From contig JANQNE010000010.1 in NCBI GenBank assembly GCA_028279725.1, positions 1-64,000 on the forward strand: a stretch of DNA of 64,000 nt, written 5' to 3'. A program made the translations under genes and the position numbers. The stretch comes from Candidatus Nanoarchaeia archaeon (GTDB lineage: Archaea; Nanobdellota; Nanobdellia; Woesearchaeales; JANQNE01). The notes beneath the pieces were generated by a model that did no database searches, had not been told where the DNA came from, and saw only the letters and a list, made by a program, of their open reading frames with translations. Below, in pieces: positions 1 to 64,000 of the stretch. How positions within the stretch are numbered: the first letter of the stretch is position 1; every line of letters begins with the position of its first letter.

Positions 1-102
1 ATAATATAATAATTAATTTTTTAAAATTTAAAATTAATAATAATCAAAACAAAAAACACCAAATCAACTCAAAAAATTCCATAAGAAATAAAGGTGTCAC
101 TC
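1..102 (-). terminator. T-rich region downstream of the TBP–MCM–OB-fold operon
   Basis: Read on the minus strand, the bases after the TAG stop at 103-105 contain several T runs (for example TTTTTT) in a strongly AT-rich stretch with no convincing gene. Archaeal termination commonly uses such U-tracts, so this is probably the operon terminator. No GC-rich hairpin is visible. Confidence 0.35.
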
Positions 103-792
103 CTACTCCAATACCTTAACCATTCCTGGCTTAACTTCAAAAATCTCCCCCTGTTCTAATAAATTATTTATTGTTTTTTCAGAATTAGGATCATTCAATA
201 AACCAACTAACTCATCAACATTAACTCCTTCCCCACCATCCATCTCTCTTATTTTATTAATTATCTTTTCATAAGCTGTCTCAACAACTTCAACCTTTTC
301 CTCTTCGACACTTTCAATGCGCTCTTCTTCAACTAATATTGGGTTTTCAATAACTTTTTCTTTATTTCTCAAACTCAATAATTCTAACTTCTCAAGTTCT
401 TTTTTCCTGACTTCGATCCAGTTTTTATCTTCAATTTTTTTGATAATCTCAGGGATTAGGTATTTCTCATCATTATATTCTCTTGGCCTGCCGATCAAAA
501 GGACAACATCCCCTAAATTATACTTATTTAAAACAACATTTCCATCAAAACTCCTTATATTGATTCTCCCAGTCCCATCATCAATTGTTAAATTCTGGTT
601 ATTTTGCTCAACAGAAGGCTCCCCAACAACAACCCCCAACAAATTAACTCTAGATATATTTCTATTTCCATCAGTAAGGATGTAATTTGGCTGCCACCCT
701 TCTTCTTTAACATATTTCCCATTGATCAATTCAGCTATCTTTGCCTTCACAGCAACTTGTCTTTTTTGTTGTGTTGTTTGTTCTTCTGCCAT
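103..792 (-). CDS. OB-fold RPA-associated (RPA32-like) protein
   Basis: A 229-residue protein with a predicted OB-fold nucleic-acid-binding domain around residues 38-125, including the phrases VNLLGVVVGEP, TIDDGTGRINIRSF and LGDVVLLIGRPREY, which are typical of RPA/RpoE-type OB strands. An acidic coiled linker follows (about 135-175). The C-terminus (about 175-229) looks like a small winged-helix of the RPA32 kind, ending in a Leu/Val-rich strand. It starts with ATG directly next to the MCM stop codon with no spacer, so it is very likely co-translated with MCM. Archaeal RPA-associated proteins of this architecture bind single-stranded DNA with RPA. The role in replication is inferred from domain and neighbours, and the exact subfamily is uncertain. 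Confidence 0.75.
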   Translation of the reverse strand: MAEEQTTQQKRQVAVKAKIAELINGKYVKEEGWQPNYILTDGNRNISRVNLLGVVVGEPSVEQNNQNLTIDDGTGRINIRSFDGNVVLNKYNLGDVVLLIGRPREYNDEKYLIPEIIKKIEDKNWIEVRKKELEKLELLSLRNKEKVIENPILVEEERIESVEEEKVEVVETAYEKIINKIREMDGGEGVNVDELVGLLNDPNSEKTINNLLEQGEIFEVKPGMVKVLE

Positions 793-2814
793 TTATATCC
801 TACTCAAAAAGCCATTCTTTGGTTCAAAAAGATCTCCAGACCTCTTCAATTTCTCGATAGACTCTTCAACATCACTTTCATCAATACCTTTAGCTACAGC
901 TTCTTTGATTATATCCTCCATAGGTATTGTTTTTCCAACTTTATTCTCTAACTCAACAATAATCTCCTTTATCCCAAATATCTTTGACCTCTGGCTCGTC
1001 GTGATTCCGGTTGTTATTCTGTCAATATCGATCTTTCCAGTTTCCGGATCCAAACCAACTTGGCTCAGACAATAATGTACAAGCTCAATTGCCCTTTTAG
1101 CATCCTTTTTCAAAACTTTTGTGTCTAGCCTTATCTTAGCGCTAGCTTCAGCAAGCCTGACTAACCCCTCTAACTGCCTTGCAGATATTGGAACTGCTCT
1201 TGCTCCAGCATCTTCTCCAACACCTTTATTCCTCATCTCAACATAATATTTCTTGATCTCATTCAAAGCACCTTCAGTCAAAACAGGAAAACACTGTTGC
1301 CTAGAATGAGCCAAGTATTTTCTCAGTAGCTCAGAGTCAATTTCAGGCTCAATAAACTCAGGATTTTGATGTAGTGTTAAGATATGCTTTGCCAGCCTTT
1401 CGTCGTTCTTTTCATCTGGCATATCCTTCACAGGAAATATCAGATCAAACCTATTGATCAATGTTGGTGGCATGTTGATTTGCTTAGCTAATATATCATA
1501 AGGATCAAATCTTCCGAACTTAGGATTAGCAGCAGCTAAAACAGTTGTCTCAGCCCTCAATGTTGCCTGGATATTTGCCTTAGAAATTGTGATGGTCTGC
1601 CCTTCCAAAGCTTCATGCATCGCAGCAGTATCTTCTGGACTCATCTTGTCCATTTCATCAATCATACAGAACCCACGATTACATAATGGCAAAGCTCCAG
1701 CTTCCAAAGCCCAGCCCCCCAAAAACTCATCCTTGACAACAGAAGCAGTCAGTCCAGCCCCACTAACTCCTTTTCCAGAAACATATCTTGACTTTGGAGC
1801 AACCTTACTTGTCCTTTTCAATAGCTGAGATTTACCTGCACCAGGATCTCCGATAAGTAGTATATGCATATCTCCTCTAGTTATCATCCCATCATTCCTA
1901 ATCTTCCTAACCCCACCAACAAGCTGCAGAAGCAAAGCTTCTTTGATCTTATCATGCCCATATATTGATGGAGCTATACTACGGGTCAATTTCTCATAGA
2001 TCTTCGGATCATTGCTCAATTCCTTTATTTTCTTCAATTCTTCAGCAGTTATAACAAGATCAGAATAATCTTCCTGAACAGCTTCAATATAGTTCGCTTC
2101 CAACAAAAGATCATATCTTGTCAGCTTACCACCATCTCTCCCAACTAAAGGAATCTCTTTGATTGCTCCAACGATTAATATCTTACTTCCTGGATTTGTA
2201 TGTTTCTCACTTATAGGACTCACCAGATCATCTTTCAGGAAAACCTTTAATCTTTTAGGCTGTTCTCCCCCTTCCAAATCTTCAGGAGCTTCCTCTAAAG
2301 TAATTCCCTGAGCGTCAATCAACTCTTTAGAAAGCAATCTAAACTTTCCTTTTCTTCCACAACCACACCTGCTCGGCTCTTTAAACTTAGAATCAAGCTG
2401 CAATACAGTTATTATATTCCCACAGCTTGGGCATTCAAACCTTGCAGATGTAACCTGCGGCCTAACATCACTCTTCTGCCTTACAATCCCTTCAATAACA
2501 TACAACTTCCCCAAGTTCTTACTTCTGATATTCCTTATAATCAGTTTCTGGTTATCCGGCAGATTTTTGAACCTAACTCTGAACTTAGTGATGTTCTTCG
2601 GAAGATCAAATTGGTTAACTGCTAATTCAGCTGCTCCGATCGTTTCCTCAGGATTCTCCAATAACTCTTCCGCTACTTCAATATCAAACTTACTCAGCTC
2701 AGAGAAATCTAATACAATAAAGCTAACACCTTTTCTAGTCCTTTCTAAAAGATCATCATGGTAATTAGCTTCTATAAACTCCTGAAATTTACTAACCAGA
2801 TCAGCTGCTTCCAT
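793..2814 (-). CDS. mcm: MCM replicative DNA helicase
   Basis: A 673-residue MCM, full length for the archaeal family. The N-terminal domain carries a zinc-binding site C128-x2-C131…C150-x-C152. The AAA+ core has Walker A GDPGAGKS (322-329), Walker B CMIDEMD (383-389), sensor 1 AAANP (427-431) and the arginine-finger motif INRFD (453-457). The last ~65 residues form the usual winged helix. It is the homohexameric 3'-5' helicase that unwinds the replication fork. The gene starts one base after the TBP stop and abuts the OB-fold gene, so transcription factor, helicase and ssDNA-binding protein sit in one operon. No inteins or missing catalytic residues are seen. Confidence 0.97.
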   Translation of the reverse strand: MEAADLVSKFQEFIEANYHDDLLERTRKGVSFIVLDFSELSKFDIEVAEELLENPEETIGAAELAVNQFDLPKNITKFRVRFKNLPDNQKLIIRNIRSKNLGKLYVIEGIVRQKSDVRPQVTSARFECPSCGNIITVLQLDSKFKEPSRCGCGRKGKFRLLSKELIDAQGITLEEAPEDLEGGEQPKRLKVFLKDDLVSPISEKHTNPGSKILIVGAIKEIPLVGRDGGKLTRYDLLLEANYIEAVQEDYSDLVITAEELKKIKELSNDPKIYEKLTRSIAPSIYGHDKIKEALLLQLVGGVRKIRNDGMITRGDMHILLIGDPGAGKSQLLKRTSKVAPKSRYVSGKGVSGAGLTASVVKDEFLGGWALEAGALPLCNRGFCMIDEMDKMSPEDTAAMHEALEGQTITISKANIQATLRAETTVLAAANPKFGRFDPYDILAKQINMPPTLINRFDLIFPVKDMPDEKNDERLAKHILTLHQNPEFIEPEIDSELLRKYLAHSRQQCFPVLTEGALNEIKKYYVEMRNKGVGEDAGARAVPISARQLEGLVRLAEASAKIRLDTKVLKKDAKRAIELVHYCLSQVGLDPETGKIDIDRITTGITTSQRSKIFGIKEIIVELENKVGKTIPMEDIIKEAVAKGIDESDVEESIEKLKRSGDLFEPKNGFLSRI

Positions 2815-2815
2815 C

Positions 2816-3403
2816 TTAAACTACTTTTTTAAGATTCTTGATCAGTTTTTCAACAGCTTCTCCAACATCATCTTCAGATTTTGTTCCAGTACAGACTATC
2901 TTTCCATTGCTGAACAGCAAGAAAGTTGCTTCCGCTTCCTTCAGCTTGTAGACAAGTCCAGGAAACTGCTCTGGTTCATACTCTGTGTTCTTCAGCTTCA
3001 TAGCCAAAGTATTCAGATTAAGATCCATACCGATGCTTCCGCTCGCAACAATATTCTGTATGTTTATTACTGGCTTAACTTTGATCTTAACATTAATCTT
3101 TTCTAGGCTTTTGATTATCTTCTTTATTGACTCTTCAACTTCACCCATATTCCTTGCTCCAGTACAAACAACCTTACCAGAACTAAAGATCAAAGCACTT
3201 GTCTTAGGATCTTTGATTCTAATAACCAAACCAGGAAACTGCTCTGGGTTATATTCTGTATTGCTTAGTGTTGCTGCCATCTTCTCTAATGGAATGTCAT
3301 GTTCAAGACTTGTTGAAACAACTATGTTAACAACAGTTATGTCTCTTTTCTCTTCTTTTTTAGCCGCTTTAGGCTTAGTTGTACTTTTAGCTTTTTTTGC
3401 CAT
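2816..3403 (-). CDS. tbp: TATA-box-binding protein (TBP)
   Basis: The protein is TBP, the general transcription factor that bends TATA DNA. It has the characteristic two-fold repeat: each half contains a strand-rich NIVVSTSL or NIVASGSI opening, then NTEYxPEQFPGLV, then LLFSNGKIVCTG-type sequence (first half about residues 22-105, second about 112-190). A Lys-rich N-terminal tail of about 20 residues precedes the fold. A TTG five codons upstream extends the frame, but it overlaps a strong GGAGG ribosome-binding site at 3412-3416, eight bases before the ATG at 3403. I therefore choose the ATG, giving 195 residues. It is the first gene of the TBP–MCM–OB-fold operon. Confidence 0.95.
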   Translation of the reverse strand: MAKKAKSTTKPKAAKKEEKRDITVVNIVVSTSLEHDIPLEKMAATLSNTEYNPEQFPGLVIRIKDPKTSALIFSSGKVVCTGARNMGEVEESIKKIIKSLEKINVKIKVKPVINIQNIVASGSIGMDLNLNTLAMKLKNTEYEPEQFPGLVYKLKEAEATFLLFSNGKIVCTGTKSEDDVGEAVEKLIKNLKKVV

Positions 3404-3411
3404 TTTTAATT

Positions 3412-3416
3412 CCTCC
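3412..3416 (-). promoter_or_regulatory. Shine-Dalgarno site that fixes the TBP start
   Basis: On the minus strand GGAGG lies eight bases before the ATG at 3403. Because it overlaps the alternative TTG start at 3418, it favours the ATG. Confidence 0.7.
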
Positions 3417-3519
3417 AATTAGCTATCTAAATATAATCTTGTCTTAACTCTCATGTTAAGAGCTAATCCACCCCCCACTTTAAATTTAAACATAATTTGA
3501 ATGCCTAAATAGCATTTTA

Positions 3520-3571
3520 TTTATAAACCTTTTTAAATACCTACTTATTTATAAATTCTCCCATTTATAAA
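3520..3571. promoter_or_regulatory. Three palindromic TTTATAAA boxes in the tbp / GT9 intergenic region
   Basis: The 357-bp divergent gap 3404-3760 contains no gene that I can support. It holds three exact TTTATAAA copies at 3520-3527, 3548-3555 and 3564-3571. The motif is a palindrome and can act on either strand, so these may serve tbp (minus) and possibly the plus-strand operon. A further TATA-like GATTATATTT on the minus strand at about 3427-3436 lies closer to tbp. Which box is used cannot be told from sequence. Confidence 0.45.
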
Positions 3572-3760
3572 TGAAATCTTTAGTTTATATATGTTCTACC
3601 TGCTAAAACCCCTTCATTTCCTATGGAACTATGCTTATTTTTCCTATTTCCAGCGGAAATCTACGTATATTTATTATATACTAGAGAATATATTTTACTA
3701 TATTGAAAATAAATAGATTAGACAAATAATTATTAAACACAGATAAAATATCCAACACAA

Positions 3761-4765
3761 ATGAAGAAAAAAAGAATTTTGATAATATCTTATGAAGGTA
3801 TTGGGGATCAAGTAGTCAGAAGACCATTCATGTTTGCAGCAAGAGAGACTTTCAGAGATGATGAATTAGTTTTAGTAACTCCAGAACATTACCATTTTAT
3901 TTTTCAAGACATTGGTTTTGACAAAATATTAAATATGGAAAAACCAATACAAAAAAGATTGCTCCCAAAAGAACACCTGAAGGAATTAATCTTGCAGAAC
4001 AAAGAGTTAAAGAAAAAATTTGATTTTGTATTTAATTTAACTATGACTGATTTAATGCAAGATTTCGATGACGTAGTAAAGGAATTAGATTATAATAAAC
4101 TATTTTTTTTAAAAACAAAACTAAGGAAAGCTGAGGGAGATTTTACTCCAACCGTCAATCCAAAAGAAAGATATATTTTTCAGTATTTCAAACTTTTAGA
4201 TTTTTTTTCAGTAGTTGAATTCAAAAGACCAAAATTAAAGATTTTAGAATGTCCTTTTTCCAAAGAGAACAAGGAACCAAACTCAAAATTAATCAATATA
4301 GGGATTTTTCCATATGTCAATCCAAATTCAACCCCCCCAGGAAAAGGTTGGGGTACAGAAAATTTTTCAAAATTAATGGAGTATTTGGCGCATCATATTA
4401 ATTGTAATTTATACATTATCGGGAACAGGAAAGAGGGGGGCATATCCTTCAAATACCCAAAAAACAAAGAAATAAATATATTACTGGGAGAAACAACAAT
4501 TAAAGACATGTTCAGTCTAATAAACAAATTAGATTTTATAATCTGCAATGATTCTGCTCCGCTCCATATAGCGGACGAAATAGAAAAGCCCGTTTTAGCT
4601 TTTTACCTTCCAGAACCACAAAGACTCTATCACCCCATAAGCAGAACAAGCAAAATCATGATATCAGAACCAGGAAATATAAATTCAATAAAATTAGCTG
4701 ATGTTATAGAAAAAACAAACGAAATAATAATAGAAGTAGAACATGAAAAACAAAATAGAAAATAA
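3761..4765 (+). CDS. Glycosyltransferase family 9-like (heptosyltransferase-type) protein
   Basis: A 334-residue protein with the GT-B layout of ADP-heptose:LPS heptosyltransferases (GT9). The N-terminal strand ILIISYEGIGDQVVRRP (6-22) matches the GT9 opening GDxxxxxP. The C-terminal half has the donor-site pattern PPGKGWGTENFSKL and then CNDSAPLHIADEIEKPVLAFY (D264, H269), corresponding to the family's DSGxxHxA motif. Members transfer sugars from nucleotide-activated donors, often to surface glycans. An archaeal partner could be an S-layer or lipid-linked glycan, but the acceptor is unknown. There is no clear Shine-Dalgarno before the ATG. The 3' end overlaps the next gene by 23 bases. Confidence 0.75.
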   Translation: MKKKRILIISYEGIGDQVVRRPFMFAARETFRDDELVLVTPEHYHFIFQDIGFDKILNMEKPIQKRLLPKEHLKELILQNKELKKKFDFVFNLTMTDLMQDFDDVVKELDYNKLFFLKTKLRKAEGDFTPTVNPKERYIFQYFKLLDFFSVVEFKRPKLKILECPFSKENKEPNSKLINIGIFPYVNPNSTPPGKGWGTENFSKLMEYLAHHINCNLYIIGNRKEGGISFKYPKNKEINILLGETTIKDMFSLINKLDFIICNDSAPLHIADEIEKPVLAFYLPEPQRLYHPISRTSKIMISEPGNINSIKLADVIEKTNEIIIEVEHEKQNRK

Positions 4766-5591
4766 AGTTGCAGATACAATAAATAAATACAGACTCTTCA
4801 CAAAAAGAGACAAGATCCTTGTAGCTGTATCCGGAGGAAAAGACTCAACCACAGCTCTTTATATTTTAAATAAACTCGGCTATAATGTAGAAGGCATCAC
4901 AGTTGACGCTTTAATCGGAAACTACACAAAACAAAATCTAGAAAACCTAAGATCTGTCTGCCAAAAACACAATATCAAACTTCACGAGATCTCATTCAGA
5001 GATGAATTTGGATATTCTCTCTGCTATCTTCGTTCTGTAATAAACTCAAAAGGCCACAACCTAAGATCATGTGCAATCTGCGGAGCTCTAAGACGTTATC
5101 TTCTTAATAAACATTCAAGAAAACTAAAAGCAAAATACCTTGTAACTGGCCATAATCTTGACGATGAAGCTCAAAACATAATGATGAATTTTCTAAGAAA
5201 CACATTAGAGACTTCAGCCAGGTTAGGCCTGGTAGCAGGATTATTAAAAAGCAAAAGATTTATTCCAAGAGTAAAGCCATTATATTTCTGCACAGAAAAA
5301 GAGATAACTCAATATTCAAAATTAATGAAATTCCCAGTAAAATATGGAGCCTGCCCATGCAGAACAGGCTCATTCAGAAACGAAGTCTCCATTATCTTAG
5401 ACAAACTAGAGAAAAAACAACCCAAAATAAAACACACAATCATCAAAAACTTCCTAAAGCAACTTCCAAAATTAAAAAAACAATTCAAATCAACAGACCA
5501 GCTAAAAAACTGCAGACACTGTGGAGAGCCATCAAAAGATGGAACTTGCCAGGCATGTAGAATCGTTAGTTTGATAAAGAAAAATGATTAA
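4743..5591 (+). CDS. PP-loop tRNA thiolation protein, TtuA/Ncs6 family
   Basis: A 282-residue PP-loop ATPase. SGGKDS (30-35) is the pyrophosphate loop. CAIC (C110, C113) together with a Cys in ACPCR (C204/C206) matches the iron–sulfur/active-site cysteines of TtuA and Ncs6/CTU1. TGHNLDDEAQ (135-144) is diagnostic for this group. The C-terminal zinc finger is C257-x2-C260…C269-x2-C272. These enzymes 2-thiolate tRNA uridine (U54 or wobble U34) using an activated sulfur carrier. The usual N-terminal zinc finger is absent: the protein starts only about 25 residues before the P-loop. It overlaps the glycosyltransferase gene upstream and the DUF483-like gene downstream (8 bases), so the three are probably co-transcribed. 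Confidence 0.85.
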   Translation: MKNKIENKVADTINKYRLFTKRDKILVAVSGGKDSTTALYILNKLGYNVEGITVDALIGNYTKQNLENLRSVCQKHNIKLHEISFRDEFGYSLCYLRSVINSKGHNLRSCAICGALRRYLLNKHSRKLKAKYLVTGHNLDDEAQNIMMNFLRNTLETSARLGLVAGLLKSKRFIPRVKPLYFCTEKEITQYSKLMKFPVKYGACPCRTGSFRNEVSIILDKLEKKQPKIKHTIIKNFLKQLPKLKKQFKSTDQLKNCRHCGEPSKDGTCQACRIVSLIKKND

Positions 5592-6429
5592 AAACAAAAA
5601 CATATTTGAAATTTTTAGTTCTAGAATTTCTTGTTTAGAGATAACTTATGTACTAGGAGGCATAAAACCCTGCTGCAGATTACTAGTACAAGATAAAAAA
5701 AAGAAAGAGTTGCAGAATTTTTGTAAAGAAAATGGATTATATGTTGAATTTTCAGATTATAAGGTATCTCGTATTCCGGACAATAACAAATTAACATTCT
5801 CAAATAGAATGAGAAGAATACCTTTAACGGCAGAAGAAGGGGAATGGGTGGTGTATATATCAAAATCAAAAGAGATAGCAGAACTAGCTAAACATTCAGA
5901 AAATATATTGGATCATGCAAAGTTTGGAGAATTATTAGGGTATCCTAAATGTTGTACTAATTTTTACATAAAGAATAGGGAGAAAGCCTTAGAAAATAAT
6001 GATGATTACAATTTGTTAATCCAACCAGATATAAAAAAACACCCATTCTACAACAACCACACCATTAGGTGTTTTGGTATTTCATTAATAAGTCATTTTC
6101 CTTGTTCGCATGACTGCAAACAATCTAAAAAAGTTGCAGAAAAAACCCTTCATTTTTTAAAAAAGGAAAATCCTGGATTTGCAGAGTTCTTTGAAGATGA
6201 ACTTAAGGCCTTGGTGGTATACACAGGAAATAATGGAGTTTTTTATTCTCCAAATTATAAAAAAGAAGGAAATATAATATTTTTCAATAGTCTAAAATCC
6301 ACAGTTGACAATGATATTTTTCACAAGCTAACAAAAGAAAGGAAAATCAAGATAAATCCATCAACCAATAATGTGAATAGTCAAGAATATCATCAATCTG
6401 ATATTATTTCGATATTTATGTTTGAATAA
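5584..6429 (+). CDS. DUF483-like Cys-rich protein
   Basis: A 281-residue soluble protein with no signal peptide. The middle contains GELLGYPKCCTNFY (C123, C124), followed later by FPCSHDCKQS. This GYPxCC … PCSxxC pattern is what I associate with the uncharacterised DUF483 family, known from archaea and some bacteria. The function is unknown. The conserved cysteines suggest metal or cluster binding, which is inference. It overlaps the TtuA-like gene by 8 bases and lies upstream of Rpp30 and the radical SAM locus. An alternative is an unrelated Cys-motif protein of the same operon. Confidence 0.5.
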   Translation: MIKNKNIFEIFSSRISCLEITYVLGGIKPCCRLLVQDKKKKELQNFCKENGLYVEFSDYKVSRIPDNNKLTFSNRMRRIPLTAEEGEWVVYISKSKEIAELAKHSENILDHAKFGELLGYPKCCTNFYIKNREKALENNDDYNLLIQPDIKKHPFYNNHTIRCFGISLISHFPCSHDCKQSKKVAEKTLHFLKKENPGFAEFFEDELKALVVYTGNNGVFYSPNYKKEGNIIFFNSLKSTVDNDIFHKLTKERKIKINPSTNNVNSQEYHQSDIISIFMFE

Positions 6430-6445
6430 TTGATCCAAGAAAACA

Positions 6446-6453
6446 TTTAAATA
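6446..6453 (+). promoter_or_regulatory. TATA box for rnp3
   Basis: TTTAAATA ends exactly 22 bases before the ATG at 6476. With a transcription start about 25 bases from the box, the mRNA would begin at or next to the start codon (leaderless). Confidence 0.6.
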
Positions 6454-6475
6454 AATAAGACAACCAATTAATAAA

Positions 6476-7036
6476 ATGCATACAGACTTTGTATTTCCAA
6501 AAGACAATGAAGAAAAATTCATAGAAATAGCATTAAAGTTAGGTTATTCTTCCTTGCATTTTATCTACGAACCAAAAAACTTCAAAAAATATAATTCAAA
6601 AAAGATCAAAATTTACTCAGGGATCATATCAAAAAATAAAATAAAAAATATTGATCCAGATTTTATAGTGACAAAAGCAGATGATTCAATTCGTCCAGTT
6701 CTAGAAAGGGGACAAGTAGATATAGCATTTGATTTTGAACAATCAACAAAAAAAGATTTTATCCACCACAGGAATTCAGGATTAAACCAAATATTATGCA
6801 AGATAATAAAGGATAATAATATAACCCTGGCATTTTCTTTTTCTTCAATCTTAAACTCAAAAAACCCACAATTATTGGGAAGAATAACACAGAACTTACA
6901 ATTAGCAAAAAAATATAGTATGAAGATAATTTTAGCTTCATTTACAAATAACCCTTATAGGATGAGCTCACCAAAAGATCTGGCTTCTTTATTGAAAATT
7001 CTAGGCAACGTGCCAAAGAACCCTGCAATTTATTAG
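6476..7036 (+). CDS. rnp3: Ribonuclease P protein component 3 (Rpp30)
   Basis: A 186-residue PHP-like TIM-barrel protein, slightly short for archaeal Rpp30. The most diagnostic stretch is HHRNSGLNQILCK (H97 onward), then LAFSFSSIL and the C-terminal RITQNLQLAKKYSMKIILAS … YRMSSPKDLASLLKILG. All of these are hallmarks of archaeal RNase P component 3. It supports cleavage of the 5' leader of pre-tRNA together with the RNase P RNA and Pop5. A TATA box 22 bases upstream and no ribosome-binding site suggest a leaderless transcript. The radical SAM gene follows after seven bases and may be on the same message. Confidence 0.9.
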   Translation: MHTDFVFPKDNEEKFIEIALKLGYSSLHFIYEPKNFKKYNSKKIKIYSGIISKNKIKNIDPDFIVTKADDSIRPVLERGQVDIAFDFEQSTKKDFIHHRNSGLNQILCKIIKDNNITLAFSFSSILNSKNPQLLGRITQNLQLAKKYSMKIILASFTNNPYRMSSPKDLASLLKILGNVPKNPAIY

Positions 7037-7043
7037 ATTTAAA

Positions 7044-7988
7044 ATGAAACACATAAATGCCATAAGGATACTACTTACTGAAAATTGTAATGGCAGTTGT
7101 TCTTTTTGCTTTAACAAAGATCTAAGGGAAAACAAAGATATGGATACCAATCAGGCAATTAAATTATTTGATAGATTAGCAATAGAAATTAAAAATTTAA
7201 AAATTATGGGGGGAGAACCCACAATTCATCCAGATTTTATTATGCTTTATGAACACACACAAAAAAGATTTAAATCTGTTTTTTTATTTACAAATGCACT
7301 CAACGATGTCATACTCAACATTAAGCCAAGAGAAGAAGACGCAATCACATACAATATAAGTTTCATAAATAAGAATTTCAATTTTAATAAAATTCTCCCA
7401 GACTATGATTTTGTAAGAAGTTTTGAGACTGTGGTGGGAACAAAAACAAATATTGATGATCTTCTATCAAAAATTAACTTCATAATAGGTAAATTTAATG
7501 AATTAAAAATAAAAAAAAGACCTAGGTTTAGCATAACCTTGAATTGCATGGAAAACATCTTCAAACATAAACAAATTTTAAATAGAAAATGGAGAAGATT
7601 AGTGGTCTCATTGAATGATATTGACCCAAAATTGGTTGATTTTGATCATTCAATCCCTGTCTGTTTTTGGACAAAAGAATCTATTGAACTATTCAAGAGA
7701 ACAGAATTACCAGACTCACTTTTTAGTACTTGCAGACGTGGGGATTATGGTTTAATAAACTCAGATTTTGAATTATTGTATTGTAACCAGCACCCGATAA
7801 AACTAGCCAACATCCTTGAATTATTAAACAAAAATTCATCAACTTTATTTTTTGATAAATTAAATACAATATTGTCCAAGGCATACATGGAAAAACTTAT
7901 TAAAAACCTAAACACCGAGGAATGTAAAAATTGCATGTATGCAATCACCCATTGCACAGGAGGGTGCTTCAAACACAAGTACCCATAA
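7044..7988 (+). CDS. Radical SAM protein with C-terminal Cys cluster (SPASM-like)
   Basis: A 314-residue radical SAM enzyme. C15-x3-C19-x2-C22 (CNGSCSFC) binds the SAM-cleaving 4Fe-4S cluster, and IMGGEPTIHPDF is the SAM-contacting GGEP motif. The C-terminal part has TCRRGDYGLINSDFELLYC and then CKNCMYAITHCTGGC, a twitch/SPASM-like auxiliary cluster region common in peptide-modifying enzymes. The substrate cannot be read from the sequence. It sits seven bases after rnp3 and within 3 kb of the His-rich putative precursor, so it may belong to the Hxs-like locus. Its central region is divergent. Confidence 0.8.
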   Translation: MKHINAIRILLTENCNGSCSFCFNKDLRENKDMDTNQAIKLFDRLAIEIKNLKIMGGEPTIHPDFIMLYEHTQKRFKSVFLFTNALNDVILNIKPREEDAITYNISFINKNFNFNKILPDYDFVRSFETVVGTKTNIDDLLSKINFIIGKFNELKIKKRPRFSITLNCMENIFKHKQILNRKWRRLVVSLNDIDPKLVDFDHSIPVCFWTKESIELFKRTELPDSLFSTCRRGDYGLINSDFELLYCNQHPIKLANILELLNKNSSTLFFDKLNTILSKAYMEKLIKNLNTEECKNCMYAITHCTGGCFKHKYP

Positions 7989-7993
7989 AAATA

Positions 7994-8001
7994 TTTAAAT
8001 A
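7994..8001 (+). promoter_or_regulatory. TATA box for the lipoprotein gene
   Basis: TTTAAATA lies 29 bases before the ATG at 8031, just after the stop of the radical SAM gene. There is no Shine-Dalgarno before the ATG. Confidence 0.45.
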
Positions 8002-8030
8002 AACCCAGCAATATTAAATACACAGGAAAA

Positions 8031-8384
8031 ATGCAAGAAAATACATGGAACAAGAAAATAATATTTTTATCATTTCTACTACTCTTGACAGGTTGTTCTA
8101 GTGAGACAGTAATTCTAGAAAATATATATGTGGGGGAGAATGTAATGGATGTTACAAATACATCAACACCACATCAAATCTATTTTACACTTGTAAATAA
8201 GGCAAGACAGGACGCACACTGTAAGGCAGAATTTAATTTAATTAATCTAGAAAATCAAACCAGAAAGATATATGATTTAGGCAGAATACCACAAAAATCA
8301 AAAAGGCCGACCAGAATTGATTTTGATATGCCTTTTGGGTTATCTGAATTTAACTTAACTCCAATCTGCAATTTTAATCAATAA
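8031..8384 (+). CDS. Small secreted lipoprotein, function unknown
   Basis: A 117-residue protein with a short charged N-terminus, a hydrophobic core (about 10-20) and a lipobox LLTGC (Cys22), so it is predicted to be exported and lipid-anchored through that cysteine. The mature part is about 95 residues, strand-rich, with two cysteines that could pair. I do not recognise a family. It lies between the first radical SAM gene and the Cys-rich membrane protein, each with its own TATA box, so a link to the Hxs-like locus is only positional. Confidence 0.6.
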   Translation: MQENTWNKKIIFLSFLLLLTGCSSETVILENIYVGENVMDVTNTSTPHQIYFTLVNKARQDAHCKAEFNLINLENQTRKIYDLGRIPQKSKRPTRIDFDMPFGLSEFNLTPICNFNQ

Positions 8385-8385
8385 G

Positions 8386-8393
8386 TTTATAAA
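8386..8393 (+). promoter_or_regulatory. TATA box for the GTG-start membrane protein
   Basis: TTTATAAA lies 36 bases before the GTG start at 8430. A Shine-Dalgarno AGAGGTG follows at about 8418-8424, so this gene, unlike its neighbours, has a short leader. Confidence 0.5.
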
Positions 8394-8429
8394 TAAAAAG
8401 CCCCATTTTTAACTAAAAGAGGTGTTAGA

Positions 8430-9665
8430 GTGTCTGAAATCTCAAACTACATAAAAAAAGAGCTCGAGAAAGGATTTTCTCTAAAAAATATAAAGAAGAA
8501 ACTATCGGAAGCAGGCCATGATATTTTAGAGATAGAGAAAGAGGCAGTAGCATTTGAGAAAAAAGAAGAGAAGAAAATTACTAATTTCTTAAAAAAACAT
8601 ACATTAATAGCCACAGTTGCAATACTCTTGATAATTTTAGTAGTTATTTTCATCAAAACAAAGCCGACAGCATTAGATTATGCAAAAAACCTCTCATTAG
8701 ACCAAATAAATGAGGAAGAAAAAATAACAGGACAACAACAAAAATTGATATCTCAATCAAAGATAGATGAATGTAATTTAGTTGAAGGGATGGATGAAAA
8801 AAATCTCTGTTTCGCACTTGCAGCAAGAGAGACTGATGATACTCTATTATGTGATCATATCGAAGAAATAGGAACTGACTTTAAACAATATGGCTGCATA
8901 AACAAGTTATATTGGGATAGCGAGTGTGATTATATTTCCTACATGGATGGAGATGAAAAGAAATGCAGGTTAGATAAGGCAATAAGGGAAAGAGATATAG
9001 CACAATGTGCAAGCAAGGAGTGCCTAGATATTATAACAAACTTGGCCTTAGATGAAAAAGATTATTCAATATGCTCAGAAAATAAAAAATGTATCCTAGC
9101 ATATGTAAAGAAATACAATGAGGAAGAAGCATGCCAAATCTTAGATGAACCAGGAGAATGTATTACATTAATTTTAGAAAATTCAATGGAAATTTCAAAG
9201 TGTTTGTTGGTCAATCTGGATGAAAAGATAGATTCTGGAGAAGAAGGGTGTATAGAAGCATTTTTAAAATCCATCTTGGTTTTAGTAAACTTCCCCCCAG
9301 CAGGAACTCCTAAAGAGGGATTGGGGGATTTAGTCTGCGATGTTTTTAAAACAACAAAAGATACGCCGAATTTTGATTGTGCGTCTATCCAAGAGATAGT
9401 GGAAAGAGGGGATGTGGAGGGAACACTAACTCCAACAACAAGACCAATCCATTTCTTGGTTTTAGCGGATTACACAAATAATGATTGTTCAAGTTTAACA
9501 GGAAATGATAAAACATTTTGTGAAGCTCTAGTGGCTTCAGATACATCAATTTGCGAGTCTTTAACTTCTTATAAAGAAGAATGCTCGGTTCTTGTTGATT
9601 TAAGGGCCAGAAATAATCCCTTCTACTCAGAACATAAATCCGATCCAGGGTTTCAAATGAAATAA
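8430..9665 (+). CDS. Membrane protein with Cys-rich extracellular domain
   Basis: A 411-residue protein starting with GTG, placed by AGAGGTG a few bases upstream. Residues 1-45 resemble the short helical module (KELEKGFSLKNIKKKLSEAGHD) often found at the cytoplasmic N-terminus of DPANN membrane proteins. A single transmembrane helix follows at about 57-76. The remaining ~330 residues contain spaced cysteines in a repeating helical pattern (for example CxxA…D..LC), which probably form extracellular disulfide-linked repeats. The fold and function are not recognised. It lies just upstream of the His-rich putative precursor. Confidence 0.7.
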   Translation: MSEISNYIKKELEKGFSLKNIKKKLSEAGHDILEIEKEAVAFEKKEEKKITNFLKKHTLIATVAILLIILVVIFIKTKPTALDYAKNLSLDQINEEEKITGQQQKLISQSKIDECNLVEGMDEKNLCFALAARETDDTLLCDHIEEIGTDFKQYGCINKLYWDSECDYISYMDGDEKKCRLDKAIRERDIAQCASKECLDIITNLALDEKDYSICSENKKCILAYVKKYNEEEACQILDEPGECITLILENSMEISKCLLVNLDEKIDSGEEGCIEAFLKSILVLVNFPPAGTPKEGLGDLVCDVFKTTKDTPNFDCASIQEIVERGDVEGTLTPTTRPIHFLVLADYTNNDCSSLTGNDKTFCEALVASDTSICESLTSYKEECSVLVDLRARNNPFYSEHKSDPGFQMK

Positions 9666-9673
9666 CCAAAAGC

Positions 9674-9681
9674 TTTATAAA
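9674..9681 (+). promoter_or_regulatory. TATA box for the His-X-Ser precursor gene
   Basis: TTTATAAA ends exactly 22 bases before the ATG at 9704, and there is no Shine-Dalgarno. This predicts a leaderless transcript. Confidence 0.6.
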
Positions 9682-9703
9682 ACTCAAAATCACAAATAAG
9701 AAA

Positions 9704-10189
9704 ATGCAAAAAAAAATCCCACAACTCAAAAAAAAGATATCTGGGTTTTTATCTAATGAACAGGGAACAATCTCAAAAAAATCAATAATGAAATTAGGTT
9801 TAATCACTTCTCTTCTATCAACTTCTACAGAAGATGTATCTGGGGGATCTGAAGAGTGCCATAACAGTGACGGAACAAATTGTGATCACCATGAAAGTTC
9901 TTCAGTAACACTCTCAAGCAGCACATATAATTTAGTAGATGCTGGGAACCCACCATCTGCCCACGCCAGTGATTCTTGCTCAGGTACACATTCAAATTCT
10001 TGGGCTGATGATTGTAGTTGTCATGCCAATGCCTCCACAGCAGACCACGCCAGCGATTCGAGCGGACATCACACCAATGATCTGGAGGTTGCTAAAAAAG
10101 GTACAGGTATAAAAGCAACCCATGAACATAATGTGGCGCATGCTTCACAACTCACAGGTACACCTAGCTCTCATTGTAGTTTATCATAG
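9704..10189 (+). CDS. HxsA-like His/Ser/Cys-rich putative RiPP precursor
   Basis: A 161-residue protein of unusual composition. Residues 1-45 are a Lys-rich helical leader (KISGFLSNEQGTISKKSIMK then LGLITSLLST). The remainder is dominated by His, Ser, Asp, Ala and Cys. It contains six His-X-Ser triplets, at His53, 63, 87, 115, 146 and 157, plus near-matches such as HSN and HAN, and six cysteines (52, 60, 92, 104, 106, 158). Repeated His-X-Ser is the signature of HxsA proteins, which are proposed substrates of the HxsB/HxsC radical SAM maturases. HxsD-like and HxsB-like genes lie immediately downstream. It has its own promoter. The modification and the mature product are unknown. Metal binding by the His/Cys core is an alternative role. 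Confidence 0.7.
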   Translation: MQKKIPQLKKKISGFLSNEQGTISKKSIMKLGLITSLLSTSTEDVSGGSEECHNSDGTNCDHHESSSVTLSSSTYNLVDAGNPPSAHASDSCSGTHSNSWADDCSCHANASTADHASDSSGHHTNDLEVAKKGTGIKATHEHNVAHASQLTGTPSSHCSLS

Positions 10190-10201
10190 ACTAACAAAAA
10201 A

Positions 10202-10209
10202 TTTAAATA
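10202..10209 (+). promoter_or_regulatory. TATA box that fixes the hxsD start
   Basis: TTTAAATA ends 22 bases before the ATG at 10232. The in-frame TTG at 10229 would break the 22-base spacing seen at other genes, so the ATG is preferred. Confidence 0.55.
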
Positions 10210-10231
10210 AAAGATGAAGTTCTATTGATTG

Positions 10232-10687
10232 ATGGAAGATCTAAATAATCTTGGGAATCTAAAGATAAACAAAGCAGAAAATTACATATTTTTCTCTGTA
10301 AATCCATCAATATTTTCTTTAGAAGTAGTATATTCAGCAGCATATATTATGATAGACAAGGCATATATTTTTTTAGATGGGAATCCGAAAAGATCAATAG
10401 ATATTGAGATAAGAGCAAAGAAAGAAAATCAAGATCTAAAGAGATTAGCCTTGGAATTTAACAACGAACTAATCAATTATGCCAACTATAAACAACAAAA
10501 CAAGGAAAATAAAGAGATAAGGGAGATGATCCTACAAAGAGCTTTACAGACAAATTTAATCACTCCAGAATACACCGAAGGCAATATCAAGGATCCAAAA
10601 AACATCAAAGAGGCCTGGTCAGAAGATAAAAGACCAAAGAAGACCAAAAATGCAAATAAAAGAAAAACCAATAATAATCAAGCTTAA
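10232..10687 (+). CDS. hxsD: HxsD-like protein of the His-Xaa-Ser system
   Basis: About 151 residues. Residues 15-105 match the HxsD family as I remember it: a strand FFSVNPSIFSLEVVYSAAY, a Tyr/Leu-rich strand, an Ile/Glu strand, then RLALEFNNELINYANY and IREMILQRALQTN, which correspond to the family's EFxNELLNDYxLRE-type segment. HxsD is a small partner protein always found with HxsB and HxsC; its biochemical role is not established. The C-terminal ~40 residues are a Lys/Asn-rich low-complexity tail, and the last 38 bases overlap the next gene in another frame. No signal peptide is present, so it acts in the cytoplasm. Confidence 0.75.
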   Translation: MEDLNNLGNLKINKAENYIFFSVNPSIFSLEVVYSAAYIMIDKAYIFLDGNPKRSIDIEIRAKKENQDLKRLALEFNNELINYANYKQQNKENKEIREMILQRALQTNLITPEYTEGNIKDPKNIKEAWSEDKRPKKTKNANKRKTNNNQA

Positions 10688-10868
10688 TCCTTCTTTTTAT
10701 TCTAAAGGGGCAATATTACAGACTATTAAAGATTTTAGTTCTGTCTGCTCCTCTGATTTAGAGAAAAAAAGCAAATTTCTCATAACAATCAACCCAAAAA
10801 AAGGAATAGACAAAAATGAACTCGCACATGAATTCTGTAATTATTGTCTTGGTTTGATGAATCAGTAA
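10650..10868 (+). CDS. Short second HxsD-like protein
   Basis: A 72-residue protein starting inside the tail of the preceding HxsD-like gene. Its outline IIIKLNPSFYSKGAILQTIKDFSSVC … FLITINPKKGIDKNELAHEFCNYCLGLM parallels the HxsD core (strand–helix–strand, then EFxNYxLxL) without the C-terminal helix. I read it as a diverged HxsD paralogue that may pair with the longer one as a heterodimer, which is inference. Position and overlap imply co-transcription. Because the gene is short, an unrelated small protein cannot be excluded. Confidence 0.6.
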   Translation: MQIKEKPIIIKLNPSFYSKGAILQTIKDFSSVCSSDLEKKSKFLITINPKKGIDKNELAHEFCNYCLGLMNQ

Positions 10869-10936
10869 TTAATAATATTTCTTTATTTTAATAGTCTCCA
10901 AATAGAGACAAAATGATAATACACCAAAAAGAAAAT

Positions 10937-10944
10937 TTTATATT
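10937..10944 (+). promoter_or_regulatory. TATA box for the B12-type radical SAM gene
   Basis: TTTATATT lies 29 bases before the ATG at 10974. It overlaps the alternative TTG start at 10944, which argues against that start. Just upstream a small hairpin GTCTC-N6-GAGAC (10894-10909) follows a T-rich stretch and may help end the previous transcript. Confidence 0.45.
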
Positions 10945-10973
10945 TGCTGAAAAAACCTATCTCAGTTAAGATA

Positions 10974-12299
10974 ATGAAAAACATAACCTTATTTTGGCCA
11001 AATCTGATATTTAAAGAAAAAGGCAGAATCATCCCTTCTTTATTTTTAGCAAAATACTACGGGTTGCTGAAAGATGAATTCAATGTCTCCTGTGTAGAGA
11101 CATTTATGAGGGGGGGAATAAACAAAGCAGACTTTCTCCAAAACAAAAAAGAAATATCCAGAAAATTAGAATCAGACATAAGAAAGATAGAATCAACAAA
11201 TCCAGACATACTTTGCATTAGTAGCTGGACCTTGCTAAACTTGCCATACATATTGGAATTTTCAAGACACTTCAAAAAAAGAAACAAAGATGTAAAAATT
11301 ATCTTGGGAGGGGATGGTCCAACAAATTCACCGAAAAATCTTTCTACTTTAACAAAACATATAGATTTTTTTATAGTTGGCTGCGGAGAGCATGCAGTCT
11401 GCAAATTAATTAAAGATATAGTTAATAAGAAAAATATAGGCCAGAACATAATCCACATGAGGAATAGATTCCCCCCAATAAGTACAATTATCCCGGATTA
11501 TTCTGGAACCTTAGATGAGAACAGACATAAGATAATCCCTTTAGAAGGATCAACAGGGTGCACAAACAACTGCACATTTTGTTCCTCACAGAAGTGGATC
11601 AAAGGTCCCTATAATAAAGGAGTTGATACAATCATCAAAGAATTAAAACAATACATATCCAATTATAATATTAATAGATTTTTCTTTATAGACAATAATT
11701 TTACAGGCAACCCAAAGAACGCAGAGTTATTTTGTAGAATGCTTAAAAAAAACAAATTAGATATAAATTGGAGCTGCAGCTCAAGAACAGACACAATATC
11801 TCCTAGATTATTGAACTTGATGCATGATTCAGGATGCTATTCAATTTTCTATGGTATAGAAAGTCTAAATAAAAATACACTAAAATTAACAAAAAAAACA
11901 AAAGACCCTTCAAGATATATAAAGAAATCAAAAGAGATGATTAATTATTCAAGAGATCTCCTAGCTACTAAAGTGGAAGGAATTATTGGTTTTCCATGGG
12001 AGTCAAAAAAAGATATGTTAGAAACTGTGAGTTTTTTCAGGAATAACTGGAGCGATATTGCGTATATCCATACATTAATTGCAATCCCCGGATCAAAAAT
12101 ATGGAGATCATATTTAAATAAAGAATTAGAATTATTTGGATCAAAGATCCTCCACAATAATTTATTCTTTGAAAAATACAAGAACTTACCTTGGCTGGTT
12201 CCAACAGCCTGGAGAGTAAAAAACAAAAGAATGAATAATAAGGATCTTACTGATTTTGTCGAACACAACCAGGAAGTAAAAACCAAAGAATTTATATAA
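10974..12299 (+). CDS. B12-binding-type radical SAM enzyme
   Basis: About 441 residues. The N-terminal ~150 residues have the Rossmann-like outline of cobalamin-binding domains (LFWPN…IPSLFLAKYYG, then DILCISSWTLLNLPYI and KIILGGDGPTNSP, FFIVGCGEHA). The lower ligand motif DxHxxG is not visible, which is common in radical SAM relatives. The radical SAM core starts with C196-x3-C200-x2-C203 (CTNNCTFC) and continues through FFFIDNNFTGN, YGIESLNKNTL and EGIIGFPWES. Such enzymes often methylate unactivated carbons or modify peptides. Position between hxsD and hxsB suggests it tailors the His-rich precursor, which is inference. The TATA box supports the ATG at 10974 rather than the upstream TTG. 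Confidence 0.75.
   Translation: MKNITLFWPNLIFKEKGRIIPSLFLAKYYGLLKDEFNVSCVETFMRGGINKADFLQNKKEISRKLESDIRKIESTNPDILCISSWTLLNLPYILEFSRHFKKRNKDVKIILGGDGPTNSPKNLSTLTKHIDFFIVGCGEHAVCKLIKDIVNKKNIGQNIIHMRNRFPPISTIIPDYSGTLDENRHKIIPLEGSTGCTNNCTFCSSQKWIKGPYNKGVDTIIKELKQYISNYNINRFFFIDNNFTGNPKNAELFCRMLKKNKLDINWSCSSRTDTISPRLLNLMHDSGCYSIFYGIESLNKNTLKLTKKTKDPSRYIKKSKEMINYSRDLLATKVEGIIGFPWESKKDMLETVSFFRNNWSDIAYIHTLIAIPGSKIWRSYLNKELELFGSKILHNNLFFEKYKNLPWLVPTAWRVKNKRMNNKDLTDFVEHNQEVKTKEFI
12291..12298 (+). promoter_or_regulatory. TATA box for hxsB inside the end of the upstream gene
   Basis: TTTATATA, located in the last codons of the previous gene, ends exactly 22 bases before the hxsB ATG at 12321. There is no ribosome-binding site, so a leaderless start is predicted. 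Confidence 0.55.
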
Positions 12300-12320
12300 C
12301 TCCGGGTAGGAAATATCAAG

Positions 12321-13730
12321 ATGAAACCACTAGATTTTAAGGGTAAAGACTATATATTAAACAATATTAGATTTAAGACATTAAGGGGGAAATATCTATT
12401 AACCACAGACACAGGGGCATGGATATTATTAAATAAGAGCGCATATTTAAATTTAAAAAACAATAAAATAAAAAAGCCATTGTTCAATCTTCTGGAAGAA
12501 AAAGGCATAATAATAACCAAAAATAATATTGAAAAAGTAGTTTCTGATCAAAGGGAGAGGCTAGATTTTTTATTTAGAGGAGCATCATTGCATATAATTC
12601 TCCCAACATTAAGATGCAACCATAAATGTGTTTATTGCCACAGCGCAGCGCAGGATGCAGACAAAAAAAAGTTTGATATGGATAAAAAAACTATAGACAA
12701 GACCTTAGATTTTATTTTTCAAACACCTGCAAAAGCAATAACTATTGAGTTTCAAGGTGGGGATGCGTTATTAAGAGCAGATTCATTCAAATACACAGTC
12801 CAAAAGGCCAAAAAGCTAAATAAAAAATTCAACAAGGATGTTTATTTTGCTTTAGTAACAAATCTTACGATAATGGATGAAAAAATAATGGATTTCTTGA
12901 AAAAAGAAAAAGTTAGGATATGCACATCTTTGGATGGGCCAAAAAAAATACATGATTTGAATAGGATATATACAGGCCACACATCATCATATGATGCGGT
13001 AACAAAAAATTTAAGACTACTCAAAAAAAACAAAATCCCTGTGTCTACACTAATGGTAACAACAAAACACAGTTTACCTCATTGGAAAGGAATAATTGAT
13101 GAATATGCCAAGTGGGGGTTCACTAGCATACAGCTAAAATATCTCAATAAATTAGGATTTGCAAAGAACACATGGGGGGAGATTGGTTACACTGTAGAAG
13201 AGTTTCTTGTTTTTTGGAAGAAAGCAGCAGACTACATATTAGAATTAAACAAAAAAGGAACTTATATTGAGGAGAGATATATCAAAATAATATTGATGAA
13301 AATCTTAAGTAAGAAGGACCCTGCATTTTTAGATTTGAGAAGTCCCTGCGGCATGGTTATTGGTCAGATGGCATACAACCATAATGGGGATATCTATTCA
13401 TGTGATGAAGGAAGAAACTTTGAATTATTTAAGTTGGGCAATGTAAAAAAAGACACATACAAAGGTATTTTATCATCGGAGAAATCACAACAATTAATTT
13501 CATCTTCAATAAATGATATACTGGTATGTGATAATTGTATCTACAAGCCATATTGCGGTCATTGTCCTGTGATGAATTATGCCGAGGAAGGAAATTTAAT
13601 CCCAAAATTACCTTCGAATTCAAAATGCAGATATCATAAATTTGCATTTGATTATGTTTTTGAAAAATTACTATTTGATAAGGAAGCAAGAAAAATATTT
13701 TTTAGTTGGATGAAGAAGAAAACAAAATGA
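12321..13730 (+). CDS. hxsB: HxsB-family His-Xaa-Ser radical SAM maturase
   Basis: A 469-residue protein, the usual HxsB length. Residues 10-80 form the family's N-terminal domain (FKTLRGKYLLTTDTGAWILL). The radical SAM cluster is C99-x3-C103-x2-C106 (CNHKCVYC). EFQGGDALL replaces the common GGEP motif, and VTNLTIMDEK and ICTSLDGPKKIHDLNR follow as in HxsB. The C-terminus has RSPCGMVIGQMAYNHNGDIYSC and YKPYCGHCPVMNYAEEG, a SPASM-type region for auxiliary iron–sulfur clusters, ending in CRYHKFAFDYVF. HxsB acts with HxsC and HxsD on His-X-Ser repeat proteins; the reaction is not known to me. It is the best-supported member of the locus. The next gene starts in its stop codon (ATGA). Confidence 0.88.
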   Translation: MKPLDFKGKDYILNNIRFKTLRGKYLLTTDTGAWILLNKSAYLNLKNNKIKKPLFNLLEEKGIIITKNNIEKVVSDQRERLDFLFRGASLHIILPTLRCNHKCVYCHSAAQDADKKKFDMDKKTIDKTLDFIFQTPAKAITIEFQGGDALLRADSFKYTVQKAKKLNKKFNKDVYFALVTNLTIMDEKIMDFLKKEKVRICTSLDGPKKIHDLNRIYTGHTSSYDAVTKNLRLLKKNKIPVSTLMVTTKHSLPHWKGIIDEYAKWGFTSIQLKYLNKLGFAKNTWGEIGYTVEEFLVFWKKAADYILELNKKGTYIEERYIKIILMKILSKKDPAFLDLRSPCGMVIGQMAYNHNGDIYSCDEGRNFELFKLGNVKKDTYKGILSSEKSQQLISSSINDILVCDNCIYKPYCGHCPVMNYAEEGNLIPKLPSNSKCRYHKFAFDYVFEKLLFDKEARKIFFSWMKKKTK

Positions 13731-15643
13731 CATATCTAGATTTAAAGTTAGGTTATGGTTGCAACAACAATTGCTTACATTGCGTAATCGCAGATCAAAG
13801 GGATACATGCAGATCAAAGGGTGTGGATACAGATAGGTCAACAGAAGAATGTAAAAAAGAATTGGTAGATAGTAAATCCAGAGGTGCAACAGAAGTAACT
13901 TTCACAGGGGGAGAACCAACAATAAGAGAAGACATATTTGAACTTATATATTTTGCAAAAAACCTAGGATATTCAATAAACATGCAGACAAATGGAAGGA
14001 TGTTTTATTATGAAGAGTTTACAAAAGCCATCTCAAAAAATTTGATTAGATCATTTGTAATAGCATTACACGGACCAAATGAAAAGACACATGATAAGAT
14101 AACAGAAGCAAAGGGAAGCTTCAAGCAGACTGTAGAGGGAATAAAAAATTTAATTTCATTAAAACAAACAGTTAGAGGAAAGATGGTCCTCTCAAAAATA
14201 AACTACAGACAACTTAAAGAAACAATAACACTCATGATAGAATTAGGCATTAAATCTATCTTTGTTGCATTCCCTCACGCACAAGGAAACGCAAGAAAAA
14301 ATTTTGATGTTATTGTCCCAAAATACTCTGAAATAATCAACTATGTGAAAGATTCAATAAAATTTTGTAAGAAAAAAGGCATAGAGATTTACTTTGAGGC
14401 TATTCCTTTTTGCTTTATGACAGGATATGAAGATCATGTATCAGAATTAAGAGACATCGGAATAAACTATAAAGAATTAAAACAGCTTGGTGAAAATAAG
14501 AAGAATTGGGCAGAAATAAGAAAAAAAATAAAAAGAAAATTCCCACAATGTTCATTTTGTGACTACACTCAATTATGTGAAGGCCCTTGGATGGAATATC
14601 CTGCGGCATTTGGAAATAAAGAATTTAGACCAGTCTACAATAAAAAGATAGATGAGATAAAAATAGAGCTCACTTATGGCTGCAATAGCCATTGTTATTT
14701 CTGTCAAAATAAGACAATTCCCACAGAAAAAAAACAACTAACAACAAAACAAATATTAAACCTACTAGATGATATAAAGAGGAATGACATAAAAAAAGTA
14801 AGATTCACAGGAGGAGAACCAACACTAAGAAAAGACCTCTTAGAGATCTTAGCATACGCCAAGAAACTAGGATTAATTGTAAAGCTTAACACAAATGGAA
14901 GATTTAACATTGATTATGCAAAGAAACTATCAAATCACATAGATGTGATACTTTTTTCTGTTCATGGAGACAATAAAAAATCAAACAAACAGATAACAAA
15001 AACACAGGATTTTGATAACAAAATTAAAATAATAAAATTTTTCTCAAGATCCAAGGTTCACACAGCATGCAACACCATAATGAACAAAGAAACGGTAAAA
15101 AATTTAAACAATTTTTTAAGATTAATGGACAAATTAAAGGTCCAAGATTGGTTTTTTTCACCCCAAGTACCAGTTCCTGGGGAAAAGAACTATTACTTAA
15201 AAAATAAAGAGATAGAGCTTATAGTGGAAAAGTTAATCAAGTATAACAAAAAACAAAAAACAACATATTCCATAGGAAAATGTGCAACAATTCCATTCTG
15301 CTCTTGCGATCCTAGAAAGATTTTAGATCTATATTCAGGAAAAGAAGCCGGGGGAAAGTTCTGTGGCCCAAACAACAGCCTAGTAGTTTCTCCAAAAGGA
15401 GATGTTAGGTTTTGTTACTCAATAAACAAAATGCTTGGGAATACACTAAAAAATAGCCTAAAAGATATCTTAGGCAAAAAACTACTAAACAAAAATCTAA
15501 GCCCTGCAGAATGCAAAGGTTGTTTGATGGAATTTATATGCAGAGGGGGCTGCAGGTTCACTGCAGAATCAATAAATGGAAATTTAACTTCATCACATCC
15601 ATTATCACAAAAAGAGAGATATAAAGATTTATTATTTCAATAA
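13727..15643 (+). CDS. Tandem radical SAM protein (two radical SAM modules)
   Basis: A 638-residue protein carrying two complete radical SAM modules. Module 1 has C12-x3-C16-x2-C19 (CNNNCLHC), FTGGEPTIRED and ALHGPNEKTHD. Module 2 has C319-x3-C323-x2-C326 (CNSHCYFC), FTGGEPTLRKD and SVHGDNKKSN. Module 1 ends with its own Cys group (CSFCDYTQLC) and module 2 with a SPASM-like CGPNNS…FC…CKGCLMEFICRGGC. Similarity of the halves points to an internal duplication and fusion. Neither half has the N-terminal domain of canonical HxsC. The ATG at 13727 overlaps the hxsB stop by four bases; the upstream TTG at 13706 is less likely. It is probably translated with hxsB and modifies the same substrate. Confidence 0.82.
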   Translation: MTYLDLKLGYGCNNNCLHCVIADQRDTCRSKGVDTDRSTEECKKELVDSKSRGATEVTFTGGEPTIREDIFELIYFAKNLGYSINMQTNGRMFYYEEFTKAISKNLIRSFVIALHGPNEKTHDKITEAKGSFKQTVEGIKNLISLKQTVRGKMVLSKINYRQLKETITLMIELGIKSIFVAFPHAQGNARKNFDVIVPKYSEIINYVKDSIKFCKKKGIEIYFEAIPFCFMTGYEDHVSELRDIGINYKELKQLGENKKNWAEIRKKIKRKFPQCSFCDYTQLCEGPWMEYPAAFGNKEFRPVYNKKIDEIKIELTYGCNSHCYFCQNKTIPTEKKQLTTKQILNLLDDIKRNDIKKVRFTGGEPTLRKDLLEILAYAKKLGLIVKLNTNGRFNIDYAKKLSNHIDVILFSVHGDNKKSNKQITKTQDFDNKIKIIKFFSRSKVHTACNTIMNKETVKNLNNFLRLMDKLKVQDWFFSPQVPVPGEKNYYLKNKEIELIVEKLIKYNKKQKTTYSIGKCATIPFCSCDPRKILDLYSGKEAGGKFCGPNNSLVVSPKGDVRFCYSINKMLGNTLKNSLKDILGKKLLNKNLSPAECKGCLMEFICRGGCRFTAESINGNLTSSHPLSQKERYKDLLFQ

Positions 15644-15644
15644 A

Positions 15645-17762
15645 ATGCAAAATGACCCGTCGATAGGACCAAAAACATTTCATCTACAATATCATATAAC
15701 TGATAACTGCAATCTAGATTGCAGCCATTGTTATGTGGGCCATAGAAGAAAAAAAGAACTAAGCACAGAACAGGCTTTAAAATTGATAGACAGGTACGCA
15801 GATATGTTAGATTTCTGGAAAATATCAGATAAAAAAAGCAAGATAACTTTCACAGGAGGAGAACCTTTACTTAGAAAGGATATTTTCAAGCTCATAAAGA
15901 GATGCAGACAACATGGCATAACTTCTGGTTTAATGACCAACGGAACAACCCTATCGGAAAACATAATAGAGAAATTAAAGGATTCCGGGTTAAAAAACAT
16001 ACAGCTGAGTTTAGAAGGGCTAAAAGATACAAATGATTTAATCAGAGGTGCAGGGGTTTTTGATTCCATAAGACAGGCAATAAAATTACTTAAAAAACAC
16101 AGATTCAAGGTAATAATCTCAACAACCATCCACAAGGGGAATTACAGATCTCTTTCAAGACTTATAGAATTTTGTCTTAAAGAGAAAGTAGATTCCGTAG
16201 GCTTTAGGAGATTAGTTCCATTAGGCAATGCGATAGAGATAAAGGACCAACTATTATCACCTCTGGAATTGAGAGACACATATTCAAAATTATCAGATTA
16301 CAAAACTAAATTAGAAAGTAAATTATCTGTTTCTCTTTGTTGTGAGGGATCACTCTTAGCAATAGAAGACAAAGATCACTTTAATCATTCACATTGTTCT
16401 GCAGGGATATCTAGCTACACAATACTCCCGGACGGAGAGATCATACCTTGCGCGACACTCCCAATACATCTAGGAAATGTATTATCTGATAATTTAATCT
16501 GTCTGTGGTACAGTTCAAGAGAATTATGGAAGTTAAGGAATATAAATAATTTAGATAAAAGATGCAGTAGCTGTCACACCATAAAAACATGCAAAGGGGG
16601 GGCCAAGTGTATAGCACATTCTTATTTTGGAGGCATATCTCATCCAGACCCTCAGTGCTGGTCGCTTTACAAGGAGCTTCCAAAGAAAAAAATAAAACTT
16701 CCAAATAAAAAAACCAATAAGCTAAAAATTGACCCTTCTCTTTATACATTATCCAATGGAAGATTAAAAAGACAAACTGAAGGAATTATAGTATCTGAAG
16801 AATTAATAAAACAAGATATAGATAAGGTGTTATCTAATAAATCAAAATTAGAAAAAATAAAGAAAATATTGTCGGAGAAATATGATCTAAAAGATATCTC
16901 TTCTATAAGGAAATTACATGAACATAATGCATGCATAATCGAAACAAGAACAAAGAAATATTTATTTAAAGAAAGGGAGGGGAAGATTGAACTAAATAAC
17001 TATGTTTTAGAATTTCTAAAAGGAGTAAAGATACCAAAAATAATAAAGACAGATAGAAACGCATGTTTAGATTATAGAGGAAAGAATTACATACTTTCAG
17101 AATACATTGAAAGCGAAAGAAAATACACTTTTGATGATTTGGAAAAGGTTACAGATATCTTAATCACATTACATCAAAATTCCAGAGATTTACCAAAAAC
17201 AAGAAAAGATATATTCTTTGCGATAAAGGAAAAATTAAAATATATATCTAGAGAGATAACTAAATCTCCAAACATAGATAAAGCTAAGAAAAATGTGTTA
17301 TTAAAACATACCGACGACTTAGAAAAAAAATTGAATAAAAAAACAATACATGGGATGGAACATTTTATCATACATGGGGATTTCAAGAAGACGAACTTAT
17401 TATTCTCAAAAAATGAAATTTATTTATGTGATTTTGACAGAACCAGACATCACCTAAAAATCTATGATTTAGCAATAGCTATTTGTTCGTTGTGCAGAAA
17501 AGATCCAGGTAACATACTGGAATTCGAACAACTAATAAGATTATTTGAGTTGTATTCAAAAAAAATAAACATAAACAAAACAGAGAGAGAACACATTTTA
17601 GATTTCTTAAGATTTTATATCCTGGAGCAGATAACATCAATCAACAACTTATCAAAACAGAAGAAGTTATCTATAATACTAAATAACTTAAGCCTGCTCA
17701 ACCAGATAGATAAAAATGAAGATAATTTGAGATTATTATTCAGGACAATAAATAACTCATAG
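15645..17762 (+). CDS. Radical SAM/SPASM–APH-type kinase fusion
   Basis: A 705-residue two-part protein. Residues 1-350 are a radical SAM/SPASM enzyme: C22-x3-C26-x2-C29 (CNLDCSHC), FTGGEPLLRKD, SLEGLKDTND and a C-terminal CSSCHTIKTCKGGAKC cluster region. After a linker, residues ~400-700 look like an aminoglycoside-phosphotransferase/choline-kinase fold. HGDFKKTN (H577-G-D579 … N584) is the Brenner catalytic loop and DFD (596-598) binds metal. The radical SAM half resembles peptide maturases, and the kinase half could phosphorylate the peptide or a small molecule. I know of no standard family with this fusion. It begins one base after the previous stop (TAA-a-ATG). The 3' end overlaps the convergent prepilin peptidase gene by six bases. 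Confidence 0.82.
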   Translation: MQNDPSIGPKTFHLQYHITDNCNLDCSHCYVGHRRKKELSTEQALKLIDRYADMLDFWKISDKKSKITFTGGEPLLRKDIFKLIKRCRQHGITSGLMTNGTTLSENIIEKLKDSGLKNIQLSLEGLKDTNDLIRGAGVFDSIRQAIKLLKKHRFKVIISTTIHKGNYRSLSRLIEFCLKEKVDSVGFRRLVPLGNAIEIKDQLLSPLELRDTYSKLSDYKTKLESKLSVSLCCEGSLLAIEDKDHFNHSHCSAGISSYTILPDGEIIPCATLPIHLGNVLSDNLICLWYSSRELWKLRNINNLDKRCSSCHTIKTCKGGAKCIAHSYFGGISHPDPQCWSLYKELPKKKIKLPNKKTNKLKIDPSLYTLSNGRLKRQTEGIIVSEELIKQDIDKVLSNKSKLEKIKKILSEKYDLKDISSIRKLHEHNACIIETRTKKYLFKEREGKIELNNYVLEFLKGVKIPKIIKTDRNACLDYRGKNYILSEYIESERKYTFDDLEKVTDILITLHQNSRDLPKTRKDIFFAIKEKLKYISREITKSPNIDKAKKNVLLKHTDDLEKKLNKKTIHGMEHFIIHGDFKKTNLLFSKNEIYLCDFDRTRHHLKIYDLAIAICSLCRKDPGNILEFEQLIRLFELYSKKININKTEREHILDFLRFYILEQITSINNLSKQKKLSIILNNLSLLNQIDKNEDNLRLLFRTINNS

Positions 17763-18800
17763 TAGGTTCAAGCTCCCCTTCAATATTAAAGTAAGTAAAA
17801 CTCCCAGAAACAAAAATAACGCAAAAGGAACCTCTTGCTGTACAAAAACATATTTGTTCTTTATTTTCTTGCGTTTGTACAGATCCTTTATTTTTGCGAT
17901 GTCTTCTTCAGTAAGACCCTCCACCTTTAAATTATTTACATAATAACCTTTCCTGAGGTTTATCCTCACTTTTTCTATGTACTTTTTCTCAACAAGAACC
18001 ATCCCAGGTTTAAGTTTCCTTACATTGATCTTAGTTTGGAATAATGAACCAAGATCATTTATCATAAATATAAATAACCCATAGGCTGTAGTCATTAATA
18101 TGAACTCCCTAAGGAACCCAGCAGTCAGAATATATTCTCTGTTAAAGAACACCCTGGACAGGGACAGAACAACCATGATTAAGTTTATTTCATTAGGCCA
18201 GATTTTTCTTAATAAGTGTTTTATTGCCATTATTGCAAACATATTCAGTACTATATTTGTCCTTACGCCAAAATATACAAACAAATAGTGGGTTATCCAT
18301 GATATGCTGAATATTGTCAGCAGATAATTTCCAATTCTCTTTAAGTTAAAAGAATTCTTGATAACTTCAACTTTTTGCTCTTTGCTTGTCTTTACAAGCA
18401 AATAGATAACAAGAACAACGAACAGAGGAACAAAGGTATTTATCAATATCCCTAATGGATGAAAACTTGTAGAATTTTTTTGATAAATTGAGAGTGGAAT
18501 CAAAGAAACATATGCAGTAAATAGTTTGGCATCTCCTGCAGACCACAGACCAAACATATAAAGAAAGACCCCGATAACAAAACTGAAAAAAACAAATGTG
18601 CCTAATTTTACCCCATATTCTACCTCAGTGATCCCCAAGGAGAAAAGAATAACATGCATCACAAGTGATACTATCAGCGCAGTTATGATCCATTTATTTC
18701 TTATCTTCTTAGTTTTGATATCTTGATAACTAGTCACAATGCCTAACAATACAATAAATGGAAACATAAACCACAACAGATTCATGGCTAGACAATACAT
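17757..18800 (-). CDS. A24 family prepilin/preflagellin peptidase
   Basis: A 347-residue polytopic membrane protein. The first catalytic Asp lies in SYQDIKTKKIRNKWI (D27), the usual position after the first transmembrane helix. The second is in LWSAGDAKLF (D90), the GxGD-type motif of aspartic class III signal peptidases. Six or more hydrophobic helices are seen, plus a soluble segment at about 250-320 before a last helix. The enzyme cleaves class III signal peptides after the charged residue, and the window holds eighteen such substrates, so it is the likely processing enzyme. Two ATGs are possible (18800 and 18785). The first lies 29 bases from a TATA box shared with the divergent archaeosortase gene. 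Confidence 0.85.
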   Translation of the reverse strand: MYCLAMNLLWFMFPFIVLLGIVTSYQDIKTKKIRNKWIITALIVSLVMHVILFSLGITEVEYGVKLGTFVFFSFVIGVFLYMFGLWSAGDAKLFTAYVSLIPLSIYQKNSTSFHPLGILINTFVPLFVVLVIYLLVKTSKEQKVEVIKNSFNLKRIGNYLLTIFSISWITHYLFVYFGVRTNIVLNMFAIMAIKHLLRKIWPNEINLIMVVLSLSRVFFNREYILTAGFLREFILMTTAYGLFIFMINDLGSLFQTKINVRKLKPGMVLVEKKYIEKVRINLRKGYYVNNLKVEGLTEEDIAKIKDLYKRKKIKNKYVFVQQEVPFALFLFLGVLLTLILKGSLNLL

Positions 18801-18829
18801 ATTTTTGTTTAAAAAACTATCTAAAAAGC

Positions 18830-18837
18830 TTTATAAA
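18830..18837. promoter_or_regulatory. Shared palindromic TATA box between two divergent surface-processing genes
   Basis: TTTATAAA lies 22 bases before the archaeosortase ATG (18860, plus) and 29 bases before the peptidase ATG (18800, minus). It is the only strong TATA box in the 59-bp gap, so the same palindrome may be used in both directions. Confidence 0.5.
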
Positions 18838-18859
18838 CTTAAGCCACAGACAACAACAT

Positions 18860-20326
18860 ATGAAAAAGATGGGTTTAATTAAAAAATACTTGTTATTCAC
18901 ATTCTCTTCATTAATGTCAACTTCTTTGCTTATGTTTTTTTCCATCAGATCAAAAACCACATACGGATTTTCTTCTATCTTTTACTTACAAAAACCGATA
19001 ATAATATTTATTGCTTTTATAGGGGTTGTATTTTTATTAATCCGACATAAGACTAAAACCACAAACAGAACAGTAAACGCCCCCTTGTTGTTGATTTCTT
19101 TATTACTGTTCTCTCTTTCATTCTATATTTATGGAGACATAAATAAAGTCTATAATGAAGGAGTATCAATAAAATCCAGTCAACTGATAGATTCTCCCGG
19201 AAAAATAGATCTGGATAGTTCATCCCTTCTCTCTATTCCTTTATTGACAGGAATCAGACAATCTTATGATTCTTTTATTTTTGGAGAGGGAAAAATAAAG
19301 AAAATATTAGATATGGGGGAGATCCAGGAAGAAACTATTTTGACTTTTCACACATTATGGCAAGATGCGCCCTTATCGAAAGACCCAGATTTAATTTTCC
19401 AATCAATGGACGACAACCAATTAAATAAAGATCTAAAAGTATTCTTATCAATAAACAACAGATCCTTTGATATCTCAGATTCTTACAAAGATCTTCCAGA
19501 AGATAAAGGTAAATGGATAAGCATAAAGATTCCAGGAAATAACTTTTTAGATGGAAAAAATGAAATAATAATCTCAACAAAGAATAACTCAGACCTCTTA
19601 AGGTTTTCCGGACAGGTGGTATTCATGGAAGGAAATACATTCAAATTTGATAATGAGGGTTTCTGGGAAACAGAAATCACAGAGATGGCATTGTTCTTAA
19701 ATCGGGAAAATCCATTTTGGTTTTCTTTATTATTCAAATTTTCTTTCATATTGAAGATAGCCGCACTTATTCTATTTTTATTTGCTTTTTTCAACAAAAA
19801 AATAATAACAAAAATAATAAAAAACAATAAGAAAGAAATCATATACTCCATACTGGCTTTATTGATCCTATATTACCTGTCTTTATTTATACAATCCCAA
19901 TGGCAGTTCCTTTCAAGATTTGTTGCCTATTCTATCTATTTTTTACTCAAGATTTCATTCTTGAATCCATCAGTGAATATTAATGATTTGTCTGCCCCAT
20001 TAGTTGGTCTAAATAATTTCTCTGTAGAGATAGCAGATGTTTGTTCTGGAGTAGAAAGCCTGATCTATTTTTTAGTAGCTTATTCTTTGCTTTTGTTGAT
20101 CCATTGGAAACACATAAACTTCAATAAAGCATTAGTTCTTTTCATCCCCGGAATCATTGGCGCAGCTCTGTTGAACATCTTTAGAATTTATTTTTTAATC
20201 TTGATCGGTTCTTTCTTTTCAAAACAGTTAGCATTAAACTTATTTCATTCTGTTTCTGGAATGCTTATTTTCATAATATATTTCATAATATTCTGGCCTT
20301 TAGCTTTAAAATACATAGAAAAATAA
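18860..20326 (+). CDS. Archaeosortase/exosortase family protein
   Basis: A 488-residue multi-pass membrane protein. The C-terminal ~190 residues carry the exosortase/archaeosortase catalytic triad: Cys395 in ADVCSGVESL, Arg442 in NIFRIYF, and His463 in NLFHSVSGM. All lie near membrane helices as in the family. The N-terminal half has two or three helices and an extracytoplasmic domain (about 90-280), longer than in typical family members. Archaeosortases cut C-terminal PEF/PGF-type sorting signals and transfer the protein to an anchor. The convergent next gene encodes a protein with just such a C-terminus, with no spacer between the two stop codons, so the pair is probably dedicated. The promoter suggests a leaderless mRNA. 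Confidence 0.85.
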   Translation: MKKMGLIKKYLLFTFSSLMSTSLLMFFSIRSKTTYGFSSIFYLQKPIIIFIAFIGVVFLLIRHKTKTTNRTVNAPLLLISLLLFSLSFYIYGDINKVYNEGVSIKSSQLIDSPGKIDLDSSSLLSIPLLTGIRQSYDSFIFGEGKIKKILDMGEIQEETILTFHTLWQDAPLSKDPDLIFQSMDDNQLNKDLKVFLSINNRSFDISDSYKDLPEDKGKWISIKIPGNNFLDGKNEIIISTKNNSDLLRFSGQVVFMEGNTFKFDNEGFWETEITEMALFLNRENPFWFSLLFKFSFILKIAALILFLFAFFNKKIITKIIKNNKKEIIYSILALLILYYLSLFIQSQWQFLSRFVAYSIYFLLKISFLNPSVNINDLSAPLVGLNNFSVEIADVCSGVESLIYFLVAYSLLLLIHWKHINFNKALVLFIPGIIGAALLNIFRIYFLILIGSFFSKQLALNLFHSVSGMLIFIIYFIIFWPLALKYIEK

Positions 20327-21115
20327 TTACTTTCTTTTATACAATACAGTTGGTATCAAAACAGCACCAACCAAAGCGATCATCGCAGTCATAAGAGAAA
20401 ATTCAGGTATTTCATTCGCATCCTTACATGTCATATCATCTATACAATTCTCAGTATATTCAATTTCCTGATCTATCCCACCTATACAAGTCATATCATC
20501 ATCATTTCCTGGAGAACAGGTACAACCATCAATATCATTGCAAGTTGAGCCATCCACTAAAGCTGTTTTTGCCCCATCCATACAACCCCCACCATGAGTT
20601 GTTTCACTATTGCAGGGCCTACTTGTGTACACTTTCCCCCCGTGTGTTGTACTTGAACTCGCAGGCAGACAATAATTACCTGAAGCCCTTCTATAAACTA
20701 TATTGCCACAGAGACAATAAACAGAACTCCCCCCATAAGTTGTAGCTCGGTTAGGGTATGTTGATGAAGTTTCCCCACAGAGCTCTACAGTTGTAGTTCC
20801 GCAAGTAATAAATAAATCACTACTACAAATAATGGCATTACCTTCACACTTCTGTCCAGGATTACATCCTGCAGTGTTTTGATTATCACTTTCACTACAC
20901 GAATCAACAACCTCATAAGTATGCACCGCATCACTTGTACAGATATCTCTCCATTGCTGGGTATTGCCATCATAAGAATACACACAATCAGCAGTTTTAG
21001 TTTCTTTACAGATCTTGGCAGTAGCTTCAGTTGGAGCCACAACACCAATAACACTTACACTACTCAATACAAAAATAATTAAAACAAGAATTATCATAAC
21101 TCCTCTTTTTTTCAT
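20327..21115 (-). CDS. Cys-rich secreted protein with PEF-type sorting signal
   Basis: About 262 residues. The N-terminus KKRGVMIILVLIIFVLSSVSVIGV is a signal peptide. The mature part is rich in Cys, Thr, Ser and Gly with many short loops, so it is probably disulfide-stabilised. The C-terminus is a short NEIPEFS motif, a hydrophobic helix and a terminal YKRK. That tripartite layout is the PEF-CTERM archaeosortase signal, and the archaeosortase gene lies tail to tail with it. I place the start at the ATG at 21115: a TTTAAATA box lies 23 bases upstream, so the TTG at 21133 is unlikely. The domain function of the mature part is not recognised. Confidence 0.8.
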   Translation of the reverse strand: MKKRGVMIILVLIIFVLSSVSVIGVVAPTEATAKICKETKTADCVYSYDGNTQQWRDICTSDAVHTYEVVDSCSESDNQNTAGCNPGQKCEGNAIICSSDLFITCGTTTVELCGETSSTYPNRATTYGGSSVYCLCGNIVYRRASGNYCLPASSSTTHGGKVYTSRPCNSETTHGGGCMDGAKTALVDGSTCNDIDGCTCSPGNDDDMTCIGGIDQEIEYTENCIDDMTCKDANEIPEFSLMTAMIALVGAVLIPTVLYKRK

Positions 21116-21138
21116 ATTGCTTTTAATTTTCAATTGTA

Positions 21139-21146
21139 TATTTAAA
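21139..21146 (-). promoter_or_regulatory. TATA box for the PEF-type protein
   Basis: On the minus strand TTTAAATA lies 23 bases before the ATG at 21115, which supports that start and a leaderless message. Confidence 0.5.
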
Positions 21147-21171
21147 CTTTTCTGTATAAATTAAAACTCAA

Positions 21172-21216
21172 TTTCTCGAATGAAAAACTACTTTACAAAA
21201 ACAAAAACTTTATAAA
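21172..21216 (+). promoter_or_regulatory. Promoter of the first giant gene: TTTCTCGAAT element plus TATA box
   Basis: TTTCTCGAAT (21172-21181) is followed after exactly 27 bases by TTTATAAA (21209-21216). The same two elements with identical spacing precede the second giant gene. The upstream element extends to TTTC-N6-GAAA, a weak inverted repeat. It is probably a regulator site (inference). Confidence 0.55.
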
Positions 21217-21247
21217 GGGTTGTTCTATTTTTTAACTATTAAGTAAA

Positions 21248-21313
21248 ATGTATAAAAAAGAGGGGAAAAATAACTTAGTTAGTAATTTCTTTATTCTAAA
21301 TAGCAGTTTCTAG
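21248..21313 (+). CDS. Leader ORF A upstream of the first giant gene
   Basis: A 21-codon frame beginning ATG, with an internal KEGK and the segment LVSNFFILN before two or three extra residues and TAG. A near copy sits in the same place before the second giant gene (31894). Differences between the two in LVSNFFILN are silent (Ser, Leu and Asn codons), which points to selection on the peptide. The ATG lies 31 bases after the TATA box, so it would be the first codon of the mRNA or close to it. It may be a leader peptide that controls the downstream gene, or a small protein. There is no signal peptide. Confidence 0.55.
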   Translation: MYKKEGKNNLVSNFFILNSSF

Positions 21314-21345
21314 GATAAAAGAAATACCCATAAAAAGAGGAAAGC

Positions 21346-24300
21346 ATGAAAATAAAAACAACTTTTTTTGCTCTGATCACGATAACTCTAGTATCCATTC
21401 TAGCATTACAAATCTATGCTAGTCCTTATTTTAAAGTCCACATAAAAGCATTTGATCAAGATGCTTGCCCAGATACAATGACTGGTGCTGATTTAGATCA
21501 GGCAAGCCAAAAAGCAATAAATTATGTTTTTGACGACACAACACTGAAAAAATCTGAGACAACAATCGCCCCATCAGGTACAAATGTTGTAGAAGTTGGT
21601 GGTGCCTTGCCCCTTATCTTAGAAGAAAGAACATATTGTGGGGCAGCTGTTTTATTTCATGATCAAACAACAGTAAATGAACTGATATCTTCTCAATGGA
21701 ACTGCAATTATGCTTCTGATGCTACAGCAAATGTAGTGACCACAGATTGCACTGTAGGGGATAATGTTTACGCAGGAAACTGGGGAGATCCACTAAAAAG
21801 CAGGATGGAACTCTATTATGACAACAACATAGATCGTTGCCAAGATTATGCAGATGAAAATGATGCTGCCACAGATAAACCAGATGCAGGAGCAACAGGA
21901 GATTTAGGCGGAACTTGTGATAGTGATGGTGATTATTTTTGTTGGGTTGGCGGAGGAGAATATGACACATCTACTGGGGAGAAAGATGGAACTTCCACTG
22001 ATGGGTATGATGGAGATTCAGGAGATTGTTGTGGAGATGATCAAGAAAGAGTTGGTTCTACAACAGACCCATATACAAATCAATTCGGTGATGAGATCTG
22101 GCAAGTAGGAACAACAGGTCTTTGCGCAAAAGGAGTTTATTATGTAGGTGTAGAAGGAGATGAAAAAGATGTTTTATGCAGATTCTGGTCCACTTTTGAT
22201 GTTGCCAACACAGCCCCGATTTTTAACAATGCAATCATAGCGGAAAACACATGGACTCCTGCCTCATGTAGTGACCCAACACATACAACTAGAGCAGCAT
22301 GTGAAGGAACAACATCTGGCGGGTGCGCAGGAGCAGAAATAACTGATAAATTCAGATGTGAAAGTGTGGGAGGAACTTATACTCATGGAACCTGTTCTAC
22401 AACAATACACACACAAGGTTATTGTACCGATATTCTTGAAAGTTTATGGTTAAGTCCTAATTGTATGATTGGAGAATACAAAGGAGAAACTAAGATAAGT
22501 TGTGAAAATAATCATCTCGGAACGTGGACTCCAGGTGAATGTACTATCACAGGAGGCATCACACATCAAACACTATGTGAAAGTTTTGGAGGGACTATAT
22601 CCTCAGGTACATGTACTGGTGCGCAACTAACAGACAACACGATGTGTACAGCAGCTGGGGGAACATACACTGATGGAAGTTGTGATGGAGGTTTAATTCC
22701 TTGGACAGAATCAGATGGTTTTTCAAAAATTTATTGTGATGATTACGATGCAACTTGGACCTCCGGATCATGCACTGCTACACAAGTCACATCTCAAACT
22801 CTCTGTGAAACTTCTGGAGGAACATGGACAGAACCAGTAGCACAACAAACAGTAAATACTTGGACTCCTGCAGCCTGTAGCGATCCTTCAATAACAGATG
22901 AAGCAACATGCACAGCTAAAATCAACAAATGCTGCGGTGATGATAAGAACTATATTGATAATGGAGGTTTTGAGGAAGCGACTAGCGGAATTGCAGATAG
23001 TTGGACAGAAGACTTAGCAACTGGAGATACAGGAGGAGGGATGGCAGTTGTTGATGACTCAGCTACAGACACATCAGATGATACCCCTTTTGGGAGTTCT
23101 TCTGGTTTATTAGATTACTCAAAATCACCAAGAGCTGGACAAACTATTTCCAACATCCTAAATGCAAAAACATATGTGATTTCTTTCTTTGCTCGTTCTG
23201 CAGGTGGCGGATCTACAGTAGCACAGGTATTCACCAAAGCAACTGGAAAAAGCGCAGTCCAATGCGGATCTGATTTCACACTATCTCATAATTGGAACCA
23301 TTACACATGCTCTTTCACAACAACCATAACTACAACCTCTAATCTTCATTTTTCCGATGGAAAAGGAATCCTAAGATTCGATCTAAAAAATTCAGGAACC
23401 GTAGCATACTTTGATGAAGTCCAATTATATGAATCAGGTAACTATGATTTTGGAAGTATCGGATCCACAACGAGCACTGATGTAAAGTTATGTGCCCTAG
23501 ATTTTGAAAATAGCGCCAATCCTTTTGGCCTTGAATGGAAGGACGCAACATCAGAAAATCTTTTGATATATCCAGTCCATAAGGCAGACACATATGATGT
23601 TGTTTCAGATGGCACAAAATGGCATAATTGTGATAACACTCTTACTTTTGACTCCACTAATACTTATGAACTTTCATCAATGACTTCACAGACAGTCCCC
23701 CAAGGTCCAGGTTCAGGCACACAGAAAATAGTTTGTTCAGATGGATTTAGAAGATATAGTTGCACCCCTCCTGCACAAAATGAAGTAACTTCCAATATCG
23801 AAAACACAATGGATTATATGGATAAAGGAGATATCAATGCAGACTTAGGAACAGCATTGGGTGAAACTGAAACATATGGTAATGAGGCTGACCACTGCAG
23901 CGATGGAAAAGATAATGATGAAGATGAGAGGATTGATTGCCTAGATCCTGATTGTCAAGCAGCAACCAACTGTAAAGATAATTGGCCGACTGCAAGTGAT
24001 TTTTGTGGTTCAGTAAAAAACCTAGATAATGATGATTATGTAGATGGTGGGGAGATGTTCAGCGGAACAGAATGGAGACCTGCTTCTGGAGGAAATTCAA
24101 AAACACCATTTTATGCAAGTAAGGATGCTGACCAAGATTACTTAGATGATGATTTTGAATATGCAGTTGGCCTAGATAATACAAAAGCACAGACTACAGA
24201 AGGCACTAATGATGCAGATGCTATTTTAGAACCCTCAGATTATATGGGTGATTTAATAGCCACAAATTATGGTGATATAAGGGCGGAACAAGCTTATTGC

Positions 24301-27300
24301 TATGCTGGTTTTAAGAGTGGATTATTTGAAGACTGTGATAACGATATTGATGATGATGGAGATAATACAGTTGATTGTGAAGATCTGGATTGTATTGGTT
24401 TTTCAGAATGTGATGGTGGGTTTAATGAGGAAAAATATACTCAGACTGGAAATTATAATGTTATAAATTCTTTCGCTTGTTATAAACTAGAAGGTTCAAC
24501 AGGAGATCAATATCTATGGGCTGAATGTTGCGGAGGTGGCGTTTGCAACAACATAAATAGAGGGGGTAGTGGAAGTCCTTACAATCCCAAAACTAGAATA
24601 TTTGGAGAAGGAGAAGCACTAGCAACTATATTTGATTCAGACATCCCAGTAGAAACTGAAAGTGAAATATCTGACAGGGTTGGTGTTTTTACTTATGGGG
24701 CAGGAGCTGATGCTGCTGAAGCAGATATCCCTGTACCAAACTATATTGATGACTGGTCAAGCTATACTTATTTGGAATTTGATATGGCATTCAATACACC
24801 AATGACTAAGATTAGGATTGATACATCAACTTCTACTGGTGGTGCATTAGCAGAAACTGATTTAGAGCAATATTCAATAAATGGGTTTAGCATAAAAAAA
24901 TGGCACCACTTCAAGATTCCAATTATCAGCCTATCCTCTACAACAGATATTTATGGAATATATTTTATAAATCCAGCTCCAACTTCTACAGGAGTTTCAT
25001 TTGCAATTGACAACGTTAAACTAACACCAACAAAATACTGCTCAGGATACATAGGAAAAAGATGGGTAACTGATCTTGATGGTGATGATTATGATAATGA
25101 TGAGAGTTATTCTGACGCAGAAAAAGGTCCGGCTTATGCTGCTTGTATAGCACATTCAAGTTTTGATTGGACTGGAAACTTCTGTTGTGGGGATGATCAA
25201 GTTACAGGTAGTCCTGAGTTGTATAATGATGAAAACGCAGGATGCTGGACAGGTCAGGAAGTATTAGAAGGTAGAAGAGTAAACGATTCAGTTGATGAAA
25301 CATCATCTAAAACATATTTGGACAAAATAATCTTCATAAATGACCAATTTAGAGGATGTAAACTCCCTGCTCTTTTTACATCTCTGACTGATCTAGATGG
25401 ATCAACTCTAATAGACAACACCTACGATTACTGCTACAAGATGGGAGATTATGTATGTTCCTACAATAACAACTGGGCTTCTGTTTCAAAGAACACAGAT
25501 AATTCTGATCTTCCATCAGGAAAATTCAGAGGAACCGCAACACATGATGCAACTTCAGCAGCACCATACAGAAAACAAAAATGGAATGATGCAACAGATC
25601 TAGGTTGCTGTCCTAAAGACATGTGCTGGAACGGAGATATCTGCGTTGCTTCAACTTCTGAACTTTACAGCTTTGATTCAAGACACGCAAAGATGTTTTC
25701 AACTGAATCCTATGTTCATGAAGAGTATATTTATGACAACACATTTGATCAGTATGTCTGCTCAGACGCGAATGCAGACAAGACAGGAGGAGTTGTTGCA
25801 AGCTGGGTCCCAGTTTATATGAAAGAAAAATATGACGACAGCGCAGACTATGGTTATTGTAGAAGACAAACAGACTGCTGGGACGGATCAGAATGCGTTC
25901 AGGATGGCTATTACACAGAGGGAGACTTAGATGATGATCACTACTGTTACCAGGGAGCATGGACAACAAGAACAAAACTGATGGCCTCAGCTCTGCTCCA
26001 TTTCAAACCATCAAAATATACATTATATTGTGATGATTACCAAAATACTCTCACAAACAAACCTATAAATCCTAACAAATTTGAAGATGCAACAACCCAA
26101 AAAGTATGTATATTGAAAGATGAGTCAACAGGAGGAAAAGTCCTGACTGCAGTTGCATTAAGAAGTTCCAGCGAAGATTCAGATGACACATCTGATGATT
26201 TAGGAGATCTAGATTCTGCATTCGACCTAAAAACTGGCCATTTCAGCAACTGTAACTCAGTAACCTCTTCTGAAGGAGATAATGATTATAAGGCCTGCAG
26301 CACAGATAATAAGGTTTATTTCAACTCCAACACAAAAATACTAGTCTATAGTGATGTTGTAGTTTCAAGCTCTGATTTCATTGTCATTTATGACACTCAA
26401 AACACATGGATAGTTAACAATATAGTAAACAACATAAACACAATCTCTGACATTTCTAATTATGTGGATAGCAGTGCAGGACGATTTAGCCATACAAATG
26501 ATTTCGACAGGATCTTCTATACAAATAGCGGAGAGATTAAAGTTGGAATCAGAGAAACAGTTGACCAATACAAACTGGAAGACGGTGAAGAACAGATCCA
26601 TGAGACAGTAAAATATTCAGCAGTAGGTTCAACTTTAGACATCTGCACGACTGGTTGTGATGCAAATTGTAATGCTTTCAGCTCTGATTGTACTGTTGGA
26701 GATACTTATTCAGTTAAATACGAACCTTCAGATGACAAGACACTAAACCATTGGGAATATTTCATAAAAAACAAAAGACAATTCAAGATGCTGGCATTTG
26801 AAGATAAGACTTTAACTTGTGGAGCTAACAATAATCTGGCAGATGAAACTGAACATGATTTTGATGGAACATCCACAGAAGGTTATTGCTCAAACTATTT
26901 CTATCCTGGAAAAGTGACCCTCACAGGAGCAAGCGAGGAAAGCCAGAAAGGAGTACCTTGGTATTGCGGCTACGATGGAACATGGGACTTAGCTCTTCCA
27001 AGAACAACTGTAGATCCTCATGGAGATGAATACACTTCAAACAAAGACAGATCAGAATTTATAGAACAAGGTTATTCAGGCCAGTCTGAAACACACATAA
27101 ATTATACAAAACAAGTAGCTCCAGACAGGTTATCAGAATTTTCCACAACTTCAGACCATTGTTGCCCACAGATAATGTGCTGGAACGGCAAAACGTGCGT
27201 ACACAGCGAACACGGAATACAAAACAACCACCATAATGGTTTTGACAGTTCTGCTTCATACTCCTATGAATGGGACCAATTTACACCATCATCAACTTAC

Positions 27301-29742
27301 GACCAATATGTATGCAGAAATCTATATGAGACTGAAGACATGCAGGTAGACACAGAAAAACTGAATGTTGGACAATGGGTTGGAGTTTTCCAAAAATTCA
27401 AATGGGATAATTCATCTTATGGATACTGCGAAAGCGACGATCAATGCTGGACAGGCTCTTTCTGCCTTAACGACACTCAATATATTGATGACCTTGGAAC
27501 ATGGAGTGAAATAGGTACAGGAGACCACTATTGCCAAGCTGGAGAGTGGACATCTAGGACAAAACTGGTTGCACTAAATATACTTAATATAGCCACTGGA
27601 ACCAGAGGGGTTAATCACGAACTCCTATGCGGTCCACTTTCAGATTTTGATGAAAATGGTTTTTCTTTAACTCCTGAAAATAACATTTGCGTTTACAGAA
27701 GTGATATAACTCTCACTAACCAGAACATAGCCACACCAAACTCAGAATCAGACCCAACCTACCAGACTACCGAAAGCATAATAATTGTAGGAACCCCACT
27801 AGATGACGACAATATAGAGGATTTTTTTGTTAACACTATGGGGATTGCTGATGATGACATCGATATAACTTTAATAAATCAAGATGCTGTTTTTCAAGAA
27901 ACTACCTTAGAATCAAATACAAACATAAACAAAGTAGTTTGGAATGAAAAAGACAGAATTCTTCTTTTTTCAGACAAGGTGATTTCTTTCCAAGGAGTAG
28001 CCCCCTTAGACAAAAACATAAACAGTGAATTCCAAGAACTCCCAGTTTACAAATCAGATTCGAACACATACGGAGAAGTTACTCATCTTAACCGTACATT
28101 CACAAAAGACTACAACAGGATTTTTATCAACGCTTTCACCCAATCAGTTAGGGAAAACCCATACGATTCTGATAAAGATTACGTTTCTATCTACTATTCC
28201 AATATAGCACCTTATCAATGTATACCGACAGGATTATTAGATTTCAGATGTGATGTAAATGGAGGCATAGTCAAGCTACTTTCATCAAACACAGAAGACA
28301 ACGATATCCATATTGATGACTTATGGTCTGAACTGACAGAAAAGTTCTCAAGAGCACTAAGATGTTCATACGATAAAGGATACAACACTTCAATAACTCA
28401 TCCATGGAATTATTCTGAGATTCAATCAAGAGAATATAAAGCAGCGCAAGGAGAAGTTCCAGTTGCAGAATCTTGCTGTCCTCTAAACACTTGCTGGGAC
28501 GGATTCAATTGCATAGCATCAATTGATCAGCCATTCACAGGAACAATAGGATCTAATTATGATCACTATTCAAATCATTTTGGATACCATGAAAATATTA
28601 AACCACACAAGACTGCAGGATATGATATGTATGTCTGCTTTGAAGATACACAGGCCTATTATGAAAATATAGACACACTAGATAACTCAGCATCATGGGT
28701 TGGAGCTTATTACAAGGAAAAATGGGACAATACAAGCCAAGGTTATTGCTTAAATTATCATGACTGCTGGAATGGGGAAGAATGTATCCCGGCAGGATGG
28801 TATACTCAGTTTATATCAAACATGAGTCTTCCTTCAAAGTATGATGACTCAGTTGTTTCAAGAGTAGATATAGATGAAGGAGATCATTTCTGTGAAGATG
28901 GGAACTGGACAACTAGGACAAAATTATTGGCCGACACATTGCTTGAATTTACAGAAGAACAGTCGATTGAAGAATATACAATCTACTGCGACACGCCAGA
29001 ATTGACCCTTATAGAAAAAGAAGGGTTTGCAACTGTTCCAGGAGCGAACACAAACAATTTCTGTGTGTTGAATTACCCTCAATTATATCCTGACGTTACA
29101 GGCAGCGGAAATCAGGAAGTCACAAAAACATTATTCGCAACCTCCTTGAATAGCATGTCAGACCTTGATGAGTTCTTGGCTGAGGTGGATGTTGAAGATT
29201 GTGATTCAGCTATAGAAGAAGCACACCCAACTTCCATCTATGGGGTTTTCAAGGAATGTTCAGAACATGATGGTAAAGTAAAGATGTTATGGAACAACAA
29301 GACAAAATTATTAATCTATTCTGATGATATAATATTTGATGAAAGTGAAATAACTGATGCAGGTTTTGTTGATAGGTTCTTCAAAAATCCTTTCAGGACA
29401 ATATTGGATTCAGTGCTAGATTTATTCAGATCCAAAGAAAGAATATACAGACCGATAACCTACGCAAAAGATTATGACAAATTCTACATCTCAACAGAAA
29501 AAGAAGGGGCTGCAACTAGGGTTACATACGGGATCATGGAAGAGACACTAGCAAATAAAAATGTACTGACTATAAAATATGAAGGATTTAACAGAAACTT
29601 CTGTGATGCAGAGATATATTCATACTCAGATTTAGTTGATTGTGACGATACAAATATAGACACAACAATTACTATAGGTGGATTAGAAGCAGAACTAAAT
29701 CCTTTCTGGAGAGACCTGACGTCTGAAACAAGGATCAGGTAA
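21346..29742 (+). CDS. Giant secreted Cys-rich repeat protein (2798 aa)
   Basis: A 2798-residue protein with an N-terminal signal peptide (residues ~1-26, ending LQIYAS). Residues ~300-530 contain tandem short repeats of the type C-x(n)-CExxGGTWTxGxC. Residues ~540-700 look like a CBM4/9-type jelly roll (NGGFEEATSG … FDEVQLYE). DND/DC motifs (SDGKDNDEDERIDCLDPDC and relatives) lie around 850-1030. The C-terminal half has three copies of a large module beginning at CC (1421, 1939, 2377), each with CCPxxxCWxGxxC, YxxYVC, W(V)(G/P)…K(W/Y)D, CWxGxxC and W(T)xRTKL. No C-terminal anchor is visible, so it may bind another surface protein. Extensive disulfides and surface exposure are inferred. A Shine-Dalgarno AAAGAGG precedes the ATG. 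Confidence 0.75.
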   Translation: MKIKTTFFALITITLVSILALQIYASPYFKVHIKAFDQDACPDTMTGADLDQASQKAINYVFDDTTLKKSETTIAPSGTNVVEVGGALPLILEERTYCGAAVLFHDQTTVNELISSQWNCNYASDATANVVTTDCTVGDNVYAGNWGDPLKSRMELYYDNNIDRCQDYADENDAATDKPDAGATGDLGGTCDSDGDYFCWVGGGEYDTSTGEKDGTSTDGYDGDSGDCCGDDQERVGSTTDPYTNQFGDEIWQVGTTGLCAKGVYYVGVEGDEKDVLCRFWSTFDVANTAPIFNNAIIAENTWTPASCSDPTHTTRAACEGTTSGGCAGAEITDKFRCESVGGTYTHGTCSTTIHTQGYCTDILESLWLSPNCMIGEYKGETKISCENNHLGTWTPGECTITGGITHQTLCESFGGTISSGTCTGAQLTDNTMCTAAGGTYTDGSCDGGLIPWTESDGFSKIYCDDYDATWTSGSCTATQVTSQTLCETSGGTWTEPVAQQTVNTWTPAACSDPSITDEATCTAKINKCCGDDKNYIDNGGFEEATSGIADSWTEDLATGDTGGGMAVVDDSATDTSDDTPFGSSSGLLDYSKSPRAGQTISNILNAKTYVISFFARSAGGGSTVAQVFTKATGKSAVQCGSDFTLSHNWNHYTCSFTTTITTTSNLHFSDGKGILRFDLKNSGTVAYFDEVQLYESGNYDFGSIGSTTSTDVKLCALDFENSANPFGLEWKDATSENLLIYPVHKADTYDVVSDGTKWHNCDNTLTFDSTNTYELSSMTSQTVPQGPGSGTQKIVCSDGFRRYSCTPPAQNEVTSNIENTMDYMDKGDINADLGTALGETETYGNEADHCSDGKDNDEDERIDCLDPDCQAATNCKDNWPTASDFCGSVKNLDNDDYVDGGEMFSGTEWRPASGGNSKTPFYASKDADQDYLDDDFEYAVGLDNTKAQTTEGTNDADAILEPSDYMGDLIATNYGDIRAEQAYCYAGFKSGLFEDCDNDIDDDGDNTVDCEDLDCIGFSECDGGFNEEKYTQTGNYNVINSFACYKLEGSTGDQYLWAECCGGGVCNNINRGGSGSPYNPKTRIFGEGEALATIFDSDIPVETESEISDRVGVFTYGAGADAAEADIPVPNYIDDWSSYTYLEFDMAFNTPMTKIRIDTSTSTGGALAETDLEQYSINGFSIKKWHHFKIPIISLSSTTDIYGIYFINPAPTSTGVSFAIDNVKLTPTKYCSGYIGKRWVTDLDGDDYDNDESYSDAEKGPAYAACIAHSSFDWTGNFCCGDDQVTGSPELYNDENAGCWTGQEVLEGRRVNDSVDETSSKTYLDKIIFINDQFRGCKLPALFTSLTDLDGSTLIDNTYDYCYKMGDYVCSYNNNWASVSKNTDNSDLPSGKFRGTATHDATSAAPYRKQKWNDATDLGCCPKDMCWNGDICVASTSELYSFDSRHAKMFSTESYVHEEYIYDNTFDQYVCSDANADKTGGVVASWVPVYMKEKYDDSADYGYCRRQTDCWDGSECVQDGYYTEGDLDDDHYCYQGAWTTRTKLMASALLHFKPSKYTLYCDDYQNTLTNKPINPNKFEDATTQKVCILKDESTGGKVLTAVALRSSSEDSDDTSDDLGDLDSAFDLKTGHFSNCNSVTSSEGDNDYKACSTDNKVYFNSNTKILVYSDVVVSSSDFIVIYDTQNTWIVNNIVNNINTISDISNYVDSSAGRFSHTNDFDRIFYTNSGEIKVGIRETVDQYKLEDGEEQIHETVKYSAVGSTLDICTTGCDANCNAFSSDCTVGDTYSVKYEPSDDKTLNHWEYFIKNKRQFKMLAFEDKTLTCGANNNLADETEHDFDGTSTEGYCSNYFYPGKVTLTGASEESQKGVPWYCGYDGTWDLALPRTTVDPHGDEYTSNKDRSEFIEQGYSGQSETHINYTKQVAPDRLSEFSTTSDHCCPQIMCWNGKTCVHSEHGIQNNHHNGFDSSASYSYEWDQFTPSSTYDQYVCRNLYETEDMQVDTEKLNVGQWVGVFQKFKWDNSSYGYCESDDQCWTGSFCLNDTQYIDDLGTWSEIGTGDHYCQAGEWTSRTKLVALNILNIATGTRGVNHELLCGPLSDFDENGFSLTPENNICVYRSDITLTNQNIATPNSESDPTYQTTESIIIVGTPLDDDNIEDFFVNTMGIADDDIDITLINQDAVFQETTLESNTNINKVVWNEKDRILLFSDKVISFQGVAPLDKNINSEFQELPVYKSDSNTYGEVTHLNRTFTKDYNRIFINAFTQSVRENPYDSDKDYVSIYYSNIAPYQCIPTGLLDFRCDVNGGIVKLLSSNTEDNDIHIDDLWSELTEKFSRALRCSYDKGYNTSITHPWNYSEIQSREYKAAQGEVPVAESCCPLNTCWDGFNCIASIDQPFTGTIGSNYDHYSNHFGYHENIKPHKTAGYDMYVCFEDTQAYYENIDTLDNSASWVGAYYKEKWDNTSQGYCLNYHDCWNGEECIPAGWYTQFISNMSLPSKYDDSVVSRVDIDEGDHFCEDGNWTTRTKLLADTLLEFTEEQSIEEYTIYCDTPELTLIEKEGFATVPGANTNNFCVLNYPQLYPDVTGSGNQEVTKTLFATSLNSMSDLDEFLAEVDVEDCDSAIEEAHPTSIYGVFKECSEHDGKVKMLWNNKTKLLIYSDDIIFDESEITDAGFVDRFFKNPFRTILDSVLDLFRSKERIYRPITYAKDYDKFYISTEKEGAATRVTYGIMEETLANKNVLTIKYEGFNRNFCDAEIYSYSDLVDCDDTNIDTTITIGGLEAELNPFWRDLTSETRIR

Positions 29743-29761
29743 TTTTAAAAGAGGCGATAGG

Positions 29762-31786
29762 ATGTTGAATAAAAAAGCTCAGATAACTCTATTCTTTCTT
29801 ATTGGTATCCTTCTTTTTGCAAGCGTAGCTTTTGTACTGAGAGCAACTTCAGTACAGACAAAAGCAAAACTAGAGTCAGAGACAGAACAGCTTACATCTG
29901 AGCTTTTAAAGACGACAGCATTTGAAAATTATGTAAATAAATGCCTTAAAAAACTGACAAAAGAGGCGATCATCTACATAGGTCAGCAAGGAGGAAAGAT
30001 TGATGAGACTCAAGGAGGGATCACAAATTGGCTAGGAAACCCATTTATTCCAGGAGATAAAGCTATACCTCACACAAAAGACAATCAATCTTTCTATGTA
30101 TTTTATGGCCTGAAGAAAAGAGTGCTTCAGGATTTTCCAAGAAGGGGCGAGATTCCAACACCTCCAGAATATCCTTACCCTGGAAAATTACTGGAAGACC
30201 GGACAAGAAAAGAAAGAACATCTTATGGAAGCAAGGTGACCATATATGGTGCTAAAGAATTATTACCTCTTTGCGATAAAAAAGGTCCAAATCCCAAAAG
30301 AGGAGGCATAGTAAAAAAATCCTGCAAGACTCATGGTTCTGGCGATTACTCAATCCAGCGTCAGATACAGGGCTATATAGAAAAAAACCTTCCAACTTGC
30401 GTAGATTTTGATTCATTCTCAACAAACTTTGCATATAATGTTTCACAGGGAAATGTTTCCATCAACGTGACATTTACTGAAGAATTTGTTTCAGTAGATG
30501 CCGAATATCCTCTGGAAATAAAACTAAAGAGCGAAAATAAAGCTACCAAAATACTTGCCTTTAGGGATGACGTAAAATTAAGGTTGATGAGAATCCATGA
30601 ATTTGCAGACAATTTCATAAATAACGAAGCAAAGAACCTATTATGGAACAACAGTAATTACAAAGAGGTAAAAGATGGCAGAGACCTCTTATGGGATAAC
30701 GACTTAAAATTCTATATAAAAAAAGATGCATGCACAGAGACAGAATGTTCATCAGTCTTCAGGGGAGAAACTGATGACATAATAACTATAGTCGATTATA
30801 GTTCTTTGATTGATGGATCATATTATGAGTTCAAATTTGCGGTAGAAAACAGGCGTCCAGTTCTAGAGCTGATACATGAAGAAGAAAATTTTAATTCATC
30901 TTTGTATGATCTGGTAGTCCTTGAAGGAGCGACAATACAGATGTGGCCGATTGCATTTGATGCAGATGAAGATGATTTAACTTTTAATTACACAGGGTGG
31001 AAAGCTGAATATGATGAAGAATATGAATTTTTAGGTTCAGAAATCATAAGAGGACCGATAAAGACAAACTACACAGATTTCATTTTAGAAAATAAATGGC
31101 ATAATAGTGAGGAATATATTTATTCCCAGGTCAACGCATCTTACAACACATCTATAGGAGACATCGGTCCGCATAATGTAACCTTGTATGCATTGGACGA
31201 CGAGGGATTGTATGATTTTCAGACAATAAGGATATTGGTCAATGACAGGCCAATTGCTGTTGCTAAAGGAGACAACTACTATGATGATATCCCAAATGAA
31301 TATGGGTCTTTAGAAGATCCTTATGAAGTTGATGCAACTGGTTCAAGAGATATATTCAGCAGCGTAAAAGGTATAACTTATGTATTCAAGGAAGATATAG
31401 AAAATATAAATGCTCCAAGAAAAGAGCCAAAGTTCAAGTTTCCAACAATTCCTTCCATTAATACGATAACTAATTTTGGATTCACCCAAGAAGGATTCCA
31501 TAATTTTAGGGTAGCAGTCACAGATAATGTAGACAATGCATTAGGAACTTCAATAGCTTATGTTCCTGTAACAGTCTATCCTTGCCTTCCTCATAGGAAT
31601 TCAGCAGACCCTTATCCTTATCCATACAATACAGGTGCTGATCCATTCCAAGCAAATCATACCTGTTGCTTAGGAGAAATTTCTGATCCATCAACTTGGA
31701 GGATTGCTCAGCCAGATGACGATGTCCAATGCGGACCATACCCATTCTTAAAATGTCAAGGCACTTACGGAAATAGGTGTGTCTAA
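29762..31786 (+). CDS. Large class III signal (KKAQ) surface protein
   Basis: A 674-residue protein beginning LNKKAQITLFFLIGILLFAS. The charged Lys pair followed by Ala-Gln and a hydrophobic helix is a class III signal, expected to be cut by the A24 peptidase. The ectodomain has several Asn-X-Ser/Thr sequons and Ig-like strands around 385-600 (IQMWPIAFDADEDDL, ILVNDRPIA), like cadherin/PKD-type folds. The last ~60 residues contain several Cys. It starts 20 bases after the first giant gene behind GAGGCG, so the two are probably one operon, and this protein may tether or stabilise the giant one (inference). Confidence 0.7.
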   Translation: MLNKKAQITLFFLIGILLFASVAFVLRATSVQTKAKLESETEQLTSELLKTTAFENYVNKCLKKLTKEAIIYIGQQGGKIDETQGGITNWLGNPFIPGDKAIPHTKDNQSFYVFYGLKKRVLQDFPRRGEIPTPPEYPYPGKLLEDRTRKERTSYGSKVTIYGAKELLPLCDKKGPNPKRGGIVKKSCKTHGSGDYSIQRQIQGYIEKNLPTCVDFDSFSTNFAYNVSQGNVSINVTFTEEFVSVDAEYPLEIKLKSENKATKILAFRDDVKLRLMRIHEFADNFINNEAKNLLWNNSNYKEVKDGRDLLWDNDLKFYIKKDACTETECSSVFRGETDDIITIVDYSSLIDGSYYEFKFAVENRRPVLELIHEEENFNSSLYDLVVLEGATIQMWPIAFDADEDDLTFNYTGWKAEYDEEYEFLGSEIIRGPIKTNYTDFILENKWHNSEEYIYSQVNASYNTSIGDIGPHNVTLYALDDEGLYDFQTIRILVNDRPIAVAKGDNYYDDIPNEYGSLEDPYEVDATGSRDIFSSVKGITYVFKEDIENINAPRKEPKFKFPTIPSINTITNFGFTQEGFHNFRVAVTDNVDNALGTSIAYVPVTVYPCLPHRNSADPYPYPYNTGADPFQANHTCCLGEISDPSTWRIAQPDDDVQCGPYPFLKCQGTYGNRCV

Positions 31787-31815
31787 TTAACTACTACCAA
31801 AAAACAAATTCTCAT

Positions 31816-31860
31816 TTTCTCGAATAGAAATCATACTCAAAAAACCGTAAACTTTATAAA
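31816..31860 (+). promoter_or_regulatory. Promoter of the second giant gene: TTTCTCGAAT element plus TATA box
   Basis: TTTCTCGAAT (31816-31825), then 27 bases, then TTTATAAA (31853-31860). Sequence and spacing match the promoter before the first giant gene at 21172-21216, which suggests shared control. Confidence 0.55.
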
Positions 31861-31893
31861 TAGAAAACCCATTTTTTACAGTAAGTTTTAAAA

Positions 31894-31950
31894 ATGTGTG
31901 AAAAAGAGGGGAAACCAGTTTTAGTTAGCAATTTCTTTATTCTGAACTAG
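31894..31950 (+). CDS. Leader ORF B upstream of the second giant gene
   Basis: An 18-codon frame sharing KEGK and LVSNFFILN with leader ORF A (21248). It starts with ATG 33 bases after the TATA box and stops 48 bases before the giant gene's ATG. Position, length and protein sequence all match leader A, with silent codon changes, so the two were probably copied together with their promoters and have been kept as peptides. Confidence 0.55.
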   Translation: MCEKEGKPVLVSNFFILN

Positions 31951-31998
31951 ATTTTTCTAGCCTTTAGACTAAAGAATGATCCCAAAAAGAGGTTTTAG

Positions 31999-34900
31999 AT
32001 GACAGGAATCAAATTAAAGAATAGCGCTTTTTTACTTTTATCGGCAATATTCATAATACTCTTTTCTTACACAGTTATAGCTCCTTGTTGCCTTAATCAA
32101 TTTAAGACGGATTTGTTCTGTGCAGACCTGAACCAGATAATGTCTTCTACTGGTGTCGCAGAATCAGATCTTGAGTTAGATTGTTGTGACAATAATGTTA
32201 TTGATTGTGATTTTTGGACTTCAGCTGATTGTGATTATACTTCACGAGGAGAGTGTAATCAGGGATGTTGTATCATAGACGGAGCATGTGATGATTATTA
32301 TAAGGTTGAATGTGATGAAGATGTATACGATGAATATGGTACAGATGATTCATACCCAGATTATTGGAACCCTGATGTTGCATGTAACTCTATTGCAGAA
32401 TGTGGGGATGTTTGCTGTTGTGGATATGATGAGGGTGCTCAGGATATTTTAGTTCCTTTTGGAGAATGTGATGGAGAACCAAACTTTGGCCCAACTAATG
32501 ACGAAGAATGTGCAGCCGCATGTTCAGAAGGCGAAGGAAGCATATGCGGACCAAGTGCACAAACATGCACCAATGCAGTAACTAATATCAATCCTTGTTT
32601 TTGCGGAACTACTTTTATGGGTTCTTCTTCAGAATTAGAAGGTTATTGTTGTAAAGGAACCCCTTATCTTTTCGATGATTATGCAACAGCTTCAGAAACA
32701 CAAGATGCCTGTTTCTTAGATTCAGAATGTACTGTTCCAGCCTACACAATTTCAGGAGTTGTAGTTAATATCTATGATGTTCCTGTGATTGGAGCTACAG
32801 TCTCTGCTTCAGGGATCACTACTACAACAGATCAGAATGGCCTTTTCACTTTAGAAGAAGTTATTGGAGGTCCAATCAGCGTTGATGTAATAAAAACAAA
32901 CTTCAACCCAAAATCAGAATCAGTATATCTCATCTCAAATGTAGAAGATCTTAAGATTGTTATAGATTCATCAATACCTTATTGTGCTCTTGGAGAGGAG
33001 ATTTCCTCACAGTGTATCTGCGGAGATGCAAGCCAAAGTACAGGCTGGTGCTGTATCGATGGAACACACCAAGCAGAAGAAAGTTTTTGTCCAGAAAGTT
33101 ATCCTTCTTGTATAGAAAATGAATACGTATCTAACAATATAGAACCTTGCAGATGTGGTTTTGATATCTTTGAAACTCCGGATACTGAGGCCACAGCATT
33201 TTGCTGCGCAGATGGAACTGTTACAGGAAGCATATCAGAATGCCCGACTGTAACACCTTTTTGTAAGATTAATGAGCCATTAGACGCTAATGATGATGAT
33301 TGTAGATGTAGAAGTCCTAGTGGAGATTATGTGACTTACGGAGTGTCAGATTTCCCAGGATATTTTTGCTGTGAGGAAGGTCTGCATGAAGGTCAATGTC
33401 CAACAATTCTTGGGCCTACTTGCGCTCAGCAAGGAGGAACATGGTGTGATATAACAGAGATATGCGCCGTCGATAGTCTGGAAGTTACAAATCCGACTGA
33501 TATAGAAGAGCACCCAAATAAGAGATGCTGCGATGTTCCAAGACAAGGAACTCCTTTCTACAATCAGTTAGTTGCAGAACATGGTCAGTTCAGCATGGAT
33601 CTTCTTGAAATTTATGCCTGTGAAACCCCTACTGCTTTTTGCAGTCCTTCAGACTGTTCTAACCCTATAGCGCAGAATTGCCAGTGCGGGTATGGCCTTG
33701 CAATAGCATATGATTCAACAAATCCAACTTATTGTTGTGCAGCAGATAGTGCAGAATTTGGAAGCGATAGAACTTGTTATTTTGATTCAACCAGCTGCAG
33801 GCCTAAATGTGAGGATTTGGGATTAGGAGATATAACTCAAAGCGAATATAATTCTTGTTATTGTGAAGGAGCATTAAGAGATACAGGCTGGTGCTGTGAA
33901 GATGACACTTGGTTTGATAAGACAGATGATTCATCATGTGTTGTTCACGAAGATACGATCAATCTAAGAGGGATAGTTACTGACTGTGATACAGGAGCCC
34001 CTCTTAACAATGTAACAGTCAACATAAGAAGATCAGAACCATTCTGGGGCAACTCATACATCACAGGTTCTGACCCTGCTGTTTCTGATGGCAGCTACGC
34101 AATAAACAATGTTCCGATAAATCATCTGGATGATAACAACAACTTAATTACAAGCGATTATGATATTTTTGGAGTTAGGATGCTTGATTATTATACAAAA
34201 GAATTGCCGACAACAACATTTCCCACAGACAACCCTAAAGTCGTGACTGTTAATTTTTGCCTGCAGCATCTGCCATATTGGAATATATCCGGGTATGTTT
34301 ATGACGCCTTGAATGGCACTCCGATCAACGATGTAACTGTCAGGCTTCTTACAAAGACTGTTCCAAAAATAGGAGAAGACATAATAGTTGATACAAATTT
34401 AACGACAGAGTTCTTGATCCTAGATCCTGAAGGAGATTATAGAAGAAACGGAACATTCACATTAGCAAACATCATAGAAGGGCAACACACACTGGAGTTT
34501 TCAAAATTCCCCCCCTATGCTCCTAAAAGAGTAAGGATCAACCTGATACAGGACGAATTCATTAACACATCGATGTTTCTTTACAACTGCTTTACAAATA
34601 AAGAGCTTGGACTTATGATGGACTTGCTGAATGGCACTCCTAATAAGCAGCAGGTTGAAGTTCACTGGCACACACCATGCCAGGCAACTGGCTTTAACCT
34701 ATACAGATGTGAAGCAGATAGTTTGTCTCAAGGATGTGTTCCAGGAGAAGATCATTCTACAAGGGTTATAGCAACTGATCTTAACTCAACTACATTTTCA
34801 TTTAATGATACAACAGTATTGCCTGATAAGACCTACTGTTACAGGACCTCGGCTGAATATGATTTCCCTTTTATTGAAGAAGTCATGGCGTATTACAGAA

Positions 34901-37900
34901 GAACAAGAGGGAATCCAACATATGAGATAAATGAGATAAACCCACTCACACAAAAGCTTGTAGATGGAGCTTTAGCTTGCTTCAAGACTGGTCCAGAAGA
35001 ATGTTATCTTTATGAAGATGAACACTGCAGCGATGAAACTTCAAGATCACGATGTGTTTTTGACAGTTCAGTCTCAGGAGATGTTAGGAACAGTCTCATA
35101 AGAAGGATTGATGCAGAGACTTCAGGCTTGACAGCAGAGAGTGCAGATTGTTCTGACACTTTAGCATTTGATGAAAATCATAAATGTCTGGGCCCTAGTA
35201 GATCCGGAACAGTCAGTTGCACATACAAGAGTGATTGCGAAGAATGCAATACTCCTTTTGGTCTATTCCATTTTAATGGATTTGCAAGATATGCTTTGTA
35301 TAGTGAAGGGCAATTAGGAGGTTTTGATAATAATATTTTCTGCGAAAACATCCCTCATTGTTATAAAGATACAACAGAAACTTCAGTAAATAAATTCTTT
35401 GATTGCTCTCAGGTAAGCTCCTGTTATGATTATAAGAGCGAATCTGCATGTGTTGAACAGCTAAGCGTAAATCCAGACGGAACTTCTGACAGAAGATTTA
35501 ACAACAAATGCCTTCCAAGAAACTGTTCATGGTCTTATGATCCAAGATATGAAAACTTAGGTGTTGGTGTTTGCAGAGAATTAAGGCTTGATGAGCTTTG
35601 CCCAGGAGATAACGATTGCGACACATTCCCTGATAACGCAACATTAGATGGAAACCAAATACCTGATGAAGATTCAGACGGAATTGCAGATGATGGAACT
35701 ATCTATGATTTTAACTTAGATGGCATTGTAGATTACAGTGATGAAGTCATCAATTCAATCTATAAAGATTATGCAGGAGTTCAATATGACATTGATGATG
35801 ACAACGATCTTTCTCCGGATAAGTATGATCCTGATCCAAACACATTTGTAGATGATGTAAATCAAGATTGTCATCTTTGCGACATCGACGGTTCTAATCT
35901 GGTTTATGAGCAATGTGACAGGACCCGTTGCCAGCTCTTTGGCTCATGTTACTGGGATGGTTCAAACTGCTTACAAAGAAGCGAAGTAACTTGCCAGATG
36001 TTCCAGAATATAAGCGACTGCATAGGCCCTAGCAGTGCACAAATAGATTCAGCCATTGATATAATTCATGATCCTTCAATAGATGAGCCTGGAAGGGCTG
36101 GAACTAATATATGGGTTCAAGGATCATGCAGCGACGGAATATCACAAGATCAAACATCTTGTGAAGAGACAGGAGAAACATGGACTCTAGGTTCTTGCTC
36201 AGATAACATTCTGACAACTAAATCAGATTGTGAAGGTTCAATAAAACGCCATAATTTCCTTGGATTAAGCAATGATTATTTTGGATTTGGAACTTGCAGA
36301 TGGGGAACACCAACTCTAGGTTCAACACCGCAGTGTTTCAAAGATGCAGATAGTGATTTATCAAACGATTGCAAACTCTTCAGTGCTGGAGACAGCTCTG
36401 CCTGCCAGCTTGATATGACCCCTCCTGAAGCTAAGATACCTCATCTTATCTCTTACGGTTCTCCTATGAACATATCATCCTACATAGATGACTATTATAC
36501 AGACAATTTCCTGATATATTATTGCATCGGAAGCACAGAGAAACCTTGCTACCCTGACAGATTATTGACTGACATGACATTCAATATAGATGATTTTGAT
36601 AGTGTAGTAGATGCAGCACATCCTATGTTTAAAGATGAATTCCCTCTGTTCTTTATCGATTCTTCACAAAAAGATCAGAAGCTTGTTAAGGTTTTTTCAA
36701 CAGTAAACACCTCTGTAGGAGGATTACAGCCTAATTTTGTAGATCAAAATACAGGCACATCTGAGTGCGATCGTTGGAACACTAATTATGCAGAATTAAA
36801 ACTGCCAGAACCTCCAGTAGATTCTGCTACTGGAAATAAAAAAGAGTTCCATTGCGGGGATGGTTCTGCTGATGATGGGAATTACACATTCTATTACTAT
36901 ATAGAAGATCTAGGTGCGACCGAAACAGCCTACAGTGTTCATAACCCAAATAATCTGGAAGAAGTAAAAAATATAACTTTCACAATAGACACTTCTGTTC
37001 CAGATGTCATGATAGGAATTGCCCAAAAAGCAAACGAAGTTAGCGTAAATCCTCCGATATATAACACTGATCTGACAATTAGGTTAGAAGTTAATGAAGA
37101 TGTTGTCTGCAAATCAACATTAAGAAGGGTAAAGTCATATAAAAATTCAAGATTTGAATGCTTTACAGAGGAAGAATTACCTCTAAGGTACGGAGATATA
37201 GGTCAGATAGACCCATATGATTCTGGCACTACTGTAGGAGATTATGGGAACAACTGGACTGTCGAATACACTCAGCTTCAAGATGGATTATATTTCTTCA
37301 CATATCTTTGTGAAGATCAAGTTCACAATAAACAATGCGAAGGAAAAGACAACGATAACCCTTTCTGCGCTGAAAAACAGCCAGGATCAACAGGCTGCAC
37401 TGTAGACCCAGGATATGGAGCTTCTGATGTGGTAAGAAGAAAGATAAGGATATCTTCTGACCCAACATTCAATATAGATCCTTACGATCCTATCTTCAAC
37501 ACATCTTTGATGAACATACACTTAAGAGCTAGCAATGAATTTGAATGTGTTTATACTGCAGATCCACAGGACTTTGGGGAGGACTATGGAGATAACACAT
37601 GGAGTCCAAGTTATTGTTCAAGAAGAATGGGTCCATTTGGAACTCAAAAAGATTATTCCATAACCTCTAGTTACGCTTGCCGTTATTATTACCATGGGAT
37701 ATGGAATCCAGGAGTTTGCAGTGATCCAACTTACACATCAAAATGGTCGTGCTTAAGAGATAACAGCCCAATAGATGGAGTCGTATTCAATGATGGAGTT
37801 CAGCAATGGGAAGATCGGTTTGTAGAATTGAAAAACCAAGGTCAGACTTTCACAGTAACTGGAGGAGGGGATACAGAGATAGAAAAAGAGATAGGTGGTA

Positions 37901-40900
37901 TTGACTATCTTTATGATGCTAACATTCCCACTTCTGAAACAAATCAAGCATTCCTTTACAAGATAATCTGTGACACAACGATGTTTGGATTGAGAGAAAA
38001 AGACACTTTTGTTGGAGTGGATCAGCAGCATCCTGTAACTTTATTTAACAAACCAGGAGGCCTGGATCACTTTGATACAAGCTTGTGGTACAATTTCAAG
38101 CCAACAATTCAGCTTGATTGTTTAGATCCCCCAGTAGAACCAGAGATGGAATATGGTTGCACAGAACTTAATTATTGCAGGGATGATGAATCATGCACTC
38201 CAGATCAAGTAGCAGAGGACAATTCAGAGATGATATTCATAGACTCAGATAGGACACAGAGTATCTGCTATTATTCCAAAGATGCAGGAAATAATCAAGA
38301 ACCCCTTTCCTGTGATACCATAAAGATAGATAGGATCAAACCAGTGATATATGATGTAATTGGAATCCCCCAGGTAACAGATCAGCTTACTACAGATATA
38401 TCTGGAAAAGTAGGCAATTTCCTCACAACTCAGTTTTCATATGACAATATCTTAAGTAATAATGGTCAATACAAACAATTTAATGAATTGTCTGATTTAG
38501 ATGATTTCACACTTCGGGAAAGTTTCAAGATAGGTGGTTATTCTACTGGAAGCAGCGGCCTTCTTGGATCATTTGAATTGGCAAGATTCAGATATACAGG
38601 AAGTGAGACACAACAGACAGCAAGATACTATTCCATAGAAGTTGTAGCATTTGAAGATAAATTAAATTTCATATTATATAAAGCACATTATAAGGATGGA
38701 GAATTTGATGACACAGAGATCAAGACATATGCAGGTCTCTCTTATGTTTTAGATAACTGGTATGATGCAATATTGACTGTAGACAACAATGAAATATCTC
38801 TGACAATAGATGGCCAAGACATATTTACAAACGAACCCTTGAGTTCTATTGATGGTTCTCCACAGCCAGAAGGCATGGTATTTATCCCTCAAGCATTAAA
38901 AGAAAATGGAGATATATATGAGAATTTTGTCAGATATGTATCAAAGCTTGCGATAGAGACTCCTGGAGAGTATTCCACCTTGGAAGAACTAAAGATCCAG
39001 GGAGATGCTTATGGCTTATCTCCTGATAATTATCCTTTTACAGGAACACTTGATGATTTTGAAGCTGAAGTAGCATTGAAAAGGCCAGGAACCAATACAA
39101 TCACAATCACAGCAAAAGATTCTGCAGGAAATATAGGATCTGCAGACTTCAATGTATACAAAGATGAATTTGGTCCAGAAATTTATCCGAATATCAGAAG
39201 CAACACAACATCAGATAAAGGAGAGAACTGGAGCATCGAGAGAATTGATTCAGATGCACAAAATCCATTACACGCAGAATATGGAAAGCCAATAGACATC
39301 TATGCTTCAATATTAGATGAGCGTTTCACTTACTTAGATACAGTGCGTTTGAGCTTACACAATAATAATGCAGAACTTTTCATACTTAACTCTAGAACAT
39401 TATTAGAGAATGGTGGTGCAGAGCTTGGAACAGCTGGCTGGAACTGGGACAATACATTAACAACATTCTCATCAAACAGCAACAGTCATTTCTCAATAGA
39501 TGGATATAATACATCTTCAGATCTTATCCCAATAATGCCTGGACTGCCTTATACTATAAGTGCAGAATTAAAAGACGGGGCATCTGTCTTTGTTAGGTGG
39601 GTTCTAAGAGGAAGTACACCGACAGCAGTAGGAATGCCAGACTGTGTTATACACTCAAATAGCACATCTTTTGAATTCCAGACAACAACATGCGAAGCTC
39701 CAGAAGATGATTGGTTTGCTTACGCAATATTACATATAAACAATTCAGCAGACACACCATCTGCTGCTGACAACATAACTTTTGAGCAGGGAATTGACCC
39801 AAGTCCTTATTATTTCTTAGAAACAAACTTACAGTCAATATCAAATACATTATGGAGCTACACTCTTGATGTAACTCCAGGTTGTGAAAAAACAGGAGCT
39901 TGTGAACTGCCTGTTGGATCATACAAAGCATTGTTCAAGGCAACAGACACTTTCAACAACCCTTCAGAAAAAACAAATTATTTTGAAGTTAAAGACACCA
40001 TTCCAGCTAAATTCACAGTCACTATGACAAACCCAGATGGATTAGAGGACTACATGATCTACGGACAGACTTATGACATAACATTTAATTCAGATAGCTT
40101 ATTGATGGAAGATGCAGAATATCCAAGTTTTGGATTTAAAGTGGGCAACAGAGATTTTAAGATTCAAGACATAGTAGCACAAGACGCTTACACATTTGTC
40201 GGAACAAAAACGATCGTTGGAGCTTTCTTAGAAGGATTTGATGGTGTAGAAGCAACATTCAATCCAGTTACTAAAGATCTTCAAGGAACAATTTCTTCAG
40301 ATGCTGACGTGGTTTCAGGAGGAACATTCTATATAGATACGGTAGGCCCACAAAAACCGACTATATTCTATCCAGCCAGAGACACACAAACAGTTGCAGT
40401 TGGAGCCTCGGAAACGTTTGTTTCTGGTTTTTACCCATCAGCTCAAAATGGAGCAGGAGATATAAACATACAGTTAAAAGTAAATGACAAAGCTCTGCTC
40501 CTTCCAGTAACATTCAGAGAGTGGAAAGATGAAGCATCAACAACATCTGCAGGAGATCCTAAAGAGGAAGATTTAGGAGATTTAATTGTGATGGTCTTAG
40601 ATGATGCTTTTGCTGGCTCAAACACAGTTTCAGTAAGTCCAGATTACCAGGATCTTTTCACATCAGGTAAATATGTCTCTTTTCACAGGACTGCGGCTGA
40701 TCCAGGATATAGGTCAGACGGTCAGTATTACCTCATAGAATCATTTACAGTAGATTCTGAGACAGGAATCGGAATATTAGAATTTTCTCCTTCATTAGAA
40801 AGAAACATAACTGGAGCAACTATTGTAAGTGGTCAGCCAGAAGGAGGAGAGACAATAAGAGTTTATGAAGGGAATTCACCTGAAGGATGGTTCGGCACAG

Positions 40901-43900
40901 ATGTTTCATTGATGATTGGTAAGAATATAATCTATGCTTTTGCATTGGATGACAGAGGTGTTCCTTCAAGACAGGTTGAATATATTCAAGTTGATTCAGA
41001 TCCTTTTGCTCCTAACATCATTATTGTGGGTCCTGCTGATGGTCTAAGGACACCTTCTGATGTATCTATAATAGCAAACATAACAGAGAACATAAGCACA
41101 ATAACTTCAGTAAGATTGACCATAGAATCCATACTCCCTGGTACAGACCAGCAAAGATTTACAGAGTGTAATGCATCAGGATGCAACTATGGGAGCTGGT
41201 CTTTCCGTGGAAATGATACACACAAGATAATGACGTATGAACCGGGATCAGATGAATACATAGATGGAATACACACAATAACAGTCTATGCTAAAGATGA
41301 AGTTGGTAATGAAGGCCAAGCAACATGGGTATTCCAGAAAGATGGAGGTTATCCATTCCCGCCGATAGTTGAGCTAGACCCAGGAGAATCATTCGACAAT
41401 ATAGCTTATTCGACAGACCCGACTAAAGCTACAATAATGTTCTTGGCAGACAAAGGAAAAGTAATAGATGCATCAAATATAAAGATAATAGGGGCACAGA
41501 CAGGACTTCTATTAGAAGATACCAATCCAACACCTATTGAAGTGTATGACTTAGCAGGAATAGATGATGTCAATGATATAGATTCAGAGTATGTAACAAC
41601 TTATGAAATTGACCTATCAGACGTGGACGATGATACATATACAGTTACTGTTCTGGCAAGCAAACTTAAGAATTTCACAGACGCAGGAGATGCAGAGTGG
41701 TCTGATGAGATCACATCAACTGCAACATTTATCGTAGATAAGACTGCTCCGATCATAAGTATAGGGATGCAGAATCCTACGATGCTTAAAGCTCCTAAAT
41801 TCAAGATAACTACAGATGATCCATCAACATGCTTCTTTGAGACAGACGAACAGTTCCAGTCAGAAGAAACAACCTATGATATTTTAGCAAAAGAATTCAA
41901 CGCTTCATTAAGAGAACACAGCTTTGCTTATATTAATCTTGGTCCATCTATTGAAGACCCAGTATACATACAAAACAGGGATTTCTATGAAGGAACACAC
42001 ACAATAACAGTAACTTGTGAGAATTTATTAGAACAAGAAAGCACAACAACTTATGACTTCTCCATAATACCTCCTAACAGAGATAAGATATATTACCAGA
42101 AAGATGATACTGCAACAATAGTTTACAAGATAGGGATTCCGGGACTTACAATAGATAATTTTGACTTAGATTTCACTCCGGGAGGCTTAGCATATGAAGA
42201 AGACAGCAGAAGCATACCAACATTACAATCATTTGAAGAAGATGAAGGAGTCTATAGGTTAACTTACAGATTGAGAGGTGTATGGGACGGAGGATATTAT
42301 GATTACCCTAACACACACAACAGAGTAGATTCAACTGTAACATATAATGGGGAAGTTCTTACAGACATCCCATTCTATATTCCAACTCATTCATTAGCAT
42401 GGACAGCAGATGACATCAGCAACACTTTCGATTGCATTGATGGAATTGCAAACGAATACTTTGATGAAGTTGACTGTAATTTTGACGTTGACACTATCCA
42501 TGCAAAAGATAAGAAACTGAACAATGTTGTAGAAAGAAACTGCTTTGATTCAGAAGATGGAGATTATAAGGTAGGAGATACAAAGAAATATGTTGACGGA
42601 AAAATAGATTCAGAAGATCTGGATTGCCAGGCAACATACTATGAGATAAGGAATAACATAGACTTCTTATCTGCAGCGATTGATTATTCAGATCCACAAC
42701 AGAATGGAGTTGGTCGTTTATGTATGGGCGGAGGCAGCAACGGGTACTGTAATAACTTAAATGACCAGATACAGGTTTATTATACTTCAAGAGTCCAGCC
42801 AGGAGGAGACTTAAAACTAAAGGTTATCAGCACAAGAAATATAGGTGATGTTGCAGATACAAGGATAACTCTTTCAGACATCCCTGAAGAGTTCAATATT
42901 GACACAACAACAATAGGAAGACAGCAACTACAAAATGTGTTTGAAAAAACACCAGCGTTCTGCGATATATCTACAACTGACGATAACAAGTGTGATACAA
43001 TAGTCTTTGGAGAGAACAAAGTAGCTATTTCAGGTCTGGATGAATTTATCACAATTCCAATCCCTAATGATCAGACAATAATTGGACCTTACACAGACAT
43101 GACTATAAAATCAACAGTAAGCGAACCTCAATTTGTAAAAGGACCTTCAGCTCTTGCAGAACTTGAGATTGGTTCAGAATATGACACATCTCAGGAAAGC
43201 TATTACACAGAAGGTGGATTAAGCGTCTGGTGTAATGATAATATAGACAACGATCTTGATTCAGGTTCAAATGATCCTATGAAAACATCGGGTTCAACAC
43301 AGCCAGATGGCTTCGACTGCAGGGATTCAGATTGTTATAACAAGAATGTTAATTTGTTCTCAGGAACATATAGAGGAACTTCATACTCTTCAGTAACTCA
43401 AAAATGTGAACAGCAAGAGACAGTCTGTAACGATGCTTTTGATAATGATTATGATGCAGACTTCAGCACAACATCATTTGACTTCAACCCCAACACAGGA
43501 ATAGATTGCAGAGACCCAGATTGTGAAGATAAACAAGGACACCCGACAGACTCATCGATAAAATGTGAGTATGAAAGAGAAGAATCCTGTAATGATGGAT
43601 TTGACAATGACGCATTAAACAGAAAAGACTGTGATATGGCTGTAACAGTAGTTGGAACAAACCCTTCAGCAGATACTGCAGAATACGACTGCGCTGCTTA
43701 TTGTAAAGAAAATGATGCAAAAGGAGCAGCTAACGAAAATACAGGAGTTCTTTGCCGTGATAATCTAGACAACGATTGGGATTTCATAATACAGAGCGGA
43801 ACAAGAGGATACTCACAAAATAATGCAGATGGTGCAGGTATTGACTGCAGATGGCAGAATCCAGACGAAGATTGCGAAGGAGTTATAGTTGATTTTGGAG

Positions 43901-46809
43901 GAAAATCAGGGTCATGCCAATTACAGACAGAAACAACATGTAATGATGGATTCGACAACGACTTTGATCATGAAAATACACAAAGACAAAGGTCAGGTTG
44001 GCATCTAAACTCAGACCTATATGAAATATTATTTGGAGAAAGCTTCGAGAATGCTGCAGACTGTGATGACTATGATTGCTTTGATGTAAGAGACGCATCA
44101 GGAAATATAATATGTACAGAAAATACATCAAATACAGCAGCACCTCAGGAATTGACATGTAATGATGGTGTTGATAATGACTTAGATGGATTAAAAGACT
44201 GCTTAGATCCAGACTGCAACGGCTTGATAGGAGCAGATTACGAGCAATATGACTGCAATTCACCTATCGGCTGCTTATGTGAATATGAAACAGAATCTTT
44301 CTGTGCTGATGGATTTGACAATGACGGAAATGAAGGAGCAGATGTATTGGACGGAGACTGCAAAGGTGGGTTCTGTTATTATCCAACACCAGAAGTTGAA
44401 AACATAACAATAGACTCGTGTATGATATACACCCCGGACGAAGATGTTGATGGAGCAAACTGCGCAGATTCAGATTGCTTAGGAAGAGTGTGTGATCTTA
44501 ACAGCAAATGTGCAGCAAATAGCTGCGAACTGATCACATCAGAGATATGTGGAGATTTAGTTAACAATGATGCAGACAACAACATAGATTGTAAAGACCC
44601 AGATTGCAGCTCAGAAACAAAATGTACAAAAACAGGATGGACTTCAGCTTCCGAGAGAGCATATCCACACACACTGAATCCAGCAATCCCTGGAAGTTTC
44701 TTTAGGGTAAGATATTCAGATTATATACACAAACATACAAATGCAATGGGAGAAAGTGATGGATGGGCAACAGTAAGATTCGTAGGAACAAACCTTCCAG
44801 CAGGAACTGTTGATCTTCAGCTGGGAACTGATTCAGTCCCTCTCACAACAATAACTGGAACTGATCTGACAAATAATGTAAAGATGACAAACACAGACTT
44901 CACTCTCATCGAACAAGGAACAGGAGTCTTGGCAAGATACAGCGGATTTACTGGAGGAAATGTAGATGTAACCTTCAAGCTAAAAGCAGCAGGAACATTA
45001 GGAAACAAAAATCTTCTGATGTCAGCTACATCAGGAACAAGAGCAGGAGTTGGAGGAACAGACAAAAACATCCAGCGTACTGTAAGACTATTAGAAAACA
45101 CAAAACCTACAATATTATCAATCAATCATTATTCATCGTCAGATAAAGTACAGGTAATAGCTTCAGCAACAGATGCTTCAGGAATAGCGTATTGCAGATT
45201 CAACATAAGCGGACAATCAGCTTGGAGTGCAAAGCAGACAGACTGCATCCACACATTCACAGGATTAGCTGGTGAATTTGGTACATTAACAGTAGGTGTA
45301 GAAGCTGTAGATGGTGCAGGAAATATACAGACAAAAACATTCACAGGAATAACACTTAAACCATTAAGGCAGGATTCAGAACTTAAGTTTGATAAAAAAT
45401 CACACAACTTCTTTACACAAGAAGAGACTATGACTATAAAACAGGAATTCTCAGTTCCTATAACATTAGATCCTAATTTCTTCCCAACAACAAGCTGTAA
45501 AGCTCAGATCTATGATGAAGACCATAACACAGTAGGATCTCCTACAACATTAACATTTGAATCTGATGAAAATAATGCAGTGTGTTATGGGGATATTGAT
45601 ATAACTAGTCTAAATAATCAATCCTCATACTCCATAGGAATAATAATTAAGAGATTAAATTATGAGCTTGCAGCAGAAGAAAAACAGTTCTTCATCTGTA
45701 GATATTCACAGAACCCAGAAACAGGGCAATACAGATGCATGGATGAATGCCAGCTGACAAAAGGACTGCCAACTATAGAGATAACAGAACCAGAAGAAGA
45801 AACTCCTCCTTTAGAGATTACATATCCAAAGATCCCTGTAAAAGGAAACACAATAGATGATCCGTTTGCAAAAGTCGAGATATTTGTAAACAGCCTGACA
45901 GAATCACAGTATCAGGCAGAGGTTGCAGCAGGATTTTTCAACTCAACAGCGATGGTCCTTTCAAAAGGAGAAAACACAATCATAGCAAGAGTCACAGACA
46001 AGGATCAGCTTACAAACACAGATCAGGTCACGATAGACTTCGATGGAGTAAATGTAAACACAGAGATAAATGTCATGGGGCTCCCAAGTGATATTACAAG
46101 CATAAGGACAACAATAGATATATTAGAGACAGGAGAAGAACTAAACACAACTGGTACAGAGATACTTATGTATTATGAATCTATTTTTGGAGATGAAGAA
46201 ATAACACTGACAACGTCATTTGAAAACGGAATTTTCACTTCACTGACAGACGGAACACAGTTTGAACCAGGAAACTATAGGGTGGAAGTTATCCCTAAGA
46301 TGCTTTCTGGAAAATATGGCTTAGGAAAACTTTTAAGATTCAACTATTGCCCAGATGGTACTGAAGTATCATATGATCCACTACCAAAAAGCAGGACAAG
46401 CAATTCAACAATACTGTTCACAGGAACAATGAGTCCAAAACCAAACAAAGCTGACTTATACATAATAACACCAGATGGATCGCAATCATCAATCGATATA
46501 ACACCAGACACAGAAGAGTTCTCAGAAATGCATGAAGACATTATACAGCCTGGAATAAACACATACTACATAAAGACAGAATATGAGGGAATAGTCTGCG
46601 AAGACATAAAAAGATCGATAATGCTAGACACAGAATTCGAAGGTGTAAAGAAAGTCCTGATCGAAGGCCAGTGCTACACTTCTGAAGACTGTAGAGAAGG
46701 ATACATTTGTATAAGATCAACAGAAGACCTCGGAAGATGCATAGAACTTGAAGAAGAAACAGAAGAGGAAGAAAGCGAAGAGTCAGAGGAAGAGTCAGAA
46801 CAAGAATAA
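31999..46809 (+). CDS. Giant secreted multidomain adhesin-like protein (4936 aa)
   Basis: A 4936-residue protein with an N-terminal signal peptide (about 1-28). Domains recognised: Cys-rich knots through ~1-660; three carboxypeptidase-regulatory-like β-sandwiches (starting ~248, ~653, ~760; for example ISGVVVNIYDVPVIGATVSA); a fibronectin III-like stretch at ~880-975; a calcium-type DxDxDG region near 1200-1290; repeated Ig-like/Big modules (~1500-3600); a CBM4/9-like jelly roll (~2466-2598, NGGAELGTAGW). At least eight CNDGxDND…DCxDPDC repeats lie at ~3737-4208. The C-terminus is a small Cys motif plus a Glu/Ser tail, with no membrane anchor. Some short repeats are shared with the first giant protein. 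It is a plausible attachment or surface fibre protein. AAAGAGG precedes the ATG. Confidence 0.75.
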   Translation: MTGIKLKNSAFLLLSAIFIILFSYTVIAPCCLNQFKTDLFCADLNQIMSSTGVAESDLELDCCDNNVIDCDFWTSADCDYTSRGECNQGCCIIDGACDDYYKVECDEDVYDEYGTDDSYPDYWNPDVACNSIAECGDVCCCGYDEGAQDILVPFGECDGEPNFGPTNDEECAAACSEGEGSICGPSAQTCTNAVTNINPCFCGTTFMGSSSELEGYCCKGTPYLFDDYATASETQDACFLDSECTVPAYTISGVVVNIYDVPVIGATVSASGITTTTDQNGLFTLEEVIGGPISVDVIKTNFNPKSESVYLISNVEDLKIVIDSSIPYCALGEEISSQCICGDASQSTGWCCIDGTHQAEESFCPESYPSCIENEYVSNNIEPCRCGFDIFETPDTEATAFCCADGTVTGSISECPTVTPFCKINEPLDANDDDCRCRSPSGDYVTYGVSDFPGYFCCEEGLHEGQCPTILGPTCAQQGGTWCDITEICAVDSLEVTNPTDIEEHPNKRCCDVPRQGTPFYNQLVAEHGQFSMDLLEIYACETPTAFCSPSDCSNPIAQNCQCGYGLAIAYDSTNPTYCCAADSAEFGSDRTCYFDSTSCRPKCEDLGLGDITQSEYNSCYCEGALRDTGWCCEDDTWFDKTDDSSCVVHEDTINLRGIVTDCDTGAPLNNVTVNIRRSEPFWGNSYITGSDPAVSDGSYAINNVPINHLDDNNNLITSDYDIFGVRMLDYYTKELPTTTFPTDNPKVVTVNFCLQHLPYWNISGYVYDALNGTPINDVTVRLLTKTVPKIGEDIIVDTNLTTEFLILDPEGDYRRNGTFTLANIIEGQHTLEFSKFPPYAPKRVRINLIQDEFINTSMFLYNCFTNKELGLMMDLLNGTPNKQQVEVHWHTPCQATGFNLYRCEADSLSQGCVPGEDHSTRVIATDLNSTTFSFNDTTVLPDKTYCYRTSAEYDFPFIEEVMAYYRRTRGNPTYEINEINPLTQKLVDGALACFKTGPEECYLYEDEHCSDETSRSRCVFDSSVSGDVRNSLIRRIDAETSGLTAESADCSDTLAFDENHKCLGPSRSGTVSCTYKSDCEECNTPFGLFHFNGFARYALYSEGQLGGFDNNIFCENIPHCYKDTTETSVNKFFDCSQVSSCYDYKSESACVEQLSVNPDGTSDRRFNNKCLPRNCSWSYDPRYENLGVGVCRELRLDELCPGDNDCDTFPDNATLDGNQIPDEDSDGIADDGTIYDFNLDGIVDYSDEVINSIYKDYAGVQYDIDDDNDLSPDKYDPDPNTFVDDVNQDCHLCDIDGSNLVYEQCDRTRCQLFGSCYWDGSNCLQRSEVTCQMFQNISDCIGPSSAQIDSAIDIIHDPSIDEPGRAGTNIWVQGSCSDGISQDQTSCEETGETWTLGSCSDNILTTKSDCEGSIKRHNFLGLSNDYFGFGTCRWGTPTLGSTPQCFKDADSDLSNDCKLFSAGDSSACQLDMTPPEAKIPHLISYGSPMNISSYIDDYYTDNFLIYYCIGSTEKPCYPDRLLTDMTFNIDDFDSVVDAAHPMFKDEFPLFFIDSSQKDQKLVKVFSTVNTSVGGLQPNFVDQNTGTSECDRWNTNYAELKLPEPPVDSATGNKKEFHCGDGSADDGNYTFYYYIEDLGATETAYSVHNPNNLEEVKNITFTIDTSVPDVMIGIAQKANEVSVNPPIYNTDLTIRLEVNEDVVCKSTLRRVKSYKNSRFECFTEEELPLRYGDIGQIDPYDSGTTVGDYGNNWTVEYTQLQDGLYFFTYLCEDQVHNKQCEGKDNDNPFCAEKQPGSTGCTVDPGYGASDVVRRKIRISSDPTFNIDPYDPIFNTSLMNIHLRASNEFECVYTADPQDFGEDYGDNTWSPSYCSRRMGPFGTQKDYSITSSYACRYYYHGIWNPGVCSDPTYTSKWSCLRDNSPIDGVVFNDGVQQWEDRFVELKNQGQTFTVTGGGDTEIEKEIGGIDYLYDANIPTSETNQAFLYKIICDTTMFGLREKDTFVGVDQQHPVTLFNKPGGLDHFDTSLWYNFKPTIQLDCLDPPVEPEMEYGCTELNYCRDDESCTPDQVAEDNSEMIFIDSDRTQSICYYSKDAGNNQEPLSCDTIKIDRIKPVIYDVIGIPQVTDQLTTDISGKVGNFLTTQFSYDNILSNNGQYKQFNELSDLDDFTLRESFKIGGYSTGSSGLLGSFELARFRYTGSETQQTARYYSIEVVAFEDKLNFILYKAHYKDGEFDDTEIKTYAGLSYVLDNWYDAILTVDNNEISLTIDGQDIFTNEPLSSIDGSPQPEGMVFIPQALKENGDIYENFVRYVSKLAIETPGEYSTLEELKIQGDAYGLSPDNYPFTGTLDDFEAEVALKRPGTNTITITAKDSAGNIGSADFNVYKDEFGPEIYPNIRSNTTSDKGENWSIERIDSDAQNPLHAEYGKPIDIYASILDERFTYLDTVRLSLHNNNAELFILNSRTLLENGGAELGTAGWNWDNTLTTFSSNSNSHFSIDGYNTSSDLIPIMPGLPYTISAELKDGASVFVRWVLRGSTPTAVGMPDCVIHSNSTSFEFQTTTCEAPEDDWFAYAILHINNSADTPSAADNITFEQGIDPSPYYFLETNLQSISNTLWSYTLDVTPGCEKTGACELPVGSYKALFKATDTFNNPSEKTNYFEVKDTIPAKFTVTMTNPDGLEDYMIYGQTYDITFNSDSLLMEDAEYPSFGFKVGNRDFKIQDIVAQDAYTFVGTKTIVGAFLEGFDGVEATFNPVTKDLQGTISSDADVVSGGTFYIDTVGPQKPTIFYPARDTQTVAVGASETFVSGFYPSAQNGAGDINIQLKVNDKALLLPVTFREWKDEASTTSAGDPKEEDLGDLIVMVLDDAFAGSNTVSVSPDYQDLFTSGKYVSFHRTAADPGYRSDGQYYLIESFTVDSETGIGILEFSPSLERNITGATIVSGQPEGGETIRVYEGNSPEGWFGTDVSLMIGKNIIYAFALDDRGVPSRQVEYIQVDSDPFAPNIIIVGPADGLRTPSDVSIIANITENISTITSVRLTIESILPGTDQQRFTECNASGCNYGSWSFRGNDTHKIMTYEPGSDEYIDGIHTITVYAKDEVGNEGQATWVFQKDGGYPFPPIVELDPGESFDNIAYSTDPTKATIMFLADKGKVIDASNIKIIGAQTGLLLEDTNPTPIEVYDLAGIDDVNDIDSEYVTTYEIDLSDVDDDTYTVTVLASKLKNFTDAGDAEWSDEITSTATFIVDKTAPIISIGMQNPTMLKAPKFKITTDDPSTCFFETDEQFQSEETTYDILAKEFNASLREHSFAYINLGPSIEDPVYIQNRDFYEGTHTITVTCENLLEQESTTTYDFSIIPPNRDKIYYQKDDTATIVYKIGIPGLTIDNFDLDFTPGGLAYEEDSRSIPTLQSFEEDEGVYRLTYRLRGVWDGGYYDYPNTHNRVDSTVTYNGEVLTDIPFYIPTHSLAWTADDISNTFDCIDGIANEYFDEVDCNFDVDTIHAKDKKLNNVVERNCFDSEDGDYKVGDTKKYVDGKIDSEDLDCQATYYEIRNNIDFLSAAIDYSDPQQNGVGRLCMGGGSNGYCNNLNDQIQVYYTSRVQPGGDLKLKVISTRNIGDVADTRITLSDIPEEFNIDTTTIGRQQLQNVFEKTPAFCDISTTDDNKCDTIVFGENKVAISGLDEFITIPIPNDQTIIGPYTDMTIKSTVSEPQFVKGPSALAELEIGSEYDTSQESYYTEGGLSVWCNDNIDNDLDSGSNDPMKTSGSTQPDGFDCRDSDCYNKNVNLFSGTYRGTSYSSVTQKCEQQETVCNDAFDNDYDADFSTTSFDFNPNTGIDCRDPDCEDKQGHPTDSSIKCEYEREESCNDGFDNDALNRKDCDMAVTVVGTNPSADTAEYDCAAYCKENDAKGAANENTGVLCRDNLDNDWDFIIQSGTRGYSQNNADGAGIDCRWQNPDEDCEGVIVDFGGKSGSCQLQTETTCNDGFDNDFDHENTQRQRSGWHLNSDLYEILFGESFENAADCDDYDCFDVRDASGNIICTENTSNTAAPQELTCNDGVDNDLDGLKDCLDPDCNGLIGADYEQYDCNSPIGCLCEYETESFCADGFDNDGNEGADVLDGDCKGGFCYYPTPEVENITIDSCMIYTPDEDVDGANCADSDCLGRVCDLNSKCAANSCELITSEICGDLVNNDADNNIDCKDPDCSSETKCTKTGWTSASERAYPHTLNPAIPGSFFRVRYSDYIHKHTNAMGESDGWATVRFVGTNLPAGTVDLQLGTDSVPLTTITGTDLTNNVKMTNTDFTLIEQGTGVLARYSGFTGGNVDVTFKLKAAGTLGNKNLLMSATSGTRAGVGGTDKNIQRTVRLLENTKPTILSINHYSSSDKVQVIASATDASGIAYCRFNISGQSAWSAKQTDCIHTFTGLAGEFGTLTVGVEAVDGAGNIQTKTFTGITLKPLRQDSELKFDKKSHNFFTQEETMTIKQEFSVPITLDPNFFPTTSCKAQIYDEDHNTVGSPTTLTFESDENNAVCYGDIDITSLNNQSSYSIGIIIKRLNYELAAEEKQFFICRYSQNPETGQYRCMDECQLTKGLPTIEITEPEEETPPLEITYPKIPVKGNTIDDPFAKVEIFVNSLTESQYQAEVAAGFFNSTAMVLSKGENTIIARVTDKDQLTNTDQVTIDFDGVNVNTEINVMGLPSDITSIRTTIDILETGEELNTTGTEILMYYESIFGDEEITLTTSFENGIFTSLTDGTQFEPGNYRVEVIPKMLSGKYGLGKLLRFNYCPDGTEVSYDPLPKSRTSNSTILFTGTMSPKPNKADLYIITPDGSQSSIDITPDTEEFSEMHEDIIQPGINTYYIKTEYEGIVCEDIKRSIMLDTEFEGVKKVLIEGQCYTSEDCREGYICIRSTEDLGRCIELEEETEEEESEESEEESEQE

Positions 46810-46851
46810 GTCTTTATTATTTTTTTCACACTCCTAAAAAGAGGAAGATAG

Positions 46852-49800
46852 ATGGTAAAAAAGAGGGTTTTTAGTATATTGACCTATGGTATTCTGTTTT
46901 TGCTAGTTCTACAAATATCTTCAGCTCAAGACTATAGTTTTGAGACTTCTTCAAAACAACCGACTATAATTGTAGAGTTCCAAGAAGAATCTCTGATCAC
47001 ATCACATACACTTACAGATCCAGATAACATAGAGTTAGATCAGCCAACAGTTTCTACAGAGGACAACTACACCTATAGATTTACCCCAATTTCTCCTTTA
47101 GCGGAAGGACTCCATATTCTTACAGTCCAAGCTTCAGATATATTGGGAAATCCGTCAGAAGAACCAGTAATTATTACCATAAATATAACCCCTATGAGTG
47201 TATTTTTGATAAAACCAGCTCTGGGAATTTCAAACACTTCAACATTTGATATCCTTTTAGGAACAAGTGAAGATGCGAACTGCCGTTATGATAGCTTCCC
47301 TCCAGCAACAAGAGAAAATTATGATGATCTATTGAATGAATTTGAAAGCATAACTATGAGGGTTCATAAGCTGTCTCAGATAGAAGCCCCTGAATTTCCT
47401 GGGATAATCCCTGCTTATGTTATATGTAAAACTCCTGCAGGAGATTTATCTGAAATACACAGATTCAACTTCTCATATGATGATTCTCCTCCAATTATCT
47501 CTTCAGTAACAGCAAATCCATCAACAGTAGTACAACTTGATGAACTTGGAGACAAATCAACAATAGTCACAGCCCAGATAGACGACCCTTCGATATGCAG
47601 ATATGATGATACAGAAAATAGATATCATGATATGGCAACAAGCGGAGATAATCTTGAAGACGGAGTATTTGACAACACAGATGAATTATCTTATCCATCT
47701 TACACAACTTCAAACACAAAATTATTCAATGGACTAAGAAACGGAGAGACATACATATATCATATAAGTTGTATGAATCTTGCAGGCCTCACCTCTTCAT
47801 CAAAAGATATCTCATTCAATGTAAATCTTGGAGCAGAGATGGGCATAACTTATATTTTTCCAACAGATGGTTCAGCAAAAAAAGATAAAGATATAGATTT
47901 GACGATAAGAGTAAACAAAAGAGCAGACACTTGTTATTATGATGATGAAGATGTGAATACAGAATCTCCTACGATGGATTATATGGGCCAGGTTGATTCC
48001 CTATATGAATACAATGTATTTGTTGGCCAGAACCAGCCAGACAAAGAATACACTTACAATTTCCTTTGTAAGACAGCAACACAGTCTGCAAGAAGCTCAA
48101 CAACATTCATAATAGATAACACTCAACCAACATGTGAAAAACCAGAAGTAGATGAATATACTTGGTCATTAGATATATTAGAAGCTGAATTTGAATGTAC
48201 AGATGAAGAGTCTGGGGTAGATTTATACAACTACACGATCACAGATTTCTTAGGAAAAACCATCTTAGAATGGACTACAACAGATGATACTGAAGTTGAA
48301 GCAGAAGATCTTAATCTAAGTGATGGAAGAAAATATCGTTTCAGCGTAAAAGCAAGAAATAGGGCAGGAATATGGTCTTCAAAAACAGAAAGTAATTACA
48401 TCACAGTTGATCTTTCAAGAAGACCAAGAGATGATGCAGCTCCAAATGTAACTCTGGATACTTTAGAATCTCCTTTTGGTGTGAATGTAAGCTTAATATG
48501 CACAGACTTAGGCACGATAAGGAGCGGTTGTGATATCAGCAACATGAAGATAGGAACAGGCACTACAAAATTAGGTTGCGTTCCAAATGATTTATACAAC
48601 GATACTTTAACTATTACAGAAGATTCTTATGTTTGTTGGAGTGTATCGGACAGAGCAGGAAATATAGATGAAGATTCACAGCTAGTAACGATGCCGGACT
48701 TCATAGATATTGATATGGATAATGTTTCAGATTCAATTGATGAATGTCCTAACACGCCTTTCAGGGAAGACGTAAACAATGTCGGCTGTTCATGCTCTCA
48801 GAAAGATGATGATAATGACAATCTGAATAATTGCATAGATGAATGTCCAGATACTTCTCCAGCAGAGATTGCAAATTCAAAAGGATGCGGCCCTTCTCAA
48901 TTCGACACAGATAAAGATGGAATGCCTGATAAATGGGAAGATGATAATGGATTTGATAAGAATGACCCTTCAGATGGCATGAAAGATCCAGACAGAGATG
49001 GATTATACAATTCTGATGAGTATCTACATAGCACAGATCCTAACATATATGACACTGACGGAGATGGTGTTGCAGATGGTGGAGAAAGGACCTCTAATAC
49101 TACAGGAAACGACCCTTATGATGTTCCTACAGACAATGACAATGATGGGATAGATGATGAATGGGAGATATCCCATGGTCTGGACCCTTCAGACCCAACA
49201 GACGCATTACAGGATGCAGACGAAGACGGACTTACAAACTTGATGGAATATAATTATAACACTGATCCGGGAAACGAAGATACAGATGGAGACACATTCT
49301 TAGATGGCGGAGAAGTAACATCAGAAACTAATCCAAGAGATCCAGATTCAAAACCCCTAGATGAAGATGATGACGGCATGGATGATGTATGGGAACTTTT
49401 TAATGGGCTAGATCCAAACAACTCATCAGACGCAGATAAAGACGCTGATGAAGATGGAATTTCAAACTTCCAGGAGTATCTAAGGAACACAGACCCTCAA
49501 AACAAAGACACAGACGAAGACGGCATGGACGACGCATGGGAAATAACTCATGATCTGAATCCAACTTTTGACGACTCAAAAGAAGATGCAGACAAAGACA
49601 AATACACAAACATCCAGGAGTACAATGGAGGTACAGATCCCCGGGATCCGACAGACTTTCCAAAAGGCCTAGATTCTGATGAAGATGGCATACCTGATGC
49701 ATGGGAAGCTGACAAAGGATTAGATCCTTTTGATCCTTCAGATGCAAATAAGGATCAGGACAACGATGGACTTCTTGCAATAGAGGAATACACATTGAAC

Positions 49801-50784
49801 AGGATGCTTGATCCATTAAAAGCAGATACAGACAATGACGGATTTGATGATAACTCAGAGATCGAAGAAGGAACAGACCCAACAGACGCTTTAGATTTCC
49901 CAAAAGGAAGCTTCATCTCGTATCTGTTGCTGATCTTGTTGATTATACTAATACTAACAGCAGCAGGATATTATGGTTACAGTTATTATAAAAAACAAAA
50001 ACAACCAAAACAGATAAAACAAGGACCATCAGAAGAAACAAAAGCAGACCAAAGATTAAGGGAATATGTTAAAAAACATCCAGGGACAAAAAAACAGATA
50101 AAACCTATCGAAAAGAAAAGACCGCTGGCAAAAAAACCCTTGAAAAAAACAAGGACAAAACAGCCTGCAGAGTTTGAAAAACTCTCTAGGGTGGTAGATG
50201 AAGATGATGAATTCTCAAAGCTTGAAAAAACAACAAAACAGAAGAAAAAGCAGCAAGACTTCTCAAAACTAGAAAAACTAAACAAAAGATCAAAGAAAAA
50301 ATCAGACCATTTCTCTAGATTAGACAAGATGGAAAAGAAAGATTTCGACAGATTAACAGCCCTAAAAACAAAAACCAACAAAAAGATAGACGATTTGGCA
50401 AAGAAACAAAAGACAGAGTTTGAAAAACTATCAAAAGTAAAAGGTATGGAAAAAGAGGAAGACGATATTTTTTCCAAACTAGACAGCAGACCCGACGAGT
50501 TTGAAGAGATGAATAAAAAATTAGGCATAAAAACAAAGATCCCTACCAAAAAGATACAGACAAAAAAAGACATAAAAAAACTGGTCACAACTTTCCAGCA
50601 GCTGAGTGAAAAAGAAGGCAAAAAAGCCAGTATAGATGTATTCAAAACCATATTGTCTCAATTGATCTCAATGAAAAAAATCTCGACAAAAGACGTCACT
50701 GAAGTCCTGGTAGCACTTCAAAACAAGAAAGTATTGACTAAAAAAGATGTTTCAGATGTATTATTTTACATAAACAAGAGGTAA
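46852..50784 (+). CDS. Membrane-anchored surface protein with calcium-repeat stalk and Lys-rich cytoplasmic tail
   Basis: A 1310-residue type I-like protein. A signal peptide is at 1-25. Ig-like modules (~26-610) resemble those of the second giant protein. Residues ~618-1015 are repeated thrombospondin-3-like calcium motifs (DTDGDGVADGGE, DNDNDGIDDEWE … GLDPSDPTD). One transmembrane helix is at ~1021-1044. An unusual ~265-residue cytoplasmic tail follows, rich in Lys with repeated FSKLEK/FEKLSK-type units and a helical C-terminal domain (~1235-1310). The tail could contact cytoplasmic components, so the protein might bridge the giant outer proteins to the cell interior (inference). It lies 42 bases after the second giant gene, with AAAGAGG before the ATG and a T-rich run upstream. 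Confidence 0.75.
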   Translation: MVKKRVFSILTYGILFLLVLQISSAQDYSFETSSKQPTIIVEFQEESLITSHTLTDPDNIELDQPTVSTEDNYTYRFTPISPLAEGLHILTVQASDILGNPSEEPVIITINITPMSVFLIKPALGISNTSTFDILLGTSEDANCRYDSFPPATRENYDDLLNEFESITMRVHKLSQIEAPEFPGIIPAYVICKTPAGDLSEIHRFNFSYDDSPPIISSVTANPSTVVQLDELGDKSTIVTAQIDDPSICRYDDTENRYHDMATSGDNLEDGVFDNTDELSYPSYTTSNTKLFNGLRNGETYIYHISCMNLAGLTSSSKDISFNVNLGAEMGITYIFPTDGSAKKDKDIDLTIRVNKRADTCYYDDEDVNTESPTMDYMGQVDSLYEYNVFVGQNQPDKEYTYNFLCKTATQSARSSTTFIIDNTQPTCEKPEVDEYTWSLDILEAEFECTDEESGVDLYNYTITDFLGKTILEWTTTDDTEVEAEDLNLSDGRKYRFSVKARNRAGIWSSKTESNYITVDLSRRPRDDAAPNVTLDTLESPFGVNVSLICTDLGTIRSGCDISNMKIGTGTTKLGCVPNDLYNDTLTITEDSYVCWSVSDRAGNIDEDSQLVTMPDFIDIDMDNVSDSIDECPNTPFREDVNNVGCSCSQKDDDNDNLNNCIDECPDTSPAEIANSKGCGPSQFDTDKDGMPDKWEDDNGFDKNDPSDGMKDPDRDGLYNSDEYLHSTDPNIYDTDGDGVADGGERTSNTTGNDPYDVPTDNDNDGIDDEWEISHGLDPSDPTDALQDADEDGLTNLMEYNYNTDPGNEDTDGDTFLDGGEVTSETNPRDPDSKPLDEDDDGMDDVWELFNGLDPNNSSDADKDADEDGISNFQEYLRNTDPQNKDTDEDGMDDAWEITHDLNPTFDDSKEDADKDKYTNIQEYNGGTDPRDPTDFPKGLDSDEDGIPDAWEADKGLDPFDPSDANKDQDNDGLLAIEEYTLNRMLDPLKADTDNDGFDDNSEIEEGTDPTDALDFPKGSFISYLLLILLIILILTAAGYYGYSYYKKQKQPKQIKQGPSEETKADQRLREYVKKHPGTKKQIKPIEKKRPLAKKPLKKTRTKQPAEFEKLSRVVDEDDEFSKLEKTTKQKKKQQDFSKLEKLNKRSKKKSDHFSRLDKMEKKDFDRLTALKTKTNKKIDDLAKKQKTEFEKLSKVKGMEKEEDDIFSKLDSRPDEFEEMNKKLGIKTKIPTKKIQTKKDIKKLVTTFQQLSEKEGKKASIDVFKTILSQLISMKKISTKDVTEVLVALQNKKVLTKKDVSDVLFYINKR

Positions 50785-50825
50785 GGAGATTTCCTGCTCC
50801 TCTAAAAATTTAACAGGTGATATTG

Positions 50826-51335
50826 ATGAAAAAAGCTCAGATACAGGCACAGATCTTCATATATATTCTGATGATAGTGATAGTTGGTTTAGTCCTGCTG
50901 TATGGTTATGGTGCAGTTAGAGATTTCGGGAAAAAATCCCAGCAGATAGATCTTATAGAGTCCAAAGGAGAAATCAGGAACGCAATAAGCGACAACAAAG
51001 GTTATAGGGTGATAAGAAAGGTTCCTGTCGACCTTCCATCTCCTTATACACACATATGTTTTGTCAGCTCAGATTACATAGGAAAATTAAGCAGCATCCA
51101 GACAGCCATAAATGATGTTGAAAGGGAAGGACATGATCTTGCAATAATAAAAGATAGTATAGATACAGGTTATGGCAAAAACATGTTTTATTTTCCGGAT
51201 GGGACAGAAGCGATGGATGTTGGAGCTATAGAGGTCAATAATGGTTTTATATGTCTGGAGAAAGTAGGAGGTACAGTGACACTGAGGCTTGAAGGTTTAG
51301 GTGATGCTGTAAAAGTAAGAGAATGGGGTACTTAA
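50826..51335 (+). CDS. Class III signal membrane-tethered protein (169 aa)
   Basis: It begins KKAQIQAQIFIYILMIVIVGLVLLYGYG, a class III signal followed by one hydrophobic helix. The rest is a ~140-residue soluble domain of unknown family with two cysteines. The frame can be extended to a GTG at 50817, but AGGTGA (50815-50820) sits six bases before the ATG at 50826, so the ATG is preferred. It is the first gene of the class III cluster, and its end overlaps the next gene by 13 bases. Confidence 0.7.
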   Translation: MKKAQIQAQIFIYILMIVIVGLVLLYGYGAVRDFGKKSQQIDLIESKGEIRNAISDNKGYRVIRKVPVDLPSPYTHICFVSSDYIGKLSSIQTAINDVEREGHDLAIIKDSIDTGYGKNMFYFPDGTEAMDVGAIEVNNGFICLEKVGGTVTLRLEGLGDAVKVREWGT

Positions 51336-52495
51336 GAAGACATAAGAGAGGTCAGGCAGAAGCCCAATTCAACTGGATATTCGTCCTGATAGTGGGGGGA
51401 GTGATAATGCTGTTTTTTACAGCGATAGTATTGAAGCAAAGGTCAACTTCTGAGCAAAAGCTTTCTGCAACAGTCATATCTGATTTAGAAGCTATATTCA
51501 CTGGAGCATCTATAAGTAAAGGGACAGTTCATGCGCTTGATGTTCCAAGAGTAGACCTTGATTTTGACTGCAGTAGATTTTATCTTGGCCAGGTGAACAA
51601 GCCTATAGGCAAACAAGTATTGTTCGCTCCTTCAAAGGTCCAGGGAACAAATATATTAACATGGACTTTAGAATGGAACACTCCTTACAAAGTAAATAAT
51701 TTCCTGTATATAACTTCAGAGGAGGTTAGGTATATATTCATATATGATAATCCTGATTCAGATATTCTGACTCTGATCAATGAATCTATCCCAGAGGAAA
51801 TGAACGCAGAGTTCTATGAATTTGATAATGACATGGAAGCGATAACTAGTGCTATAACTGATCAGAACAACTACAAAGTAAGGTTGATTTTTATAGGAGA
51901 ATTTGGTGAACGTCCAAGAAATATAGAACTAAGATTTGAGGATGCAAAATACTTCCCTGATCAGTTATCAGATATGCCTGGAGATGACTTAACAGCACTT
52001 TTCATAAAACCTCATTCAAGCATAGATTCAATAAATAATTTGTACTTCTATGATTCTGATGGAACTACATTCAAAAAAATAAATGACACCTATTCATTAG
52101 ACCACATCTCTTCAAACAGCATAGGAGAAGCCCCTCCATCTCTTTTTGGAGCAATATTTACAGACGATGCACACGAATACAACTGCATCATGAAAAAAGC
52201 CTTCGAACGTCTGGATTGGGTTTCTGAAATTTATTTAGATAAAGCAGAAAAACTAAAATCGCACTACGATGTGGATTATCCAAAATTAATATGCGAAAAA
52301 AACGTAGCAAATGCTTATATTGCATCACCTGGTGAATCAGGTCCTGTCGGGATTGAAGCTATAAAAGATGGGGCTGATACATGTTCACAAAACTTCCCAG
52401 AAATAGATTGTGTATCACAGATAGCTGGAGCAGCAGAAGCACTAGAAACTCTAAATTCAAGATTGTTGCTTTTTTCATGCGCTTTAATCTACTAA
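51323..52495 (+). CDS. Class III-like signal protein, 390 aa
   Basis: It starts with a basic stretch (RRHKRGQAEAQF) and a hydrophobic helix at about 17-40, a class III-like arrangement with RG-Q at the cut site. The large outer domain has alternating strands and helices and several Cys near the C-terminus. The family is not recognised. It overlaps the gene before by 13 bases, and the next starts after TAA-a. Confidence 0.65.
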   Translation: MGYLRRHKRGQAEAQFNWIFVLIVGGVIMLFFTAIVLKQRSTSEQKLSATVISDLEAIFTGASISKGTVHALDVPRVDLDFDCSRFYLGQVNKPIGKQVLFAPSKVQGTNILTWTLEWNTPYKVNNFLYITSEEVRYIFIYDNPDSDILTLINESIPEEMNAEFYEFDNDMEAITSAITDQNNYKVRLIFIGEFGERPRNIELRFEDAKYFPDQLSDMPGDDLTALFIKPHSSIDSINNLYFYDSDGTTFKKINDTYSLDHISSNSIGEAPPSLFGAIFTDDAHEYNCIMKKAFERLDWVSEIYLDKAEKLKSHYDVDYPKLICEKNVANAYIASPGESGPVGIEAIKDGADTCSQNFPEIDCVSQIAGAAEALETLNSRLLLFSCALIY

Positions 52496-52496
52496 A

Positions 52497-52988
52497 ATGA
52501 AAAAAAAATCTCAGATACAGATGGGAGAAAACATCGCGATAATTTTCATCTTCATACTTCTAGTTGTAGGCGCATTAGTCTTTTATTCAAGAGTACAAAG
52601 AGCAGATTTTGAGGTTAAACATGAAGAAGACCAAGATAAGGAATTTGTACAGATATCTCAGAAGATGTCTTTTCTTCCAGAAATAAGATGTTCTCAGGAG
52701 AATGTTCCTATAGAAAACTGCATAGATCTTACAAAATTAGACAAATTCACAGATATGGTTGCAACTTCACAAGGTTATCTTTATTATGAAAATGATCTGA
52801 AGACAAGCACGATAACATTAGAGCAGATATTCCCCGATACAGGAGATAAATGGCTTTTATACAATAACACAGGAGATAAATCAAGTTCTGTCCCAGCATA
52901 CATCCCGATATCTATCTTTAATCCTAAAGAAGGATCATTAGGTGAGTATTATCTGGGAGTCTTGATAGTTGGAGTGTGGAGAGATTGA
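52497..52988 (+). CDS. Class III signal protein, 163 aa
   Basis: It begins KKKSQIQMGENIAIIFIFILLVVGALVFYSRV, that is KKS-Q followed by a membrane helix. The outer part (~130 residues) has two cysteines spaced closely (CSQENVPIENC). It follows the previous stop after one base, and its 3' end overlaps the next gene by 13 bases. The function is unknown; a pilin-like or minor subunit role is inferred from the signal and the cluster. Confidence 0.65.
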   Translation: MKKKSQIQMGENIAIIFIFILLVVGALVFYSRVQRADFEVKHEEDQDKEFVQISQKMSFLPEIRCSQENVPIENCIDLTKLDKFTDMVATSQGYLYYENDLKTSTITLEQIFPDTGDKWLLYNNTGDKSSSVPAYIPISIFNPKEGSLGEYYLGVLIVGVWRD

Positions 52989-53512
52989 TCAGAAGAAAAT
53001 CACAGATGGAGATAATGGGCCTTGCTATAGTGGTGATCCTCATGGCTGTAGCAATGTTGTTTGTTGTTGGTAAGATGATAAACAGGCCTCAATCAGATAC
53101 AAGGGAATCATATCTTGATCAGGAGATGGCAGCAAATATGCTAAATTCCTTGCTAAAAACTTCAACAGATGATGATTGCAGAGGTGCTGATTTTACAGAA
53201 TTATTCCAAGACTGTGCTGTTAATTATCCAATAGGCACGATAAGATGCGAACCAGACAGCATCCCTTCATGCCAATACCTCAGAGACAGGATCAACAACA
53301 CAATATTGAAGAACACTACAATGAGATGGCAAATACCTCATAGGATAGTGGCTTGGATAGAAGATAAAGAAGATGAACCTATTCTTGAACTCACATATCT
53401 GGATTGTTCTCCTGATCAGATCTATATATCTTATGATCATTTAGAAGCAAAACTATCTCCTATACCTACATCCATAGGAACATTGAACATAGAATTTGAT
53501 ATATGTTCTTAA
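52976..53512 (+). CDS. Class III signal protein, 178 aa
   Basis: It starts with GTG (or a TTG three codons later) and reads RRKSQMEIMGLAIVVILMAVAMLFVVG, a class III-like signal and helix. Several Cys lie in the outer domain (CRGADF…C, CEPDSIPSC, LDCS, DICS), suggesting disulfides. It overlaps the preceding gene by 13 bases and is followed by a new promoter at 53526. The family is unknown. Confidence 0.6.
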   Translation: MERLIRRKSQMEIMGLAIVVILMAVAMLFVVGKMINRPQSDTRESYLDQEMAANMLNSLLKTSTDDDCRGADFTELFQDCAVNYPIGTIRCEPDSIPSCQYLRDRINNTILKNTTMRWQIPHRIVAWIEDKEDEPILELTYLDCSPDQIYISYDHLEAKLSPIPTSIGTLNIEFDICS

Positions 53513-53525
53513 AACCACCAAAAGC

Positions 53526-53577
53526 TTTATATATTACTATTGCCTTTTTTTCACTATAGATAACTCAATAAGAGGTG
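53526..53577 (+). promoter_or_regulatory. Promoter and ribosome-binding site for the pilin-like triplet
   Basis: TTTATATA at 53526-53533, then a T-rich leader, and AGAGGTG (53571-53577) seven bases before the ATG at 53584. This gene therefore has a leader of about 25 bases, unlike the leaderless genes in the window. Confidence 0.55.
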
Positions 53578-53583
53578 AATTAA

Positions 53584-53859
53584 ATGGATAGAAAAGCTCA
53601 GGGTCTTTCTTTGAATGTTATTATCGTAGCTGCTATTGGCTTATTAGTTTTAGTCATACTATCAGTCATCTTTATAGGTAAGATGGGCGGAACAAGCAGA
53701 GATATTGACAGATGTGAGACAAAAGGCGGATCTTGTGTAGTAAGCACAGGAGATTCAGCTGCAGACTGTCCTACAGGAATTGCTCCTGGAAGTTGGAAGT
53801 GCTTGACCAATGATGGTGAAGTAGACGAAGCACAGGTCTGCTGCAGGCCAAACATATAA
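53584..53859 (+). CDS. Pilin-like class III signal protein 1 (91 aa)
   Basis: A 91-residue protein with RKAQGLSLNVIIVAAIGLLVLVIL at the N-terminus (class III signal plus helix), then an ~55-residue Cys-rich domain (C-x6-C, DCPTG, C…CC). The N-terminal layout and the terminal CC pattern recur in the next two genes, so the three are tandem paralogues. The short helix plus compact domain is pilin-like. Two inverted repeats follow the gene. Confidence 0.65.
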   Translation: MDRKAQGLSLNVIIVAAIGLLVLVILSVIFIGKMGGTSRDIDRCETKGGSCVVSTGDSAADCPTGIAPGSWKCLTNDGEVDEAQVCCRPNI

Positions 53860-53872
53860 TTTTTTTATTTTG

Positions 53873-53922
53873 TCAAGAACTTATAGTTCTTGATTATATT
53901 CAGAAATTTCTATAATTTCTGA
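53873..53922 (+). repeat. Two tandem hairpin-forming inverted repeats
   Basis: Repeat 1: TCAAGAACT (53873-53881), loop of three, AGTTCTTGA (53885-53893). Repeat 2: TCAGAAAT (53900-53907), loop of seven, ATTTCTGA (53915-53922). They lie between two pilin-like genes, directly after a T-rich run and just ahead of the next ATG. They may mark mRNA processing, partial termination or stability control; the role is unproven. Confidence 0.5.
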
Positions 53923-53931
53923 CATTTTAAA

Positions 53932-54240
53932 ATGCATAAAAAATCTCAAGGTCTTTCGATGAACATGATTGTTGTAGCAGCGATCGTGATCATAGTTTTG
54001 ATTGTTGTCATTGCAATATTCAGTGGCAAGATGACATTTTTCCAGAAAGGAGTCAGAAGCTGTACTTCACAAGGAGGAAAATGCAGTTGTTGGTCAGGAA
54101 CTTCAGATAACCCGCAATGGGGAACCACTTGTGGAAATAATGATGAAGACTGCCCAGAAGGATGGGCTCCGGTTGAAGGAACAGACTGTACAACAGACGA
54201 TAACAAAAATAATGATATTTGCTGTGTAAAGGTGTTATAA
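53932..54240 (+). CDS. Pilin-like class III signal protein 2 (102 aa)
   Basis: It begins HKKSQGLSMNMIVVAAIVIIVLIVVIAIFSGKM, closely matching its upstream neighbour, then a Cys-rich domain with ~8 cysteines ending ICCVKVL. It is separated from the previous gene by the tandem hairpins and from the next by one base. It is a likely surface or pilus subunit. No ribosome-binding site is obvious. Confidence 0.62.
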   Translation: MHKKSQGLSMNMIVVAAIVIIVLIVVIAIFSGKMTFFQKGVRSCTSQGGKCSCWSGTSDNPQWGTTCGNNDEDCPEGWAPVEGTDCTTDDNKNNDICCVKVL

Positions 54241-54241
54241 C

Positions 54242-54529
54242 ATGGAATCAAAAAAAGCTCAGGGAATTTCTATGAATATAATAATAATAGCAGCTATCGC
54301 AATCATAGTGTTGGTGGTTATAGTTGCAATATTTGGTGGAAAAGCAAGGCAATTCGGAAAAGGAACAGAAGGCGTTTCCGAAGGATTTGATACTAAAAAA
54401 ATATGCAAGATACCAGGTGTTTATGGTAGAGAATGCAAAACTCCTCAATTGTGTGAGGACGAAGGCGGTTCAGTTGTTCCAGGATCTGAATTTGAGGACT
54501 GTCCACAATCATACTGCTGCCAGAAGTAA
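54242..54529 (+). CDS. Pilin-like class III signal protein 3 (95 aa)
   Basis: It begins ESKKAQGISMNIIIIAAIAIIVLVVIVAIFGGK, the third copy of the same N-terminal pattern, followed by a Cys domain with terminal CCQK. It starts one base after the stop of the previous gene. Differences between the three copies lie mainly in the outer domain, as expected for diversified subunits. Confidence 0.62.
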   Translation: MESKKAQGISMNIIIIAAIAIIVLVVIVAIFGGKARQFGKGTEGVSEGFDTKKICKIPGVYGRECKTPQLCEDEGGSVVPGSEFEDCPQSYCCQK

Positions 54530-54540
54530 TCACCGATAAC

Positions 54541-54548
54541 TTTATATA
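54541..54548 (+). promoter_or_regulatory. TATA box for the 47-residue class III peptide
   Basis: TTTATATA ends 21 bases before the ATG at 54570, close to the spacing of other leaderless genes here. Confidence 0.5.
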
Positions 54549-54569
54549 TACTCTTTCTATTTTTTCATT

Positions 54570-54713
54570 ATGTTCCCGTTAATAAAAAGAGGTAAAAAAG
54601 CTCAATTAGTGTCTGAAAAGCTCATCAGAATTCTTATAGCAGTAGTATTAGGGATAATACTTCTGGCAGTGATCATATTCAAAACAGCTCAAAAATTCCA
54701 GCCTGGTACTTAA
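54570..54713 (+). CDS. Very short class III signal peptide protein (47 aa)
   Basis: A complete 47-codon frame: a basic N-terminus with KRGKKAQLVSEK, one long hydrophobic helix (ILIAVVLGIILLAVIIF), and an 8-10 residue tail. Its reading frame continues without break to TAA, and the next gene's ATG follows one base later. The KKAQ signal and its place in the cluster argue that it is real. It is almost only a membrane helix, so it may be a structural minor pilin or an assembly factor (inference). Confidence 0.6.
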   Translation: MFPLIKRGKKAQLVSEKLIRILIAVVLGIILLAVIIFKTAQKFQPGT

Positions 54714-54714
54714 A

Positions 54715-55833
54715 ATGAAATACAAAAAATCAGATTTAACACTTGCCCAAGGCATAGCTATTCTCATGGCCCTTATAGCTTTCTTGATGATAATGTTATT
54801 GATTAACCAAACTGCTGATCAGGCAGAAGGGAGGACAGCCGAAGCTATCTGTAGAGGTAGTGTTGCTGCAAGGATACAGACAACAGCAGCAGACCCAACA
54901 GGGATAACAGATACAAGTATGAGATTATTTCCTTTATTATGCAAAACTTTGGATATCACAACACCTCAAAAACCAATTCCAGAAAACCAAGAAGTAAATA
55001 TGGTGTTAAAAGACATAGCAGATCATGCTGCAAAAACATGGTGGATGTTTGGTGAAGGTGCTGCAGACAGCGTATTTGGCGTCCAAGCTCCTTTTGGAAA
55101 AGATGATTGTATGATCACTTATATTACTAAAGTTGAAGGCATAGGAGACAAGGTGATAGAAGCTACAAAAATAAAAGAATTTCTCGCATCAACACCTTAT
55201 TTTGTAGAAGACGGTTCAGATGGCTGTATGAATTATGGGGGATATTGTGTAGAAAAAGACACTTCCTGTAAAGCTGGTTGGAAATCAAAAGAAGAAAATT
55301 CAATTTGTGAGGAAGAATATGCTAATGAGGATCAAAAAAAATCAAAATGCTGCTTCCATAGGTATGGCTGTTTTAATAAAGGAGGAGAATGTATTCCTGG
55401 GGGCTGCAAATCAGATAAAGATGATAATGAAGTTGAAAGCGTTACATTTGGAGAAATAAAGATTGAACATGTAGAAGAAGGTGAAATACCTAATAATGGG
55501 GAGAGTTATAGATCAACCGAGCTTATAGAAGTTAAAACTCAAGGTTGGGAGTGTCCAGGAGATCAGTCTTGTTGTGTGGATACAGAAAAGAGAATCACCT
55601 ATAATGATTATATTCAAAAATACAATTATGATGGGACAGTAATAGTGGATGATACAATAGAAATAGCTGACAAAGACCTGATTGCTATTGCATATGTTAG
55701 TCAGAAAGTAACACCATTCTGGCCAGAAAGTTGGTTTAAGGAAGGAGCAGAATACACAAACAGGATAATCATATCAGACTTAAAGAAGATTTCTGCTAGT
55801 TGCGCAATTCAAGAAGATATAGGGGGAAAATGA
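54715..55833 (+). CDS. Class III signal, Cys-rich surface protein (372 aa)
   Basis: It begins KYKKSDLTLAQGIAILMALIAFLMIMLLI, with KKS-D at the presumed cut site. The outer domain has ~18 cysteines in the middle (for example CMNYGGYC, CCFHRYGCFNKGGEC) and a strand-rich C-terminus with few Cys. It follows the 47-residue gene after one base. The family is not recognised; a large minor subunit or adhesin-like role is inferred from the signal and cluster. Confidence 0.65.
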   Translation: MKYKKSDLTLAQGIAILMALIAFLMIMLLINQTADQAEGRTAEAICRGSVAARIQTTAADPTGITDTSMRLFPLLCKTLDITTPQKPIPENQEVNMVLKDIADHAAKTWWMFGEGAADSVFGVQAPFGKDDCMITYITKVEGIGDKVIEATKIKEFLASTPYFVEDGSDGCMNYGGYCVEKDTSCKAGWKSKEENSICEEEYANEDQKKSKCCFHRYGCFNKGGECIPGGCKSDKDDNEVESVTFGEIKIEHVEEGEIPNNGESYRSTELIEVKTQGWECPGDQSCCVDTEKRITYNDYIQKYNYDGTVIVDDTIEIADKDLIAIAYVSQKVTPFWPESWFKEGAEYTNRIIISDLKKISASCAIQEDIGGK

Positions 55834-55835
55834 TT

Positions 55836-55976
55836 ATGAACAAGAAAGCCATTGAATTCACTTTTGGTAAGATTGTAGGATTTATACTGCTATTGGCACT
55901 TTTGATATGGGCTATCTTTTATTATGGTGGTCTAAAAGACAAAGCAGCAGGGATCATATCCAATTTTTTAGGTTAA
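55836..55976 (+). CDS. Very short class III signal protein (46 aa)
   Basis: A frame of 46 residues: NKKAIEFTFGKIVGF then a hydrophobic helix (ILLLALLIWAIFYY) and a short tail ISNFLG. An in-frame ATG six bases earlier would overlap the previous stop as ATGA; both are possible. The next gene begins one base after its stop. The signal, helix and spacing pattern are those of the neighbouring proteins, so I treat it as a real short gene. Confidence 0.55.
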   Translation: MNKKAIEFTFGKIVGFILLLALLIWAIFYYGGLKDKAAGIISNFLG

Positions 55977-55977
55977 A

Positions 55978-57288
55978 ATGAACAAAAAAGCATACACATT
56001 AACTGCAACAGTTGTATTCATAGTATTGATAGTCTCCCTTGCAATAATGTTTTTTTTATTATTTGCTCCTGAAGGCCTATTAGAAAAAGCTGCAGATGAA
56101 GGTGACAAATTAGCAGACGAATATCTCCCAACAAAAGATTCAAAAAAATTTGATACCGAAACAGGAAGAGAAGAAGCGATAGCAGATTCGTTTTACCATA
56201 TGTTAAGTGCTTTCAAGGCAGGAGCACAAAATAAGGATCTAAAGGAATGCTTATGGTTCTTTACAAAACCTCCAGAATTGAATGATTATAGGATCAAGAT
56301 AACAGAGAGACCAGAAGGTGGAGCTTTATTTGAACTGATAAATGAAAAAGGCCAGATAGCAGATACAGACATAGTTGAGAATATAGAACTTTGCGCAGTA
56401 GCTGGAAAAAAAGGGAAAGAAGACAGGGCTGAGATATTTTTTGAAAGATATCTGGTGGGGAAAATCCCAAATACCGAAAAAAACAAGTTAGATACATTCA
56501 TAACAGGGAAATCAGTAGAAATCTATGAACCTGGTATAGGAACAGATTCTGAATTTAGATTCATAACAGATACTGGGAAAGAATACAGAGGATGGAATCT
56601 GGATTATGAGGGGGCTGAATACAACGGCAAACAAACAATTCCTTTATTTCATTTAGACAACAAGCATATATGTTTCATACCAACAACTAATCACTATAAT
56701 CATCATGAAGATGGGATTGAAGACAAATTCATAAAAAATATCAGAGACTATGTGCTTGATGATTGTTTAAAAGGAGGATTAACAAGCCCGGAAGATGCAG
56801 AAAAGGAAGAAGTATCTTCTCTTGTAAACTCAATAAGGTATGGTTGCGTATCTCCGATAACAACAGGAGATGAACAATGCACTTGCGAGGCAATTCATGA
56901 GATTTATAATCTTAGAGAAAAAAATGATATCACTTTTAAGATAGATTATGGAAATCTTATCATGGCGCTTTACAACTTCCAGGGAGAAGATATCATTGGC
57001 CCTTATAACTTCGGTCCATTTAGTTATGTGTGTATATATGATGAGGATGAAAAAAAAATAGGCAAGAACGGAGTATCCATAAAACAGGAAGGAAACAAAC
57101 TTATCGCATACTATACTTATGAAAATCAAGCACGTAAGACAGAATTAGGCAATCCTTTAAAGTTCTATGTAGAGAAGACAGATGATCCAAACGAAGATAA
57201 CTTCTTTTGTTTATTGGCAGAAGACGCACCAATTCCAAAAATTAGTGGAAGAGAAGTGAAATCCTGTTATCATGAGGTGGAAACATGA
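55978..57288 (+). CDS. Class III signal surface protein (436 aa)
   Basis: It begins NKKAYTLTATVVFIVLIVSLAIMFFLLF, a class III signal (KKA-Y) plus a helix. The ~400-residue outer part is strand-rich with several cysteines and has no family that I recognise. It starts one base after the preceding short gene and its stop overlaps the next ATG (ATGA). It is one of the larger proteins of the cluster. Confidence 0.65.
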   Translation: MNKKAYTLTATVVFIVLIVSLAIMFFLLFAPEGLLEKAADEGDKLADEYLPTKDSKKFDTETGREEAIADSFYHMLSAFKAGAQNKDLKECLWFFTKPPELNDYRIKITERPEGGALFELINEKGQIADTDIVENIELCAVAGKKGKEDRAEIFFERYLVGKIPNTEKNKLDTFITGKSVEIYEPGIGTDSEFRFITDTGKEYRGWNLDYEGAEYNGKQTIPLFHLDNKHICFIPTTNHYNHHEDGIEDKFIKNIRDYVLDDCLKGGLTSPEDAEKEEVSSLVNSIRYGCVSPITTGDEQCTCEAIHEIYNLREKNDITFKIDYGNLIMALYNFQGEDIIGPYNFGPFSYVCIYDEDEKKIGKNGVSIKQEGNKLIAYYTYENQARKTELGNPLKFYVEKTDDPNEDNFFCLLAEDAPIPKISGREVKSCYHEVET

Positions 57289-57557
57289 AAAAAGCTCAAG
57301 CAGACCCAATGAAATTGATTGTAGTTGCAGTTATACTATTGATTGCAATGGTAGTGATAATAATGATATTCAGAGGGCTTATCGGAAAAGAGGCAAAACA
57401 AGCAGAAGGAACAATAGACAAGATAGGGGCAGATACAGATTGTGATGGAGCTAATGATATAATTGACTATTGTCCGAAGGATCCTGACGTTACCAAAAAA
57501 AGTGATGTAAGTAGCAGATCCGATTGCAAAGATAACCTGCCTGCAAAACCATGCTAA
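57285..57557 (+). CDS. Class III signal protein with a calcium-type motif (90 aa)
   Basis: It begins KKAQADPMKLIVVAVILLIAMVVIIMIF. The rest contains GADTDCDGANDIIDYCPKDPD, which resembles one thrombospondin-3 calcium repeat like those in the 1310-residue protein at 46852. It overlaps the preceding stop by four bases (ATGA). Calcium binding is inferred from the DxDxDG-like spacing. Confidence 0.62.
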   Translation: MKKAQADPMKLIVVAVILLIAMVVIIMIFRGLIGKEAKQAEGTIDKIGADTDCDGANDIIDYCPKDPDVTKKSDVSSRSDCKDNLPAKPC

Positions 57558-57558
57558 A

Positions 57559-58194
57559 ATGAGGAAAAAATCAGAATTACCTGTAGAATTCACAGGAAGG
57601 CTTATCATAGGCATAGTTGCAGCTATCGCAGTATTTGCTCTTGCATCAAGTCTTTTTAGGTTAAGTGCACAGGCAACAGAGTCGTACATAGAGCTCTACA
57701 ATTTGATAGAGGTTATTTCTGAAAAAAAACCACGTGAAGGAAAGGTCTTGGCTTTAAGGATGGATAAAAACACAAAAATATTTGGGTTCTCAAATAAAGG
57801 AGATATAGAACTAACTATAAAATCAAAAAAGATCTCAGAAACACCCAGACCCTCCGAATGCACAGAGGGGAAATCATGTCTCTGTTTATGTAAGACCCTG
57901 GATCTTGACCACACAGGAGGATTCACTAAAATACTGTGCAAAGAAGGGAAACTAACCTGCAAACAATTTGACAATGCCGAATTAGCAGAAGAGATAAGTA
58001 CAGAAAAGTTTGATTCAGAATATTATATGGATGGAGAAATCACCAAGACTGGTAACTACAAAAATGGCTTTGTTTTAGGCAGAGTGGATGTGTTAGTAGC
58101 ATCAGAACCAAGAATCAAAGGTGTTTACGTAGAACAGACAGACAAAGGTAAGGTTGCAGTATGTATTAATCCTCCTTGTTATTCTGAAACCTGA
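57559..58194 (+). CDS. Class III signal protein, 211 aa
   Basis: It begins RKKSELPVEFTGRLIIGIVAAIAVFALAS. KKS-E is followed by a longer polar stretch before the helix than in neighbours, so cleavage is less certain. The Cys group CTEGKSCLCLC lies in the middle. It starts one base after the previous stop. The family is unknown. A 73-base gap with a promoter-like element follows. Confidence 0.6.
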   Translation: MRKKSELPVEFTGRLIIGIVAAIAVFALASSLFRLSAQATESYIELYNLIEVISEKKPREGKVLALRMDKNTKIFGFSNKGDIELTIKSKKISETPRPSECTEGKSCLCLCKTLDLDHTGGFTKILCKEGKLTCKQFDNAELAEEISTEKFDSEYYMDGEITKTGNYKNGFVLGRVDVLVASEPRIKGVYVEQTDKGKVAVCINPPCYSET

Positions 58195-58233
58195 AAATAA
58201 GAATAGGGCTTCTTATCAGCATAATTAGAAAGT

Positions 58234-58241
58234 TTTTTAAA
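58234..58241 (+). promoter_or_regulatory. TATA-like box before the 284-residue class III gene
   Basis: TTTTTAAA lies 26 bases before the ATG at 58268 in the 73-base gap that interrupts the tightly packed class III cluster. It is weaker than the TTTATAAA boxes elsewhere in the window. Confidence 0.35.
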
Positions 58242-58267
58242 CATTCTAGCCCTTTTTTAAGCCTATT

Positions 58268-59122
58268 ATGAATAAAAGAGGGGATATATTACTTTACAAC
58301 GCTTTAGAGCTTGTTGGAGCTGTTTTAGCGACTTTTCTGATAATAAATACAGCTGTTAGTTGGACCTCTGGAGAGGCAATAAACAGATTCTACTATTCAA
58401 AAGATCTAGCATTATTAGTTGATACTTTAATGATTCCAGACGGAACAGTCCACCTTGCATATCAGGACAACCTTTCCCTCTACACTATTGAATTCTCACC
58501 ATTTTCTGTCCTTGTAGCAAAAGATAGGTTAGATCCATTTGCTCCTGAATTTCCTTATGCATCAAATTCAAAATATATTTTAAGCACAGTTCTTCAAAAT
58601 CCAGAAAAAATATTCTTCGCTAAAACCTCTAGATCAATGGTAGTCACAACAGAGGAAAAGAAATATGAAAGAGAGGTATTATATGAGGACATAGAGATAA
58701 AGGATGAAAAATCAGTTGTAATCTCCCCAAGAACAGAAGGTCTGTCTGGATTTGCTGAAGAAAAGATTTATCCTTTATTAAGAGATTTAAGTAAGGAAGC
58801 CCAATTAAGCTTCAGTAAAGAACAGGATTCAACAAAACAAACCCAACTAATTATCGGAGAAACAAAAAGAGAAGAGGCAATAAACATAATCTATAGGAAA
58901 TCATCAAATACTGAATTGATGAAAAAAAGAACAAAACTTACAAACATAATATACAAAAAACTTCTTTCAAAAAACCCCAACACATACATCATGCCTTCTA
59001 ATCTAAAACTTCAGGAATCTAACAATGTAATTGTTTTGATAGAACTAGGACAGAGATGGAAAGAAGACCCTTCAGCAATAATGGACCCCATAGCAAAATC
59101 ACTAGATGATTATTTTAAGTAA
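58268..59122 (+). CDS. Class III signal protein, 284 aa
   Basis: It begins NKRGDILLYNALELVGAVLATFLIINTAVS, with NKRG-D before a helix. The outer part contains strands then Lys/Glu-rich helices and has no recognised domain. It is the first gene after the promoter-like gap. The next start is placed at the TAA-a-ATG junction. Confidence 0.58.
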   Translation: MNKRGDILLYNALELVGAVLATFLIINTAVSWTSGEAINRFYYSKDLALLVDTLMIPDGTVHLAYQDNLSLYTIEFSPFSVLVAKDRLDPFAPEFPYASNSKYILSTVLQNPEKIFFAKTSRSMVVTTEEKKYEREVLYEDIEIKDEKSVVISPRTEGLSGFAEEKIYPLLRDLSKEAQLSFSKEQDSTKQTQLIIGETKREEAINIIYRKSSNTELMKKRTKLTNIIYKKLLSKNPNTYIMPSNLKLQESNNVIVLIELGQRWKEDPSAIMDPIAKSLDDYFK

Positions 59123-59123
59123 A

Positions 59124-59687
59124 ATGAAAGACAAAAAAGCCCAGGCTCCAGAAAAGATGATGTTTTACTTAGGGTTTGGAATTATATACACTATTGCATT
59201 CTTTATCCTCATAATAATGATAAACTCATTCATATCAACATCCTTAGAGGTGCCAGAAGATCTCGAGATAACAGTATACTCTCAAAGATTCATCAACTCT
59301 CCAGACTGCTTTACTTACAAAGATCTGGATATAAGAAGATCATATCCTGGAGTCATAGATCTAGATAAGTTCACTAATGAAACTCTTAGGCAATGTTATG
59401 TTGTCTTTGGAAGAGAAGATTCAGAATCAGAAAAAAAAGAACCTTTAGCAGAATTTGTTACTGCAGAAGCTGATGCAACTTATGTTAATGTCCCAAGAAG
59501 ACAAGCACCTTTGAAGAATCTAGGATTCAGGTTAACTTTAATTCAAACAGGAATCAAACCAAAACACATCCAGACACAGAATTGGGAAGGCAAAATCACT
59601 AAAACAATGGTAAAAGATGTGTTTGTAATGAATAAAGGCATATTGAATATAGGAAAACTTAGGATAGAGGTTCAGGATGTTATTTAA
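59124..59687 (+). CDS. Class III signal protein, 187 aa
   Basis: It begins KDKKAQAPEKMMFYLGFGIIYTIAFFIL, a KKAQ signal with a short polar spacer before the helix. The outer domain has two or three Cys. An in-frame ATG at 59106 lies inside the previous gene. The ATG at 59124 fits the TAA-a-ATG junction seen elsewhere in the cluster, so I use it. It overlaps the next gene by 11 bases. Confidence 0.6.
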   Translation: MKDKKAQAPEKMMFYLGFGIIYTIAFFILIIMINSFISTSLEVPEDLEITVYSQRFINSPDCFTYKDLDIRRSYPGVIDLDKFTNETLRQCYVVFGREDSESEKKEPLAEFVTAEADATYVNVPRRQAPLKNLGFRLTLIQTGIKPKHIQTQNWEGKITKTMVKDVFVMNKGILNIGKLRIEVQDVI

Positions 59688-60165
59688 AAAAGCACAAGAA
59701 GATATAATTCAGACAGTAATCACGATAATTGCTTTAGTTTTTATAACTCTGCTTCTTTATGGGGTGTTAAATGGTCAGAATAGTTCCAAGCAAGAACAAT
59801 CAAGAGAATTTATTGAAGATATAGAGGCAGAATATTTTCTCCTGAATCTTTTAAAGACAAAAGTTACTGTAAAAGGCCAGACAATGCCTATTGCAGAATT
59901 TATCCCCTTATCGATAGATAATCCTGAGTTATTCAATAATCTGATAAATGAAGTAAAGAAATTAACAGATGAATCAGACTTCTATTTATCCTCACACATA
60001 TCTTATGGTGAAAGAAGGTTAACACTGTTTACTTTCAGCGGCAGCTGGGAAAGCAGAAAAATATTCGAATTCCATATCCCTTCATTAAAAGGAGATAAGA
60101 TAAAAATTTTCTTCGCAAAACATAAGCTTGAGAAGGGATTTATAAGACATGGAGGTCAAGGTTAG
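59677..60165 (+). CDS. Class III signal protein, 162 aa
   Basis: It begins LFKKAQEDIIQTVITIIALVFITLLLYG. The outer domain of ~120 residues is mixed helix and strand without Cys, and the family is unknown. It overlaps the previous gene by 11 bases, and its TAG shares a base with the GTG of the M15 peptidase gene, so translation is probably coupled. Confidence 0.62.
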   Translation: MLFKKAQEDIIQTVITIIALVFITLLLYGVLNGQNSSKQEQSREFIEDIEAEYFLLNLLKTKVTVKGQTMPIAEFIPLSIDNPELFNNLINEVKKLTDESDFYLSSHISYGERRLTLFTFSGSWESRKIFEFHIPSLKGDKIKIFFAKHKLEKGFIRHGGQG

Positions 60166-61151
60166 TGAAATCAAAAAAAGCAGCTGCACTGATGTACATA
60201 ATGCTAGTCGGATTCATAGTGGGTCTCGGAATGGCCTTACTTAATATAATAGGCACAACAATGGACAGAGAATCTCCTTTTGTAGGGTATAATCAAGAGA
60301 TCCTAATGAAGACATATGGCAGAGCACAAGAACACTTATTGTTCATAGATGTAGCAGCAAAATTATCTTCAGAAAGAGCAATACTGGATTTGGCAGAAAA
60401 AGCAGGTTTTGAAGATAAGTCAGATTGCGGAAATTATCTAGGCTACAATACCTTAAACAACAAAACCCATTCATGCTTTCCAGAAGACTTAAGCAAAGGA
60501 TTCACAGAATCATTCAATAAAGAACTAAACCATTACTTGGAATTCTATTCAAAAGCATACCTTCCAAAAGATAATTATGGAGTTTCACTTATTCAGGGTA
60601 GCCAGAAACTGGATGTTCTTGGCATAGCAAACCAAGATCTTCAGATACAGATCTTAGCAGAAGAATTCCTTCCAACAACCTGTCCGCATGCGGAAAACCT
60701 TAGAAAAATAGAAGGAATCATCTGTTCAAGCACACAATCAAAATGCGAGCTTAACTCAGAAGCTTTAGAAAGGCTGCAGTTAGCGCAAGAAGAGGCAAAA
60801 AAACAGAACTTTGAACTGCTTGTAACTTCAGCTACAAGAACATTCCAGAATCAGGTCTTCTTATTTAATAAATATGGCTCAGGAAGAGCAGCGCGTCCTA
60901 CTTGTAATGCCCCTCATCTAAGCGGGAAAGCAGTTGATGTGGTGTTGACAAAAAATGGAGTTCCAGCAGCAGGAATGAGTTCAAAACAAGGAAAGATGAA
61001 TGACATGACTATCGGGGATAGGGCAAAATTACAGGAAATAATGTGCAGTGCAGGATTCCAGAGATACAGAGGAGAGTTCTGGCACTATGAATACAAGACA
61101 CCAAGATGGGATGATCCTTCAACTCCAGGAGAAAATTGTATACTAACATGA
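60165..61151 (+). CDS. Membrane-tethered M15 (VanY-type) peptidase with class III signal
   Basis: A 328-residue protein starting with GTG. The N-terminus KSKKAAALMYIMLVGFIVG is class III-like with a membrane helix. The C-terminal half is a D-Ala-D-Ala carboxypeptidase/VanY (M15B-type) domain: ATRTFQNQVFLF, HLSGKAVDV (zinc ligands H251 and D258) and EFWHYEY (H307), which are the family's three zinc/catalytic landmarks. Archaea lack peptidoglycan, so the substrate may be a bacterial or host wall, pseudomurein, or a surface protein (inference). It is the last member of the class III cluster. Its stop overlaps the next ATG (ATGA). Confidence 0.8.
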   Translation: MKSKKAAALMYIMLVGFIVGLGMALLNIIGTTMDRESPFVGYNQEILMKTYGRAQEHLLFIDVAAKLSSERAILDLAEKAGFEDKSDCGNYLGYNTLNNKTHSCFPEDLSKGFTESFNKELNHYLEFYSKAYLPKDNYGVSLIQGSQKLDVLGIANQDLQIQILAEEFLPTTCPHAENLRKIEGIICSSTQSKCELNSEALERLQLAQEEAKKQNFELLVTSATRTFQNQVFLFNKYGSGRAARPTCNAPHLSGKAVDVVLTKNGVPAAGMSSKQGKMNDMTIGDRAKLQEIMCSAGFQRYRGEFWHYEYKTPRWDDPSTPGENCILT

Positions 61152-62812
61152 AAAAGCTAAAAACACTCCCAATAATCTTGATCTTGATGTTCTTATTAGT
61201 CTTGACTTCAATCTACTTGACAGCACAATCTTCCTCAGACATAAACCCTGATGATTTTGTGCAGGAATTTGTAGGAGAACTTAATGCACCAGGATTTATA
61301 GGAAATTATTACACAAATCCATCTTTCAAAATACAGGTAGACTACGACATTTCAGATTATGAATTCATAAAGACAAAAGCTCAGGAAATAATCAATTTAT
61401 GTAATGAAAATCCAGAACCAACAAAATGCGTAACTGATTCATTAAGATTATTAAATTCAGAAAAAAATAATTGGAACTGGAGCTTCAACTGCGACCAAGG
61501 AGCAGAAAAATTGTTCAACAACTTAGTGGATTTCATAACAGAATGCAAGCAATCTATAGATGATAATTGTACTTGTACTATGGATGATTTTGATGAAGAA
61601 TCTGAAGCATATCTAACTCAGAACAAGCCAGAGATTCTACTAGCTGAGGAAAGGATAAGAGATGTAATAAATAATGATTATTCAAACAACATAAAGATTA
61701 TACAAAGCAAGCCAGCAGGCCAGGAACATACAATAGAAGAAGTTTCGTTGAATTATTTCTCAAATGACGAACAGATTGGATTTGATTCAGTTTCATACAG
61801 ACCAAAGAAGAACAATATAAATTTAGAATTCCACTATCAATTAGCTGGCACATCCAAAAAATGGGATGAAGACACCATCACCTTATTTAACAACAACTCA
61901 AAATTAACTTTCATCAAAGAAGATGATGCAGACAAGTTTAACATCTATCCATCATGCAAACCAATAAAGAAATTTCATAGGATCTGCGCAAAAAACAACA
62001 AATTCAACTTCACAATATACAACAAAAAAACAAACAAGACAGAAAGCAAGCAAGCAACTTATAAATTCGCACTTTTCTTCGAAGACACAACACCTCCACC
62101 AAAGATAACAGGATTAAAACTTGTTGACACAAATCTATCAGAAAACAACATAACAATTAAATGGGATGCAAGTCCTGCTCCAGATGCAAAAGAATATACA
62201 ATTTACTTCAGCGAAACACCATTCACAGACATATCACAAGCAGAAAAAATAGCAACAATTCCTCATAAAAAGACAGCTACCCTATACAACACAACAATAA
62301 AAGTTGAAGAAGACAAAAAAACCTATTATTTTGCTGTTACAGCGAAAGACCACAACAAAAACGAAGATTCTGAAGTAGAATCTAAAGAAGGGATGTCAAA
62401 AGATGATCTTCCACCAGGTCCAGTTGGATATCCTTCTCCGATAATACCTATAACAAAGATCTCAGATACACCATACAAGATACAGCTAAACTGGCAAAGA
62501 CCGACAAAAAACATAGACGGCTCAGATATCCAAGAAACAGAAGATGAGATATCATACAATATCTATTATTACACACCTCCAACTCCAGATAAAGAATTAA
62601 CTTACTTAGACATACCTCCACCAATAACAAACTTAAAGACAACCACTCAGATTATAGAAGGCTTAGAACCGCTAAAGACCTACTATTTTGCTGTAATCGC
62701 TGTTGACGAAGAAGGAAATCCAGACCAGAAATTCTTGAACAAGGTAAATTTACAAGAGATCCAACACATAGATGAAAACCCATATAAGTTTGAACAGATT
62801 TCTTATCCTTAA
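61148..62812 (+). CDS. Secreted fibronectin type III protein
   Basis: 554 residues from the ATG at 61148 that overlaps the previous stop; a TTG at 61136 is less likely. The N-terminal helix KTLPIILILMFLLVLTSIYLTAQSS is a signal peptide or anchor. Two FN3 domains lie at ~315-415 and ~425-531, with the typical TYYFAV(T/I)A strand in both. The N-terminal ~300 residues are strand-rich with several Cys and are unrecognised. It is probably a surface binding protein linked by position to the class III cluster and the M15 peptidase. Confidence 0.7.
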   Translation: MKKLKTLPIILILMFLLVLTSIYLTAQSSSDINPDDFVQEFVGELNAPGFIGNYYTNPSFKIQVDYDISDYEFIKTKAQEIINLCNENPEPTKCVTDSLRLLNSEKNNWNWSFNCDQGAEKLFNNLVDFITECKQSIDDNCTCTMDDFDEESEAYLTQNKPEILLAEERIRDVINNDYSNNIKIIQSKPAGQEHTIEEVSLNYFSNDEQIGFDSVSYRPKKNNINLEFHYQLAGTSKKWDEDTITLFNNNSKLTFIKEDDADKFNIYPSCKPIKKFHRICAKNNKFNFTIYNKKTNKTESKQATYKFALFFEDTTPPPKITGLKLVDTNLSENNITIKWDASPAPDAKEYTIYFSETPFTDISQAEKIATIPHKKTATLYNTTIKVEEDKKTYYFAVTAKDHNKNEDSEVESKEGMSKDDLPPGPVGYPSPIIPITKISDTPYKIQLNWQRPTKNIDGSDIQETEDEISYNIYYYTPPTPDKELTYLDIPPPITNLKTTTQIIEGLEPLKTYYFAVIAVDEEGNPDQKFLNKVNLQEIQHIDENPYKFEQISYP

Positions 62813-62831
62813 ATACAGCAAAACAACAAAC

Positions 62832-62840
62832 TTTTTATAC
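62832..62840 (+). promoter_or_regulatory. TATA box for the RPA gene
   Basis: TTTTTATAC ends 34 bases before the ATG at 62875. A Shine-Dalgarno GGGGTG (62862-62867) lies just before that ATG, so the gene has a short leader and the upstream ATG at 62860 is disfavoured. Confidence 0.45.
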
Positions 62841-62874
62841 TTCCCTATTTTCCGATATCATGGGGTGTTTTTAT

Positions 62875-63888
62875 ATGATTAAGATTCCTTTAGATAAAAT
62901 CATTGAAAGAATAAAGAACGAAAAAGGTGTTTCTGAGGCAGAGATAAACGAAAAGATAGAGAAAAAGCTCACTCAGCTTTCTGGACTTATTTCCAAAGAA
63001 GGTGCTGCACACATAATAGCTAACGAATACGGCGTAAAACTCTTCGAAAATGTACAGGGAAAGATGAAGATAGAGAATATCCTTTCAGGAATGCGTTCTG
63101 TAGAGACAGTAGGAAAAGTACAGAGAGTTTTCGAACTAAGGGAATTTGACACAGGCCAGAGAAAAGGAAAAGTGGCTAATTTCATAATTGGGGATGAGAC
63201 AGGAACAATTAGGATAGTATTATGGAATGATCAGGCTGAAAAGATCAATGAGCTGTCAGAGGGAGCCATAGTAAGGATCTCTGGAGCTTATGTAAGAGAA
63301 AACCAAGGAAGAAAGGAATTACACCTAAATGAAAGATCAAAAATAACACTAAACCCAGAAGGAGAATCAATTGGAGAAGTAAAACAGTTTACAACAACAA
63401 GAAAAGACATAAAAGAACTTCAGGAAAATGATAGCAATGTAGAGATTCTGGGAACAGTTGTACAGGTCTATGATCTAAGATTCTTCGAAATCTGCCCAGA
63501 ATGCAATAAAAGGGCAAGATTAAAGGATGAAAACACATTTGCATGCGACCAGCACGGCACAGTGACTCCGAAATATTCATATGTCCTTAATTTCTTCATA
63601 GATGATGGAACAGAAAACATCCGTTCTGTATGTTTCAGAAATCAGGCAGACCGCTTGCTTAATCTTTCTGAAGAAGAAGTTCTCACACTAAGAGAAAATC
63701 CAGAAAAACTACAGCAGATAAAAGATGGATTGTTAGGAAACATAGTAAAACTTGTAGGCAGAGTCACAAAAAACCAGATGTTTGACAGGTTAGAGTTCAT
63801 GACTCAGCTAGTCTTCCCAAATCCAAATCCTGAAGAAGAAGTCAAACGTCTTAACGAGGAAATCCAAGAGATAAAAAATGAAGTTTAA
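62875..63888 (+). CDS. rpa: Replication protein A (RPA)-type OB-fold protein
   Basis: About 337 residues. The N-terminus IKIPLDKIIERIKNEKG is typical of archaeal RPA. OB-fold 1 lies around 80-170 (VETVGKVQRVF, FIIGDETGTIRIVLWN, IVRISGAYVRENQGR). The second region, 175-330, contains a zinc finger C207-x2-C210…C224-x2-H227 (CPEC…CDQH), followed by another OB-like segment (FFIDDGTENIRSVCFR, IVKLVGRVTKN). It binds single-stranded DNA during replication and repair. The ATG at 62875 is chosen over 62860 because GGGGTG sits eight bases before it. Its 3' end overlaps the next gene by 11 bases. Confidence 0.85.
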   Translation: MIKIPLDKIIERIKNEKGVSEAEINEKIEKKLTQLSGLISKEGAAHIIANEYGVKLFENVQGKMKIENILSGMRSVETVGKVQRVFELREFDTGQRKGKVANFIIGDETGTIRIVLWNDQAEKINELSEGAIVRISGAYVRENQGRKELHLNERSKITLNPEGESIGEVKQFTTTRKDIKELQENDSNVEILGTVVQVYDLRFFEICPECNKRARLKDENTFACDQHGTVTPKYSYVLNFFIDDGTENIRSVCFRNQADRLLNLSEEEVLTLRENPEKLQQIKDGLLGNIVKLVGRVTKNQMFDRLEFMTQLVFPNPNPEEEVKRLNEEIQEIKNEV

Positions 63889-64000
63889 GACTCATGCTGT
63901 CTTTGGTATTCTTTGTGCATTATTTACTTTCAGATACTTCACATCAACTCTGGATCAAAAGATAATATTCACACTACTAGTATTTCTAGGAGCAGTCTTT
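63878..64000 (+). CDS. YdjM-type membrane-bound metal-dependent hydrolase, partial
   Basis: The first 41 codons of a membrane protein: KFKTHAVFGILCALFTFRYF then a hydrophobic stretch IIFTLLVFLGAVF, cut by the window end. A start of (T)HxxFG followed by a helix and L(L)GAxxPDIDH is typical of YdjM/DUF457-type membrane hydrolases; the PDxDH part lies beyond the edge, so the call is tentative. It overlaps the RPA gene by 11 bases. Confidence 0.5.
   Translation, partial: MKFKTHAVFGILCALFTFRYFTSTLDQKIIFTLLVFLGAVF

Follow-up and report, generated by a model that had tools for sequence, protein, structure and literature searches.

We analysed a stretch of 64,000 nucleotides from a Candidatus Nanoarchaeia archaeon (the window), which carries an Hxs-type gene cassette together with several further radical SAM genes. 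All of the genes named in a sequence-only reading of this DNA were found where it had placed them, and Pfam matches bear out its B12-type, tandem, kinase-fused and upstream radical SAM proteins as real. That gene list was incomplete, however: an adjacent core gene on the opposite strand, encoding an A24 peptidase, had been overlooked, and the cassette ends at 18800, beyond the end given in that reading. The features are as follows, with profile scores and, where relevant, model cut-offs:

7044–7988, + strand: stand-alone radical SAM protein, upstream (PF04055 47.3); accessory, membership uncertain
8031–8384, + strand: small lipoprotein-like protein (192 bits to its counterpart in relative locus L116)
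8430–9665, + strand: membrane-anchored Cys-rich protein adjoining hxsA (homologues in L035, L110 and L116)
9669–9683, + strand: archaeal TATA-box-like element AAGCTTTATAAA, spotted by eye, about 25 nt upstream of the hxsA ATG
9704–10189, + strand: hxsA, precursor-like protein of 161 aa with leader (residues 1–21), short hydrophobic stretch and degenerate His-Xaa-Ser region
10229–10687, + strand: hxsD (TIGR03976, 61.9 bits, cut-off 50); start probably ATG 10232
10650–10868, + strand: HxsD-like paralogue, HxsD_rel (NF038315, 62.2 bits, cut-off 41)
10944–12299, + strand: B12-binding radical SAM protein (PF04055 66.2, PF02310 37.2); start probably ATG 10974
12321–13730, + strand: hxsB, radical SAM/SPASM maturase (TIGR03978, 448.5 bits, cut-off 370; PF04055 and SPASM)
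13706–15643, + strand: tandem radical SAM protein (two PF04055 stretches, one SPASM); start probably ATG 13727
15645–17762, + strand: radical SAM/SPASM protein fused to an APH-fold kinase domain (PF04055 93.5, SPASM 30.8, APH 30.0 with cut-off 23.2)
17757–18800, − strand: A24 prepilin-type peptidase (PF01478 33.5, cut-off 26.5, and Arc_PepC), of EppA-like size class

Because a TATA-binding protein, MCM and RNase P component 3 are encoded in the same window, the locus is archaeal; with HxsB and HxsD both passing their equivalog cut-offs in the family-model search, and the second HxsD-like protein passing its own model, the call of an archaeal Hxs-type locus holds. The Cys-rich gene keeps its position beside hxsA in the near relatives L110 and L116, and in L116 the lipoprotein-like gene recurs together with it. 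The Cys-rich protein had no match above cut-off in a Pfam and NCBIfam profile search, and a family search with the lipoprotein-like protein gave no match. An NCBIfam search found no equivalog for the upstream radical SAM protein, and the B12-binding one scores below the cut-off of all NCBIfam equivalogs. Two further candidates for membership were rejected: the archaeosortase at 18860–20326, since the other loci have no homologue, and the RNase P p30 and TtcA neighbours, since RPP30 is close to just 10 of the 44 loci and the arrangement looks like old gene order.

The archaeal Hxs core

When all genes within 4.5 kb of HxsB were clustered across 44 loci, with no preset gene list, the recurrent neighbours were HxsD (41 loci), the A24 peptidase (35), the HxsD-like protein (32) and HxsA (28). 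Radical SAM families came next in frequency and were the only unrelated neighbours found more than 10 times. The archaeal core is five genes: the A24 peptidase, HxsD, HxsD-like, HxsB and HxsA.

HxsD and its HxsD-like companion are homologous to one another (hhalign probability 97.9%, E 3.5e-13). HxsD itself was considered as an RRE and rejected: the structural matches of its AF2 model (pLDDT 85) were weak, the best being the RNA polymerase subunit Rpb11/Rpo11 (E ~0.01), and included no RRE. Because the HxsD model matched no RRE, we assign leader recognition, provisionally, to HxsB, whose N-terminus (approximately residues 14–86) is predicted to form a beta3-alpha3, RRE-like domain; the top structural matches of this model were mostly RRE-bearing RiPP enzymes, a statement about ranking only (best E 0.09). 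A SPASM radical SAM enzyme with an N-terminal RRE-like domain is also what CteB-type radical SAM RiPP pathways employ.

The HxsA leader and the linked A24 peptidase

The protein at 9704 had been read as His-X-Ser-rich. It scores only 23.3 bits against the HxsA3 model (NF038309), well under the cut-off of 65, but it carries the archaeal HxsA leader (51 bits to the leader HMM), and on the strength of that leader alignment it probably belongs to the HxsA family, of which 29/30 members match HxsA3 and 17/30 match HxsA4. With six HxS motifs in its 161 residues, its repeat region is degenerate, whereas relatives have regular repeats, which can be very long (926 aa in L041). The leader, MQKKIPQLKKKISGFLSNEQG (9704–9766, + strand), is conserved among archaeal HxsA proteins: it is basic and ends in E(E/D)G, and it is followed by a hydrophobic segment and then by the His-rich repeat region.

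We predict that an A24 peptidase would cut after G21 (codon 9764–9766). The residue at position −1 of this predicted site is G or A in all 36 HxsA proteins compared, and that at −2 is charged in 31 of them (Q in the window protein). This pattern largely fits the rule for archaeal prepilins, which calls for G, A or S at −1 and a charged residue at −2 ahead of a hydrophobic domain (PMC4371748). No other copy has a hydrophobic segment as weak as that of the window protein (mean 1.15 over 15 residues), and the hydrophobic core begins about 10 residues past the proposed cut, a larger gap than in usual prepilins; a second conserved glycine, G32, lies at the start of that core and offers an alternative cut site.

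The peptidase retains the catalytic Asp pair of its family (D27, more than 90% conserved, and the invariant GD90). Nearly every genome encodes one housekeeping A24 enzyme, and a second, longer type occurs almost only in genomes with HxsB; the Hxs-linked enzymes form a single clade, split from the housekeeping ones with support 100/100. Across 371 genomes of the phylum, the second type and HxsB occurred together in 30 of 34, against 8 without, and the second type and the HxsA leader likewise in 30 of 34, against 8 without (p ~1e-32 in each case, ignoring kinship among genomes). The A24 clade is inherited together with the leader and with HxsB. They are also physically linked: the peptidase and leader genes share a contig in 27/27 genomes whose coordinates were compared, and the peptidase gene usually lies less than 1 kb from hxsB. 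The exceptions include two genomes in which HxsB is present and no Hxs-type A24 was detected (G041 and G127) and one with the peptidase in which neither HxsB nor the leader was detected (G270). A single peptide pattern scan did not find the Hxs-type A24 in viral contigs, and we rejected viral carriage.

A second, larger and dedicated A24 peptidase has a precedent in archaeal EppA (PMC4371748, PMC4858521). The Hxs-linked enzyme shares with EppA and FlaK/PibD the Pfam family, the Asp pair and the archaeal C-terminal domain, and with EppA its being a larger, second, dedicated enzyme, but it reaches only 29.9 bits against the EppA model NF053826 (cut-off 450) and, unlike either, is tied to Hxs genes rather than pilus genes.

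The bacterial counterpart is the His-Xaa-Ser system HxsA/B/C/D (Haft and Basu, as cited in PMC9062424). Archaeal HxsB and HxsD score above the cut-offs of the same equivalog models as the bacterial proteins, and a His-Xaa-Ser-rich target is encoded alongside them. The archaeal loci differ from the bacterial ones in having no canonical HxsC, an extra HxsD paralogue, optional arrays of additional radical SAM genes, the HxsA leader and a dedicated A24 peptidase, the last two being features that were found in none of ten bacterial Hxs plasmid loci. Among the NCBIfam families HxsA3 (NF038309), HxsA4 (NF038313), HxsC4 (NF038332) and HxsD-like (NF038315), the HxsD-like protein of the window passes its model, while the HxsA and HxsC4-like proteins of the window score far under the respective cut-offs; the NCBIfam matches for these four families make no mention of a peptidase. 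In the open-access literature we found no publication naming HxsA3, HxsA4 or HxsC4, and no paper joining prepilin peptidase, RiPP and radical SAM. The words prepilin, aspartic and signal peptidase are absent from a 2023 review of RiPP leader proteases (PMC10885120). Epipeptide EpeP, an M50 enzyme, is similar in being a membrane-embedded protease within its cluster, but the Hxs protease is an aspartic A24 enzyme.

A proposed maturation route

To our knowledge, Hxs systems have been recognised in sequence data since 2011 without an established product, location or processing route. We consider it fairly likely that in this archaeal variant the maturation of HxsA is tied to the dedicated membrane A24 aspartic peptidase. 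Based on structure prediction and conservation, the RRE-like N-terminus of HxsB, aided by the HxsD/HxsD-like pair, would bind the leader; judging from the enzyme families, HxsB would then introduce cytosolic modifications into the His/Ser/Cys-rich region, and in the genome of the window the HxsC4-like/tandem, B12 and radical SAM–kinase enzymes may add modifications of their own. The hydrophobic segment would put the modified HxsA into or through the membrane, and the A24 enzyme, acting from the cytosolic side in the style of a prepilin peptidase, would remove the leader after the conserved Gly/Ala, as the gene association and the conservation of the site suggest, to yield a displayed or exported protein. 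In the literature we met with no description of this processing route for such peptides, and the known bacterial version lacks a pilin-type protease of its own. The broader reading, a RiPP-type pathway whose leader is a prepilin-like signal cut by its own A24 enzyme and whose radical-SAM-modified His-rich proteins are placed on the surface or released by a pilin-type route, is one for which we see the case as evenly balanced. If true, radical SAM peptides would gain a leader protease of a new class, and the prepilin pathway of small-genome archaea would prove to be connected with peptide modification. The archaeal system offers a testable route, with a named protease, a predicted cut residue conserved in every precursor compared and a minimal set of five genes.

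One refinement, compatible with A24-dependent maturation, is that the cleaved and modified HxsA keeps its hydrophobic segment and is assembled into a filament or coat at the cell surface, which might bind metal or make contact with another cell. After A24 cleavage the mature protein normally retains its hydrophobic domain (PMC4858521), genes for secretion ATPases are present elsewhere in the genome, and repeat regions as long as that of L041 would suit such a subunit; the recurrent neighbours in the 44 loci, however, include neither an assembly ATPase nor a platform protein, and the membrane-directed segment is short and of no more than moderate hydrophobicity. We regard this proposal as rather unlikely.

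The sequence-only reading was correct that canonical HxsC is missing, none scoring above cut-off in the window or in 60 relatives (0/60), which makes this a variant rather than a canonical HxsABCD system. Its suggestion that other radical SAM modules have replaced HxsC fares less well: in many archaeal loci HxsB is the sole radical SAM enzyme, implying a minimal archaeal system without a second one. Closest to HxsC comes the first half of the tandem protein, which appears from its matches to be a distant HxsC/HxsC4 relative: it scores 146 bits against NF038332 (HxsC4), in a match that spans the whole length of that model, and 108 against TIGR03977 (cut-off 267.9), both below cut-off. The second half is a radical SAM/SPASM unit, and single-domain homologues of the tandem protein adjoin hxsB in relatives. 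The count of radical SAM proteins (five, with six modules between them) was likewise right (they lie within 10.7 kb and account for 6 of 21 radical SAM matches genome-wide), but it is not exceptional, as relatives carry 1–9 such genes per locus, the extras being optional and varying in kind from genome to genome.

This variability leaves some room for the accessory genes (that at 7044 and those for the B12, tandem and kinase-fusion proteins) to serve a peptide or cofactor pathway of their own, or several, and to lie beside the Hxs core by chance: they are absent from minimal loci, the set differs among genomes, and relatives have many further radical SAM genes on other contigs. We nonetheless think it rather unlikely, given that HxsC4-like genes lie directly 3′ of hxsB in more than 12 loci, including the window, where the probable tandem-gene start at ATG 13727 would give an ATGA overlap with the hxsB stop, and that radical SAM families rank directly behind the core among the neighbours. 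Phosphorylation of the His/Ser-rich core of HxsA by the kinase domain, as a further tailoring step, seems unlikely to us. The domain is fused to a radical SAM/SPASM unit in the window, and a stand-alone homologue adjoins a radical SAM gene in L034; its APH match is weak, though, among kinases of known structure the nearest is amicoumacin kinase (E 0.006), and APH-fold kinases act mostly on small-molecule substrates.

Also unlikely is an ordinary Hxs system, in which HxsB-modified HxsA is simply exported by Sec and cut by signal peptidase at AxA and the A24 enzyme is a neighbour serving other pilin-like substrates: the starts of HxsA proteins in the ten bacterial plasmid loci do resemble a plain signal peptide, and in many archaeal HxsA proteins the hydrophobic segment is followed by an AxA-like motif that would suit a normal signal peptidase, but the A24 clade is distinct from the housekeeping enzyme, hardly occurs in genomes lacking both HxsB and the HxsA leader and lies beside hxsA even where hxsB is elsewhere, and the bacterial HxsA proteins compared have no N-terminal extension bearing the G/A site.

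In G014, for example, the peptidase gene directly adjoins an hxsA on a contig without hxsB, and in G313 it directly adjoins a His/Cys-repeat gene away from hxsB. Two further genomes (G139 and G202) encode an HxsD–leader fusion with no HxsB nearby and have the same A24 type. That the A24/HxsD/leader module is retained in lineages in which HxsB is missing or has been stripped of its radical SAM cysteines suggests a display module able to run without radical chemistry.

The archaeal Hxs core and its radical SAM enzymes

Every gene named in the sequence-only reading was found in the window, and its assignments of HxsB (448.5 bits against an NCBI curated cut-off of 370), HxsD (61.9 against 50) and a second HxsD-like protein (62.2 against 41) hold. 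Pfam supports the upstream radical SAM gene, the B12 radical SAM enzyme, the tandem protein and the radical SAM/SPASM–kinase fusion; with HxsB, they supply six of the genome's 21 radical SAM matches (1.42 Mb, 12 contigs). The His-rich ORF scored only 23.3 bits with the HxsA3 model (cut-off 65). Genes for TATA-binding protein, MCM and RNase P component 3 mark the window as archaeal, and a DPANN affiliation is plausible.

Among 60 relatives from the same order, 17 have an HxsB above the cut-off, as do 32 of 371 genomes across the phylum; two HxsB-bearing genomes fall outside that order but within its class. Neighborhoods of ~45 archaeal HxsB genes were retrieved and annotated with profiles made from the window proteins, and all genes within 4.5 kb of HxsB at 44 loci were clustered with no predefined gene list. 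The commonest neighbors were HxsD (41/44), an A24 peptidase (35/44), HxsD-like (32/44) and HxsA (28/44), followed by other radical SAM proteins (26/44), the B12 radical SAM enzyme (15/44) and RNase P p30 (10/44). Based on these counts, the archaeal Hxs core is A24–HxsD–HxsD-like–HxsB–HxsA.

Canonical HxsC is missing from the window, as the sequence-only reading claimed, and also from the 60 relatives. That reading also had other radical SAM modules taking its place, but because the number of radical SAM genes in archaeal Hxs loci varies between one (only HxsB) and nine, we instead regard four of the five window proteins as optional tailoring enzymes that accompany a core HxsB. Within the tandem protein, the first half falls in a group of 17, the other members of which are 37–53% identical to it; the group matches HxsC4 and HxsC (the window member far under cut-off), and its single-domain members adjoin hxsB in more than 12 loci. 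The window fusion is mirrored at a relative's locus (L034:12938-14747, plus strand), where a radical SAM gene and a stand-alone homologue of the kinase domain overlap.

Modeling of the first 100 residues of HxsB gave three strands plus three helices at good confidence (pLDDT 87). Among the top structural matches, RRE-bearing RiPP enzymes predominated (CteB, McbB, the cyanobactin oxidase ThcOx, the PbtF RRE and TbiB1), none of them individually significant (best E 0.09). HxsD was rejected as an RRE candidate: its model's best matches, which were weak, were to the RNA polymerase subunit Rpb11/Rpo11. HxsD and HxsD-like are paralogues (hhalign 97.9%), which is compatible with, rather than a demonstration of, a heterodimer; in the window (10229-10868), the weak likeness of the HxsD model to the Rpb11/Rpo11 dimerisation fold would suit such a pairing.

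A dedicated A24 peptidase

The remaining core component lies just beyond the originally reported interval (9704-17762):

17757-18800, minus strand, A24 peptidase

Nearly every genome carries one copy of a housekeeping A24 protein of ~290 aa. A second type (median 360 aa) is almost confined to HxsB-bearing genomes, close to HxsB, and is split from the housekeeping type by a 100/100 branch. It retains both catalytic aspartates (D27 in >90%, GD90 invariant) and the archaeal C-terminal domain; its closest named family is EppA, yet at 29.9 bits versus a cut-off of 450. Its profile is positive in 38 of 371 genomes, including 30 of 34 with HxsB and 30 of 34 with the HxsA leader (Fisher p ~1e-32 for each, not corrected for phylogeny). 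The gap to HxsB is <1 kb in 20 of 26 cases with both genes on one contig, and in all 27 genomes compared the A24 and leader genes share a contig. The Hxs-linked A24 peptidase is thus a dedicated one. At one relative's locus (L026:11195-13858, minus strand) it lies within an 887-aa protein with a long additional C-terminal region.

Exceptions to the usual A24/HxsB/leader pattern are informative. In genome G014 the peptidase directly adjoins an hxsA on a contig without hxsB, and in G313 it directly adjoins His/Cys repeats, with hxsB not nearby. G022 has no HxsB; its loci L129 and L145 encode leader proteins with HGTHSTH repeats, the Hxs-type A24 and radical SAM proteins. In G139 and G202, HxsD is fused to the HxsA leader. 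The HxsB-like proteins of G211 and G229 have lost their CX3CX2C motif, and in G152 a full cassette is interrupted by the contig end.

Single proteins combining an HxsD domain with the leader were seen at L138:19061-19642 and L140:13392-15341 (both minus strand), in genomes that retain the Hxs-type A24; in the latter, a region that by eye resembles a Hint (hedgehog/intein-type) domain comes after the leader. The CX3CX2C motif is missing, along with other stretches, from HxsB-like proteins at L141:7563-8831 (minus strand) and L142:6402-7628 (plus strand); these proteins retain an RRE-like N-terminal region, sit in otherwise intact A24–HxsD–HxsD-like cassettes and have apparently lost radical SAM catalysis.

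The HxsA leader and a proposed pathway

The leader common to HxsA proteins is PKIKKKIxxFLxxE(E/D)GKISKxxLxKxG. After it come a hydrophobic stretch, a middle motif (H-x-N-x-L ... T-H-x-H) and a His-rich tail, often regular HGSHGSH and commonly ending in an aromatic residue. Archaeal prepilins are cut upstream of the hydrophobic domain; by rule, position −1 is G/A/S and position −2 is charged (PMC4371748). The first conserved Gly position of the leader is G or A in 36/36 HxsA, and the preceding residue is charged in 31/36. The window HxsA has the predicted site SNEQG/TISK, and therefore Q at −2, and a weak hydrophobic stretch. G32, the second conserved Gly, where the hydrophobic stretch begins, is an alternative site.

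A giant 926-aa HxsA-like protein (L041:12314-15094, plus strand) is built from THDNCHTESHSNCHSNC-type repeats, with a leader match upstream in the same open frame. Membrane-anchored Cys-rich proteins directly adjoin hxsA in the window (8031-9665, plus strand) and at L110:5345-6610, L116:11405-12645, L026:8004-8762 and L032:14675-16389; they are possible partner, anchor or immunity proteins.

This analysis establishes the parts of the system, their conservation and their co-inheritance. In the pathway we propose, HxsB would bind the leader through its RRE-like domain and modify the His/Ser/Cys-rich part of HxsA, accessory enzymes would add further modifications, the hydrophobic segment would bring HxsA to the membrane, where the A24 peptidase would cleave after the conserved Gly/Ala. 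The product may be released, anchored or polymerised; secretion ATPases are present elsewhere in the genome.

Relation to known systems and neighboring genes

Hxs systems were described through the analysis of bacterial genomes (cited in PMC9062424). In ten bacterial plasmid loci (Nostoc, Calothrix, Adhaeribacter, Hymenobacter, Novosphingobium, Methylobacter, Aeromonas, Paraburkholderia, Mesorhizobium and Rhizobium) the gene order is HxsD–HxsB–HxsC, with HxsA either before or after. Neither the archaeal leader nor the Hxs-type A24 was found in them; instead, the N-terminus of those HxsA proteins that were read resembles a plain signal peptide. A branch of the HxsB tree separates their sequences from the archaeal ones.

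NCBIfam already has models for HxsA3, HxsA4, HxsC4 and HxsD-like, so its curators had seen pieces of such variants. The open-access literature yielded no paper naming these families and none connecting radical SAM RiPPs to a prepilin peptidase, which is weak evidence of absence because only open-access text was covered. A review of leader proteases in RiPP pathways from 2023 (PMC10885120) mentions no prepilin, aspartic or signal peptidase.

Outside the cassette, the window encodes an archaeosortase-family protein (18860-20326, plus strand) and, adjoining it, a protein that looks secreted and ends in a sorting-like EIPEFSLMTAMIALVGAVLIPTVLYKRK tail (20327-21133, minus strand). Two very long plus-strand ORFs lie at 21346-29742 (2798 aa) and 31999-46809 (4936 aa), the former Cys-rich and resembling a secreted surface protein.

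Follow-up and report, generated by a model that had tools for sequence, protein, structure and literature searches.

Gene content of the locus

The window (the whole 64,000-nucleotide stretch of DNA that was analyzed) contains a putative peptide precursor gene at 9704–10189, followed on the same strand by genes of an Hxs system and by further radical SAM genes; a gene for an A24 prepilin-peptidase-like protein converges with the end of this cluster. The features are as follows.

7044–7988, + strand: upstream radical SAM gene (PF04055; CxxxCxxC), candidate member of the cluster
9674–9680, + strand: TATA-like box, 30 nt 5′ of the precursor ATG
9704–10189, + strand: putative Hxs-type precursor (ATG start; 161 aa; single copy in a search of its own genome)
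9704–9835, + strand: predicted leader, residues 1–44 (Lys-rich helix, E-x-G-x-I-S-K motif, Gly32 and a hydrophobic stretch; from profile, alignment and column counts)
9836–10066, + strand: variable Cys/His/Ser linker (four of the six HxS, five of the six Cys; low-confidence model)
10067–10138, + strand: predicted beta-hairpin, residues 122–145, containing HTNDLEVAKKGTGIKATHEH (residues 123–142; from sequence patterns and AlphaFold)
10232–10687, + strand: HxsD (TIGR03976, 61.9 bits, cut-off 50; the listed frame opens at TTG 10229, and a TATA-like box precedes ATG 10232)
10650–10868, + strand: HxsD-like protein (NF038315, 62.2 bits, cut-off 41)
10944–12299, + strand: B12-binding radical SAM protein (PF04055, PF02310; CxxxCxxC; start uncertain)
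12321–13730, + strand: HxsB radical SAM/SPASM maturase (TIGR03978, 448.5 bits, cut-off 370)
13727–15643, + strand: HxsC-like radical SAM domain fused to a second radical SAM/SPASM domain (two CxxxCxxC)
15645–17762, + strand: radical SAM/SPASM and APH-type kinase fusion (PF04055, PF13186, PF01636; HGDFKKTN and DFD intact)
17757–18800, − strand: A24 prepilin-peptidase-like protein (PF01478 and PF06819 over cut-off)

HxsB and HxsD thus score over their curated cut-offs, and the third protein of the system does not: the product of 13727–15643 reaches 185.6 bits with HxsC4 (cut-off 500) and 145.3 bits with HxsC (cut-off 267.9), so that its putative HxsC-like label is one of position and similarity only. 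A homologue of its first domain stands alone at another locus (L037), where it follows HxsB. The CxxxCxxC motif is kept in all six radical SAM domains of the five genes, including the gene at 7044, and the cluster's HxsB scores below cut-off with the PapB and DynA models. A PDB search with the HxsD model (mean pLDDT 76.9, above 90 in the core) gave no match at 0.001; the best match was to Rpb11-type RNA polymerase subunits (E = 0.017), which leaves the idea that HxsD is a winged-helix leader-binding domain unsupported. HxsD and its HxsD-like neighbor might form a heterodimer. Homologues of the kinase fusion at three loci (L047, L048 and L054) match only its first ∼350 residues; the motifs make a Ser/Thr kinase step in the pathway conceivable.

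HxsD and HxsB likewise have TATA-like boxes at −30, and these positions suggest separate leaderless transcripts for the precursor, HxsD and HxsB. Of 34 HxsB loci (L032–L065), 11 have an RNase P p30-like gene and four a PP-loop ATPase gene, and both are also present in the window at 4743–7036; these shared neighbors suggest an old chromosomal position. Close downstream of the cluster are genes for an exosortase/archaeosortase-family protein (18860–20326; 49.2 bits against a cut-off of 23) and for a Cys-rich protein of 2798 aa (21346–29742).

The precursor reading frame

The original prediction described 9704–10189 as a precursor with six irregularly spaced His-X-Ser triplets and six Cys, and both counts and the irregular spacing are borne out in the 161-aa frame. 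The HxS lie at residues 53, 63, 87, 115, 146 and 157 (HNS, HES, HAS, HAS, HAS and HCS) and the Cys at 52, 60, 92, 104, 106 and 158; His totals 13. The accompanying description of a core made up almost wholly of His, Ser, Asp, Ala and Cys was too strong, since residues 46–161 contain 25 Ser, 13 His, 12 Ala, 10 Thr, 9 Gly, 9 Asp, 8 Asn and 6 Cys, with Thr, Gly and Asn roughly matching Asp or Cys in abundance.

In such a composition the triplets are barely above chance: six HxS compare with a mean of 2.76 in composition shuffles (P ∼0.03), and His-x-x-x-Ser also occurs six times (P ∼0.03), so the HxS spacing is not special. The count of HxS was therefore rejected as evidence for a precursor. A pattern picked post hoc, [DA]HAS, occurs three times in the protein and in none of 20,000 shuffles. 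The tandem His-Xaa-Ser repeats that define HxsA were not found in it, the six HxS being scattered. Its status as a precursor comes instead from the homology of its leader, with minor support from the TATA-like box at −30.

The leader

A leader profile built from 11 relatives, with 9704–10189 excluded, recovers this protein at E = 4.1e-14; this is the only search that excludes it, the later profile having been rebuilt from 24 precursors that include it. HxsB is present over cut-off in 32 of the 371 genomes of the phylum, and a search for short HxS frames beside archaeal HxsB with alignment of their leaders, which the original prediction had proposed as a check, found a common leader together with HxS repeats near HxsB in many of those 32 genomes. 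A wide scan gave at least 555 stretches that encode an HxsB relative, from which 79 loci were kept; with the profile that includes 9704–10189, 23 of the 34 archaeal loci and 28 of the 45 bacterial-titled ones have the leader next to HxsB, the two groups being assigned from record titles (L160 and L168 are possibly misbinned). Patescibacteria, Elusimicrobia and Omnitrophota are among the bacterial-titled loci with a leader. Judged by its sequence, the leader is part of a known cross-domain precursor family of DPANN archaea and bacteria. Among the 371 genomes, treated as independent, HxsB occurs in 25 of the 30 leader genomes vs 10 of the 341 others (Fisher P = 4.7e-26); these counts use leaders at E ≤1e-9, and 41 of the 371 genomes have one at E 0.01.

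In 20 hand-picked precursors P6, F15, G21, K25 and G32 are near-invariant. AlphaFold places helices at residues 8–18 (pLDDT about 60) and 25–40 (about 76–82), modest support from the model for the helical leader originally predicted. The hydrophobic stretch of 9704–10189 is the fifth weakest measured (1.45 vs a median of 2.03). Gly precedes this stretch in 48 of the 49 archaeal leaders that have a residue there; the residue at −2 to it is Leu31 in this precursor and mostly L, I, A, T or V in archaeal leaders.

Of the 30 leader genomes, five fell outside the count of HxsB carriers. One (G183) has a divergent HxsB-like protein in the normal arrangement, and in two (G213 and G286) the contigs with the leader are short. 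In G174 no HxsB match was found in the 20 kb read, with one weak family match elsewhere in the genome, and in G104, which is 96% complete, the HxsB family search gave no match at all. Both G104 and G174 have an HxsD-like domain fused to the leader and an A24 gene ∼7–9 kb away, and they fit a leader recognized not only by radical SAM proteins but also by factors for export or processing. Homologues in genomes that lack the radical SAM cluster would weigh against the original prediction, and G104 goes part of the way, with leader and A24 and no HxsB-family match; its core is different, and for this reason it does not remove the case for modification of 9704–10189.

The leader is also found on proteins of other kinds. 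An HxsD-like domain is fused to it in L140 (13392–15341, − strand) and L141 (14061–14642, − strand), and a Hint (intein-like) domain follows it in L140 (over the Pfam cut-off) and weakly in L138 (2835–3518, − strand). In L172 (6850–7422, + strand) a precursor with an HxS tandem continues into a Peptidase_S74 chaperone domain (E = 3.6e-12), a domain of fibre proteins, and the protein of L272 (7973–8572) resembles it by eye. Long leader-bearing proteins of L163 (3977–5368), L182 (3311–4825), L191 (9676–11241) and L193 (4104–5741) share a C-terminus like CPFxxVWNGxxYxLENNxLP, a type found in both archaeal and bacterial-titled records; the three of these that were scanned (L163, L182 and L193) have no Pfam match over cut-off.

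A predicted hairpin element in the core

The AlphaFold model of the precursor, made from an alignment of 20 hand-picked precursor rows (A4), is poor overall (mean pLDDT 60, pTM 0.28), and most of residues 47–115 are of low confidence. Within it, strands 122–132 and 135–145 pair in a hairpin with pLDDT 82–84 over residues 121–140; this hairpin and the second helix are the only parts of the model that appear locally credible. In the same 20 rows Asn125 never varies and His123 and His140 hardly do, figures that are biased by the omission of several precursors without the element (for example L051, L059 and L063).

Two patterns drawn by eye from 78 distinct leader-bearing precursors were first counted in those same precursors: the loose form HxNx[LIMVF] is present in 33 of the 78 vs 5.3 by shuffling, and the strict form HxNx[LIVM]x[LIVM]x(5,20)HxH in 15 vs 0.10 expected. 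One of the 78 (from G081, L044) was added by hand, its leader being too weak for the profile. In an independent set of 18 new precursors (one of them a 33-residue fragment), taken from 22 previously unused genomes of the order, the strict form is present in five vs 0.013 expected and the loose form in ten vs 1.04. The strict pattern is absent from 63 of the 78, and the precursors of L051, L059 and L063 have the hairpin pattern in no form tested. On these patterns, the element is common rather than universal.

In a tree of 114 HxsB sequences the cluster's HxsB falls in an 11-member clade with support of 0.995; branches inside it are weak (0.22–0.80) up to a ten-member node (0.96). Precursors were recovered for nine of the 11 members, those of L157 and L160 yielding none, and they are 124–258 aa long with 4–11 Cys and 0–7 HxS. 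The L160 record is titled Halothermothrix, and the presence of its HxsB inside this archaeal clade points to transfer or misbinning. Seven of the nine, namely 9704–10189 and the precursors of G014, G081, G155, G192, G494 and G495, have the strict hairpin; that of G399 has the loose form only, and that of G466 has neither form, with a similar stretch that lacks the first His. HxS is absent from the G494 and G495 precursors and occurs once in those of G155 and G399, four times in G466 and seven times in G192. Since two of the nine lack HxS and seven have the strict hairpin, HxS is dispensable in the clade and the hairpin is mostly kept. The original prediction, in giving weight to the triplets, was probably wrong on this point; the hairpin is the likeliest target of modification.

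The associated A24 gene

In 21 of the 34 HxsB loci (L032–L065) the gene directly before HxsD, in the same orientation, is a homologue of this A24 gene. With the 371 genomes treated as independent, this type of A24 (E ≤1.5e-9) is present in 29 of the 30 leader genomes (E ≤1e-9) vs 10 of the 341 others (P = 1.6e-33), and in 31 of the 35 HxsB genomes vs 8 of the 336 others (P = 2e-33), the 35 comprising 32 genomes with HxsB above its cut-off and three that score below (G134, G026 and, truncated at a contig end, G118). The sole leader genome without this A24 (G268) has an A24 fragment near a contig end, and G005, scored as lacking A24, has a PF01478 match ∼1.7 kb from HxsB. Among later loci, 21 of the 22 with HxsB have A24; ten of their precursors had been counted previously. 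The catalytic Asp27 is kept in 62 of 64 A24 proteins and Asp90 in all 64.

This linked gene is an additional one. A separate second A24 is present in 21 of 22 Hxs or leader genomes checked (all except G222), and five of five control genomes without an HxsB-family match have a single A24. That the linked A24 is its genome's only prepilin peptidase was rejected, another being present at G000:C1:145828. In archaeal loci, some of which are cut by contig ends, A24 accompanies 22 of the 23 with a leader vs 3 of the 11 without (P = 7e-5); in bacterial-titled loci no link between A24 and leader was found (4 of 28 with a leader, 5 of 17 without; P = 0.95). From this result, and from G069 and G091, which have HxsB and one ordinary A24, the idea that A24 is a feature of every Hxs locus was rejected. 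T2SSE ATPases (PF00437) were uninformative as an associated marker, being present in 30 of the 30 genomes asked.

The A24 protein is weakly EppA-like (29.9 bits, cut-off 450). As described in the accessible part of one article, archaeal prepilin peptidases need a charged residue at −2 and Gly, Ala or Ser at −1 (PMC4371748). The precursor has the −1 residue of such a class III signal peptide in Gly32 and, in Leu31, no charged residue at −2, so that cleavage at this site is speculative, and signal peptidase I might act instead.

Interpretation

On balance, it is probable that 9704–10189 encodes the precursor of an archaeal Hxs system of the HxsB/HxsC/HxsD type, with a core that lacks tandem HxS and whose hairpin is the main target of modification, a leader that takes the protein to the membrane and cleavage by the A24 peptidase. 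Homology of the leader, the identity of the neighboring genes, conservation of the hairpin sequence and co-occurrence with A24 are the observations behind this reading, from which we infer the acting enzyme, the site of its action, the cleavage and the export. The Lys-rich helix and the E-x-G-x-I-S-K motif would probably be read by maturation proteins, and the hydrophobic stretch after Gly32 would bring the precursor to the membrane. The hairpin (HxNxLxV...THxH) would be altered by HxsB and/or the HxsC-like enzyme, probably as their main target, with the Cys/His/Ser linker and its HxS triplets as the variable part, and the extra A24 peptidase would probably cut within the leader, releasing or displaying the product outside the cell. 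Of the original proposal that several radical SAM enzymes mature a leader–core precursor, the division into leader and core and the several radical SAM neighbors, HxsB included, are thus in place, and these enzymes may mature the precursor.

The HxS triplets and Cys could themselves be the radical SAM target sites, as is presumed for tandem HxsA, with the irregular spacing representing a degenerate repeat. Long HxS tandems in many archaeal and bacterial precursors with the same leader beside HxsB agree with this, as do the three [DA]HAS of this precursor and the HxS-rich clade members of G192 and G466; yet HxS in 9704–10189 is near composition, and the HxS-free and single-HxS precursors belong to the same HxsB clade, so we consider this explanation improbable. 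It also seems unlikely that leader, HxsD and A24 are an export and display route for surface proteins in which the precursor has a structural role and radical SAM enzymes take part only in some lineages. Such a route would account for G104 and G174, where the DNA read shows leader, HxsD-like domain and A24 but no HxsB, for the Peptidase_S74 end of the L172 precursor and for the closer tie of the leader to A24 (29 of 30) than to HxsB (25 of 30), but HxsB, HxsD and precursor adjoin in most loci read, and bacterial-titled loci retain leader and HxsB without A24.

Some of the same residues would suit a secreted metal-binding protein that needs no covalent modification: there are 13 His and 6 Cys, and His123, Asn125, His140 and His142 lie on the paired strands of the modeled hairpin. 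This would leave the link to HxsB in both archaea and bacteria unexplained, and the Cys count varies from 4 to 11 among nine relatives; we regard it as very doubtful. A combined route in DPANN archaea is possible and is put forward tentatively, in which maturation of an exported His/Asn beta-hairpin protein is shared between a radical SAM complex and a second, dedicated peptidase of the prepilin type, the HxS repeats are optional and the leader serves primarily as a signal for export and processing, able to function in the absence of radical SAM enzymes.

Returning to the Hxs precursor reading, the protein is probably exported and the neighboring radical enzymes may remodel it; because the hairpin is kept in most close relatives while HxS come and go, the hairpin is the part of interest for modification. 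If it is the substrate, it offers a short, expressible target for learning how HxsB acts, as opposed to long repeats that are hard to analyze. Small archaea of this kind are thought to live attached to other cells, and a link in them between a prepilin-type peptidase and a radical SAM peptide system would bring together the fields of surface appendages and modified peptides.

Comparison with known systems

The Hxs names reportedly go back to Haft and Basu in 2011. No described HxsB product or chemistry was found in the open literature, including the accessible part of an article that cites Haft and Basu 2011 (PMC9062424), which is weak evidence of absence. Searches found no literature joining prepilin peptidase, radical SAM, RiPP and archaea, and none on radical SAM RiPP in Woesearchaeota; the accessible part of one article places radical SAM RiPP clusters in DPANN among other groups and makes no mention there of Hxs (PMC12144867).

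With the radical SAM/SPASM RiPP precursors (ranthipeptide, sactipeptide and cyclophane) the locus shares a leader–core precursor beside SPASM enzymes, but HxsB is a family of its own. The linked A24 with its conserved catalytic Asp and the Gly before a hydrophobic stretch recall archaeal prepilins and EppA/PibD/FlaK; unlike prepilins, the precursor has no charged −2 residue and a long Lys-rich extension before the site, and its leader is presumably also read by radical SAM proteins.

The closest likeness is to HxsA3 and HxsA4 (NF038309 and NF038313), in the leader and in the neighboring HxsB, HxsD and HxsD-like genes. In NCBIfam comparisons 9704–10189 scores 23.3 bits with HxsA3 (cut-off 65) over residues 5–70, and none of 19 potential-precursor relatives scored reaches that cut-off; L163 matches HxsA3 positions 2–81, so that this profile may already hold part of the hairpin. 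Relatives that share the leader pass the HxsA4 cut-off of 55 (L022 at 66.2, L184 at 89.2 and L199 at 64.1 bits), and for this reason 9704–10189 belongs to a known peptide system in variant form rather than to the new precursor class first proposed for it. What separates it from HxsA3 and HxsA4 is the lack of an HxS tandem, a long Cys-bearing linker, the archaeal A24 gene and the extra radical SAM and kinase fusions; the hairpin that recurs among precursors and the additional A24 gene of leader genomes are new here.

Follow-up and report, generated by a model that had tools for sequence, protein, structure and literature searches.

Within the window, the whole 64,000-nucleotide stretch of contig JANQNE010000010.1 that was analysed, one protein joins a radical SAM/SPASM half to an APH-fold kinase half. 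Judged from sequence and predicted structure, both halves keep their catalytic motifs within the single chain, and the gene lies amid a run of His-Xaa-Ser (Hxs) genes. Comparison with several related archaea shows that their Hxs loci, too, pair APH kinases with radical SAM domains, with different partners and in both orders. The Hxs system is known, and the kinase is a component outside its named parts. The reading preferred here, to which a probability of about 0.5 is given, is that the fusion would be an accessory bifunctional maturase of an Hxs RiPP-type system, in which the kinase acts on Ser and Thr residues of the precursor peptide.

The fusion gene is a single frame from ATG to stop, 705 aa long and without internal stop, and no N occurs anywhere in the window sequence. 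Pfam places the domains in the order Radical_SAM (2.1e-26, 93.5 bits against a cut-off of 29.5, residues 17-176), SPASM (3.7e-7, 30.8 bits, cut-off 21.5, residues 251-311) and APH (PF01636; 5.6e-7, 30.0 bits, gathering cut-off 23.2, residues 461-624). The features of the gene are the following:

15645..17762, forward strand: radical SAM/SPASM-APH fusion, 705 aa (frame and Pfam)
15645..16679, forward strand: radical SAM/SPASM half, residues 1-345 (Pfam, AlphaFold, Foldseek)
15708..15731, forward strand: CxxxCxxC motif CNLDCSHC, with C22, C26 and C29 (sequence, 17-row alignment)
16395..16658, forward strand: SPASM region holding eight Cys, residues 251-338 (Pfam, sequence)
16845..17759, forward strand: APH-fold kinase half, about residues 401-705, modelled as 376-705 (Pfam APH, AlphaFold, 2ppq fold)
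17373..17396, forward strand: catalytic loop HGDFKKTN, residues 577-584 (sequence, 18-kinase alignment)
17430..17438, forward strand: metal-binding DFD, residues 596-598 (sequence, 18-kinase alignment)

Cysteines 251, 269, 286, 307, 310, 316, 322 and 338 lie within and beyond the SPASM match, and C22, C26, C29, C307 and C310 are invariant in the 17-row alignment of the radical SAM half. The kinase half carries YLFKE (Lys442) and shows the features of the APH superfamily, namely HxDxxxxN, the metal-binding Asp and, in prediction, the kinase fold; H577, D579, N584 and D596 are the sole invariant columns among 18 aligned kinases. We assume the customary catalytic or metal-binding roles for the CxxxCxxC, Lys442, HGDFKKTN and DFD motifs of the fusion.

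The two halves were folded apart, because a full-length alignment set the kinase rows against the radical SAM half; it was discarded. AlphaFold gave the radical SAM half (residues 1-360, 17 alignment rows) a pLDDT of 85.5 and a pTM of 0.86, and the kinase half (376-705, 18 rows) a pLDDT of 84.7 and a pTM of 0.83. The top Foldseek matches of the former are PqqE, SkfB and SuiB, from which it differs by an identity of only ~20% and by its attached kinase, their solved chains of 312-440 residues being too short for one. The kinase model best matches homoserine kinase 2ppq (Foldseek 6.4e-13; Z 25.2, rmsd 3.1 over 290 residues), other matches being N-acetylhexosamine kinase (Z 24.0), E. coli YihE 1zyl (Z 20.1) and amicoumacin kinase. 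The APH fold is shared with 2ppq and 1zyl, but the identity is 14-18%, and both are solved single-domain enzymes of 310-325 residues. The original prediction had described one protein with a CxxxCxxC/SPASM half and a kinase half with intact motifs, and on this the frame, Pfam, the alignments and AlphaFold agree; the structure prediction that it had proposed for both halves returned a kinase fold with no sign of its loss.

The neighbouring genes of the window are as follows:

9704..10189, forward strand: HxsA3-like precursor, 161 aa, with the common leader and a Ser-, His- and Cys-rich core (NF038309, 23.3 bits, cut-off 65)
10229..10687, forward strand: HxsD (TIGR03976, 61.9 bits, cut-off 50)
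10650..10868, forward strand: HxsD-like protein (NF038315, 62.2 bits, cut-off 41)
10944..12299, forward strand: B12-binding radical SAM protein (Pfam/NCBIfam; matches in 14 of 67 Hxs loci)
12321..13730, forward strand: HxsB radical SAM/SPASM maturase (TIGR03978, 448.5 bits, cut-off 370)
13706..15643, forward strand: tandem double radical SAM protein, HxsC/HxsC4-like (NF038332, 185.6 bits; TIGR03977, 145.3 bits)
17757..18800, reverse strand: archaeal prepilin peptidase, EppA-like (Pfam Peptidase_A24; matches in 50 of 67 Hxs loci)

Judged by sequence, these genes form a His-Xaa-Ser system of RiPP type, carried by a DPANN archaeon, because HxsB, HxsD and the HxsD-like protein exceed their NCBIfam cut-offs and the precursor shares the Hxs leader. 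The peptide-modifying locus of the original prediction, which had not named the system, is in this way identified. The Hxs system (HxsA, HxsB, HxsC, HxsD) is credited to Haft and Basu in an excerpt of PMC9062424, and the window resembles it in the three proteins just named, in its HxsA3-like precursor and in its HxsC4-like protein. It differs in the added kinase, in a precursor that falls under the HxsA3 cut-off and whose core has six H-x-S triplets, none in tandem, and in an HxsC-like protein that is a tandem double and lies under both cut-offs (185.6 against 500 for HxsC4, 145.3 against 267.9 for HxsC). One base separates the stop of this tandem frame from the ATG of the fusion, the genes being nearly contiguous.

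A leader profile built from eight precursors, the window's included, matched the window precursor at 1.1e-20, a value obtained with this sequence in the profile, and 47 frames at E <= 0.001 in the Hxs loci examined; in 42 of these frames, one or more His-x-Ser triplets follow the leader. Many HxsA leaders run from a basic stretch through K-x-G into a hydrophobic segment, and with this pattern and the prepilin peptidase so frequent a neighbour, HxsA may be processed like a prepilin. Beyond the peptidase gene, an archaeosortase-like gene at 18860-20326 (Pfam Exosortase_EpsH 6.5e-15) faces a protein at 20327-21133 that ends in PEFSLMTAMIALVGAVLIPTVLYKRK, a tail that we take to be sorting-signal-like. 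Two candidates were set aside: this archaeosortase as an Hxs component, with no phmmer match in 67 Hxs loci, and the B12 radical SAM protein as a partner of the kinase, with no match in six other kinase loci.

The occurrence of such kinases was surveyed from HxsB. At E <= 1e-50, 67 places were obtained in 61 of the 352 genomes of the order, and further places outside it (G387, G352, G339 and G529) brought the total to 71 places, spread over 65 genomes; at several (G339, G007 and others) the match lies below the family cut-off. The DNA round all 71 was scanned with a kinase profile, many stretches being shortened by contig ends, and the loci of the window, G496, G497, G220, G303, G387, G049 and G529 were inspected frame by frame. 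APH kinases were found at seven of the 71 places, as eight genes (one each in the window, G496, G497, G220, G303 and G049, and two in G387), all with an H-G/N-D-x4-N motif. The rows of the profile include all eight, so that their scores are not independent; by Pfam APH, which is independent of the profile, seven of the eight exceed the cut-off and G049 is under it (18.4 bits). An APH kinase with the HxD motif was not found at 64 of the 71 places; the kinase is thus dispensable to Hxs chemistry in general, a point against the preferred reading. Five weak profile rows from four other sources have no H-G/N-D-x4-N motif, and the two largest of them were looked at more closely and left out of the count. 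One, of 285 aa, adjoins the HxsB-like gene below cut-off in G339 and has a weak profile match (17 bits), no Pfam match and no HxD motif. The other, the 1,085-aa frame of G007, is of Pkinase type (2.4e-35; APH only 24.1 bits) and lies at L085 4312-7566, ~2 kb from an HxsB-like gene under the family cut-off. On another contig of the same genome, a run in one direction (L240 2887-8602) holds, downstream of a stand-alone APH kinase, a protein closely related to the SPASM half of the window fusion and further frames, which we take to be a DegT-type aminotransferase, a small PqqD-like protein and two U32-like proteins.

In a wider scan of HxsB contigs, covering the best 80 of 499 relatives with Omnitrophota, Patescibacteria and Elusimicrobia included, kinases with the HxD motif occurred only in records of G496, G497, G049, G387 and G303, one more kinase match among those 80 (E 0.031) being without it. 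The related Hxs loci come mostly from Woesearchaeota, Nanoarchaeota or other DPANN records, and some are bacterial. One Hxs contig of 37,978 bp, JAFCCF010000004.1 (L167), is titled Candidatus Aminicenantes bacterium and equals in length a contig of G043, which is placed in the archaeal order; either the title or the bin may be wrong.

Fusion to a radical SAM domain is seen in five of the eight kinase genes and takes three forms. In the window, a SPASM radical SAM half precedes the APH domain. In G496 and G497, which belong to the same genus, a short HxsC-like radical SAM domain precedes it (APH 1.9e-16 and 2.4e-18; HxsC model 8.5e-13 and 2.9e-11, respectively), the Radical_SAM match reaching 32.8 bits in G496, over the cut-off of 29.5, and 26.7 in G497, under it. 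In G387, from another order and with short His-x-Ser precursors, two paralogues have the reversed arrangement, APH followed by an HxsC-type radical SAM domain (APH 2e-10 and 8e-18; Radical_SAM 8.6e-27 and 1.3e-26; HxsC model 2.2e-31 and 3.3e-30). The kinases of G220 (APH 5.1e-11) and G303 (APH 1.6e-6) stand alone, and in G049 the frame of a weak APH protein (0.0019) shares 14 bases with that of a radical SAM/SPASM protein. Close orthologues of this last SPASM protein were confined, among the Hxs loci examined, to G049 (599 bits) and G220 (554 bits), the next match reaching 89.5 bits; the profile was built from the sequences of these two themselves. The closest Hxs-locus relatives of the window's SPASM half (L066 4986-6677, L067 10221-11897 and L073 3215-4897) have a Cys-containing C-terminal stretch of ~200 aa in place of the kinase. 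In G497 (L109 1700-5503), the first ~60 codons of the radical SAM part are present three times, two of the copies being truncated and adjoining genes that presumably resemble toxin-antitoxin parts.

Since the fused partners differ and the order is reversed, at least three joining events are argued for, whatever the kinase tree. In that tree, the best topology requires the Hxs label to change twice, while the strongly supported branches alone require a single change; with many branches open and several rows very long, these sequences point neither to one origin nor to several. This recurrent and varied joining suggests that phosphate transfer and radical chemistry cooperate on one peptide. The pairing of kinase and radical modification put forward in the original prediction is borne out by fusions in other Hxs loci, and the domain-architecture search that it had proposed, carried out in related genomes, found radical SAM-APH fusions in three further genomes.

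These fusions also bear on whether the window gene might be an assembly chimera of two genes. GC falls from 0.358 in residues 1-345 to 0.267 in residues 401-705, a single assembly of the species was found, and among the matches listed in a comparison of the whole protein with 60 relatives, both halves were spanned by the window protein alone, the same SPASM-APH pair occurring in no other protein among the matches listed. Set against this, GC3 is similar (0.319 vs 0.279), the gene sits inside a 214-kb contig of a 1.42-Mb genome of 12 contigs, and the frame stays open through the join, with no sign of the frameshift that the original prediction had named as a refuting result. An artefact is very improbable because radical SAM-kinase fusions exist in three other genomes. 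Viral contigs searched with the window and G496 fusions gave no relative.

The statistical weight of the association differs between fusion and proximity. At E <= 1e-14, the kinase profile gave 95 matches in 73 of 371 genomes of the phylum, with up to six candidates scored per genome. Frames longer than 450 aa made up three of the five related kinases in Hxs loci (622, 624 and 724 aa) vs 0 of 90 elsewhere (longest 442), a contrast with a Fisher P of 7e-5, to be taken with caution because the two genes of G387 are paralogous and these sequences are themselves among the profile rows. Among the APH matches listed for 63 Hxs genomes, 17 other long kinase-like frames at 19 chosen places had no radical SAM match; a radical SAM frame adjoins one of them (L236). 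As for proximity, eight APH matches were found in 0.99 Mb of Hxs-locus DNA vs 2.2 expected (Poisson P 0.002), the expectation being taken from 201 matches, among those listed, in about 89.6 Mb with rounded genome sizes. The P value becomes 0.008 without the window and 0.026 when the G387 pair is also merged; with the Pkinase-type frame of G007, excluded from the main test, the count is nine vs 2.2 (P 0.0005). Co-location of kinase and Hxs genes by itself thus exceeds the chance expectation only modestly.

Neither tandem runs nor core length established a precursor signature of the kinase. The longest tandem HxS/T run had a median of 1 in eight kinase-locus precursors vs 2 in 39 others (P 0.057), and core length gave P 0.31. 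The Ser+Thr fraction of the core is the same with the kinase (0.238) and without it (0.237), which counts against action on these residues. Cysteines appear more numerous in kinase-locus precursors, at 3.75 per core vs 1.74 in the others.

A kinase in a RiPP locus has a precedent in class V lanthipeptides, where, according to the abstract of PMC9486802, the phosphate that the APH-like CaoK places on Ser/Thr of CaoA is eliminated by CaoY; that abstract mentions no radical SAM enzyme. On this model, Ser/Thr phosphate in the Hxs precursor would be eliminated by an unrecognised lyase and the radical SAM enzyme would then form crosslinks, a route for which the CaoK/CaoY precedent and the apparently higher Cys content speak. 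The seven kinase genomes, several of them 80-90% complete, gave no match to HopA1 (PF17914, at E 0.01), the lyase type of the class V pathway, nor to LanC (PF05147); because of this, lanthipeptide-style dehydration is not supported and is considered improbable, and the same absence in all seven counts against the preferred reading as well. A variant that needs no separate lyase is regarded as unlikely: the attached radical SAM half would use the core phosphate, which might for instance leave from a carbon-centred radical, to form crosslinks or unsaturation. Kinase and radical enzyme would then be one catalytic unit, of repeated origin among DPANN archaea.

The kinase half could instead phosphorylate a small molecule, such as a sugar, a nucleoside, an amino acid or an amino alcohol, for later attachment to the peptide or for use elsewhere, the radical SAM half acting on the same molecule. 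Small-molecule kinases are the majority of its top fold matches, homoserine kinase and N-acetylhexosamine kinase being the best, and this weighs against a peptide substrate, with the reservation that a fold cannot tell the substrate. The same direction is indicated by the G007 run, where an APH kinase lies upstream of the aminotransferase-type frame and the SPASM-half relative, by the frame adjoining the kinase-locus precursor of G303, which we take to be a DegT-type aminotransferase and which also counts against the preferred reading, and by presumably glycosyltransferase-like frames ~3-4 kb from the kinase in G049. The Hxs context, with its precursor, HxsB and HxsD, speaks against this role, as do the fused partners in G496, G497 and G387, which match the HxsC model; in a non-systematic look at the frames inspected, no common attaching enzyme was noticed. 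On balance, a small-molecule substrate is held to be rather doubtful. APH enzymes inactivate antibiotics through phosphorylation, and with amicoumacin kinase among the fold matches, the kinase might stand outside the peptide chemistry and have a regulatory or protective part, as in self-immunity, by phosphorylating the maturase, its product or some target in the cell. Repeated fusion to radical SAM domains in both orders is more readily explained by joint catalysis than by a free-standing immunity enzyme, and a regulatory or protective role appears distinctly unlikely.

For the accessory bifunctional maturase, the following course can be proposed. The precursor at 9704-10189, with its shared HxsA leader, would be brought to the complex, where the kinase half would transfer phosphate from ATP to Ser/Thr of a core rich in Ser, Thr and His, in the manner of CaoK and CaoA. 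Hydrogen would be abstracted from the same core by the radical SAM half, together with HxsB and the tandem HxsC-like enzyme, both reactions being held on one peptide by the fusion. The phosphate may remain in the finished product or may ready sites for the radical chemistry, and the adjoining prepilin-type peptidase may remove the leader at export. Phosphorylation of the precursor is plausible by this analogy, and from it we infer that the Hxs radical maturases have as their partner a peptide Ser/Thr kinase of APH type.

The original prediction had regarded the family as one not described. Open-access full texts yielded none combining radical SAM, aminoglycoside phosphotransferase and RiPP; the Hxs system itself was already known. 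The literature consulted on that system, the excerpt of PMC9062424 included, yielded no report of its chemistry or product, which is not proof of absence. In this setting, the repeated fusion of kinase and radical SAM domains in Hxs loci, in both orders, offers a concrete clue to Hxs chemistry, namely phosphate on the precursor. If this is true, radical SAM peptide maturases would gain phosphoryl transfer as a partner activity, and an APH-type RiPP kinase would be placed in archaea.
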